Positions 1-33,779 of a stretch of 33,779 nucleotides of DNA are shown here, in pieces. The stretch spans positions 1-33,779 of the IMG/VR virus record IMGVR_UViG_3300013111_000617, one strand, 5' to 3'. Made by a program: the position numbers and the translations under genes. Source of the DNA: a virus. Every line of letters begins with the position of its first letter. Position 1 is the first letter of the stretch. The notes beneath the pieces were generated by a model, which ran no database searches, was not told where the DNA came from, and saw only the letters and a list, made by a program, of their open reading frames with translations.

Positions 1-169
1 TCTCGATGACCTGAGTGATGGGCATCTCGTATGCGAGCAGCTCCTGCTCGGTCTTCTCGAACGTCTCCGATGCGATGGTGAAGAAGGGGACCTCGAAGAG
101 GGCGGGGGTGTGGAAGCGGAGGCTCCCAGGCATCCCGAGGAGGGGCCCGAGCCTGAGTAGCCTGCTCAC
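1..169 (-). CDS. Unknown protein, N-terminal part only (runs off left edge)
   Basis: An open frame on the minus strand starts at a GTG at 169-167 that overlaps the TGA of the DNA polymerase gene (GTGA), the same arrangement used elsewhere in this operon. A GGAGG lies about four bases upstream, inside the end of the polymerase gene, and supports this start. A second possible start is the ATG at 133-131. The visible 56 residues include the stretch SLRFHTPALFEVPFFTIAS and then an acidic E-K-T-E-Q-E-L-L segment, and the frame is still open at base 1. I recognise no family. The position directly after the polymerase suggests a replication or nucleotide-metabolism role, but that is inference only. 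Confidence 0.6.
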   Translation of the reverse strand, partial: MSRLLRLGPLLGMPGSLRFHTPALFEVPFFTIASETFEKTEQELLAYEMPITQVIE

Positions 170-2139
170 TTCGCCTCCGCCCAGCTGTAGCCGGGGCCGC
201 CGTCGATGGGCAGCGGGACCGACAGGTTGTCGCGGAAGGGGTGAGTCATGACGTGCTCGATGAGCTCGAAGCACGCGGCCTCGACCTCGTCGTCGTCGGG
301 GATCTCGAACATCAGCTCGTCGTGCACCTGCAGCAGCAGCTGGCAGTCGAGCTGCAGCAGCAGCTGGGCCACCCCACAGAAGCGGTCCGACTCGAGGGAG
401 TCGACCCACAGCATGGCGACCTTGGCGATGTCGGCGGCGCTCCCCTGGATGGGGGTGTTGACTGCGGCGCGCTCGGACATCCCGTGGTCCTCGCGGCTGT
501 CGATGAAGGGCAGGTGCCGATAGCGCCCGACCAGGGTACGCACGCACTTGTGGTCGTGCCCGTACTGCTTCTGGTAGTCCGTGTAGCGCGCGATGCCGGG
601 ACGTGCAGCGCGGAACTGCTCGATGGCGTGCTTGGCCTCCTGGATGGTGATGCCCGCGGTGACTGCCAGCTTCGCCGGACCGCCGCCGTAGATGATGAGG
701 AAGCCGGAGTTCTTCGCGAGCTTCCTCTCCCACAGACGCTGCTTCTGCTCGTCCGTGGGGTCCTCCGCCTGCTTGGCCTCGTAGTACTCCTCGTAGGGCC
801 GGCCGTTGATCTTGGCCGCGGTGTCGCAGTGGATGTCCAGGCCAGCGTTGATGGCCTCGATCATCCCAGCGTCCTGGCTCATGTGAGCCATGATGCGCAT
901 CTCCAGCTGGCTGTAGTCGTAGACCAGCAGGCGCTTGCCCTCGCCGGCGACGAAGGCGCCGCGGAGCCCGAACTCATCCTTGTCGGGGGTGGGGATGTTC
1001 TGCAGGTTGGGGCCGCTGCTGGACAGCCGCCCGGTTTGGGTGCCTGCCTGGTTCAGCGAGGTGTGGATGCGTCCGTCGGCGTCGACCAGCGAGGACATCT
1101 TCTTGATGTAGGTGTCGTACAGCTTGGAGAGGTGCCGGTGCTCCAGCAGGATCTGGGCCTCCTCGAGTCCGTCCTCGGCCCACTTCTCCAGCACCAGCTT
1201 GGCGGTGGACGGCATGCGGTTGCCCGTCGACCCGCCCGAGGTCCAGTGGATGCACGGGTGGCCGAAGGGATCCAGCCACTGCTTCTCGGTGTCGTCGTAG
1301 GAGTAGAACAGCTCCCGCAGGGCCTTGGGGCTCCGCAGGTTGACCATGTGGCCTGCCATCTTGCCGAAGTGCTTCTCGGTGTCGACCAAGGTCTGCTGGA
1401 TGCCGGGGGAGATGTCCTCCAGGTACCCGGTGTCCACGCAGATGCCGCGGCGCTCGCAGCGCCACAGGACGTGGGTGAAGGGCTCCTCCACCTCGATGTA
1501 GTGGTCCCAGGCGGAGTACTCGTCGTCGAAGGGCAGTGCCTCCAGTCGGTCCCGCAGCTCCAGTCCGAGCTGCAGGGAGGCCCAGGCGTCCAGCGAGGCG
1601 TACTCGATGACCTTGTCCGGCTCCTCGGCCAGCGCCTTCAGCAGGATGTCCTCGAGCCCCTCGTCCTTCTTCTTGGCCCGGCGCTTGCCGGTCTCGGGGT
1701 CGACCAGGAAGACCTGGGCGAACTCCTGCATCGCCGTGGTGTTGAGGATGCCGTACTTCTTGATGCACTGCTTCAGGCCGTGCTGCCCGTTGACGTTGAG
1801 CAGCCAGTCCATGACCACCGTGTCCCACAGGGTGCCACGCAGCTCGATGCCCGCGTTGGCCAGCATGTGCTTGTCGAACTTGACGTTGGTGAGGACCTTG
1901 ACGATGTCGGTGGAGTGGAAGAAGGGCAGGAACACGGGGAGGAACTCGCGGAGGATGCACCAGCGGTCCTCGCCGTCGCTGAGCGACCAGCACACGATGT
2001 GGTCCCGGATGGTGTCCAGGCCCGTGGTCTCGGTGTCCAGCCCCACGTGCTCGGCCCGCATCACCTTGTCCAGGCAGGCCTGTGCCTTCTCGTAGGTGTC
2101 GATGAAGGTGGGCTCAGGGAGTCCAACATTCAGTCGCAT
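166..2139 (-). CDS. DNA polymerase, family A, with 3'-5' exonuclease domain
   Basis: Replicative phage DNA polymerase related to E. coli Pol I and T7 gp5 (657 aa; T7 gp5 is 704). There is no 5'-3' exonuclease domain. The N-terminal DnaQ-like proofreading domain has Exo I at LDTETTG (D35, E37), Exo II around NVKFDKHML (D89) and Exo III at YASLDAWASL (D184). The polymerase domain has TGRLSSSGPNLQNIP, motif A DYSQLEMR (about residue 407), motif B KNSGFLIIYGGG (about 474) and motif C VHDE (about 606), so both activities look intact. The start is ATG with GGAGG four bases upstream. It lies downstream of primase and the candidate ssDNA-binding protein in one minus-strand operon. Oddity: a 24-bp tandem duplication just before motif C repeats the peptide QLLLQ. 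Confidence 0.97.
   Translation of the reverse strand: MRLNVGLPEPTFIDTYEKAQACLDKVMRAEHVGLDTETTGLDTIRDHIVCWSLSDGEDRWCILREFLPVFLPFFHSTDIVKVLTNVKFDKHMLANAGIELRGTLWDTVVMDWLLNVNGQHGLKQCIKKYGILNTTAMQEFAQVFLVDPETGKRRAKKKDEGLEDILLKALAEEPDKVIEYASLDAWASLQLGLELRDRLEALPFDDEYSAWDHYIEVEEPFTHVLWRCERRGICVDTGYLEDISPGIQQTLVDTEKHFGKMAGHMVNLRSPKALRELFYSYDDTEKQWLDPFGHPCIHWTSGGSTGNRMPSTAKLVLEKWAEDGLEEAQILLEHRHLSKLYDTYIKKMSSLVDADGRIHTSLNQAGTQTGRLSSSGPNLQNIPTPDKDEFGLRGAFVAGEGKRLLVYDYSQLEMRIMAHMSQDAGMIEAINAGLDIHCDTAAKINGRPYEEYYEAKQAEDPTDEQKQRLWERKLAKNSGFLIIYGGGPAKLAVTAGITIQEAKHAIEQFRAARPGIARYTDYQKQYGHDHKCVRTLVGRYRHLPFIDSREDHGMSERAAVNTPIQGSAADIAKVAMLWVDSLESDRFCGVAQLLLQLDCQLLLQVHDELMFEIPDDDEVEAACFELIEHVMTHPFRDNLSVPLPIDGGPGYSWAEAK
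328..367. repeat. 16-bp direct repeat with 24-bp period inside DNA polymerase
   Basis: CTGCAGCAGCAGCTGG occurs at 328-343 and again at 352-367. The period is 24 bp, so it is an in-frame eight-codon duplication giving QLLLQ-LDC-QLLLQ immediately before the catalytic VHDE motif of the polymerase. Confidence 0.85.
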
Positions 2140-2152
2140 AGGGCCTCCGCCG

Positions 2153-2180
2153 TCCCCTCCCGCCGCGTGACGGGAGGGGA
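2153..2180 (-). promoter_or_regulatory. Intergenic RNA hairpin upstream of DNA polymerase
   Basis: TCCCCTCCCG (2153-2162) and CGGGAGGGGA (2171-2180) are perfect 10-bp inverted arms around an 8-nt loop. They lie in the 51-bp gap between the zinc-rich gene (ends 2191) and the polymerase start (2139). In the minus-strand transcript the stem ends a few bases before the polymerase ribosome-binding site. No U-tract follows, so it is not a classical intrinsic terminator. Attenuation, RNA processing or translational control of polymerase level are possible. The pairing is read directly; the function is inferred. Confidence 0.65.
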
Positions 2181-2190
2181 GGCATGAAGG

Positions 2191-3360
2191 TCAGGTTCGG
2201 GCGTAGCCCGGCCCACCACCGTAGGCCTGGGTGGGCGCACCCGCGTAGGGGTTCTGGACCTGCAGGCGCTTGGCCTGGTCCTCGGGCGTCCGCGGCTTGC
2301 CGACCCCGAACATCTCGGTGAAGTCGTAGGGGTTGGTCATCTTGGAGACCTCGTCGTCCCAGATGGGCACGACCACGCCGCCCTCCTTCTCCTCGAACCC
2401 GGAGATGAGGGGCCGGTCCGGGTCGTCGTTGATGAGGAAGTCGCTGCGGTAGCACCAGCCGAACTCCCTCGGGGAGGGGTGGTTCAGGCTCAGGGCGCTG
2501 TCGGTCTTCTCGCCGGTGCGGCGGAGCCACAGCACGACGTCGAAGAGGGTGGTCCGCTCCGGGTCCTGGCACTCCGAGCACAGGGTGGTCTCGATGGCGA
2601 GGCTGGAGTGGCGGCAGTTGGGGCAGGTGAGGACCTCGGAGGCGAACCCGTCGATCTCCTTGTCCGTGTAGGCGTTGTTCACGCAGTCGATGATGACGTG
2701 GCCGCACTCCTCGCACTCGAAGGAGGCCGTGGAGACGGTGCCCTCGTGGCAGTTGGAGCACATGCGGCCGATGTCGGCGTCGATGGTGCGCAGGTTCTCG
2801 AGGTGGTTGCGGCCGACGCTCAGGTACTTCTTGGCACCGAACATCAGGTCGTGGCCCTCGCGGCAGTGCTGGCAGCCCTTGCCCTCGCACATGACCTTGT
2901 TCATGTAGGGCTCGTTGGTCTTGGGGTTGAGCCGGACCTGGCCGGACTGGCGGTCCACGGCCGGGGCCAGGTGGTAGGGCACCAGGTGGACCAGGTTGAG
3001 GGTGAACACCTGGCGCGCGTCGCGACCGTTGTCGATGTTCTTGTCGCCGGCCTGCTTCTCGTGGCACCACACGCAGGGCTGCGGGTTGGCCGGGTCCCAG
3101 CCGGCGCTGCACAGGTCGATGATGGCGGACTGCCCGCCCTTGATCCCCTTGCGGTGATCCCGGGACAGGAAGTAGGGGTTGGCGGGCGGACGGCCGCCCA
3201 CCTGCTGGTCCGGGCGGGGGTCGGGGTACTCGCCAGGCAGGAACACCACCGGGGATCCGATGTTGTCCTTGGGGGCGATGTACCTGTTGCGGAAGCCGCC
3301 GCGGCTACCGCGGCGACCGGGGCGCTTCTCGCGCCCTACGCTTCGACGAAAACTGCTCAT
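2191..3360 (-). CDS. Cys-rich zinc-binding protein, candidate ssDNA-binding protein (gp32-like role)
   Basis: A 389-aa protein with a basic, Arg/Gly-rich N-terminus (residues 1-25) and 16 cysteines. These include CxxC pairs at 96/99, 163/166, 201/204, 216/219, 246/249 and 261/264, so at least two or three zinc ribbons are likely. The segment VVFLPGEYPDP followed by CVWC and a VFTLNLVHLVPYH strand recalls the order in T4 gp32 (RFLP, then a zinc motif, then strands). The tail is Gly/Tyr/Pro-rich. Its place between primase and DNA polymerase fits an ssDNA-binding or replisome accessory role, but the similarity is weak and the function is inferred. The ATG has GGAGG seven bases upstream. The gene overlaps the primase 3' end by 56 bp. 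Confidence 0.5.
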   Translation of the reverse strand: MSSFRRSVGREKRPGRRGSRGGFRNRYIAPKDNIGSPVVFLPGEYPDPRPDQQVGGRPPANPYFLSRDHRKGIKGGQSAIIDLCSAGWDPANPQPCVWCHEKQAGDKNIDNGRDARQVFTLNLVHLVPYHLAPAVDRQSGQVRLNPKTNEPYMNKVMCEGKGCQHCREGHDLMFGAKKYLSVGRNHLENLRTIDADIGRMCSNCHEGTVSTASFECEECGHVIIDCVNNAYTDKEIDGFASEVLTCPNCRHSSLAIETTLCSECQDPERTTLFDVVLWLRRTGEKTDSALSLNHPSPREFGWCYRSDFLINDDPDRPLISGFEEKEGGVVVPIWDDEVSKMTNPYDFTEMFGVGKPRTPEDQAKRLQVQNPYAGAPTQAYGGGPGYART

Positions 3361-4411
3361 GCACGATCCTCCATGCGTCCTTGTGGACTGGTATCTTCAG
3401 CCACTGGGGTTTCAGGACGGGCTCCGTCAGAGCCCTCTCGACCTCGTATCCATCGAGGTCATCAGGTTGGTGGAAGACGAACGGCTCGCCCTCGGGGTCG
3501 TAGCCGTCTGGGTAGTAGGGCTCTGGGTACATCGCGAAGCGAACGCGGCACCCAGGGGTGAGCATCTTGTAGGCGGCGCAGGCGCCGCTCCATCCGGCCT
3601 TGTCGTTGTCCAGGAAGAGGACGACCTCGGCGCCGAGCCGCTTGAGCCACTCGGCCTGGCGGGCGCTGAGGCGGCTGCCCATGATGGCGACGGTGTTGGG
3701 GAAGCCGTGCTGGATGCACCACAGGCCAGCCTTGAACCCCTCGACGAGGTTCACGCGGATGCCATGGTCGTGGTAGCCCATGGCCCACACGCGGTCCATG
3801 TTCCACAGGTAGAGCGACTTCTTGTACTCGTACTGCTTGATGCGCCGGCGCACCTCGGGGTCGAAGTGCTTCAGCTCGTAGGGGAGGTACTTGGGCTTGG
3901 CGTGGGAGGACCCACCGTGGATGCCCGCGAGGTTGCCCTCGTTGTCCCGCACGGTCCACGTGATGCGGTGGTGGGTGTGGTCGTACCCCACGTCGTACTC
4001 GTACATGACGTCTGGGTCGAAGCCTGCGGCCACCAGCTCCGAGGGGCAGTGCTGGTAGATGCCCAGCATGACCTCGGGGAGGGGAGTCGGTGTGATGTAG
4101 TCGAACGCCTTGGGTGTGCGGACGCGCTCCCTCTGCCTCTCCACGGCGTGCCTCACCGGCTCCAGCAGCATCTCCCGGCGGGACACCGGGATCTTCAGCT
4201 GCTTGAGCAGGTAGGGCAGACCACCGGAGGCCCCGCAGGAGTAGCACAGCCAGGCGCCATGCTCGGTGCTGATGGCGAGGGTGTGGGTGTGCCTGCCGAA
4301 CTCGGCCGGGTGGAAGGGGCAGTTCACCAGAATGTCGGTGTCGCCCGAGGGCTTCCAGTGCCCCAGGTACTTGTCCGCAATCTGTGTGACGAGGGAGTGG
4401 ACGTCGTTCAT
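3305..4411 (-). CDS. DNA primase, DnaG type (CHC2 zinc finger plus TOPRIM)
   Basis: Makes RNA primers at the replication fork. The 368-aa protein begins with a CHC2-type zinc-binding domain: C31 and H34 (CPFH) with C56 and C59 (CYSC). A catalytic core follows, with a TOPRIM fold visible as LVEGFKAG (E224) and LFLDNDKAG (D268, D270), the conserved acidic residues for metal binding. There is no fused helicase domain, so it presumably works with the separate DnaB-like helicase encoded just upstream. The start ATG overlaps the helicase stop (ATGA). It is shorter than bacterial DnaG (about 580 aa), as usual for phage primases that lack the DnaB-interaction domain. The C-terminus is basic. Confidence 0.95.
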   Translation of the reverse strand: MNDVHSLVTQIADKYLGHWKPSGDTDILVNCPFHPAEFGRHTHTLAISTEHGAWLCYSCGASGGLPYLLKQLKIPVSRREMLLEPVRHAVERQRERVRTPKAFDYITPTPLPEVMLGIYQHCPSELVAAGFDPDVMYEYDVGYDHTHHRITWTVRDNEGNLAGIHGGSSHAKPKYLPYELKHFDPEVRRRIKQYEYKKSLYLWNMDRVWAMGYHDHGIRVNLVEGFKAGLWCIQHGFPNTVAIMGSRLSARQAEWLKRLGAEVVLFLDNDKAGWSGACAAYKMLTPGCRVRFAMYPEPYYPDGYDPEGEPFVFHQPDDLDGYEVERALTEPVLKPQWLKIPVHKDAWRIVHEQFSSKRRAREAPRSPR

Positions 4412-5796
4412 CCGCGGAAGGCCTTCTGGGTCACCCGCGGGGGGTTGCGTCCGTCGGCGTCCTTGTCGCCACCGCCGCGGCCACCTCCACCCTTCTTCTG
4501 CCCCTTGGGGTCCTTGCCCTGGTCGTCGAGGTTCTTCAGCCGGATGGCTTCCTCGGCGTCGAGCTCGGCCTTCAGGTGGAAGTTGGATGCGGGGTAGGCG
4601 TGGGTGGTGAACGCTCGGAGCTCACCCTCTCGGATCTTGGGGCAGACCCACACCAGCTCGTGGTCCTCGTCGTTGAGGATGATGCGGAGCGTGAGGTCAG
4701 CCTCCTGGAGGAAGGCGTCAGCGAACGCGAGGTCCTGCTGCTTGTTGGCCTGGGTGACCCCGATGATGGGGACCCGGAGCTGCTTGGCCGTCTCCTTGAG
4801 GTCCTGGACCACGTGGGTCAGGCTCTGCCACTCGATGGACTGCTTGCCGGTACGGATGTCGCCCATCCGGTAGATGCCGTCGGCGATGACGATGTCGGCC
4901 TTGTACTCCTCGGCCTTGGCACGGATGCCCTCGATGGTGTGGCCGGTGCGGGGGAGGTCGGCCGCCGTGGTGACCTTGAGGCACTTGTGCAGCCCCGTGG
5001 TCTCCGCGATGATCTCCTCGTCCTGCACCAGGCCCTCGAGGATGTCGAAGACCTGCTCCTCCATCGCAGGCTGCAGGCGCCCCTTGCGGAAGGGACCGTA
5101 GTCCACCTCGGCGATGAGCGCGGCGCAGCGCATGAGGATCTCCTCCTCGGTCATCTCGCGGGAGTAGATGAGCACCCGCGCGTTGGCGTGGAGGTAGGCG
5201 TGGATGGCGACGTTCAGCGCCGACCAGGTCTTCATCGTGCCTGGGCGGCCGTAGATGAGGATGAGCTGACCAGGCTGCCAGCCCAGGGTCTCCTCGGTCA
5301 GGGGCAGCCAGGGGGTGGGGATCCCGATGATCCCCTGGCCCCCTCGGACGACGTCGTAGCGCTCACGGATGACGCCTGCGTGCTGAGCGAGGTCGAGGTC
5401 CCGGGTGCCCGACTTGACTCGGGCGAACTTCCCAGACTTCGTGAGCAGCCGGTGGATGGCCTTCTCGACAGACCCGTCCTCGGCCAGCTCCTGGATCTCG
5501 TCGCTCAGCTGCAGCAGCTCGCCGCGGGTGCGTTCTTCCGTGACGATGCGGACGAGCTGCTCGATGCTGTCGCTGGTGTGCACCGGGGAGAAGTCGCGGA
5601 CGACGTGTCGGACGAGGTCCATGGAGGGTACGGACCCCCAGTTGTCCCGGTCGTGGAAGCGCTGGTGCAGGTAGGTGTAGACGGCGCGACCCTCCATGGT
5701 CGTGAAGAACGACTGGTCGATCTCGTTGTCCTTGAGGATCTTGAAGTTCCCGTCTTCGACTACCTTCGTGAGCAGAATGATCTCCGGGCTTGCCAC
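4408..5796 (-). CDS. Replicative DNA helicase, DnaB/RecA-fold family
   Basis: A hexameric 5'-3' fork helicase of superfamily 4. I place the start at the GTG at 5796-5794 because CTGGAG sits just upstream, giving 462 aa; an upstream in-frame GTG at 5838 lacks support. The N-terminal part (about 1-150) is helical, like the DnaB N-domain. The RecA core has Walker A GRPGTMKT (183-190), the Walker B strand DIVIADG (D306) and a later IIGVTQANKQ motif typical of DnaB. The last 35 residues are Gly/Lys-rich and probably disordered. The next gene is primase, with ATGA overlap. A promoter and palindrome precede it. Confidence 0.95.
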   Translation of the reverse strand: MASPEIILLTKVVEDGNFKILKDNEIDQSFFTTMEGRAVYTYLHQRFHDRDNWGSVPSMDLVRHVVRDFSPVHTSDSIEQLVRIVTEERTRGELLQLSDEIQELAEDGSVEKAIHRLLTKSGKFARVKSGTRDLDLAQHAGVIRERYDVVRGGQGIIGIPTPWLPLTEETLGWQPGQLILIYGRPGTMKTWSALNVAIHAYLHANARVLIYSREMTEEEILMRCAALIAEVDYGPFRKGRLQPAMEEQVFDILEGLVQDEEIIAETTGLHKCLKVTTAADLPRTGHTIEGIRAKAEEYKADIVIADGIYRMGDIRTGKQSIEWQSLTHVVQDLKETAKQLRVPIIGVTQANKQQDLAFADAFLQEADLTLRIILNDEDHELVWVCPKIREGELRAFTTHAYPASNFHLKAELDAEEAIRLKNLDDQGKDPKGQKKGGGGRGGGDKDADGRNPPRVTQKAFRG

Positions 5797-5834
5797 GAAT
5801 ATCTCCAGTGGTTGGGGAGGCTGGGAACACCTCC

Positions 5835-5865
5835 ACACTACCTCTCTCAGCCTTGAATTTCAAGG
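5835..5865 (-). promoter_or_regulatory. Candidate promoter with overlapping palindromic operator before helicase
   Basis: On the minus strand, TTGAAA (5863-5858) is followed after 17 bases by TAGTGT (5840-5835), a sigma70-like pair with a good -35 and a weak -10. The -35 lies inside the perfect palindrome CCTTGAATTTCAAGG (5851-5865, 7-bp arms, one central base), so a bound repressor could block it. This is the only sizeable gap (5797-5907) within the minus-strand operon, which fits a secondary promoter for the helicase-primase-polymerase genes. Regulation is inferred. Confidence 0.45.
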
Positions 5866-5907
5866 TGGATCAGCGGCGGATTTCCCCAGCAATCCCAAGC
5901 ACTTGGA

Positions 5908-6285
5908 TCAGACCCTGATGGCCAGTTCGCGGTAGAGCGCCTCGGAGTGAACGATCTGCTCGGCCTGGTAGTTGCGGACCAGCTGGCCCACCTCCTCGAC
6001 GGCCATGTCGATGGTCTGGATGTCGGGGTCCACGTCGAACTCCAGGCTGACGAACACGCCGAAGCCGGAGCCGTAGTCCTTGGCTGCGAGGTCGCCGCCG
6101 AGCCGGAGCCGGGCGGGGGACTTGGTCTTGGGGGACACGAACTTGTCGAGCACTTCCATCACCTCCTGGGGTACGGGTTCGGACGGGTCATGGTACGTCT
6201 CCATGACCTCGGGGGAGTCGGGGTTGAGCTTGGCCACCCTGGTGATGGCCAGGGACGGTTGCTGTCGCCGAGTGAGGCCTGTCAC
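5908..6285 (-). CDS. Unknown 125-aa phage protein
   Basis: The start is a GTG at 6285-6283 overlapping the TGA of the upstream gene (GTGA), giving 125 residues. A longer frame upstream of this point is only a shadow of the neighbouring gene. Mid-protein the sequence is SPARLRLGGDLAAKDYGSGFGVFVSLEFDVD, seen as a Gly-rich turn feeding a hydrophobic beta strand. A C-terminal helix follows. No catalytic motif or cysteine is seen. Its position between the glycosylase and helicase genes suggests a DNA-metabolism accessory, but the family is not recognised. Confidence 0.75.
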   Translation of the reverse strand: MTGLTRRQQPSLAITRVAKLNPDSPEVMETYHDPSEPVPQEVMEVLDKFVSPKTKSPARLRLGGDLAAKDYGSGFGVFVSLEFDVDPDIQTIDMAVEEVGQLVRNYQAEQIVHSEALYRELAIRV

Positions 6286-6740
6286 TTCAGACCGCTCAGC
6301 TCCTTGGGGCCATACACGGCCGCGCCGGTCTCGACGACCGTGGCGCAGCCCTCCTTGTACTTGACCATGGTGGCAGCGTCGACGTGGTCCTTGAGCTTGG
6401 ACGCGTCGATGGCGGTCTTGATGATGCCGGCGTCGCAGAGGTCCTCGTACTGGCCGGCCTCGCGCGCCATCTGGATGAAGCCGTCGGGGTCGTAGATGAC
6501 CGACTGCCGGGTCTGGGTGCGGAAGGGGGCCATCTTCGCGCGGGCGGCGCGTACCTTCTTCCGCGCGTCGACGACGGCGACGTTGCGCTTCTCGAGCAGG
6601 TCCCACAGCTCCTCGAAGGCCTCGGGCATCTCCGCCTCGATCTCGGCCAGGGTCTCGCGGTACTGCTCGTCGGCCGAGACGAAGGCGTCCACGGCTCGCT
6701 GGGCGTCAGCCCACAGCTGGTTCTTCAGTTCGGGGTCCAC
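6282..6740 (-). CDS. Unknown 152-aa protein with coiled-coil N-terminus
   Basis: The GTG start at 6740 has GAGGAAG about eight bases upstream and lies three bases after the uracil-DNA glycosylase stop. The first 75 residues are strongly helical and charged (heptad-like, ending in DARKKVRAARAKM), suggesting a coiled coil. A second part around residues 85-130 is mixed. A single Cys is present. It overlaps the next gene by four bases. I do not recognise the family; some phage nuclease-inhibitor-like proteins share a coiled-coil plan, but nothing specific supports that. Confidence 0.75.
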   Translation of the reverse strand: MDPELKNQLWADAQRAVDAFVSADEQYRETLAEIEAEMPEAFEELWDLLEKRNVAVVDARKKVRAARAKMAPFRTQTRQSVIYDPDGFIQMAREAGQYEDLCDAGIIKTAIDASKLKDHVDAATMVKYKEGCATVVETGAAVYGPKELSGLK

Positions 6741-6743
6741 AGA

Positions 6744-7571
6744 TCACTTCCTCTTCGGTAGGGGGGTTCGGTACAGGGTGTTGCGGGTCAGATCGACGAT
6801 GCGGAGGGCCTGCTTCAGGTGCTTGACCGTCCGCTGCACCCACCCGCCCTGGTCGTCGATGTCCCAGAAGCGGAGCAGGTATGCGGGGTGAGGCAGTACC
6901 AGCAGTGGGTACCGGATGGTGGTGACCTCGCCCTCGATGTGCAGGTCCAGGATGGACCCGGTCATCTCCAGGACGCTGGGGCGGCTCCCCTTCCACTTCG
7001 TGTCGATGGCCAGCAGCGAGTGCAGTGCCGGCGCACCCAGGGAGACGACGATGGTGGGGTCGGTGATGCGGATGGTCTGGCGCAGCCTGTCCGCGCAGTT
7101 CTTGCACTCGAGGAGCGTCGGGTCGCGGTTCTGCAGGCGCATCACCTCCCGGCGGTCGTCCCACTCCTGCTTCACCGGCCGGCAGAGCACGGCGTTGGTG
7201 TAGAAGAAGCGCTCAGCCTCGCAGAGGGTGTGCCGGATGGCCCGCCACTGCTCCGCGGTGATGTTCTTGCGGGTGTTGTAGAAGGGCTTGAGGTCCTCGT
7301 GCGGGACCATGTGCATGAGCATGTCGTCGAGCAGCTGCCCCGTCGGGCCCACGAAGGGGAGCCCGGCCGCGTCCTCGCGCTGGCCCGGAGCGATGCCCAC
7401 GAACAGCACGTCGGCGTTGGCCATGCCCTCGCCGAACACGATGTTGTTGCGCGTCCACCAGCCGGTGTCCACGAGGTCGGGGCAGAGCTCGCACTCCGCG
7501 TACTGCTCCTCCAGCTTGTCCAGGCGCAGGCGCGCCCAGTCGTCACGCGTCGGACGGGTTGGGCCAGACAT
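6744..7571 (-). CDS. Uracil-DNA glycosylase, family 4 (Fe-S)
   Basis: Removes uracil from DNA, the first step of base excision repair. The 275-aa protein shows the family hallmark GIAPGQREDAAGLPFVG followed by PTGQLLD (residues 59-83), and the C-terminal HPAYLLR motif near the uracil pocket. Cys27 and Cys30 (CxxC), Cys130 in VLCRP, and Cys156 (or Cys159) match the four cysteine ligands of the family's 4Fe-4S cluster. The spacing between the last two ligands is stretched by a charged insert. It is somewhat longer than the usual 200-220 aa. It lies within the replication operon and overlaps the upstream small gene by 29 bp. A Fe-S enzyme in a phage replisome operon suggests uracil removal during replication or repair. 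Confidence 0.93.
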   Translation of the reverse strand: MSGPTRPTRDDWARLRLDKLEEQYAECELCPDLVDTGWWTRNNIVFGEGMANADVLFVGIAPGQREDAAGLPFVGPTGQLLDDMLMHMVPHEDLKPFYNTRKNITAEQWRAIRHTLCEAERFFYTNAVLCRPVKQEWDDRREVMRLQNRDPTLLECKNCADRLRQTIRITDPTIVVSLGAPALHSLLAIDTKWKGSRPSVLEMTGSILDLHIEGEVTTIRYPLLVLPHPAYLLRFWDIDDQGGWVQRTVKHLKQALRIVDLTRNTLYRTPLPKRK

Positions 7572-7935
7572 CCTGGGTCATGTCCATGTAGGCGCCGTAG
7601 ATGGTGTCGCGGTCGCTCGGGTGCATGTTGCCCACGCGGTACCAGGGGAGCCCGGCGGGGAGGTTCAGGCTCGACACGCTGCCGGACTTCCCACCGATGA
7701 TGGGCATGAGGGCCGTGTCCTGGGTGGGGGCCCCGCCCGGCGTTGCGAGCTGGCTGCGCACCTGCACGGGCACGAGGGCGAGAGCGTGCTCCAGCCGCAT
7801 GAGCTGGCCGGACTGGATGTCTGCCACCCCGATGTACCCGTAGGAGGGCGAGGCGCAGACGATGACGAGGTTCTCGGCCGGGAAGGGAGGCTCGGGTGCG
7901 TCCTTCACGTCCGGGTTGACGATGATCTTGCTCAC
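7543..7935 (-). CDS. Unknown 130-aa protein
   Basis: The GTG start at 7935 has GGAG five bases upstream and sits just after the helicase stop. The protein opens with a polar Pro-rich segment, then a hydrophobic strand VIVCASPSYGYIGVAD and a Leu-rich segment. The C-terminal half is Gly/Ser/Pro-rich. The strand pattern suggests a small beta-rich fold. No catalytic motif or known family was recognised. It overlaps the glycosylase gene by 29 bp, so the two are translationally linked. Confidence 0.7.
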   Translation of the reverse strand: MSKIIVNPDVKDAPEPPFPAENLVIVCASPSYGYIGVADIQSGQLMRLEHALALVPVQVRSQLATPGGAPTQDTALMPIIGGKSGSVSSLNLPAGLPWYRVGNMHPSDRDTIYGAYMDMTQDVWPNPSDA

Positions 7936-7937
7936 GG

Positions 7938-9293
7938 TTACTCCAGCTTGAAATGTTCGACCTTGTAGTCACGCTTCCTCGCGAAGCGCTCGATCTGCTT
8001 GGCGTGGTCCAAGCACTTGGGGATGTTGTCCACGATGAAGATGGCCTCGGAGGAGACCTTCCCCTCGTAGGCCCTCGCCAGCCGACCCGTGGCCTGCTGG
8101 AAGTCGTTCTCGTTGGCGAAGGTGGTGGTGAAGATACCCACGCTCAGGTCCGGCCGGTCCAGCCCCTCCCGAGCGGCACCCATGGTGCCCACGACGATGT
8201 CGTTCTCGGTCAGGTTGGTCAGCCGCTTCTTGCCCTTCACCTTGCTCGAGATCACCCCGCAGCCCGGCAGGACCTCCTGCAGGCGGGGGATGTGATCGTC
8301 ACGTAGATGGGAGAGGACGAGTACCTTGTGCCCAACCTCCTGCGCGTTTTGCGCGAGGCCCGCGATCATGCCGTTGCGGGTGGGGTGCTTCGCCTGCCAC
8401 TGCCGTACCTTGACGACGTGGATGTTGTCGTTGACGTAGAAGCCGTCGCGCTCCTCCGCGGTGGGGGTCAGGCCGGTGTGCGCCAGGTAGACCACGGGGG
8501 GTACGTCCACCGAGAGGTCGGTGTAGACCACCTTCCCGAGGTGGATCTCGAAGAAGCGCTCGTTGCCGTCGGTCCTCCGCCTGGTGGCGGTCAGGCCGTA
8601 GCGGTCCCCGGTGAAGAAGGAGGCCACGCGGTTGAACTCCATCGCGGCCATGTGGTGGGCCTCGTCGTAGAGCACCGTGGCGAAGCGGCGCCGGACCCAC
8701 TCGGGGACGAGGTTGTCCTTGATGCGGCGCCACAGGGTCTGGACGGTGGCCAGGACGATGGGGCGATCCCACTCGGCCTTGGGCCCCACCACGTGCCCGA
8801 TGTCGTCGTCGCTCATCTGCAGCTTGTCGAGGACCTCCTCGTGCCACTGCTCCAGCAGTCCGTTGTCGTTCACGATGACCAGGGCAGGCCCCTGACCAAA
8901 GGCGATGCGGTCCAGCCCAACAACCGTCTTCCCGCGGCCGCACCCCAGGTTGAGGATGCCAGAGTGGCTGGACCGCATCGCGTGCATGGCCGCCGCCTGG
9001 ATCTCGTCCCGGGGGCGGATGGTGGAGTTGTAGCCGATGCGTTCTGTGGGTGGCGCGAGGTCGATGACCTCACAGGGGACCCGCTCCTGCGGGAACTCCC
9101 TCGGGAGTGCGATGTGGTGCACCTCCTCCTCCCAGACGCGCACGGACCGGGCCACGAACTCGCCGGAGCTCGTCTTCTCGGTGAACCAGTAGGTGAGCGA
9201 TGCCTCGAGGGCGTCGAGGGGGACGAGGGCCTTGGGGACCCACAGCATGGACCCCCGGTACGCCTTGTCCGGGTGGAGGGAGAGGAACCTCAT
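7938..9293 (-). CDS. Superfamily 2 DEAH-box helicase (UvsW/RecG-like recombination or repair helicase)
   Basis: ATP-dependent nucleic acid translocase. The start is ATG at 9293-9291, overlapping the stop of the HTH gene (ATGA), and gives 451 aa; the longer frame upstream is non-coding shadow. Walker A is GCGRGKT (117-123), motif II is DEAH (210-213), motif III is LTATRRR, and motif VI is QATGRLARAYEGK near the C-terminus. The first 100 residues resemble the N-terminal region of phage SF2 helicases such as T4 UvsW, with EIQAAAMHAM acting as a Q-like motif. Likely roles are fork regression, branch migration or recombination-dependent replication. The exact subfamily is not certain. Confidence 0.92.
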   Translation of the reverse strand: MRFLSLHPDKAYRGSMLWVPKALVPLDALEASLTYWFTEKTSSGEFVARSVRVWEEEVHHIALPREFPQERVPCEVIDLAPPTERIGYNSTIRPRDEIQAAAMHAMRSSHSGILNLGCGRGKTVVGLDRIAFGQGPALVIVNDNGLLEQWHEEVLDKLQMSDDDIGHVVGPKAEWDRPIVLATVQTLWRRIKDNLVPEWVRRRFATVLYDEAHHMAAMEFNRVASFFTGDRYGLTATRRRTDGNERFFEIHLGKVVYTDLSVDVPPVVYLAHTGLTPTAEERDGFYVNDNIHVVKVRQWQAKHPTRNGMIAGLAQNAQEVGHKVLVLSHLRDDHIPRLQEVLPGCGVISSKVKGKKRLTNLTENDIVVGTMGAAREGLDRPDLSVGIFTTTFANENDFQQATGRLARAYEGKVSSEAIFIVDNIPKCLDHAKQIERFARKRDYKVEHFKLE

Positions 9294-9682
9294 CGCAGCT
9301 CGGCCGTGAGGATGTCGCGGAGGCGCCCCAGCACGTGCTCGAGGTCGTCGCCCTCGAGGCCGACCTCGGTGAGCGTGGGCGTGAGCTCGCGGCAGATGCG
9401 GAGGCCTACTTCGGCCGACCCCTTGTAGTCCTTGAGGTCCTGGCCGTGCTTCCGCTGCAGCCGCTGCTCCGCGACAGTCTGTCGTATCTCGGCCGCCAGG
9501 CTGGCTGGCGGGCGGCACGTGCGGAGGAACTGGGTGAGGAACTTGTCGCTGGGCAGCCTCCCCTTGTTCTCGATGAGTCGGATGTACTCGGTGGAGCAGC
9601 CCATGGCCTTGGCCAGGCTCGCGTGGCTCGCGTAGTGGGCCCGGTTCCGGATCTCCTTGAACATGGTGCTGACGCTGGGCAT
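9290..9682 (-). CDS. Xre-family helix-turn-helix DNA-binding protein
   Basis: A 130-aa protein whose residues 10-60 form a lambda-repressor-like HTH: SLAKAMGCSTEYIRLIENKGR has the usual Ala/Gly turn and the YIRxIE recognition-helix pattern. The C-terminal half is helical and acidic and may mediate dimerisation. The ATG at 9682 has GAGGG about seven bases upstream, and its first base is shared with the preceding TGA (TGATG). As the second gene of the replication operon it could be an autoregulator. The palindrome CGACAGTCTGTCG lies inside its own coding sequence (9472-9484) and recurs elsewhere in the window. Confidence 0.85.
   Translation of the reverse strand: MPSVSTMFKEIRNRAHYASHASLAKAMGCSTEYIRLIENKGRLPSDKFLTQFLRTCRPPASLAAEIRQTVAEQRLQRKHGQDLKDYKGSAEVGLRICRELTPTLTEVGLEGDDLEHVLGRLRDILTAELR
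9471..9485. promoter_or_regulatory. Palindrome CGACAG-T-CTGTCG, copy 1
   Basis: GCGACAGTCTGTCGT lies in the coding sequence of the HTH gene. The same 13-base palindrome (centre A or T) occurs at 15092-15104 and 22063-22075. It may be an operator, but its intragenic location makes function uncertain. Confidence 0.35.
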
Positions 9683-10041
9683 CACCGATCCCTCTGTGGG
9701 AAGTACCGCTTCCGGGGAACGCTGCGCACTGCGTAGTGGAGTTCCCGGATGAGAGCATCCAGGGTCTGGATGCCAGTATTGTACGCCAGCTTGGAGAAGA
9801 AGGTCTCCTCCTCGCTGTCGATCTCTTGCACCGCAGGGAGGTCTTCTTCCTGCGGGAGCTCTGCGGGCACCTGGCTGCTGGCTGCTACCCCGTGTCGTGC
9901 CCGAAACACGGGTCCGCATGCGCCCTTGTGGCCGCAGGAGTACCGGCACTCGTAGGTCGAGTCGTCGTACTCCTTCCCGAAGCAGGCTGGGCGCCCTACC
10001 TGCTGCGTGTTGAGGTCCCTGAATCGCAGTGTTCCTGGCAT
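9682..10041 (-). CDS. Small Cys-motif protein, first gene of the replication operon
   Basis: A 119-aa protein with ATG at 10041 and GGAG five bases upstream. A four-cysteine cluster occupies the N-terminal half: C20, C32, C36 and C42, in the context ACFGKEYDDSTYECRYSC. This C-x11-C-x3-C-x5-C pattern, starting CFGKxYD, resembles small Cys-motif phage proteins and probably binds zinc or an Fe-S cluster. The rest is acidic then basic, ending in RKRYFPQRDR. It leads the minus-strand operon and is divergent from the structural operon, so it is likely expressed early. The function is unknown. Confidence 0.75.
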   Translation of the reverse strand: MPGTLRFRDLNTQQVGRPACFGKEYDDSTYECRYSCGHKGACGPVFRARHGVAASSQVPAELPQEEDLPAVQEIDSEEETFFSKLAYNTGIQTLDALIRELHYAVRSVPRKRYFPQRDR

Positions 10042-10170
10042 AGATTCTCCGGCGTTTTCTGGGTTACATCTTGGTCGTCTTATGCCAGGTTTTCGGCAGG
10101 TGTTTCGCTTGACTATGCGCCAGGCCGATGCCTACGATGCAGGCTGAACACGTCCCTTGAGGAGGCCCGC
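10042..10170. promoter_or_regulatory. Divergent control region between replication and structural operons
   Basis: This 129-bp gap separates the minus-strand operon (start 10041) from the plus-strand structural operon (start 10171). A clear plus-strand promoter is present at 10109-10138. On the minus strand I see no convincing -35/-10 pair, only weak A/T-rich hexamers, so the early operon may use a different promoter type or start further upstream. Confidence 0.6.
10109..10138 (+). promoter_or_regulatory. Sigma70-like promoter for the structural operon
   Basis: TTGACT (10109-10114) and TACGAT (10133-10138) are separated by 18 bases, 32 bases upstream of an ATG with a strong TTGAGGAGG ribosome-binding site. 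It reads like a host housekeeping-sigma promoter. Confidence 0.6.
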
Positions 10171-11250
10171 ATGAAGACGGCTGGAGTCGTCCTGGACATG
10201 TACGATGACCGCGGGGCTCTGCTCCCCAAGCTCGCCAGCGCGGAAGACATCCCCGACTTCGCCAAGGAGGCGGCGGTACTCGAGCCCGAACAGCTCCTCG
10301 AGCTGCCCAACGACGCCTTCGCGTTGGCCGCAATCGACGGGGACACCGTCCTGCGCAAGTTCGCCACGGTCGATCCGGGCAACACCTGGTTCAGCACGCA
10401 GTACTTCCTGAGCCAGAGGGACTACCTGCCCAAGACAGCCCAGGCACACGTGGCCGCGCGGCTGCTGGGTGCCCACGATGCCCACCACATGCCCCCACCA
10501 CAGGAGCTGGTGAAGGTCGCGATGGACCTGCAGGCCGACGCGGACGATGCAGCGATGGCCGACGTCACCGGGCAGGAGCCCGCCGCGGTCTTCGAGCAGG
10601 AGAAGGTGGCCGAGGACCAGCTCATCCTGGGCCAGTTCCCCGTCCGGACCTACGAAGAGGTGAAGACGGCCGCGGCCTTCTTCGCCGACCGCTGCCTGCT
10701 GCTCCACCCCCGGGAGCGGCGCGAGTTCGCCACCAAGCTGGCGGAGCGTGCGGACCAGCTGGACGTCCGGCTGGAGGGGTCGGTGGTCAAGTACGCCTCC
10801 GACGAGCGCGCCCCGGACGCCAAGATGTACGTGCTCGCCCGCAAGGAGTACCTCCCCGAGAGCTACCAGCCCGCGCTGGAGAAGTTCGCCTCCGAGATGG
10901 GAGGGGAGGACCCCCGCACCGTGGCCGAGGCCCTGTGCGGCTTCGACGAGGCCACCGGGCTGTCCCACCTGTGGGACCAGCACGTGGTGGACCCCTACTA
11001 CACCATGCTGGGCGAGGTGAAGACGGCCGAGGAGTACATCTGGACGGAGGGTGCCGAGCGCGTGACGGAGAGCGACCTCAAGGGGCTCGCCGCCAACTCC
11101 GTGCAGGCACTCCGCAGCCACTTCGGCGACGACTTCACGGACCAGTTCACGAAGGACCCGGTCGGCGTGTTCAAGTCCATGCCGGATCCCACCAAGGTGA
11201 TCCTCGCACGGCTGGGTGCCGACTCGGGGTTCTCCCCGGCTCATGGTTGA
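10171..11250 (+). CDS. Probable virion protein rich in Lys-x-Ala repeats
   Basis: A 359-aa protein. The start is ATG at 10171, with TTGAGGAGG just upstream; the frame is open further upstream, but that part overlaps the opposite operon and is not credible. It is acidic and mostly helical. Its striking feature is eleven K-[TLFVY]-A tripeptides spread along the chain (Lys at 2, 20, 63, 88, 115, 145, 165, 189, 207, 238, 284), most preceded by E, V, P or L. It is the first gene of the operon that ends with the portal gene, so a head, neck or assembly role is likely. I do not recognise the family. It overlaps the next gene by eight bases. Confidence 0.7.
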   Translation: MKTAGVVLDMYDDRGALLPKLASAEDIPDFAKEAAVLEPEQLLELPNDAFALAAIDGDTVLRKFATVDPGNTWFSTQYFLSQRDYLPKTAQAHVAARLLGAHDAHHMPPPQELVKVAMDLQADADDAAMADVTGQEPAAVFEQEKVAEDQLILGQFPVRTYEEVKTAAAFFADRCLLLHPRERREFATKLAERADQLDVRLEGSVVKYASDERAPDAKMYVLARKEYLPESYQPALEKFASEMGGEDPRTVAEALCGFDEATGLSHLWDQHVVDPYYTMLGEVKTAEEYIWTEGAERVTESDLKGLAANSVQALRSHFGDDFTDQFTKDPVGVFKSMPDPTKVILARLGADSGFSPAHG

Positions 11251-12118
11251 CGTCGGGACCAGCGACCTCACCCCCACGGCGTCCACCAAGCTGACGCCCG
11301 CGACCATCTTTGCCCACCACGACGCCCACCCGGTGGTCCTCGACGCCCTGATGATCACTGCCTTCCAGAAGGACTGGTGGGAGTGGGACGCGGACACCAT
11401 CTGGGAGGCCATCACCCAGTACTTCGGTCCGAAGACCGGCCGCGGCACCGGCATCAACATCAGCGAGCTGAACAAGAACAAGATCCAGGCCGTCAAGGTC
11501 CTCCACGGGAGCGACGGCTTCTGGAAGGGGTGGGAGGTCTTCGCCCCGACCCTGCAGCCCCTGGTCAACAACATCCCCCGCTTCGACGTGCTCCAGGCTC
11601 CGACCACCGCCCAGCTGATGGCGGGGATCGACATCGCCAACTCCGTCGTCCGGCACTCCTTCTCCGAGGAGGTCGCCCGCTTCGTGGCGGCCTCGTGCCT
11701 CAACGATGGGGTCTGGTACCTCCCCCCGCCCCTGGACTTCGCGCAGATCCATGCCGCTATCCCCAAGTACGAGTGCAAGGACTGCGGGAACGTGGGCCCG
11801 GGCCACCCCGAGGACGGCCTCTGCGACGTGTGCTCCGGCCGCTGGGCGGGGACCAAGAACATCGACGGGAAGCCCTCCCCCGACTCGGCCACCGCTCACC
11901 GCGGGGAAGGCCGGAACCTCCGCCTGTACAAGGAGAACGACCCCGACCCCGTGCGCGTGCGGTATGCTGAGGTCAAGTCGGAGGGAGCCACCCTCCAGGA
12001 GACACAGGTCGATGTGTGCGTGGCCCGCCTGATGGTGGCCACCGACTACATGAACCTACGGCAGCGTCAGCTGGCCCAGCAGCTGAAGATGGTGAGGCCA
12101 TGGCTTCTCGTGTCATGA
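11243..12118 (+). CDS. Unknown protein with a zinc ribbon, portal-operon member
   Basis: 291 aa from the ATG at 11243, which overlaps the previous stop; an upstream GTG at 11216 is an alternative. The first 150 residues are helical and Trp-rich (WWEWDADTIWEAITQYFG at 45-62). A compact four-cysteine zinc ribbon follows: C178 and C181 (CKDC), then C194 and C197 (CDVC). The tail is helical. Its place between two probable virion proteins upstream of the portal suggests a connector, packaging or scaffold role. No enzyme motif is visible and the family is not recognised. Confidence 0.7.
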   Translation: MVDVGTSDLTPTASTKLTPATIFAHHDAHPVVLDALMITAFQKDWWEWDADTIWEAITQYFGPKTGRGTGINISELNKNKIQAVKVLHGSDGFWKGWEVFAPTLQPLVNNIPRFDVLQAPTTAQLMAGIDIANSVVRHSFSEEVARFVAASCLNDGVWYLPPPLDFAQIHAAIPKYECKDCGNVGPGHPEDGLCDVCSGRWAGTKNIDGKPSPDSATAHRGEGRNLRLYKENDPDPVRVRYAEVKSEGATLQETQVDVCVARLMVATDYMNLRQRQLAQQLKMVRPWLLVS

Positions 12119-13080
12119 CGCCAGAGCGCATGGCCGCGTTCCACCGCGAGCTGGAGAAGCAGGCCAACCCGGTGAACCTGGTGGGCCGCCTCGGCAGGCT
12201 GATGGCCGAGGTCCCGGGCAGCCTGGCCGGAGGTCTGAGCACCACGGCCCGCCTGATCGACCCGCGACAGACCCGCGGCATCCTCCGCAAGGGCTGGCAC
12301 CACATGACACCGGCGGGCGCGGAGACCCAGAGCCTCCTCAAGGAGGTGAAGCGGCTGGGTACGACCTGGGAGGACTTCGCGAGGGCGAGGGGCCTGCCCA
12401 TGGATCCGGCTGCTGCCGTACACGCCCGCGGGCTCGAGCAGGTGCGCGCGGCGCGCGCCGCCCTCCCCGCAGCGCAGCGCACTGCCGCCGAGCAGGGCCG
12501 GTGGGCCGGCAGGTCCAGGATGCTGGGAGGTACGGGCGCACGCGGGGCTGCCAAGTCCCTGGAGGGACAGGCGGCCAAGGCGCACCTGTACGAGCCGAGC
12601 ATCCCACTGATGCAGGCCGTGCGTGACCCGAAGGTGCTGGCAGAGGAGCTGTCGCGCCGTGGGTGGACAGGCCAGGGCCAGATCGGGAGGTACATCCCCT
12701 GGGGTGGCAAGGGCATCGTGACCGGCCTGGGTGCGGGGTTCACCATCCCCGCCGTGGCGAAGAAGGATCCGCACGGCGACGGCAAGGGACGCTTCGAGCG
12801 CATCGGTGAGCACCTGGGTGGCAACCTGGGTCTCGTGGCCAGCATGCCCACCGGCTTCGCCGGCTTCTTCGGAGGCTGGGAGCTCGGCGCGAAGGCCATG
12901 GGGCTGCCGGGCAAGGGCATCGACAAGCTCATCGAACGTGGGAAGCTGCGCAAGCGCCTGCAGAACCCCCAGCCCGCGGGGCCCCCCTACACGGAGTTGC
13001 CCCTCTTCGATCCGAAGGGGTACCGTTCGGGCCCACAGCCAGCGGGACAGGTCGTGCTGCGGCCGAGAGGTGAGGCGTAA
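12100..13080 (+). CDS. Probable virion protein with glycine-rich hydrophobic segments
   Basis: 326 aa from the ATG at 12100 (GGTGAGG just upstream). The ATG at 12115, which makes an ATGA overlap with the previous stop, is an equally possible start. The N-terminus MTPERMAAFHRELEKQANP resembles the F-x-x-E-x-E-K leader of other proteins here. Two Gly-rich hydrophobic stretches (203-220 and 239-264) could insert into or cross a membrane. There are no cysteines. The Pro-rich tail ends in a TAATG overlap with the portal gene. An internal virion or ejection protein is possible, but this is inferred from composition and position. Confidence 0.65.
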   Translation: MASRVMTPERMAAFHRELEKQANPVNLVGRLGRLMAEVPGSLAGGLSTTARLIDPRQTRGILRKGWHHMTPAGAETQSLLKEVKRLGTTWEDFARARGLPMDPAAAVHARGLEQVRAARAALPAAQRTAAEQGRWAGRSRMLGGTGARGAAKSLEGQAAKAHLYEPSIPLMQAVRDPKVLAEELSRRGWTGQGQIGRYIPWGGKGIVTGLGAGFTIPAVAKKDPHGDGKGRFERIGEHLGGNLGLVASMPTGFAGFFGGWELGAKAMGLPGKGIDKLIERGKLRKRLQNPQPAGPPYTELPLFDPKGYRSGPQPAGQVVLRPRGEA

Positions 13081-15071
13081 TGCAGGGAATCGGCTTCCAG
13101 AACACGGCCTATGGGACCCAGCCCATGCAGCTGTCCTCCCGCCCCGGCGGGACGATGGGCTACGAGAAGATCGGGGTGCCCTACCCCAACCCGTTCTTCG
13201 ACGCGGCGCAGACCTACTTCCCCAGCCGCCTCAAGCAGATGCTGCGGTGGTGCCGGTACTTCTTCTTCACCAACCCGCTCATCAACGCGGTGGTCTACAA
13301 GCTGGCCGAGTACCCCATCACCCCCATCGTCTACGACACCAAGGAGAAGAAGGTCCAGGAGCGGTACCGCCACCTGTTCGAGGACCAGCTCCAGATCCGG
13401 AAGTTCCAGATCGAGGTGGGGCTGGACTACTACAACTTCGGCAACGCCTTCGTCTCCGTCCACTTCCCCTTCGTCAAGTTCCTGGAGTGCCGTGAGTGTG
13501 GGCACGAGGCCCCGGCCAAGGACCTCCGCCCCCACTACCGCTTCTCCGACCTGAAGTTCATGCTGCGCTGCCCCAAGTGCGGGCATCACGCGGCCGCCCG
13601 GGTGCGGGACGAGACCCTCCGCAGCCCCAAGGGCATCCGGCTCATCCGGTGGGACCCGGAGCGGGTGGAGATCGAGCACAACGAGGGCCTGACCGACCCC
13701 GTCTACTACTACAAGATCCCCCGCCGCCTGAAGAACCGCATCCGTGTCGGACGCAAGCGGGTGGTGGAGCAGATCTCGGACACCTTCATCCAGGCGATGC
13801 GGAAGAACAAGGCCGTCGTGTTCGCGAACGACCGCATCTTCCACCTGAAGCGGCCCATCATCGCGCAGAAGGACCAGGGCTGGGGCATGCCCCTGGTGCT
13901 GCCGGTGCTCAAGGACATCTTCTACCTGCAGATCCTCCGCAAGGGGCAGGAGATGATTGCGCAGGAGCACATCGTGCCCTTCCGCGTCCTCTTCCCCCAG
14001 GCTGGGAGCAACACCAGCGACCCCTACAGCATGGTGAACCTCAGCCAGTGGCGCACCCAGATCGAGGACGAGGTGGCGCGGTGGCGGCAGGACCCCAACT
14101 ACGTCCCCATCATGCCCATCCCCATCGGCCACGAGATGATCGGCGGCCAGGGGCGCGCCCTCATCCTGCACCAGGAGCTGCGGGTCTGGAGCGAGCAGAT
14201 CATCGCGGGCATGAACGTCCCCCTGGAGTTCATCTTCGGTGGCCTGCAGTACTCCGGCACCAACATCTCCATGCGCATCCTGGAGAACCAGTTCATCGGG
14301 TACCGCGAGGACCAGAAGCGCATGGTCCGCGACTTCATCATGGGGCAGATCTGCGACCACCTCGGGTGGCCGCGCGTCGGCGTGCGCTTCGAGCGCTTCA
14401 AGATGGCCGACGACCTGCAGCGCCTGATGATCTACTTCCAGGCCAACCAGATGGGCAAGCTCTCCGACCGGACCCTCCTCCGTGAGCTGGGCGAGGACCT
14501 GGACGTCGAGGAGGAGCGCAAGCAGGGCGAGCTGGCCAAGCAGGTGACGGCCAACCGCAAGATGATGGTGGCTCAGGCAGCAGCCCAGGGCGAGTCGCAG
14601 CTGGCGGCTCTGCGCTACCAGATGCAGGCCCAGGAGCTGCAGATGTCCCTGCAGCAGCCGCAGGACACGCCACCCGACTACGCCGAGGGGCCGGCCAGCA
14701 CGCCGAAGTCCCTGCGTGGTGAGGAGATCGCCCCCGGGGTGCCCAACGAGGTGGCGGTCTACCCGGAGAACGCGCAGGACCCCATGGCCATGGCGCAGGC
14801 CCCGAGCTACCCCGGCCAGTCCGGGCAGCTGGACATCCGCAAGGTCGCCCAGCGCATCGCGGCGCACCTGCGCAAGCTCGAGCGGGAGAACCCGGCCGCC
14901 TACGGCCAGGCGATCCAGCGGCTGAAGATGGGCAGCCCCCAGCTGTACGAGATGGTCGTGCAGCAGCTGTCCGAGGGCGGTGGCGGCGAGCGAGACACGC
15001 TCAACCCCATGCAGCAGCCGCTCCCCCAGGTGAAGCCCCCGCGCCGGCCCGAGGGCAAGGCCATCGTGTAG
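13080..15071 (+). CDS. Portal protein with inserted zinc ribbon
   Basis: Forms the dodecameric ring at the capsid vertex for DNA passage. The 663-aa protein has the plan expected of phage portals: an N-terminal wing (FFFTNPLINAVVYKLAEYPI), a central stem/crown region, the segment LIGxQ-like ELRVWSEQIIAGMNVPLEFIF, and an ISMRILENQFIGYREDQ helix typical of portals. A long Gln-rich, disordered C-terminus follows (about 490-663). Unusually, a four-Cys ribbon (C137/C140 CREC and C164/C167 CPKC) is inserted in the wing. One K-V-A motif appears near residue 600. The ATG overlaps the previous TAA. Family assignment rests on overall pattern, not an alignment. Confidence 0.82.
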   Translation: MQGIGFQNTAYGTQPMQLSSRPGGTMGYEKIGVPYPNPFFDAAQTYFPSRLKQMLRWCRYFFFTNPLINAVVYKLAEYPITPIVYDTKEKKVQERYRHLFEDQLQIRKFQIEVGLDYYNFGNAFVSVHFPFVKFLECRECGHEAPAKDLRPHYRFSDLKFMLRCPKCGHHAAARVRDETLRSPKGIRLIRWDPERVEIEHNEGLTDPVYYYKIPRRLKNRIRVGRKRVVEQISDTFIQAMRKNKAVVFANDRIFHLKRPIIAQKDQGWGMPLVLPVLKDIFYLQILRKGQEMIAQEHIVPFRVLFPQAGSNTSDPYSMVNLSQWRTQIEDEVARWRQDPNYVPIMPIPIGHEMIGGQGRALILHQELRVWSEQIIAGMNVPLEFIFGGLQYSGTNISMRILENQFIGYREDQKRMVRDFIMGQICDHLGWPRVGVRFERFKMADDLQRLMIYFQANQMGKLSDRTLLRELGEDLDVEEERKQGELAKQVTANRKMMVAQAAAQGESQLAALRYQMQAQELQMSLQQPQDTPPDYAEGPASTPKSLRGEEIAPGVPNEVAVYPENAQDPMAMAQAPSYPGQSGQLDIRKVAQRIAAHLRKLERENPAAYGQAIQRLKMGSPQLYEMVVQQLSEGGGGERDTLNPMQQPLPQVKPPRRPEGKAIV

Positions 15072-15116
15072 TTCAGGGCTAATGATGGGCGCGACAGTCT
15101 GTCGCACCCACCCCAG
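15072..15116. promoter_or_regulatory. Convergent intergenic gap with palindrome GCGACAG-T-CTGTCGC
   Basis: A 45-bp space between the portal stop and the stop of the opposing gene. It holds a perfect 15-bp inverted repeat at 15091-15105 (7-bp arms, one central T). In RNA it could fold as a 6-bp stem with a 3-nt loop on either strand, so a bidirectional terminator is possible, although no U-tract is present. The 13-base core recurs at 9472 and 22063, which favours a protein-binding site. Confidence 0.5.
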
Positions 15117-15356
15117 TCAGAGCGCCCGAAGGACGTCCTCCTGGATCTCCTCGGTGAACCCTTGGAGCATTTCCTGTGCCGCCCCGGACTCCATGACGGA
15201 GTGGATGAGGCAGTGCGCGTGGTAGTGCATGGGCTCCGCCTCGTCCACCAGGGTCCCGTTCCCGGTGCGAGGTGAGATGCCGTAGCGTCCGCCGGTCAGG
15301 ACGAACACCTCGTCGTCGAAGTCGAACTCCTCGCAGCAGTAGTCACACGTCAGCAT
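15117..15356 (-). CDS. Small Cys/His protein (79 aa)
   Basis: The start is ATG at 15356 with GGAG seven bases upstream; the longer frame is a shadow. The N-terminus LTCDYCCEEFDFDDEVFVL gives C4, C7 and C8, and MHYHAHC gives H44, H46, H48 and C49, so one zinc site of the treble-clef or LIM-like sort is likely. The rest is acidic. It overlaps the upstream gene by 14 bp. The function is unknown. Confidence 0.7.
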   Translation of the reverse strand: MLTCDYCCEEFDFDDEVFVLTGGRYGISPRTGNGTLVDEAEPMHYHAHCLIHSVMESGAAQEMLQGFTEEIQEDVLRAL

Positions 15357-15651
15357 GGTGGTGCTCCGCGCCGAGCACGTGTGCCGGTACGAGAGTCGCG
15401 AGGCATGCCAGGTGGAACAACTTCTCCGGGTCCCCGTCCTCCATGTGCACGTCCTGGTAGACGTCCTGCTTGGACTTGCGGGAGAAGAGGACCTCGAACT
15501 GCTGGACCTGGAGTACGACATCGCCAGGTCGGATGGGCTGTTCGCAGTAGGAGCAACGAGGCCGGACTTGTCCGAGCGCGTCGTCCCATCCCTCGTCCTC
15601 CTCTGCGCGCTGCTGGATGCGGTCAGCGAATCTCAGAGTCGGCGGGGACAT
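15343..15651 (-). CDS. Small zinc-binding-like protein (102 aa)
   Basis: The start is ATG at 15651 preceded by GGAGGAG. C33 and C36 (CSYC) followed by EQPIRPGD, and the later H80-x2-C83 pair, mirror the neighbouring 79-aa protein (CDYC then HAHC), so the two may be distant paralogues. The C-terminus is His-rich (EHHHADV). It overlaps both neighbours (14 and 29 bp), forming a tight unit. No function is recognised. Confidence 0.7.
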   Translation of the reverse strand: MSPPTLRFADRIQQRAEEDEGWDDALGQVRPRCSYCEQPIRPGDVVLQVQQFEVLFSRKSKQDVYQDVHMEDGDPEKLFHLACLATLVPAHVLGAEHHHADV

Positions 15652-16027
15652 AGTGCTCCTCCACGATGCGGTGCTTCCGTTGGAGCTCCTCGAGGAGCCC
15701 CGGATTGATTTCGACCAGCTGTAGGGTGACGTCCTGGGCCACGATCTGCCCGGTGGATGGGCCCTTGATCGTTCCCCCACAGACGTCGCAGTACCCGTCG
15801 ACCCAGAAGCCGACGTGCGTCTCGAAGGTGTCGGCGCACACGTGGCAGACCCACGCGTGGCCGCGGGAGTGCTCGCCCAGGAACTCCCCCATGCGGGCAC
15901 AGTTGGTGCAGTCGACCTCGTCGCAGGTGATGAGGAAGGCCCCGGTTGGGCACCCCTCAAGCTCCCAGATCCAGTGCGCCAACAAGGGGCAGTAGGCGAG
16001 TGCGACGAGCCCGTCGGGGAACTCCAT
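15623..16027 (-). CDS. Cys-rich protein with two or more CxxC pairs (134 aa)
   Basis: The ATG at 16027 has GGAGG five to six bases upstream. Nine cysteines are present: C13, C26, C35, C40, C43, C61, C64, C80 and C83. The pairs CHVC (61/64) and CDVC (80/83) make one likely zinc ribbon, and C35/C40/C43 may form part of another. A C-terminal helix follows (LLEELQRKHRIVEEHY). It could be a DNA- or RNA-binding or transcription factor given its location beside the RNA polymerase gene, but this is only inference. Confidence 0.7.
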   Translation of the reverse strand: MEFPDGLVALAYCPLLAHWIWELEGCPTGAFLITCDEVDCTNCARMGEFLGEHSRGHAWVCHVCADTFETHVGFWVDGYCDVCGGTIKGPSTGQIVAQDVTLQLVEINPGLLEELQRKHRIVEEHYVPADSEIR

Positions 16028-16038
16028 GTGGGCCTCCG

Positions 16039-16143
16039 TCAGGTCGCCTGCCGGCTCATGTCCCAGTCTGCGAGGATGTCGCGCAGGAACAGGAGCATGC
16101 CGGCGATGAAGCCGAGGCCGAAGATGACCACGAACTCCTCCAC
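16039..16143 (-). CDS. Single-pass small membrane peptide (34 aa)
   Basis: A GTG at 16143-16141 begins one base after the TGA of the acidic gene (TGAcGTG) and opens a 34-residue frame. Residues 4-20 (FVVIFGLGFIAGMLLFL) are a clear transmembrane segment, with an acidic N-terminus and a charged, soluble tail (RDILADWDMSRQAT). It could be a holin-like or other small membrane effector, but nothing else supports lysis. The ribosome-binding site is weak (GGGG), so translational coupling to the upstream gene is likely. Confidence 0.5.
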   Translation of the reverse strand: MEEFVVIFGLGFIAGMLLFLRDILADWDMSRQAT

Positions 16144-16144
16144 G

Positions 16145-16321
16145 TCAGTACCCCACGTCCTCCATGATGTTGTCGTCGAACTCCTCGACGGAGGACTGGT
16201 CCTCGTCGGGGTCGTCGACGACGTCCTCGTCCTCGGCCGGCGTGTCCTCCTCGTCGTTGGTGTCGTCATCGTCGTCTTCGGGGCCGGCGTAGGCCCCGAG
16301 GTCGTCATCCAAGTAGGTCAT
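16145..16321 (-). CDS. Extremely acidic small protein, possible nucleic-acid mimic
   Basis: 58 aa from the ATG at 16321-16319; GGAGG sits seven bases upstream of this ATG, while the ATG six bases earlier is too close to it. By my count 28 of 58 residues are Asp or Glu and there is no Lys, Arg or His. Tyr and Met sit at both ends. Such composition is seen in DNA-mimic proteins (for example T7 Ocr-type anti-restriction proteins) and in acidic inhibitors, but also in disordered linkers. It is the first gene of the short minus-strand cluster and is transcribed divergently from the RNA polymerase gene. Confidence 0.65.
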   Translation of the reverse strand: MTYLDDDLGAYAGPEDDDDDTNDEEDTPAEDEDVVDDPDEDQSSVEEFDDNIMEDVGY

Positions 16322-16414
16322 ACACATTCCTCCAGCATTGTAGGTTCATCCCCCTTATGACAGTTGCCACTGAGCCCCTTGCAGGGGTAGCCTGGGGACC
16401 AAATAGGTGTCTTC
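16322..16414. promoter_or_regulatory. Divergent control region upstream of RNA polymerase
   Basis: A 93-bp gap between the acidic gene and the RNA polymerase gene. It contains the inverted repeat CCCCT-TGC-AGGGG (16375-16387). A weak plus-strand pair TTGCCA (16365-16370) and TAGCCT (16389-16394, 18-base spacing) might be a promoter, with the inverted repeat falling between the two boxes. The plus-strand start ATG at 16415 is preceded by AGGTG. No convincing minus-strand promoter is seen. Confidence 0.4.
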
Positions 16415-19400
16415 ATGACAACGCTGAACCCAGAGGGCTCGTTTGACGCCCTCAAAGACCGTGTCAGCGGTGCCATCGAGTCGACCTTCCCCTACGAGGG
16501 ACGGGACCGCAGGCTGGAAGTAGACCGAGTCTGGGTCGACGACAAGAAGAGCATCGACGACATCCGCTCACAGCAAGAGGCCAAGATGAGAGGCAGGTCC
16601 TGGACCGTGCCCGTCATGGCCGACGTCCGCCTCATCGACAAGGAGTCGGGCAAGGAGCTGGACTCCCGGGCCATCCGGGTGGCCAACCTCCCCAAGGTCA
16701 CCCGCCGCTACTCCTACATCGTCGACGGCAAGGAGCGGCAGGTCGACAACCAGTTCCGCCTGAAGTCGGGCGTGTACCACCGCACCACAGGCAAGGGTCA
16801 GCTGGTGTCGAAGTGGAACGCGGAGAAGGGCCTGGGCTTCGACCTGAAGTTCGACCCGGCCAACCGCCGCTACCTCATCAACTACGGCGACTCCAACATC
16901 CCCCTGTACCCCGTGCTCAAGGCGATGGGGGTGGGCGACGATGAGATCGAGCGCGAGCTCGGCCGTCGGATGCTCACCGCAGGGAAGAAGGAGAAGCACG
17001 ACGTCGCGATGCGCGCCTTCTACAAGGCGTCCACCGGGAAGCAGGCCGACAGCATCGAGGCTGCCGAGGAGCACATCGCCAAGACCCTGGCCGAGACCAA
17101 GCTCCGGCCCGACAGCACCGTGCTCACCCTGGGCAAGAAGTTCGACCACGTGAGCTCCAAGGCGCTGCTGGCCTCGGCCGCGAAGCTCGCGCGCATCTCC
17201 CGCGGTGAGGAGGACGAGGACAACCGCGAGCACCTGTTCTTCAAGGACGCCCTCTCCACCGAGGACTTCATCGAGGAGCGGCTGCAGCGAGCGCAGCGGG
17301 ACATCAAGGCGAAGCTGTCCAACAACATCGACAAGAAGGGCAAGCGGGTCCGCGAGGTCATCTCCCCCGACCTGTTCGACAAGCCCATCCGCTCGTTCTT
17401 CACCTCCAGCCAGCTCGCTCAGATGCCCGAGCAGATCAATCCCCTGGAGTTCGTGTCCGGCCAGACCAAGACCACGGTCATGGGAGAGGGTGGGATCAAG
17501 ACCACGCACACCCTGACCGACGAGGTCCGGCTCATCGACCCGACCCACCTGGGCTTCCTCGACCCCATCCAGACTCCCGAGGGAGACAAGACGGGCATCA
17601 CCCTCCAGCTCCCGCTGGGCGCACTCAAGAAGGGCAAGAAGCTCTACATCCGCGCCTACAACACCAAGACCGGGAAGATGGAGAACGTCGACGCCCACAA
17701 GGCGCACAACAGCACGATGGCCTACCCCGACCAGTTCTCCTGGAAGGGTGGGAAGCCAACCCCCGACGCCTCCGGCCGCGTGGCGGTCAGCGGCCCGGGT
17801 GGGGAGCTGAAGACGGTCGACTACAAGGACGTGGACTACGTCCTGCGCTCCCCCAAGGCCCTGTTCGGGATGTCCTCCAACCTCATCCCGTTCCTCCAGA
17901 ACAACCAGGGTGTCCGCGCCATGACGGCCTCGCGCCAGCAGGAGCAGGCCGTTCCCCTGGTCGACCGCGAGCAGCCCCAGGTGCAGGTGAAGACGGAGAG
18001 CGGACGCACCTTCGAGCAGACCCTCGGCAGGTTCAACGCGCACCACGCTCCGGTGGCGGGCAAGGTCATCGAGATCAAGCCCGACGCCGTCGTCATCCGT
18101 GGGAAGGACCGCAAGAAGCACGAGGTCCAGCTCTACGACCACTTCCCCCTCAACGAGGCGTCCAGCGTCCTGCACTCCAACCCCGTCGTGAAGGTGGGGG
18201 ACGAGGTCAAGTCGGGGCAGCTGGTGGCCGACTCCAACTTCACCAAGGGCGGCACCCTCGCCCTGGGGAAGAACCTGCGCGTCGCGTACCTCCCGTACAA
18301 GGGGTACAACTTCGAGGACGGCATCGTGGTCTCGGAGACGGGGGCGCAGAAGCTCACGTCCCAGCACATGCACCGCAAGCACCTGGCCATCGGCAAGGAC
18401 ACGGTCCTGAAGCGGGACAAGTTCCGCGCCTACTCCACCCCGGACCGCGCGCCGGACTCCAAGCTCAAGAAGCTCGACGACGACGGGATCATCCGGGTCG
18501 GCGAGACGGTCACCGAGGGCGACATCCTGGTGGCCTCCCTGAAGAAGCCGGCCCCCACCAGTGAGCGGCGCGCCCTCGAGCGCCTGCACAAGAGCCTGGT
18601 CAAGGACCTGGTCGAGCGGCCGCTCACCTGGGACAACGACACCCGCGGCAAGGTGATCCGGGTGGTGAAGACCCCCAAGGGCGTCGACGTCCACGTCGCC
18701 ACCGAGGAGCCCGCCCGCGTTGGGGACAAGCTGGTCGGCCGCCACGGGAACAAGGGCGTCATCACCGCCATCATCCCCGACCACGAGATGCCGAGGCCCA
18801 CGGAGAAGGGGTCCGCCCAGCTCGACGTCCTGCTCAACCCGGCGGGGATCCCCGGCCGCATCAACCTCGGGCAGGTCCTGGAGACCGCGGCGAGCAAGCT
18901 GTCCACGAAGCGCCGGCCCTACGTGGTCAACAACTTCGCCGGCGGGGAGAAGGACTACATCTCGGACCTGAAGAAGGAGCTGGCCGCAGCCGGGGTCAAG
19001 GACACCGAGCCCCTGGTCGACCCTCAGACTGGCGCCGAGCTGGGCGACACCCTGACGGGCGACCAGTACATGCTCAAGCTCAAGCACCAGGTCACCAAGA
19101 AGTCTGCGGCCAGGTCCGGGGGGACAGGCTACGGCTACGACGTGAACCGCGTGCCCAAGGGCGGGGGTGCCCACGGTGCCCAGGCGATGGACGCGCTGGG
19201 CATGTACGCCATGCTCGCGCACGGAGCGAAGGCCAACATCCGGGAGATGGCCACCTACAAGACCCAGCGCAACGACGAGCTGTGGGACGCGCTGCAGTCG
19301 GGCGAGCCCCTCCCCCCGCCGACGACCTCCTTCGCCTACGACAAGTTCCAGGGGTACATGAACGTGATGGGGATCAACCCCACGAAGCGGGGCAGCGTGA

Positions 19401-22400
19401 TCAACCTGTCCCCCTTGACCGATGCCCAGGTCGTCCAGATGTCCAACGGGGCACTGCCAGACGCGGGGCTGATGTTCCAGGGCAAGGACATGAAGCCTGA
19501 GCGAGGTGGTCTGTTCGACCCCCGCATCACCGGCGGCCCCGACGGCACGAAGTGGAGCCACATCGAGCTGGCCGAGTCGATGCCCAACCCGGTGTTCGAG
19601 CGCGCCATCCTCACGCTGACGGGGCTGACCAACAAGAAGTACCAGGCCATCATGGCAGGCAAGGACGAGCTCGACGGCAAGTCCGGGCCCGAGGCCATCC
19701 GGGAGAAGCTCAAGGACATCGACGTCGACAAGCGGCTGCGGCAGCTCCGCCGGAAGATGGAGAAGACCGACGCCCCGGCAGCCCTGGCCAAGATGAGGAA
19801 GGAGTCCCGCTACCTCGAGGCTCTGCAGGCCAACGAGATGACGCCGAGCGACGCCTACCTCATGTCGGTGGTGCCCGTCCTCCCGCCGTCGATGCGGCCG
19901 GTCTCCGTGATGGACGGGGGCGACCTCAACACCCGCGACATCAACGGGCTGTACAAGTACCTCGCCATCTCCAACCGGCAGCTCAAGGAGTTCGACCCGG
20001 GCCTGCCCGAGGGGGAGAAGCGCAAGCTGCAGGCGGAGCTGTACGACGACCTCCGTGCCCTGACGATGACGGGCAAGAACATCAACAAGCAGCAGTACCG
20101 CGGCGTGATGGAGACGATGAAGGGGGTGCCCCAGCCCAAGGACTCCTTCTTCCAGAAGAACCTCATCAGCCGCAAGCAGGACCTGTCGATGCGGTCCATC
20201 ATCATCCCCGAGCCCGCGATGGGCCTGGATGAGGTGGGCATCCCCTACTCCCTGGCGAAGGAGACCTACAAGCCCTTCATCGTGAGGAAGCTGCGCACCG
20301 AGCAGGGGTTCACCCCGCTCGAGGGCCAGAAGGAAGTGGAGAAGGACACGGAGCTGGCCCGCCGCACCCTGGAGCGGGTGCTGGATGAGCGGCCCGTGCT
20401 GCTGAAGCGCGACCCCGTGCTCCACAAGTTCGGCATCATGGCCTTCCAGCCCAAGGTGGTGGAGGGCAAGGCCATCCGCATCCACCCGCTGGTGACCGGC
20501 GGGTACAACGCCGACTTCGACGGCGACGCCATGTCCGCCTACGTCCCCCTCACCCACGAGGCGGTCAGCGAGGCGCACAAGATGTTCCCCTCGCGCAACC
20601 TGTTCAGCCCCACCTCGGGCCGGCTGATGTACCAGCCCGGCCACGAGGCACAGCTCGGGCTGTACCGGCTGACGAAGTGGGGCAAGCGCACCGGCCACGA
20701 GTTCAAGTCGACCAAGGAGGCCGCCAAGGAGGCCGCCGAGCTCGGCCTGGGCATGACCGATGTCATCACGGTCAAGGGCAAGGAGACGACCCTCGGCCGG
20801 CTGCTCATCGACCGGGTGCTGCCGAAGGGGGAGCGGGGGAACACGAAGCTCCTGCACACCCCCAGCTACCTGCTGGACAAGGGGGAGGCCCGGAAGCTCC
20901 TGACCTCCCTGGCCGAGAAGCACCCCAACGACTTCGGGGATGCGGTCAACCAGCTGAAGGACCTGGGGAACAACTACGCCTACCAGTCCGGCTTCTCCGT
21001 CAGCCTCCGAGACTTCACCCCGCAGCGGAACATCCGCGACCGCATCGTCAACGCGGCGCACAAGGAGGTGGCCGCCATCCACAAGCGGCGCGACATCTCC
21101 GAGGAGAAGAGGGAGCGGCTGGCCGCCGAGGCGTACCAGAAGGCGACCAACGAGCTGACCCGCATCCTCAAGCCGAAGCTGGCCAGGGAGAAGAACAACG
21201 CGCTCGAGCTCGTGTCCTCCGGCGCCCGTGGAGACTGGGACCAGCTGCGGCAGATCGTCGTGGCCCCGATGCTCATCAAGGACGCGGCCGACAGGCCCAT
21301 CCCCATCCCCATCACGAAGAGCTACGCCGAGGGCCTGGACACGGCGAGCTACTTCACCACGATGCAGGGCGCCCGCAAGACGATGATCCAGAAGACCAAG
21401 GAGACCGCCAAGCCTGGCGCGCTCACCAAGGACATCGTCAACTCGGCCATGAACATGCTCGTCATCCCGGGCGACGCCCCGGACGACGCCGAGGACGGGA
21501 TCTTCCTGGACACCGAGAGCCGGGAGATCATCGGCCGGTTCCTGTCGAAGCCCGCCAAGCTGCGGACGGGGGAGACCCTGCCGCGCAACACGGAGCTCAC
21601 CCCCGAGGTCATCACGCGCATCCGCAACGCGGGCACGAAGAAGGTCTCGGTGCGCAGCCCACTACGCAGTGCCGCGGCGCAGGGCATCTACGCCAGGGAC
21701 TACGGGACGCTGCCTGGTGGTGGCCTGCCTGAGCCGGGCACCAACATCGGCGTCATCGCAGCCCAGGCGCTGGGCGAGCCGGCGACCCAGCTCTCCATGA
21801 AGGCGTTCCACCACGGAGGCGTGGCGAGCACCAAGGGGAAGGTCACCGACTCGTTCACCCGCGTCGAGAACCTGTTGCAGATGCCGTCCACCCTGCCCGA
21901 CTCAGCGACCCTGGCTGGCAGGGGCGGACGCATCTCCAAGATCGAGAAGGACCGGGACGTCGGCGGGCTCAACGTGTGGGTCGAGGACAAGCGGCACTAC
22001 GTGCCCGAGCACCTGGTCCACTCCGGCCTCCACCTGCGCAAGGGCCTGGCCGTGAAGCGCGGCGACAGACTGTCGGCGGGACCCATCAACCCGCACGAGC
22101 TTCTGCCTTTGACCAACATCAACACCGTGAGAAACTACCTCACGGATGAGGTGCACACCGCGTACAAGGACTCGGGAGTCCAGCGGCGGAACGCCGAGGC
22201 GGTCATCCGTGCCATCACCAACCTCGGTGTGGTGCGGGACCCCGCGGGCGACCCGACCCTGCTGAAGGGCGACCTCGTCTCGGTGTCGCAGATGGAAGCG
22301 CGCAACCGGAAGTCGAAGAAGCCAGTGGCGTTCCGCCCCGTCCTGCGCGGGGTGAACCAGACGCCGCTGGACATGCAGACCGACTGGATGGCACGTATGC

Positions 22401-22546
22401 AATACCAGCGCCTGCAAGATACAGTGGTGGACGCAGCCCTGAAGAACTGGGGCAGTGACATTCACGGGATGCACCCAGTCCCGGGCATGGCCTACGGAGC
22501 CGAGTTCGGGAAGCCCCCGCTTGGGGTGACGAGCTTCAAGTACTGA
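16415..22546 (+). CDS. Single-chain multisubunit-type RNA polymerase (fused beta and beta-prime)
   Basis: DNA-dependent RNA polymerase, 2043 aa. The beta half (about 1-990) shows VDNQFRLKSGVYHRT, HLGFLDPIQTPEGDKTGI (about 378-395), YLPYKGYNFEDGIVVSE (about 624-640), GDKLVGRHGNKG (770-781) and LNPAGIPGRINLGQ. The beta-prime half (about 1000-2043) shows ERGGLFDPRITGG (1029-1041), PVLPPSMRP, the catalytic loop NADFDGD (1365-1371; D1367, D1369, D1371 bind Mg), a bridge-helix region at YFTTMQGARK, trigger loop LSMKAFHHGG (M1795, H1799) and a complete C-terminal region. The N-terminal beta-prime zinc ribbon is absent: GLFDPRITGGP runs almost directly into HIELA. At the second site, SPLRSAAAQGIYARDYG lacks all cysteines. 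I find no cysteine in the protein. E. coli beta plus beta-prime total about 2750 aa, so this is a reduced form. Start ATG at 16415. Confidence 0.96.
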   Translation: MTTLNPEGSFDALKDRVSGAIESTFPYEGRDRRLEVDRVWVDDKKSIDDIRSQQEAKMRGRSWTVPVMADVRLIDKESGKELDSRAIRVANLPKVTRRYSYIVDGKERQVDNQFRLKSGVYHRTTGKGQLVSKWNAEKGLGFDLKFDPANRRYLINYGDSNIPLYPVLKAMGVGDDEIERELGRRMLTAGKKEKHDVAMRAFYKASTGKQADSIEAAEEHIAKTLAETKLRPDSTVLTLGKKFDHVSSKALLASAAKLARISRGEEDEDNREHLFFKDALSTEDFIEERLQRAQRDIKAKLSNNIDKKGKRVREVISPDLFDKPIRSFFTSSQLAQMPEQINPLEFVSGQTKTTVMGEGGIKTTHTLTDEVRLIDPTHLGFLDPIQTPEGDKTGITLQLPLGALKKGKKLYIRAYNTKTGKMENVDAHKAHNSTMAYPDQFSWKGGKPTPDASGRVAVSGPGGELKTVDYKDVDYVLRSPKALFGMSSNLIPFLQNNQGVRAMTASRQQEQAVPLVDREQPQVQVKTESGRTFEQTLGRFNAHHAPVAGKVIEIKPDAVVIRGKDRKKHEVQLYDHFPLNEASSVLHSNPVVKVGDEVKSGQLVADSNFTKGGTLALGKNLRVAYLPYKGYNFEDGIVVSETGAQKLTSQHMHRKHLAIGKDTVLKRDKFRAYSTPDRAPDSKLKKLDDDGIIRVGETVTEGDILVASLKKPAPTSERRALERLHKSLVKDLVERPLTWDNDTRGKVIRVVKTPKGVDVHVATEEPARVGDKLVGRHGNKGVITAIIPDHEMPRPTEKGSAQLDVLLNPAGIPGRINLGQVLETAASKLSTKRRPYVVNNFAGGEKDYISDLKKELAAAGVKDTEPLVDPQTGAELGDTLTGDQYMLKLKHQVTKKSAARSGGTGYGYDVNRVPKGGGAHGAQAMDALGMYAMLAHGAKANIREMATYKTQRNDELWDALQSGEPLPPPTTSFAYDKFQGYMNVMGINPTKRGSVINLSPLTDAQVVQMSNGALPDAGLMFQGKDMKPERGGLFDPRITGGPDGTKWSHIELAESMPNPVFERAILTLTGLTNKKYQAIMAGKDELDGKSGPEAIREKLKDIDVDKRLRQLRRKMEKTDAPAALAKMRKESRYLEALQANEMTPSDAYLMSVVPVLPPSMRPVSVMDGGDLNTRDINGLYKYLAISNRQLKEFDPGLPEGEKRKLQAELYDDLRALTMTGKNINKQQYRGVMETMKGVPQPKDSFFQKNLISRKQDLSMRSIIIPEPAMGLDEVGIPYSLAKETYKPFIVRKLRTEQGFTPLEGQKEVEKDTELARRTLERVLDERPVLLKRDPVLHKFGIMAFQPKVVEGKAIRIHPLVTGGYNADFDGDAMSAYVPLTHEAVSEAHKMFPSRNLFSPTSGRLMYQPGHEAQLGLYRLTKWGKRTGHEFKSTKEAAKEAAELGLGMTDVITVKGKETTLGRLLIDRVLPKGERGNTKLLHTPSYLLDKGEARKLLTSLAEKHPNDFGDAVNQLKDLGNNYAYQSGFSVSLRDFTPQRNIRDRIVNAAHKEVAAIHKRRDISEEKRERLAAEAYQKATNELTRILKPKLAREKNNALELVSSGARGDWDQLRQIVVAPMLIKDAADRPIPIPITKSYAEGLDTASYFTTMQGARKTMIQKTKETAKPGALTKDIVNSAMNMLVIPGDAPDDAEDGIFLDTESREIIGRFLSKPAKLRTGETLPRNTELTPEVITRIRNAGTKKVSVRSPLRSAAAQGIYARDYGTLPGGGLPEPGTNIGVIAAQALGEPATQLSMKAFHHGGVASTKGKVTDSFTRVENLLQMPSTLPDSATLAGRGGRISKIEKDRDVGGLNVWVEDKRHYVPEHLVHSGLHLRKGLAVKRGDRLSAGPINPHELLPLTNINTVRNYLTDEVHTAYKDSGVQRRNAEAVIRAITNLGVVRDPAGDPTLLKGDLVSVSQMEARNRKSKKPVAFRPVLRGVNQTPLDMQTDWMARMQYQRLQDTVVDAALKNWGSDIHGMHPVPGMAYGAEFGKPPLGVTSFKY
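22062..22076. promoter_or_regulatory. Palindrome CGACAG-A-CTGTCG, copy 3
   Basis: GCGACAGACTGTCGG lies within the 3' part of the RNA polymerase gene. Its 13-base core (22063-22075) is the same palindrome as at 9472 and 15092 with the central base complemented. Confidence 0.35.
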
Positions 22547-22555
22547 GGAGAGAGC

Positions 22556-23023
22556 ATGCACGACCTCGAGAAGACCGCAGTGTTCCACGCGTTCAGGGCC
22601 GGTGCCCTCGACGAGATGGAGAAGATCGCCACCGAGCAGGGACTGACCCACCTAGAGAAGGTGGCCCTCCTGAGCGCCATGGGCAACGGCCTGCAGAAGG
22701 TCGCCATCTTCGGCGCCATCGGCAAGGGCGTGGCGAGCATGACCAAGAGCTTCGGCCAGTCCCTGGGGCAGCGTGGCTCGAAGGTGATGGCCGGACGCGC
22801 AGCCAAGGCCGGTGGTGAGGCCGTGAAGGCCCCCTGGCACATCGGTGCGGCCAACCGCCTCGGTGACGCGTCCAAGTGGATGGCCGCGCGTCCCGGGACC
22901 ACGGGTGGTCTGGCCCTCGGTGGGGCAGGTCTGGGCGCAGCCGGCCTGACCGGCGCGGGCTTCGCCGCCGGCGGCGCCGCCGGTGAGGGCCACCAGGCTG
23001 TCCGCCGCGCCGTGAGGGGGTAG
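22556..23023 (+). CDS. Probable virion protein with E-K-x-A repeats and hydrophobic glycine-rich tail
   Basis: 155 aa; the ATG at 22556 follows GGAGAG nine bases after the RNA polymerase stop, so it is co-transcribed. The first 50 residues carry four copies of [EQ]-K-[TIV]-A: EKTA (K6), EKIA (K23), EKVA (K35) and QKVA (K48), spaced 12-17 residues apart, as in short amphipathic helices. Residues 116-143 are almost only Gly, Ala and Leu and could insert in a membrane. There are no cysteines. It is a candidate internal virion or ejected protein; the family is not recognised. Confidence 0.7.
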   Translation: MHDLEKTAVFHAFRAGALDEMEKIATEQGLTHLEKVALLSAMGNGLQKVAIFGAIGKGVASMTKSFGQSLGQRGSKVMAGRAAKAGGEAVKAPWHIGAANRLGDASKWMAARPGTTGGLALGGAGLGAAGLTGAGFAAGGAAGEGHQAVRRAVRG

Positions 23024-23030
23024 TGCATAG

Positions 23031-24152
23031 GTGCCGCCCAACCCCCTGGTGCACGGCCGACGCAGGCCGGCCTTCATCGAGTCTGCACGGGTGATGAACG
23101 TGAACGCAGCGAGCTACTCGGTGGACATCCTCACTGACCCGCCCGACGAGCGGTTCTGGGGTGACATGCCGTTTGCGTCCCCGTACATGCACCCGCAGGG
23201 GGGCGAGGGGCTGTACGTCATGCCCGAGGTGGGAGCTCGCTGCTGGGTCTGCTGGCCCAGCGACGCGCTCTCTCCCTTCGTGCTGGCCTACGGCCCCTAC
23301 GCGTCCGCGGACCAGGAGGCGGCAACCCGCTGGCGCTCCGGCCGGGAGGAGCTCCGGCCCGGGGACATCTACCTGGGCACGCGTGACCGCAACGGCATCG
23401 TCATCCGGCGCGGCGGGGTGCTGCAGGTGATGTCCACCCCGCTGGCTCAGCGGATGTACATCCCCATCAACAACCTCATCCGGGACTTCTGCCAGAACTA
23501 CGGCATGCACACGTTCGGCGGCGACCTGACCTGGGAGGTGGGGACCCCGGCGGACAACGCCTACGGGGACCGGGAGACGGTGTGGCGCCTCAAGGCCAAG
23601 GAGAAGGCGGACGACCCTGGGATCGTCTGCGACTTCTCCCTGGGCCACCACGACGAGGACGTGGCCCTGGAGCTGCTCATCTACAGCGACGGCACGGATG
23701 AGCACACGCAGGTGGCGCACCTCACCATCGACAAGGCCGGGGTGACTACCTGGACCCTCGAGGACAACTTCAACATCGTCACCGAGAAGTCCTTCTCAGT
23801 GGAGGCCACGGAGAACGTGGAGATGGTGGCGACCCAGGAGATGAACCTGGACGGCAAGGCCGGCGTGCTGCTGCAGAGCACCAGCGCCGGCGTGAAGCTG
23901 CTGGCCAACGCGAACATCGAGCTGGGTGACTCCGGCCTCGTGGTGACGCCCGATGGGCGGGTCGAGGTGGGAGCAGGGGCCACGGAGAAGATGGTGCTGG
24001 GGGACTCCCTGGCCAGCTGGCTGCTCAACCACGGCCACATCATCACGGGTACCCTGAGCGGCACGGCGGTCACTGGTCAGACCGCCGGGCTGATGCCGGG
24101 TACTCCAGACCCGACGACCACGATCCTCTCGAAGAAGCACACGGTGAACTAG
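23031..24152 (+). CDS. Baseplate/tail spike protein (gp5/VgrG/gpV-like)
   Basis: 373 aa from the GTG at 23031; ARVMNVNAASYSVDIL looks like the N-terminal strand of a gp5/gpV OB-fold domain, so this early start is favoured. An OB-like domain follows, with GLYVMPEVGARCWVCWPSD. The region from about 200 to 330 is rich in short beta repeats (VTTWTLEDNFNIVTEKSFSVEATENVEMVATQEMNLDGK), as in a triple-stranded beta-helix needle. The C-terminal LGDSLASWLLNHGHIITGT and a Gly/Thr/Pro-rich tail are typical of phage baseplate assembly protein V relatives. The role would be puncturing the host envelope at the tail tip. Assignment is from pattern only. Confidence 0.75.
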   Translation: MPPNPLVHGRRRPAFIESARVMNVNAASYSVDILTDPPDERFWGDMPFASPYMHPQGGEGLYVMPEVGARCWVCWPSDALSPFVLAYGPYASADQEAATRWRSGREELRPGDIYLGTRDRNGIVIRRGGVLQVMSTPLAQRMYIPINNLIRDFCQNYGMHTFGGDLTWEVGTPADNAYGDRETVWRLKAKEKADDPGIVCDFSLGHHDEDVALELLIYSDGTDEHTQVAHLTIDKAGVTTWTLEDNFNIVTEKSFSVEATENVEMVATQEMNLDGKAGVLLQSTSAGVKLLANANIELGDSGLVVTPDGRVEVGAGATEKMVLGDSLASWLLNHGHIITGTLSGTAVTGQTAGLMPGTPDPTTTILSKKHTVN

Positions 24153-24161
24153 GAGACTGCC

Positions 24162-26147
24162 ATGGATCTCTTCCTCGACGCACAGCCCACCACGGAGAAG
24201 ACGGCCGCGTCCATCGCTCGGATGGACAGCAACCCCGCCACGTGGTCCAAGCAGATCCTGCAGGAAGCGCACCGTCAGCTGCCCTTCCTCCAGGAGTACG
24301 ACATCTCGGTGAACCTCACGGACTCCGCCCCCGAGCAGGGCTACGCCATCGGGTACATCGAGGTGAAGAACCCCACCATGATGACCCCGGGCGACGAGCT
24401 GATCACCCAGCCGGTGAAGCACGGCCGCATCCCCATCATCATCCGGGAGTTCGAGCTGCACCCGCTCGACCTGTTCATGAAGGGGGACAAGTCGTACCCG
24501 CTGACGGAGGCGCGCTTCCGCCAGGCGATGTTCCGGCCGGAGGAGTTCGACGCCCCCGGGAACCTCCCGCCCGAGGTGAACATCGAGAACAACCTCGAGC
24601 CTCCCTTCGTGGGCAACCGCGGCGGCTTCCTCTCCACGGGCCGCGAGGTGACCAGCTCGGTGCGCGACCTGCCGCCGCTGCTGTACACGCTGGCGCCGCT
24701 GATGGACAACCAGACCATCGAGAAGGTGGCGGACATCGTCGCCTCCGACCCCACCGTGCAGGCACGGTTCCGGGACAACCCCGACGCCGCGGCGAGCCTC
24801 GGGTTCCTGGCGGGCTCCAGCGAGATGGAGAAGGCCTCGTCCGATGAGGTGTGGTCCTCCGTGGTCGAGCGCATCAAGCCCAACGTCATCCAGGTGGAGA
24901 AGCTGGCCAGCGGGAAGTACCGGGTGAAGTGGGCCAACTCCGAGGCGTTCGCGCCCCAGGAGGCAGAGATGGTGCAGCCCCAGGTCGAGGAGATGGCGGG
25001 CGAGGAAGCCATCGGTGGCCTCGGCGAGGGCGAGAACCTCACCGTGTCCCCCGACGCCGGCCCCACCCCGATGACGGAGCCGGAGCTGGACCTCAAGGCC
25101 ATCGCCGAGTTCGGCCAGTGGAAGGTCGTGTCCCTGGACGGGCGTGAGCTGGTCGGCTGGGTGTTCCCCCAGCTCCTGAGCTTCGACGGGGAGTCCCTCC
25201 CCATGGCGCTGTTCACCAACGGCTCGGAGTACAGCATCCAGGGCGCCATCGCGGGCAGCCGCGTGGGCCAGGGGGTGAACCTCCCCCACTCCGACCCCCA
25301 GGGCTACGGCTGCTTCTACTACATCTCCGAGGGCACGGCGCGCGCGACCATCCCCTTCCAGATCGAGGCCCTCGACGAGACCGGGGAGTCCCGCACCTAC
25401 TCGGTGAGCACCGACATGGGCGAGGAGTTCCAGGTGCAGGTGGTCCCGCAGCTGCAGGTCATCACGCCCATGGGCGAGGGGATGTACGGGGTGCCCGAGC
25501 ACTTCGGCTTCCTCCCCCTGACCGGGCAGCTGACCAAGCTGGTGGAGGATCCCGCGGCCCTGACCAAGGAGTCCGAGGCCCGGGAGATCGCCGACTGGGG
25601 CGAGGTCATCACCGACGGCACCGTCTACAGCCTGAGCGGCCGGCCGTTCGAGAAGCTGGCGGACTCCGTCAAGAGCTTCATCGACAGGCCGGCGGCCGAG
25701 TTCCTCCTGGTCTCCGCCGGGGCCAACCCCAGCGAGGTCAAGGAGAAGCTCGCCGTCGCCGCCGAGTTCGGCGGCGCGTCGTTCACCTTCAACAACCTCC
25801 GGCAGATCACCCCGTTCGTCGAGGTCTACGAGGACTCGATCAAGACCGCCAGCGCCGTGCGGGGCAAGCTCCCCGAGCCCCGGCTGCTGGTCAAGGAGGC
25901 AGCCGACGTGGCCGTCGGTGACGGCACCGCCGTCGACGCCGTGCTGTCGCTGGGGTTCCTCACCCCCGAGACGGTGTCGGTCTTCCTCTCCTACATCCCG
26001 TACCTGGAGGACACCATCAACCGGCTGGCTGACCTGCTGATGGCCACCCGGATGGGCCTCCGCATCATGAACGAGAGCTCGGTCCGCACGGCGCTGTTCT
26101 CCCTGGAGGAGACGCTCAACGGCCTGAAGCTGCTGGCGCAGGCATGA
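24162..26147 (+). CDS. Large structural protein of unknown function, with E-K-x-A motifs
   Basis: 661 aa; ATG at 24162 with AGGAGA upstream. The N-terminus is MDLFLDAQPTTEKTA. Six K-[TVL]-A motifs occur (EKTA near 13, then EKVA, EKLA three times and IKTA). Residues about 90-190 have IEVKN and a Pro/Tyr-rich segment; the middle (about 320-460) is beta-rich with the hallmark Trp/Phe strands VSLDGRELVGWVFPQLL. The C-terminus is helical (LLMATRMGLRIMNESSVRT). It has only one cysteine. Directly after the spike gene and before the next by an ATGA overlap, it is probably a tail or baseplate component. I do not recognise the family. Confidence 0.7.
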   Translation: MDLFLDAQPTTEKTAASIARMDSNPATWSKQILQEAHRQLPFLQEYDISVNLTDSAPEQGYAIGYIEVKNPTMMTPGDELITQPVKHGRIPIIIREFELHPLDLFMKGDKSYPLTEARFRQAMFRPEEFDAPGNLPPEVNIENNLEPPFVGNRGGFLSTGREVTSSVRDLPPLLYTLAPLMDNQTIEKVADIVASDPTVQARFRDNPDAAASLGFLAGSSEMEKASSDEVWSSVVERIKPNVIQVEKLASGKYRVKWANSEAFAPQEAEMVQPQVEEMAGEEAIGGLGEGENLTVSPDAGPTPMTEPELDLKAIAEFGQWKVVSLDGRELVGWVFPQLLSFDGESLPMALFTNGSEYSIQGAIAGSRVGQGVNLPHSDPQGYGCFYYISEGTARATIPFQIEALDETGESRTYSVSTDMGEEFQVQVVPQLQVITPMGEGMYGVPEHFGFLPLTGQLTKLVEDPAALTKESEAREIADWGEVITDGTVYSLSGRPFEKLADSVKSFIDRPAAEFLLVSAGANPSEVKEKLAVAAEFGGASFTFNNLRQITPFVEVYEDSIKTASAVRGKLPEPRLLVKEAADVAVGDGTAVDAVLSLGFLTPETVSVFLSYIPYLEDTINRLADLLMATRMGLRIMNESSVRTALFSLEETLNGLKLLAQA

Positions 26148-27049
26148 GCACGGTCCTCGGCGAACGGCCTCGCCACCCGAGCGAGCGCTTCATCCTCTTC
26201 CTGCTGACCCAGCAGGACCCGGACGAGTGCCACACCGACGTCATCCTGGCGCAGCTGGATGCGTGCAAGCTCCCGCCGGCCCACGAGAACCACGTGGACG
26301 GCCTCCGCATGCTGCTCCTGCGGGACATCCCCAAGCCGTTCATGCCCAGGAACCGGCGGCACCAGAAGTCGATGGACTTCCTCCGCCAGCACGAGGTGTA
26401 CGACCTGCACCACCCCGGTCCCGCGGTGGAAGAAGCCGCGGCCATCCTGGGGGACTACCCGGTGCGCAGGAAGGTGGAGATCGGGCTGCTCGGCCGCATC
26501 TCCCACGCCCTCATCGCCCGAGAGATCGGGGACCAGCAGGGCGTGACGCTCACCGAGGAAGGCGTGAGCGCCTACGAGTACTTCTTCTGGGACGTCAGCA
26601 CGATGAGCCTCGAGGAGTGGGCGGCCATCATCGACCAGCAGCCCATCACCATGCTCATCCGGGACAACCAGATGTCCGCGCTGCAGTGCGGAGGCAAGGT
26701 CGCCCTGGCGAAGATGGGGCTGGACCCCAGCGTCGACCCCCAGGAGATGATCCAGGACATGCTGCGTCGCGTGTACCTGAACTTCGTGGAGGTGGACAAG
26801 GTCATCCCCCTGCACAAGGACAAGATCGGCATGCTCTCGAGCCTGGCGAGCACCGGCCTCGCGCTGTACAAGCAGGCGACCACCAGCGAGCACGCCCTCC
26901 GTCGACTGCTCAAGGACTTCGAGCGGATGAAGATGGAGACCAACGACGAGAACACACCGGCGCTGTCCGAGCTGGTGGACAAGGACGGGACCTTCACGGA
27001 CACTGCAGACATCATCCCGCTGCACGGCGGGGCGAAGAAGGGGAGCTGA
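26144..27049 (+). CDS. Unknown 301-aa protein, coupled to the upstream structural gene
   Basis: ATG at 26144 overlaps the previous stop (ATGA). Mostly helical with several Arg/His-rich helices (PFMPRNRRHQKSMDFLRQH). A central segment, LGRISHALIAREIGD, looks like a helix-turn-helix, followed by YEYFFWDVSTMSLEEWAAI. A similar HTH plus aromatic plan is seen in some DNA-packaging proteins, so a small-terminase-like or connector role is possible but weakly supported. The C-terminus is acidic (residues 260-301). It overlaps the next gene by one base (TGATG). Confidence 0.6.
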   Translation: MSTVLGERPRHPSERFILFLLTQQDPDECHTDVILAQLDACKLPPAHENHVDGLRMLLLRDIPKPFMPRNRRHQKSMDFLRQHEVYDLHHPGPAVEEAAAILGDYPVRRKVEIGLLGRISHALIAREIGDQQGVTLTEEGVSAYEYFFWDVSTMSLEEWAAIIDQQPITMLIRDNQMSALQCGGKVALAKMGLDPSVDPQEMIQDMLRRVYLNFVEVDKVIPLHKDKIGMLSSLASTGLALYKQATTSEHALRRLLKDFERMKMETNDENTPALSELVDKDGTFTDTADIIPLHGGAKKGS

Positions 27050-27390
27050 TGGAAGAGCAGGGAATCCAGATCAAGCCTGTCACCACGCTCCCGCTCGTGG
27101 ACTTCGGTCCGGTGAAGGTCGAGTGGGTCTTCAAGGACGGGAACATCATCTACCACATCTACCGCGGCACACTGCGGCGGTGGCCCGGTGAGCTGCACAT
27201 GCGGGACGTCCTCGGCGATGTCTTCGAGTCGCTCGGGGTCCCGTCCGACGACGTCGTCGGCTCCTACACCGAGGAGGTGGACAGCTGGGCCGTGCGAGCT
27301 CCCGGGGTGGGCGGGGACACCGAGGACCTGGTCCGGATGACTGCGACCTTCGGGGAGCGCCTGGCGGAGAAGCTGCGCCGTGCCTCCTGA
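27049..27390 (+). CDS. Unknown 113-aa protein
   Basis: ATG at 27049, sharing one base with the previous stop (TGATG). The N-terminal half is beta-rich (VKVEWVFKDGNIIYHIYRG), then a hinge and an acidic helix with C-terminal LAEKLRRAS. It is embedded in a longer non-coding frame but is clearly separate. No cysteine or catalytic motif. Its small size and position suggest a tail or head completion protein. Family not recognised. Confidence 0.65.
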   Translation: MEEQGIQIKPVTTLPLVDFGPVKVEWVFKDGNIIYHIYRGTLRRWPGELHMRDVLGDVFESLGVPSDDVVGSYTEEVDSWAVRAPGVGGDTEDLVRMTATFGERLAEKLRRAS

Positions 27391-28354
27391 CCTCCTGAAG
27401 CTGGCGGTCGAGGTAGGGGCGCTGCCCTCCCCGGCCATGCCCGAGCCCAAGCCGCTGGTGCCCTTCACCGTGGGAGCGCCCGACGCGAGCTGGGGCGAGC
27501 GGCTCAAGCGCAGGGAGGCACCGGCGGAGTACAAGCAGTACTCGCGCGGAGGGAAGTCGTTCTTGCTGGACAAGGACATCCCGATGCTGGAGACCCTGGA
27601 GGAGGGCGAGGCCGGGCTGGAGGCGATGCGCAAGGCCATCCGGGAGGGGATGGACAAGAACTGGACGCACCCCCAGGTGGCCATCCCACGGGACATCGAC
27701 CTGCTGAAGCGCTTCCCCGGCTTCCAGAAGAGCGTGCTCCCCGCCGTCCGCCTCCCGGGCGAGCCCCGAGGTAGTGACACCTGGCGGCGGGGCCGGCTGC
27801 ACGCCCACGAGTACGGCCCGGTCTGGCTGGTGCACGAGGACGCCCACGCTCCCCAGTCCAAGCGGGTCACGGACCTCAAGGGGGCGTTGAAGTTCAGGGA
27901 GATGTTGAACATCGAGGCAGCCAGGCACGCCCCCGAGGCCGGGAGGGCGCAGCTCCGTCGCTACCGGGCGCTGCGGCCCGTCGTGCTGAACACCCCGAAG
28001 GGGCGGTGGGAGCGGGAGAAGACCAGCGGGGTCGTGAAACTGGCGCAGAACCCCCCGCCCATGCAAGCTCCCGTCGACCCGACGGGGAACATGTGGGGGC
28101 TCGCCGGCGGCGCGGGCACCCTCCTCGCCGGCGGCCTGGCTGGGCGCGCCGCGCTGCCCCAGGTCGCAGGGAGCCGGGTGGCTCAGCACCTGCTGACCGA
28201 CGCGCAGGTGGCGACGGCGAAGCAGTGGGCCGCTCGTCGCGGCGCCCTCGGCGGCGCTCTCCTGGCGGCCTACCCCGCGTGGCGGGTGGCCCAGATGGTA
28301 GCCAACTCCCCGCGCAGGCACACTGCCTGGCAGCACCAGGTGTTCGGGTTCTGA
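27380..28354 (+). CDS. Probable virion protein with hydrophobic segments
   Basis: 324 aa from the GTG at 27380, overlapping the previous stop; GGAGAAG sits about eight bases upstream. N-terminal LLKLAVEVG includes one K-L-A motif, and VVKLAQN occurs later. A central segment HAHEYGPVWLVHEDAH (around 145-155) is His/aromatic-rich and may be a small domain found in phage polyvalent proteins. Two Gly/Ala-rich hydrophobic stretches (about 237-258 and 288-309) suggest membrane contact. No cysteines. It could be an internal virion or ejected protein; function not recognised. Confidence 0.65.
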   Translation: MPPDLLKLAVEVGALPSPAMPEPKPLVPFTVGAPDASWGERLKRREAPAEYKQYSRGGKSFLLDKDIPMLETLEEGEAGLEAMRKAIREGMDKNWTHPQVAIPRDIDLLKRFPGFQKSVLPAVRLPGEPRGSDTWRRGRLHAHEYGPVWLVHEDAHAPQSKRVTDLKGALKFREMLNIEAARHAPEAGRAQLRRYRALRPVVLNTPKGRWEREKTSGVVKLAQNPPPMQAPVDPTGNMWGLAGGAGTLLAGGLAGRAALPQVAGSRVAQHLLTDAQVATAKQWAARRGALGGALLAAYPAWRVAQMVANSPRRHTAWQHQVFGF

Positions 28355-28356
28355 GT

Positions 28357-29298
28357 ATGCGCCCCTCTGTCCCCGCCTTCCGAGACGAGCTCGAGCAGAT
28401 CGGCCTGGAGAAGGTGGCGGCCAACGTGCAGGCCCTTTGGTCTGCAGCGCAGCGGCTGGCTCGGCACGTCCGCCCGGACATGCAGAAGCACGTCCTCCAT
28501 GGGGACTGGCGTGTGGTAGGCAAGGAGGTCTTGCGGGCCGAGCGTCAGGGTCTCCCACTGGACTCGGTGATGCCTCGGATCTCTGAAGGCTTCCGCGAGT
28601 CCGCGGCGCGCCTGGGGCGTGAGGGCATCGAGGCGGGCCAGGTCTCTGTGCCGGGCGGGGCGCCCCACCTCATCCGTGGGTACAGGGGGTCGGACTTCAG
28701 TGCCATCGCCTTCCCCAAGCCCTCGAGCGTTCGTGCATCTGGTGGAGGTGAGGCGCGAAGTGCGATGGCTAGCCGGCGCGCGAAGGCCATCTACACCCGG
28801 AACAAGGCAGGCCTCGACCGAATCGCGGACACCCAGGGGCAGACCGCGGCGATGGCGCGCCTCACCCGCCTGACGGATGCTGAGATGCGGCGTGCAGCTA
28901 CACCCAGCGGCCCCATCATGAAGCGGACGACGGTACACAGCCACCCCTACGTTCAGGCTGGGTACTGGGGCCCCTCGGGGCACTTGCAGACTGAGGCGGC
29001 CAGGTCCGCCAAGAGGTCGGGGGACATGCTGAAGATGTGGAGACAGGAACCCCGCCTGCAGGCGGAGTTCCGGAAGATGGGCCCGCAGCTGGAGCGGGAG
29101 CATGCGATGGCCACCAGCAAGCTGCAGGACATCATGCCCTCAGCAGCGGACGTGGTGTCAGGCACGCGCCCACAGCAGATTGGCAGGTGGCAGGGTATCT
29201 TCTCTCCGCAGACCGGGAACACAGGCTTCTTCCGCTCCGGTGGGTACAAGCCGGACACCAAGACCCCGAGCCGCTGGTTCGCCATCAGCGGGAAGTGA
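28357..29298 (+). CDS. Virion-type protein with N-terminal EKVA leader and possible JAMM-like motif
   Basis: 313 aa from ATG at 28357, two bases after the previous stop; no strong ribosome-binding site. The N-terminus FRDELEQIGLEKVA matches the shared leader. The C-terminal half has VHSHP (194-197) followed, 68 residues later, by PSAADV (D265) and a Gly-rich NTGFFRSGGY strand. HxHP and a later SxxD are the metal ligands of JAMM/MPN proteases, but here the gap is much longer than in canonical JAMM proteins, and the upstream catalytic Glu is not obvious. No cysteines. A metallohydrolase is possible; the assignment is tentative. Confidence 0.55.
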   Translation: MRPSVPAFRDELEQIGLEKVAANVQALWSAAQRLARHVRPDMQKHVLHGDWRVVGKEVLRAERQGLPLDSVMPRISEGFRESAARLGREGIEAGQVSVPGGAPHLIRGYRGSDFSAIAFPKPSSVRASGGGEARSAMASRRAKAIYTRNKAGLDRIADTQGQTAAMARLTRLTDAEMRRAATPSGPIMKRTTVHSHPYVQAGYWGPSGHLQTEAARSAKRSGDMLKMWRQEPRLQAEFRKMGPQLEREHAMATSKLQDIMPSAADVVSGTRPQQIGRWQGIFSPQTGNTGFFRSGGYKPDTKTPSRWFAISGK

Positions 29299-29307
29299 GG
29301 TAGCGTA

Positions 29308-32300
29308 GTGCCCTTCAAGTCCGAGGCGCAGCGACGGAAATTCTACGCGATGGCTGCGCGCGGGGAGATCTCCGAGGAGACCCTGAAGGAGTGGCAGGAC
29401 TCCACGGGGGACAAGGAGCTGCCGGAGAAGGTGGGCAAGGAGAAGACTGCGCTCAACGAGCGGCTGCTCGCCCGCGCCTTCGGTAAGGAGCTGGAGCGTC
29501 ACGGACTGAAGGCGGGGGAGGTTCTGGACGAGCTGATCCACAACTACGGGAAGGTGGAGATCCCGAAGCGGCTGCGCAAGGGCATAGTGGGGTTTGCCAT
29601 CAAGACCTCCCCGGATGTGCGAGCGGGGCTGGACCCGCTCGCCGGATACTTCAAGGCAACACGCATGGTGACGCGCCTCCCACTGGACCACCCGGCGCGG
29701 AATGTAGACGCCGCGAGGAAGCGGTTCGTCGACATGGCGGAGAAGAGGTACTGGGAGAGAGCCGCAGCCGAGGCCAAGAGGGGCAGGGAGACAATGCTGT
29801 CCGGGAGGCACCAAGGCGCGGGCGCGGCCGTCCCCAAGGTACCAAGCACCGTCTCCGAAGAGGGGGCCGTCCTGGGGGGGACTACGTACAACCCCGATGC
29901 CATAGGGTACAAGGGGTCCAGGGCGCTCTCCACCTTGGGAGGCAGCGGGCCGGGAGAGAGATGGATTACCGCGCACCCCGATGTCGCTGCAGGGTACGCC
30001 CGCCGGCCCAGCCGCTTCGCCGCAGAGGCACGCATTTCCGCGCACGACTTGAGCCGGGCGAAGGATTGGACGGGCGGGTGGACGCCGCATATTGCACGAC
30101 CCCTAGCTGAGGGAGAGGTCGGTGCCCAGTCTCCAGAGGCCCTCAAGGCCCTGCTGGGGGAGGCTGAGGCCGGGATACTCCGGAGGAAGGGCAACTTCTG
30201 GGGCCGGTCGCCTACCTATGAGGGGGTTGCCACTGCTGATGATCTCGCCCGCTCGTTGCTCGCCGAGTACAAGCAACTGCCCGGCGGGGGGTACATGCGC
30301 GTGCGTGGGGCCCCAGTACTCGGAGAGTGGTCGGCCGCGGCCCCGCAGGTCAAGGTGAGCCACGTGAAGGAGGCCAAGCAGGTCCGACTCGGCCCACCGC
30401 CCAAGCGGAACCGCAAGCAGTGGCCCTACCAGGGGACCATCAACTTCCGCGGCCTCGACATCCTGGTGGAGAACAAGCGAGGCACCGACCGGGTCTGGAC
30501 CGACGAGAACAGCAACGAGACGGGCCGTACCCGGATGCACCACCACTACGGGGAGGTGCGCCGGACCATGGGCCCCGACGGCGACCCCGTCGACGTGTTC
30601 GTCGGCCCCGACGCTGGGTCCGACGTGGTGTACATCGTCCACCAGATGAAGCGCCCCAAGTACAAGGAGTACGACGAGGACAAGTGCATGCTGGGGTTCC
30701 GCACCGCCAAGGAGGCGAAGGCGGCCTACCTCAAGCACTACGACAACCCCAAGTTCTTCGGCTCGATGACCACGATGTCGTTCGACGACTTCGCCAAGCT
30801 GCTCCGCCGGCGAGACGTGCGGGGCAAGCGGATCACCGAGGCACTCATCAAGGTGGGGGCGCAGCTGTTCTTCCCCTCGGTGAAGACCGCGTCGACGGTG
30901 CGGGAGCTGTTCCGCGAGGAGATGAGCAAGACCGGTGCAGCTCAGGGCGAAGAGAAGCTGGCCTCCTCTGAGTACGTGGTCCCCGAGAGGCAGTTCCGTC
31001 CTGGCGGCCTGGTTGGAGACTTCGCGGCCGGGATGGACCCCACAGGTACGTGGACCACTGGTCTGTCCAAGCGCACGGAGAGCCGGTACCCGACGGGCGG
31101 CGCGAAGGCACGGCATGCAGCGGGGTACGGAGCAGCTGTCACGGGTGGCTTGGTGGGGGGCGGTGTCCTCCTTCCCGGCACAGTCTCGGGCATCCTCGGG
31201 GCTGCACGTGGTGTAGCGCAGACCGGGGGAGGGGCTGGTCAGCGGGCACTGGGGGCAGCGCGCGGGTTCACCAAGGGGTTTGCCGCGCCCTTCAAGGGCC
31301 TAGCCCGTGGTGCCCGCCTGCACAGATGGATGCGGGGGGTGCACAAGGGTGGCCAGCCCATGCACGTCCCCGAGAGGATGGTCAGGGACGTCGCGGACAC
31401 AGCCAAGGGCGTGACCTTTGGCTCTCTGTTCCGTGGGAAGGGTGGGGCCCCCAACAACCTACTCCACGACGTGGGCTCCAAGATGCGGGCGGGTGGGGAG
31501 TATTCCCTCGACGACATCGCCAGCTTCCTGCACAGCAAGGGCTACGGGCCCGAGCAGATCACCTCGTACATGAAGCAGCGGGGGATGTCTCCTGAGCACA
31601 TCGGGCATGCGATGGAGCGGGTCAAGGGGCTGTCCCCAGAGCAGACAGGTGCCTGGCTCAGGCAGAAGGGGGTGTCCGAGGAGGTTGTCTCGAACTACCT
31701 CACGAGCCGAGGGCTCGCTCCGTCCTTCGTCACGGACGCCCTGACTGCCCGTGGGGTGACTCCGGCCAACGCACAGAAGGTCTGGGGGGAGCTCCAGAAG
31801 GTCACCAACCCGCAGCAGGCGGCCAAGATGCTGGAGGCCCACGGGCTCACCCCAGAACAGGCTGCGCAGATCCTACGGCAGCGTGGGGCGACTCTGGAAG
31901 GCGTGGGGCAGCACATGTCTGCCAAGGGGCTGGACGTCGCTGCGCAGACTCGACGCCTGGAGCAGTTCGGAGTGACCCCCGAGCGCGCAGGCAAGGTCTT
32001 CCAGGCGATGGAGGGGGCCACCCCCGAGCGCGCAGCTCAGATCCTGCGGGACTCCGGGGTCTCTCCAGAGAACATCGTCAAGGTGCTGGCCGAGCGTGGC
32101 GTGGGGCAGAGGGCAGCCACCTTCGCCGTCGAGCGTCTCGGGGTGTCCCGGGATGCCGCGAGTCGGCTGTTTGCCAACATCCACAAGATCACCCCGGAAG
32201 CTGCAGCGAAGAGGCTCCAACAAGAGATTGGGAACCAGAAGCTGACGAGGGGTCAGATCGAGGACTTCATTCGGAGGCAGGTGGTCACTCCCGAGAAGGC

Positions 32301-33779
32301 ACGCTACATCCTGCCCATCACCGCAGCGGAGATGACGGGAGGCCTTGCCAGCCTCGGTGTAGGCGCCGGCGTGGGCACGCTCGGCGCAGCGGCCCAGTAC
32401 CGGAAGGGCGTCTCCCTTGAGCGGGAGTTCCGAGGCAGGCTGCGCAAGGACCGGGAGAAGCGTGGGTCTGGCGAATTCGTTTTGGACTTCTCCCCAGAAA
32501 ACGCCCCTACTACGGGTCCAATTTTGGAAACCCAACTGGACAAGTTGGGGGCGGAGCAGGTCGGACTGGAGAAGACGGCGCTCAACGAGCGGCTGCTTGT
32601 ACGCGTCTTGGGGAGGGAACTGGAGCGGCATGGGATCACTGCGCGGCGAGCCCTCGCAGAGTACAACTACGGGTTTGGGAAGCAGGATCTCCCTGTCGCG
32701 CTTGCACGTCAGATCGACGAGCTCGCGGGCGCCGTAAAACCGCACACACCTTCTCGCTGGAGACAGGGCGTGGCGCCCTCCCGCGATGCGGCGGCCAGGA
32801 GGGGCGTGCTCCTTGGGCGGAAGGGGAGATCCCCGCGGTCCCTCACCCCCATGCAAGAGGCCGAGCGGCAGGGGACAGAGCGCCTCATCCTGTCTGGGCG
32901 GCATGGGGAACCGGAGATCATCCCAGGCGGCGGGCCCGGGTCTCGCATGCTTTGGGCATCCCCGGAGTCTGTAGTGATCAAGGGACTGGATGCGAAAAGA
33001 GGCCAATGGGCGTATCGTGGTCACCAGCCGTCACCAAGCCCTGCGCCTCCTGGGTCTCGTTGGGTCACCGGACATTCTGAGGTCGCCAGGAACTACGCTG
33101 GGTCCCTGCCTGCAGGGGAGAAGGGGCTGGGGGATGTCTATTTCGCAGTCTATGACCCGAGAAGGATCAGAGACAAGGGCCCATGGACGAGGCATGAGGG
33201 TTTGGACGTCCGAAACCTCCCCCTAGTCTCCCGCCTGCTACATCGCATCAATACAGCGCTCGGGAGGTCCCGGAAGAACTTCGGAAGCGAGGTTGGGTGG
33301 TCCCCTTACTACGAGAGGGTGGTGCATGGCGGACAACTCGCCGATGCGCAAGTGGCCTCGTACAAACAGCTGCCGAGTGGGAACTTCATGCGGGTGAGGG
33401 GCACCCACCCGTTCCCGGGTGCCGAGGAGCTAATCAGTAAGGCGGAAACGCCGAAATGGTCCCTGTGGGACAGGTTCTGGGGGGGCCCCGTACGGAGAGA
33501 GGCCAAAGAGCTTCAGAGGAGGCTGATACAACTCCGACTTGGTGGGGGCCTGTCTGCGTCCCAGAAGGCGCGCGCGGACAAGCTGACGCCAGTTCTGGGG
33601 CATTTCAGTCATGTGCATGACGTACCGGGTGTGACTCGCCTGAAGAAGCCGATGGACGAGGTAGTGAGCTCTGCACGGAAGAAGGTGCTGACGCTCGGTC
33701 TAGTTGGGCGGCGCGGGGCGCAGACCCCCCTGGAGGGTCACAACGCATACCTCAAGAACTTGGATAACCTCTTCCACAA
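29308..33779 (+). CDS. Giant polyvalent virion protein, partial (runs off right edge)
   Basis: From GTG at 29308 (GAGG seven bases upstream) the frame has no stop codon to base 33779, giving at least 1490 residues. Domains in order: an N-terminal MPFKSEAQRRKFYAMA motif common in phage proteins; module A1 (about 45-334) with EKTALNERLL and WITAHPDVAAGYA; a family I inorganic-pyrophosphatase-like domain (372-499) with DGDPVDV (D424, D426, D429); EKLA and KTA motifs; a hydrophobic segment (606-634); 17 helical repeats (732-975); a second hydrophobic segment (1012-1031); and module A2 (about 1087-1365) with the same ordered motifs. Only one cysteine was seen. This fits the 'polyvalent protein' class of multidomain phage proteins proposed to be ejected into the host. 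Codon choice differs between segments. Confidence 0.85.
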   Translation, partial: MPFKSEAQRRKFYAMAARGEISEETLKEWQDSTGDKELPEKVGKEKTALNERLLARAFGKELERHGLKAGEVLDELIHNYGKVEIPKRLRKGIVGFAIKTSPDVRAGLDPLAGYFKATRMVTRLPLDHPARNVDAARKRFVDMAEKRYWERAAAEAKRGRETMLSGRHQGAGAAVPKVPSTVSEEGAVLGGTTYNPDAIGYKGSRALSTLGGSGPGERWITAHPDVAAGYARRPSRFAAEARISAHDLSRAKDWTGGWTPHIARPLAEGEVGAQSPEALKALLGEAEAGILRRKGNFWGRSPTYEGVATADDLARSLLAEYKQLPGGGYMRVRGAPVLGEWSAAAPQVKVSHVKEAKQVRLGPPPKRNRKQWPYQGTINFRGLDILVENKRGTDRVWTDENSNETGRTRMHHHYGEVRRTMGPDGDPVDVFVGPDAGSDVVYIVHQMKRPKYKEYDEDKCMLGFRTAKEAKAAYLKHYDNPKFFGSMTTMSFDDFAKLLRRRDVRGKRITEALIKVGAQLFFPSVKTASTVRELFREEMSKTGAAQGEEKLASSEYVVPERQFRPGGLVGDFAAGMDPTGTWTTGLSKRTESRYPTGGAKARHAAGYGAAVTGGLVGGGVLLPGTVSGILGAARGVAQTGGGAGQRALGAARGFTKGFAAPFKGLARGARLHRWMRGVHKGGQPMHVPERMVRDVADTAKGVTFGSLFRGKGGAPNNLLHDVGSKMRAGGEYSLDDIASFLHSKGYGPEQITSYMKQRGMSPEHIGHAMERVKGLSPEQTGAWLRQKGVSEEVVSNYLTSRGLAPSFVTDALTARGVTPANAQKVWGELQKVTNPQQAAKMLEAHGLTPEQAAQILRQRGATLEGVGQHMSAKGLDVAAQTRRLEQFGVTPERAGKVFQAMEGATPERAAQILRDSGVSPENIVKVLAERGVGQRAATFAVERLGVSRDAASRLFANIHKITPEAAAKRLQQEIGNQKLTRGQIEDFIRRQVVTPEKARYILPITAAEMTGGLASLGVGAGVGTLGAAAQYRKGVSLEREFRGRLRKDREKRGSGEFVLDFSPENAPTTGPILETQLDKLGAEQVGLEKTALNERLLVRVLGRELERHGITARRALAEYNYGFGKQDLPVALARQIDELAGAVKPHTPSRWRQGVAPSRDAAARRGVLLGRKGRSPRSLTPMQEAERQGTERLILSGRHGEPEIIPGGGPGSRMLWASPESVVIKGLDAKRGQWAYRGHQPSPSPAPPGSRWVTGHSEVARNYAGSLPAGEKGLGDVYFAVYDPRRIRDKGPWTRHEGLDVRNLPLVSRLLHRINTALGRSRKNFGSEVGWSPYYERVVHGGQLADAQVASYKQLPSGNFMRVRGTHPFPGAEELISKAETPKWSLWDRFWGGPVRREAKELQRRLIQLRLGGGLSASQKARADKLTPVLGHFSHVHDVPGVTRLKKPMDEVVSSARKKVLTLGLVGRRGAQTPLEGHNAYLKNLDNLFH
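29440..30309 (+). repeat. Module A, copy 1, of the giant protein
   Basis: Residues 45-334: EKTALNERLL, LERHG, LSGRH, Y-x-G, WITAHPDVAAGYA (219-231) and YKQLPGGGYMRVRG (321-334). All these motifs recur in the same order in copy 2. The W[IV]T-x-H-x-x-VA-x-x-YA pattern resembles ART-type (ADP-ribosyltransferase-like) domains of polyvalent proteins, tentatively. Confidence 0.7.
31501..32232 (+). repeat. 17 tandem 14/15-residue helical repeats
   Basis: Residues 732-975 split into 17 units of 14 or 15 residues with consensus [LV]-[ST]-P-E-x-[AV]-x-x-x-L-x-x-x-G. Examples are LTPEQAAQILRQRG, VSPENIVKVLAERG and ATPERAAQILRDSG. The first Leu/Val and the last Gly punctuate a single helix per unit. Units sum to exactly 244 residues with no gaps. 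Confidence 0.85.
32566..33402 (+). repeat. Module A, copy 2, of the giant protein
   Basis: Residues 1087-1365: LEKTALNERLL, LERHG, LSGRH, YRG, WVTGHSEVARNYAG (1252-1265) and YKQLPSGNFMRVRG (1352-1365), in the same order and spacing as copy 1. The first 60 bases of the two copies are also alike at DNA level. Confidence 0.7.

What the first reader, a model, noticed from the sequence alone, without database searches (positions are those of the whole stretch)
16415..22546. A phage RNA polymerase with beta and beta-prime fused in one 2043-residue chain and no zinc sites or cysteines
The beta and beta-prime signatures run without a stop codon through one frame, with NADFDGD at 1365-1371 and trigger-loop M1795/H1799 intact. 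The N-terminal beta-prime zinc ribbon is missing (GLFDPRITGGP goes almost straight to HIELA), and the second site (SPLRSAAAQGIYARDYG) has no cysteine. I see no cysteine anywhere. Known beta-beta-prime fusions occur in Helicobacter and Wolbachia, and phiKZ-type phages use split subunits. A reduced, cysteine-free, single-chain enzyme is unusual and could define a distinct branch.
Basis: partly seen in the sequence, partly recalled or inferred. Interest (0 to 1): 0.95.

Follow-up and report, generated by a model that had tools for sequence, protein, structure and literature searches.

The report
Zinc-free, cysteine-free single-chain phage RNA polymerase
A bacterial virus carries a bacterial-type RNA polymerase whose two big subunits form one 2043-residue chain with no cysteine and no zinc site; it belongs to a large, little-described group of such enzymes, and its make-up suggests that it travels inside the virus particle and is injected into the host.

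Summary
In detail: one intact frame (16415-22546, +), 2043 residues, carries beta then beta-prime, the catalytic motifs and no cysteine. The frame recurs in independent contigs and is under purifying selection.
It is no lone oddity. Capped scans gave 100 distinct full-length fused chains; a sister group keeps beta joined to beta-prime but is cut inside beta-prime into two or three chains. The first zinc site is missing in all 100; the second, four-cysteine site is kept in 97 and lost in 3, the window and two 65-67% relatives.
New here: the 100 chains have purged nearly all other cysteine (51 in 208,823 residues); conserved neighbouring proteins have not. Three virion polymerases of other families look alike: N4 0 of 3500, P23-45 0 of 5002, phi14:2 2 of 2180; phiKZ's does not. 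A portal-gene homologue precedes the polymerase in 25 of 26 loci of this lineage checked, the other starting inside the polymerase. I infer a virion-packaged, ejected polymerase; that is unproven. Overlap with the published mReC lineage is likely but untested.

The parts
16415..22546 (+). Single-chain DNA-directed RNA polymerase (beta, beta-prime N and beta-prime C fused), 2043 aa, 0 Cys
   Evidence: fold matches
16415..19399 (+). Beta-like half, residues 1-995
   Evidence: Rpb2_3 and Rpb2_6; AlphaFold2 mean pLDDT 86.7; best PDB matches bacterial beta, Z 35.2, 854 aligned, rmsd 3.4
18737..18757 (+). GRHGNKG, residues 775-781, conserved beta catalytic region
19367..19414 (+). Beta/beta-prime fusion junction (about residues 985-1000), no long linker
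   Evidence: alignment with separately encoded bacterial subunits
19508..19573 (+). Place of the missing first zinc ribbon (GLFDPRITGG ... HIELA, residues 1032-1053)
19400..20734 (+). Beta-prime N part with the catalytic barrel, residues 996-1440
   Evidence: Rpb1_1 (below cut-off), Rpb1_2, Rpb1_3
20507..20527 (+). NADFDGD magnesium loop, residues 1365-1371
20735..22543 (+). Beta-prime C part, residues 1441-2043
   Evidence: Rpb1_4 (below cut-off), Rpb1_5; model of residues 996-2043, mean pLDDT 84.0; best PDB match bacterial beta-prime, Z 34.5, 929 aligned, rmsd 4.7
21476..21478 (+). Lost ligand 1 of the second zinc site (A1688; C in 97 of 100 fused chains)
21656..21706 (+). Lost ligands 2-4 of the second zinc site (S1752, Y1759, D1762; C in 97 of 100)
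21776..21820 (+). Trigger loop EPATQLSMKAFHHGG, residues 1788-1802, with M1795 and H1799
13080..15071 (+). Portal-like protein upstream of the polymerase, same strand; homologue upstream of the polymerase in 25 of 29 loci checked, among them Arash and D69
   Evidence: weak PHROG portal hits, best 7.6e-5
23031..24152 (+). Conserved downstream gene, weak baseplate OB-domain hit below its cut-off; 24 of 29 loci
24162..26147 (+). Conserved downstream gene of unknown family; 23 of 29 loci
26144..27049 (+). Conserved downstream gene of unknown family; 21 of 29 loci

Best explanation
This is a working phage RNA polymerase core of the bacterial type in which beta and beta-prime are one chain. Shown: homology, order of domains, catalytic motifs, fold match, purifying selection, loss of both zinc sites and of all cysteines. 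Inferred: because beta is covalently joined to beta-prime, the enzyme does not need alpha to assemble; promoters would be recognised through a sigma-like or other phage factor. Inferred, the main proposal: the enzyme is made with the structural proteins, packaged in the virion near the portal, passes through the tail in an unfolded or partly unfolded state, refolds in the host without subunit assembly, zinc loading or risk of disulfides, and transcribes early phage genes. My estimate: functional single-chain polymerase about 0.9; virion-packaged and ejected about 0.55.
For: Anatomy; folds of both halves like bacterial subunits; dN/dS 0.13 and 0.16 against the 91.5-92.8% relatives. Assembly: no alpha hit in any of 20 records (window included; control rings in 13 of 14), no omega in 20 (14 of 14), one polymerase per record in 20 of 20 (one of them in two pieces of the same frame). 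Initiation: sigma region 2 hits in 6 of 20 (4 over cut-off), region 4 in 5 of 20 (3 over). Packaging: a homologue of the portal-like gene lies 0.4-5.2 kb upstream on the same strand in 25 of 29 loci; the other 4 are L008, which starts inside the polymerase, and three loci of other polymerase lineages; Arash's copy is annotated portal protein. Cysteine purge in this protein: 51 non-zinc Cys in 208,823 residues of 100 chains (0.024 per 100) against 0.96, 1.27, 0.46 and 0.47 per 100 in the portal-like and three downstream proteins of the same loci; 15-22 Cys per bacterial beta+beta-prime pair. Likeness to virion polymerases: N4 vRNAP 0 of 3500 while the N4 genes labelled RNAP1 and RNAP2 have 4 of 269 and 9 of 404, and 11 N4 proteins that I took as non-virion, these two included, 74 of 5544; P23-45 gp96 0 of 5002; phi14:2 gp077 2 of 2180, at residues 3 and 2179, against 66 of 5370 in 14 phi14:2 proteins not labelled structural.
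Against: phiKZ's virion polymerase is not cysteine-free: 16 of 2614 in four subunits, against 33 of 2850 in six non-virion proteins. P23-45's non-virion gp64 also has 0 of 616, and its portal (448), major head protein (409) and gp101 (507) have none, so that phage says little. Ordinary virion proteins can lack cysteine too: N4 major coat 0 of 401, phi14:2 gp079 and gp081 0 of 593 each; so low cysteine may mark virion-borne rather than ejected proteins. Seven other N4 virion-region proteins average 0.52 per 100. Some thinly sampled window ORFs are also free of Cys (0 of 1004 in 3 loci, 0 of 155 and 0 of 324 in 1 locus each). The model is uncertain at the catalytic and trigger loops (pLDDT blocks 72-54). 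dN/dS against the 65-67% relatives is higher, 0.49 and 0.39. The portal call rests on weak profile hits and on the annotation of Arash. No proteomics of a relative's virion was at hand. No sigma hit over cut-off in the window record or in the contigs of L005, L006, L007 and L010; most records are fragments. The cysteine comparison was thought of after seeing the lineage's depletion, and only four virion enzymes were checked, all reported here.
Confidence: 0.6

Rival explanations
1. A non-virion polymerase, made after infection, that transcribes middle or late phage genes; the cysteine purge reflects some other selection, the single chain gives assembly without alpha.
For: Only one polymerase per record, so it could serve any time class; P23-45's non-virion enzyme is also cysteine-free; phiKZ's virion enzyme is not.
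Against: The purge is about 19- to 53-fold relative to four conserved neighbouring proteins; N4's second polymerase is not cysteine-poor; phages GN1 and Carin-5, with separate genes, are not either (0.79 and 0.70 per 100); the gene follows the portal-like gene.
Confidence: 0.33
2. A decaying or inactive polymerase, or a regulator that uses a polymerase scaffold.
For: All four ligands of a zinc site kept in 97 of 100 relatives are gone.
Against: Catalytic motifs are kept, dN/dS is 0.13-0.16 at close range and 0.39-0.49 at longer range, the stretch of the lost zinc site is modelled at pLDDT about 80-92, and two related enzymes at 65-67% and a 93% fragment share the same loss in an open frame.
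Confidence: 0.05
3. The cysteine purge is due to base composition or to a thiol-poor habit of the whole phage, not to the enzyme.
For: Window GC is 67%; a few other window ORFs lack Cys.
Against: 16 other window ORFs carry 83 Cys in 5994 residues, and homologues of the well-sampled neighbours are not depleted.
Confidence: 0.05

Closest known systems
Multi-subunit bacterial RNA polymerase (beta and beta-prime)
   Same: Domain order, catalytic motifs, folds; about 25-30% identity to cellular enzymes
   Different: One chain, no first zinc ribbon, no second zinc site, no cysteine, no alpha or omega hit in 20 records
mReC, multimeric RNAP-encoding Caudovirales (Weinheimer and Aylward 2020, PMC7481178; abstract, sections 5 part 1 of 2, 10, 12, 13, 15 and passages read)
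   Same: Uncultured tailed phages with bacterial-type beta and beta-prime incl. NADxDGD, set apart from cells; polymerase near phage hallmark genes
   Different: The parts read speak of beta and beta-prime subunits and mention fusion only for crAss phages. T4-type capsid PF07068, their family for all 8 capsids detected, was found in 0 of 20 records here, without a positive control. Whether the groups are the same could not be tested
Phages Arash (Salmonella) and D69/D148/D181 (Vibrio)
   Same: Closest relatives in the phage collection; beta fused to beta-prime N, no first zinc ribbon, portal homologue just upstream in Arash and D69
   Different: Beta-prime C is a separate gene with the four zinc-site Cys; D181 has beta cut by a homing endonuclease gene
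crAss-like phi14:2 single-chain polymerase
   Same: gp077, one chain of 2180 residues, structural protein by MS/MS in its record, nearly cysteine-free; that gp077 is the polymerase is my inference from its length and DFDID motif plus recall
   Different: DFDID motif; the mReC paper found no recognisable similarity of crAss enzymes to cellular profiles, while the window enzyme is readily recognised
N4 virion RNA polymerase (gp50)
   Same: Single giant chain, 0 Cys; packaged and ejected (PMC12633501, PMC4496689, passages)
   Different: T7-like single-subunit family, unrelated catalytic fold
P23-45 gp96 (PMC10770324, abstract passages and section 12)
   Same: Virion polymerase in one chain, 0 Cys in 5002, two-barrel type
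   Different: Fused to the tape measure protein; very divergent from cellular enzymes
phiKZ-type split polymerases
   Same: Phage-borne relatives of cellular enzymes without alpha and omega (PMC7598289 section 7); beta-prime split after the catalytic barrel, as in the two-chain sister group
   Different: Four or five polypeptides, beta and beta-prime not joined; cysteines present

Membership tests
Bacterial-type two-barrel RNA polymerase | Rpb2 and Rpb1 domain series with NADFDGD, beta catalytic region and trigger loop | tested here: met
   (two of seven Pfam domains below cut-off)
Bacterial-type two-barrel RNA polymerase | Fold of beta and beta-prime | tested here: met
   Z 35.2 and 34.5 to bacterial chains; the models used relatives' sequences as alignment
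Bacterial-type two-barrel RNA polymerase | First beta-prime zinc ribbon | tested here: not met
   deleted; no Cys column there in 100 fused chains
Bacterial-type two-barrel RNA polymerase | Second beta-prime zinc site, four Cys | tested here: not met
   A, S, Y, D at the four positions
Bacterial-type two-barrel RNA polymerase | Separate beta and beta-prime with alpha and omega | tested here: not met
   fused; alpha 0 of 20, omega 0 of 20 records, most of them incomplete
mReC | Both subunits recognisable, NADxDGD | tested here: met
   criteria in PMC7481178 section 12; their COG profiles were not run
mReC | T4-type major capsid PF07068 | tested here: inconclusive
   0 of 20 records, control rang nowhere
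mReC | Large terminase PF03237 | tested here: inconclusive
   5 of 20 records, 3 over cut-off; none in the window
mReC | Place inside the mReC branch of the tree | not testable with these tools
   their sequences are not in the text read; a scan with a relative brought no contig of the samples named for mReC 1-3
crAss-like single-chain polymerase | DFDxD motif and no recognisable similarity to cellular profiles | tested here: not met
   NADFDGD and strong Pfam hits
phiKZ-type split polymerase | Beta and beta-prime each in pieces | tested here: not met
   one chain
Virion-packaged polymerase (functional class) | Protein present in the virion and ejected | not testable with these tools
   no proteomics of relatives at hand
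Virion-packaged polymerase (functional class) | Near-absence of cysteine (a mark proposed here, not an accepted criterion) | tested here: met
   0 of 2043; seen in 3 of 4 known virion enzymes checked

The most novel reading that the evidence does not exclude
A natural bacterial-type RNA polymerase that works as one chain with no zinc, no cysteine and no alpha or omega because it is carried in the virion and threaded into the host; and near-absence of cysteine is a sequence mark by which virion-borne, ejected phage enzymes can be told from enzymes made in the cell, reached independently by N4, P23-45, crAss-like phages and this lineage. (Lowered from 0.5 to 0.45 on re-reading: some ordinary virion proteins of the comparison phages also lack cysteine.)
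Probability: 0.45. Interest if true: 0.9.

Novelty: new variant of a known kind. Interest (0 to 1): 0.78.

Why it matters
Bacterial polymerase is assembled from separate subunits on an alpha dimer and holds two zinc sites; a natural enzyme of the same family without any of these shows which parts are dispensable for transcription and offers a one-gene, metal-simple, thiol-free enzyme for biochemistry. If it is ejected, it joins N4, P23-45 and crAss-like phages as a further, closest-to-cellular way of bringing transcription into the host, and it makes a simple prediction (cysteine purge marks ejected enzymes) that proteomics can test at once on cultured relatives.

Tried and rejected
Considered and rejected: a unique fusion (100 distinct full-length fused chains); phage-wide cysteine avoidance; fusion by assembly error (identical or related frames in other contigs); host contamination as the source (some records of the phage collection are cellular, for example H4, H5, H7, H8 annotated as rpoB/rpoC and the unannotated H9; the two read, H4 and H9, have separate genes and both zinc motifs; H10 and H11 were not read); cysteine-freeness as a trait apart from the zinc loss.

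Led nowhere: literature search for Arash (0 papers); scans with GN1/Carin-5 beta-prime and with a Rhizobium phage beta-prime found no relatives, so phages with separate beta and beta-prime were not sampled in the viral collection; a scan for contigs of the samples named for mReC. Branching near the window is unresolved (SH-aLRT 17 to 75 at several forks). Both trees are quick searches without bootstrap; one search warned that the long branches of GN1/Carin-5 and the bacteria meet, and GN1/Carin-5 were left out. Whether the one-chain or the cut form is older rests on parsimony (bacteria have an uncut beta-prime; one-chain side SH-aLRT 81, cut side 100).

Rows dropped or not seen: of 127 distinct polymerase ORFs (from 168 loci) 112 hold all three parts in one ORF, 101 closed and 11 open, and 100 are closed and full-length; the other 15 are contig-end fragments, the pieces of Arash, D69 and D181, and L080, whose beta ORF stops after 713 aa and was not pursued. 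The scans keep 80 loci each: 80 of 297, 80 of 204 and 80 of 456 matches were seen. Some one-chain loci lie on contigs already counted. One search used 42 of the 100 fused chains; one search used 25 one-chain, 7 two-chain, 6 three-chain and 6 bacterial rows. The 29 loci were picked by hand. Two of the 22 chains over 2200 residues, L018 and L077, showed no insert.


Full report
What is there. The frame 16415-22546 (+) codes for 2043 residues without a stop. Pfam domains run Rpb2_3, Rpb2_6, Rpb1_1 to Rpb1_5 in order, two of them below their cut-offs. Aligned with separately encoded bacterial subunits, beta ends and beta-prime begins at about residue 985-1000 with no long linker; the catalytic beta region and the trigger loop are kept, the first zinc ribbon is deleted and the four ligands of the second site are replaced; NADFDGD is intact. 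AlphaFold2 models of the two halves (mean pLDDT 86.7 and 84.0) match bacterial beta (Z 35.2, 854 aligned) and beta-prime (Z 34.5, 929 aligned) best. The alignments given to the models hold mostly relatives with the zinc cysteines, so the confidence at the lost zinc site (about 80-92) may be borrowed from them; the catalytic and trigger loops are modelled at only 54-72.

Real and selected. The window is a 33,779-base linear virus record. The same chain occurs at 100% in one other contig, its first 2015 residues at 100% in another, and at 65-67% in two more, always one frame with no cysteine; two fragments of one sample cover its halves at 91.5-92.8% (L015, L008). dN/dS is 0.16 and 0.13 against those fragments and 0.49 and 0.39 against the 65-67% relatives (a simple count method in a GC-rich genome).

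The lineage. brought the viral and MAG loci (the two profile scans keep 80 of 297 and 80 of 204 matches). In the 168 loci then held there were 127 distinct polymerase ORFs, of which 112 hold beta, beta-prime N and beta-prime C in one ORF and 100 are closed and full-length, 2039 to 3777 residues. 20 of the 22 chains over 2200 residues show inserts. A third scan led by Arash (80 of 456) showed the sister group: of 82 loci classified, 18 are one-chain, 13 have beta+beta-prime N with a separate beta-prime C, 12 are in three pieces, 18 show the first two of those pieces, 13 show one piece, 6 show beta alone, all open at a contig end, and 2 have beta itself cut, in one of them, D181, by a homing endonuclease gene. 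No locus classified showed beta and beta-prime as two whole, separate genes. The tree puts 42 fused chains on one branch (SH-aLRT 100), beside Arash/D69 (100) and apart from six bacteria (100), with a site-mixture model, separates one-chain (81) from cut forms (100). The simplest reading is one fusion, then cuts in beta-prime. The window and its two 65-67% relatives form a clade (100) nested inside the one-chain group in both trees.

Zinc and cysteine. In 100 aligned chains the four second-site ligands are Cys in 97 and A, S, Y, D in 3: the window's chain (L007) and L006, L010; no other column holds Cys in more than 11 chains. Over the 148 distinct ORFs that cover the site, 142 hold the pattern C-x(5,9)-C-x2-C; of the 6 without, 4 are the window clade (L006, L007, L010 and the fragment L008) and 2 (L071, L167) carry an insert at the motif. 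64 of the 100 have exactly four cysteines. Leaving the zinc positions out, the 100 chains hold 51 cysteines in 208,823 residues, 0.024 per 100 (the alignment may let a few insert residues in). Six bacterial pairs hold 15-22 per 2339-2855 residues, and phages GN1 and Carin-5, with separate genes and both zinc motifs, 16 and 14 in 2015 and 2010. Homologues of the window's neighbours in the same loci hold 0.96 (portal-like, 81 loci), 1.27 (94), 0.46 (89) and 0.47 (58) for the three downstream genes, and 1.18 (helicase, 38 loci) per 100; a few thinly sampled ORFs have none. So the purge concerns this enzyme far more than its neighbours.

What the purge may mean. I asked whether polymerases known to travel in the virion look alike. 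N4's virion polymerase has 0 in 3500, while the N4 genes labelled RNAP1 and RNAP2 have 4 in 269 and 9 in 404, and eleven proteins taken as non-virion, these two included, 74 in 5544. P23-45 gp96, the virion polymerase fused to the tape measure (PMC10770324, passages and section 12), has 0 in 5002; its non-virion gp64 has 0 in 616, and its portal and major head protein have none, so it says little. phi14:2 gp077, a structural protein by MS/MS in its record, has 2 in 2180, at residues 3 and 2179, against 66 in 5370 for 14 proteins not labelled structural. phiKZ does not fit: 16 in 2614 for four virion subunits, 33 in 2850 for six non-virion proteins. Three of four thus agree; N4's is of an unrelated polymerase family, the other two are distant two-barrel enzymes. 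Some ordinary virion proteins lack cysteine as well (N4 major coat, phi14:2 gp079 and gp081), so the mark may be for virion-borne rather than ejected proteins. For N4 it is argued that the enzyme must unfold to pass the tail (PMC12633501, passages). A single chain without zinc or thiols would suit such a route.

Position. Of 29 loci picked by hand, 25 have a homologue of the window's portal-like protein upstream of the polymerase on the same strand, 0.4-5.2 kb away; the 4 without are L008, which begins inside the polymerase, and three loci of other polymerase lineages (GN1, Carin-5, Rhizobium phage). Arash and D69 are among the 25, and Arash's gene is annotated portal protein. Three downstream genes are found in 24, 23 and 21 of the 29, not in Arash or D69. 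Packaging is inference; no virion of this lineage has been analysed here.

Assembly and initiation. No alpha (0 of 20) or omega (0 of 20) hit was found in 20 records, the window's included, with controls ringing in 13 and 14 of 14 genomes; most records are incomplete. Each record holds one polymerase. Sigma region 2 hits occur in 6 of 20 records, 4 over cut-off, and region 4 in 5 of 20, 3 over; none in the window.

Relation to print. The nearest published group is mReC (PMC7481178). In the parts I read, fusion is mentioned only for crAss phages, but its criteria would also admit fused chains, so the groups may overlap or be the same; capsid and terminase tests were inconclusive. A hydrothermal study (PMC10159854, passages) places one viral polymerase gene, described as beta and beta prime, at the base of that group. 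I found no paper that describes a zinc-free or cysteine-free enzyme of this family, or the cysteine purge in virion polymerases, in the listings of searches of an open-access library; subscription papers are mostly not covered.

Verdict. Observation confirmed; interpretation partly supported; a new variant of a known kind with a testable proposal for its role.

Noticed in passing
L009/L013, L067, L071, L087, L108, L114, L115, L119, L124, L127, L139, L152, L157, L160-L165, L167: 20 of the 22 fused polymerases over 2200 residues carry intein-like inserts at conserved sites (window positions about 390, 773, 784, 809-813, 949, 1371, 1374, 1761, 1799); the one checked has LAGLIDADG_3 and Intein_splicing hits, the latter below cut-off.
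   Followed up: partly
L013 14156-14176; L165: In two insert carriers the residues before the insert read NADFDGN and GADFDGN, so ordinary splicing would leave Asn in place of the third magnesium-binding Asp. Unexplained.
   Followed up: no
L002, L003, L004 and the cut loci among L189-L266: Cut forms of the same lineage: beta-prime is cut after the catalytic barrel, the site that PMC7598289 section 7 gives for jumbo-phage and cyanobacterial splits; by ORF lengths a second cut lies roughly 100-170 residues past the end of beta.
   Followed up: partly
window 16375-16387: Inverted repeat CCCC-TTGCA-GGGG ending 27 bases before the polymerase start, in a 1.3-kb gap between the portal-like gene and the polymerase that holds minus-strand ORFs.
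   Followed up: no
window 166-9758 (-): Minus-strand replication block: family A DNA polymerase, primase, DnaB-like helicase, uracil-DNA glycosylase-like protein, SF2 helicase.
   Followed up: partly
window 29308-33777 (+): Open 1490-aa ORF with an inorganic pyrophosphatase domain (PF18823, 1.4e-33); its codon-position GC contrast is weaker than in the other genes.
   Followed up: no
phages collection, H4, H5, H7, H8, H9: Several 'phage' records hold cellular rpoB/rpoC; H4 and H9 were read and have separate genes with both zinc motifs.
   Followed up: partly
phi14:2 gp076 and gp078 (L296), N4 66-kDa protein (L294): Large virion proteins beside the virion polymerases are also almost cysteine-free (1 of 1421, 1 of 1797, 0 of 644), while others such as phi14:2 gp082 (6 of 1340) and N4 160-kDa (11 of 1382) are not.
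   Followed up: partly
L167, contig JAGMDA010000864.1: A 3777-aa fused polymerase ORF with four inserts sits on a contig binned with a Candidatus Eisenbacteria genome; a possible host clue, or a binning error.
   Followed up: no
L171, L185 (phages GN1 and Carin-5): Another phage polymerase type: separate beta-prime and beta genes in that order, both zinc motifs kept, NLDYDGD in GN1; Carin-5 has an annotated sigma factor gene next to them.
   Followed up: partly
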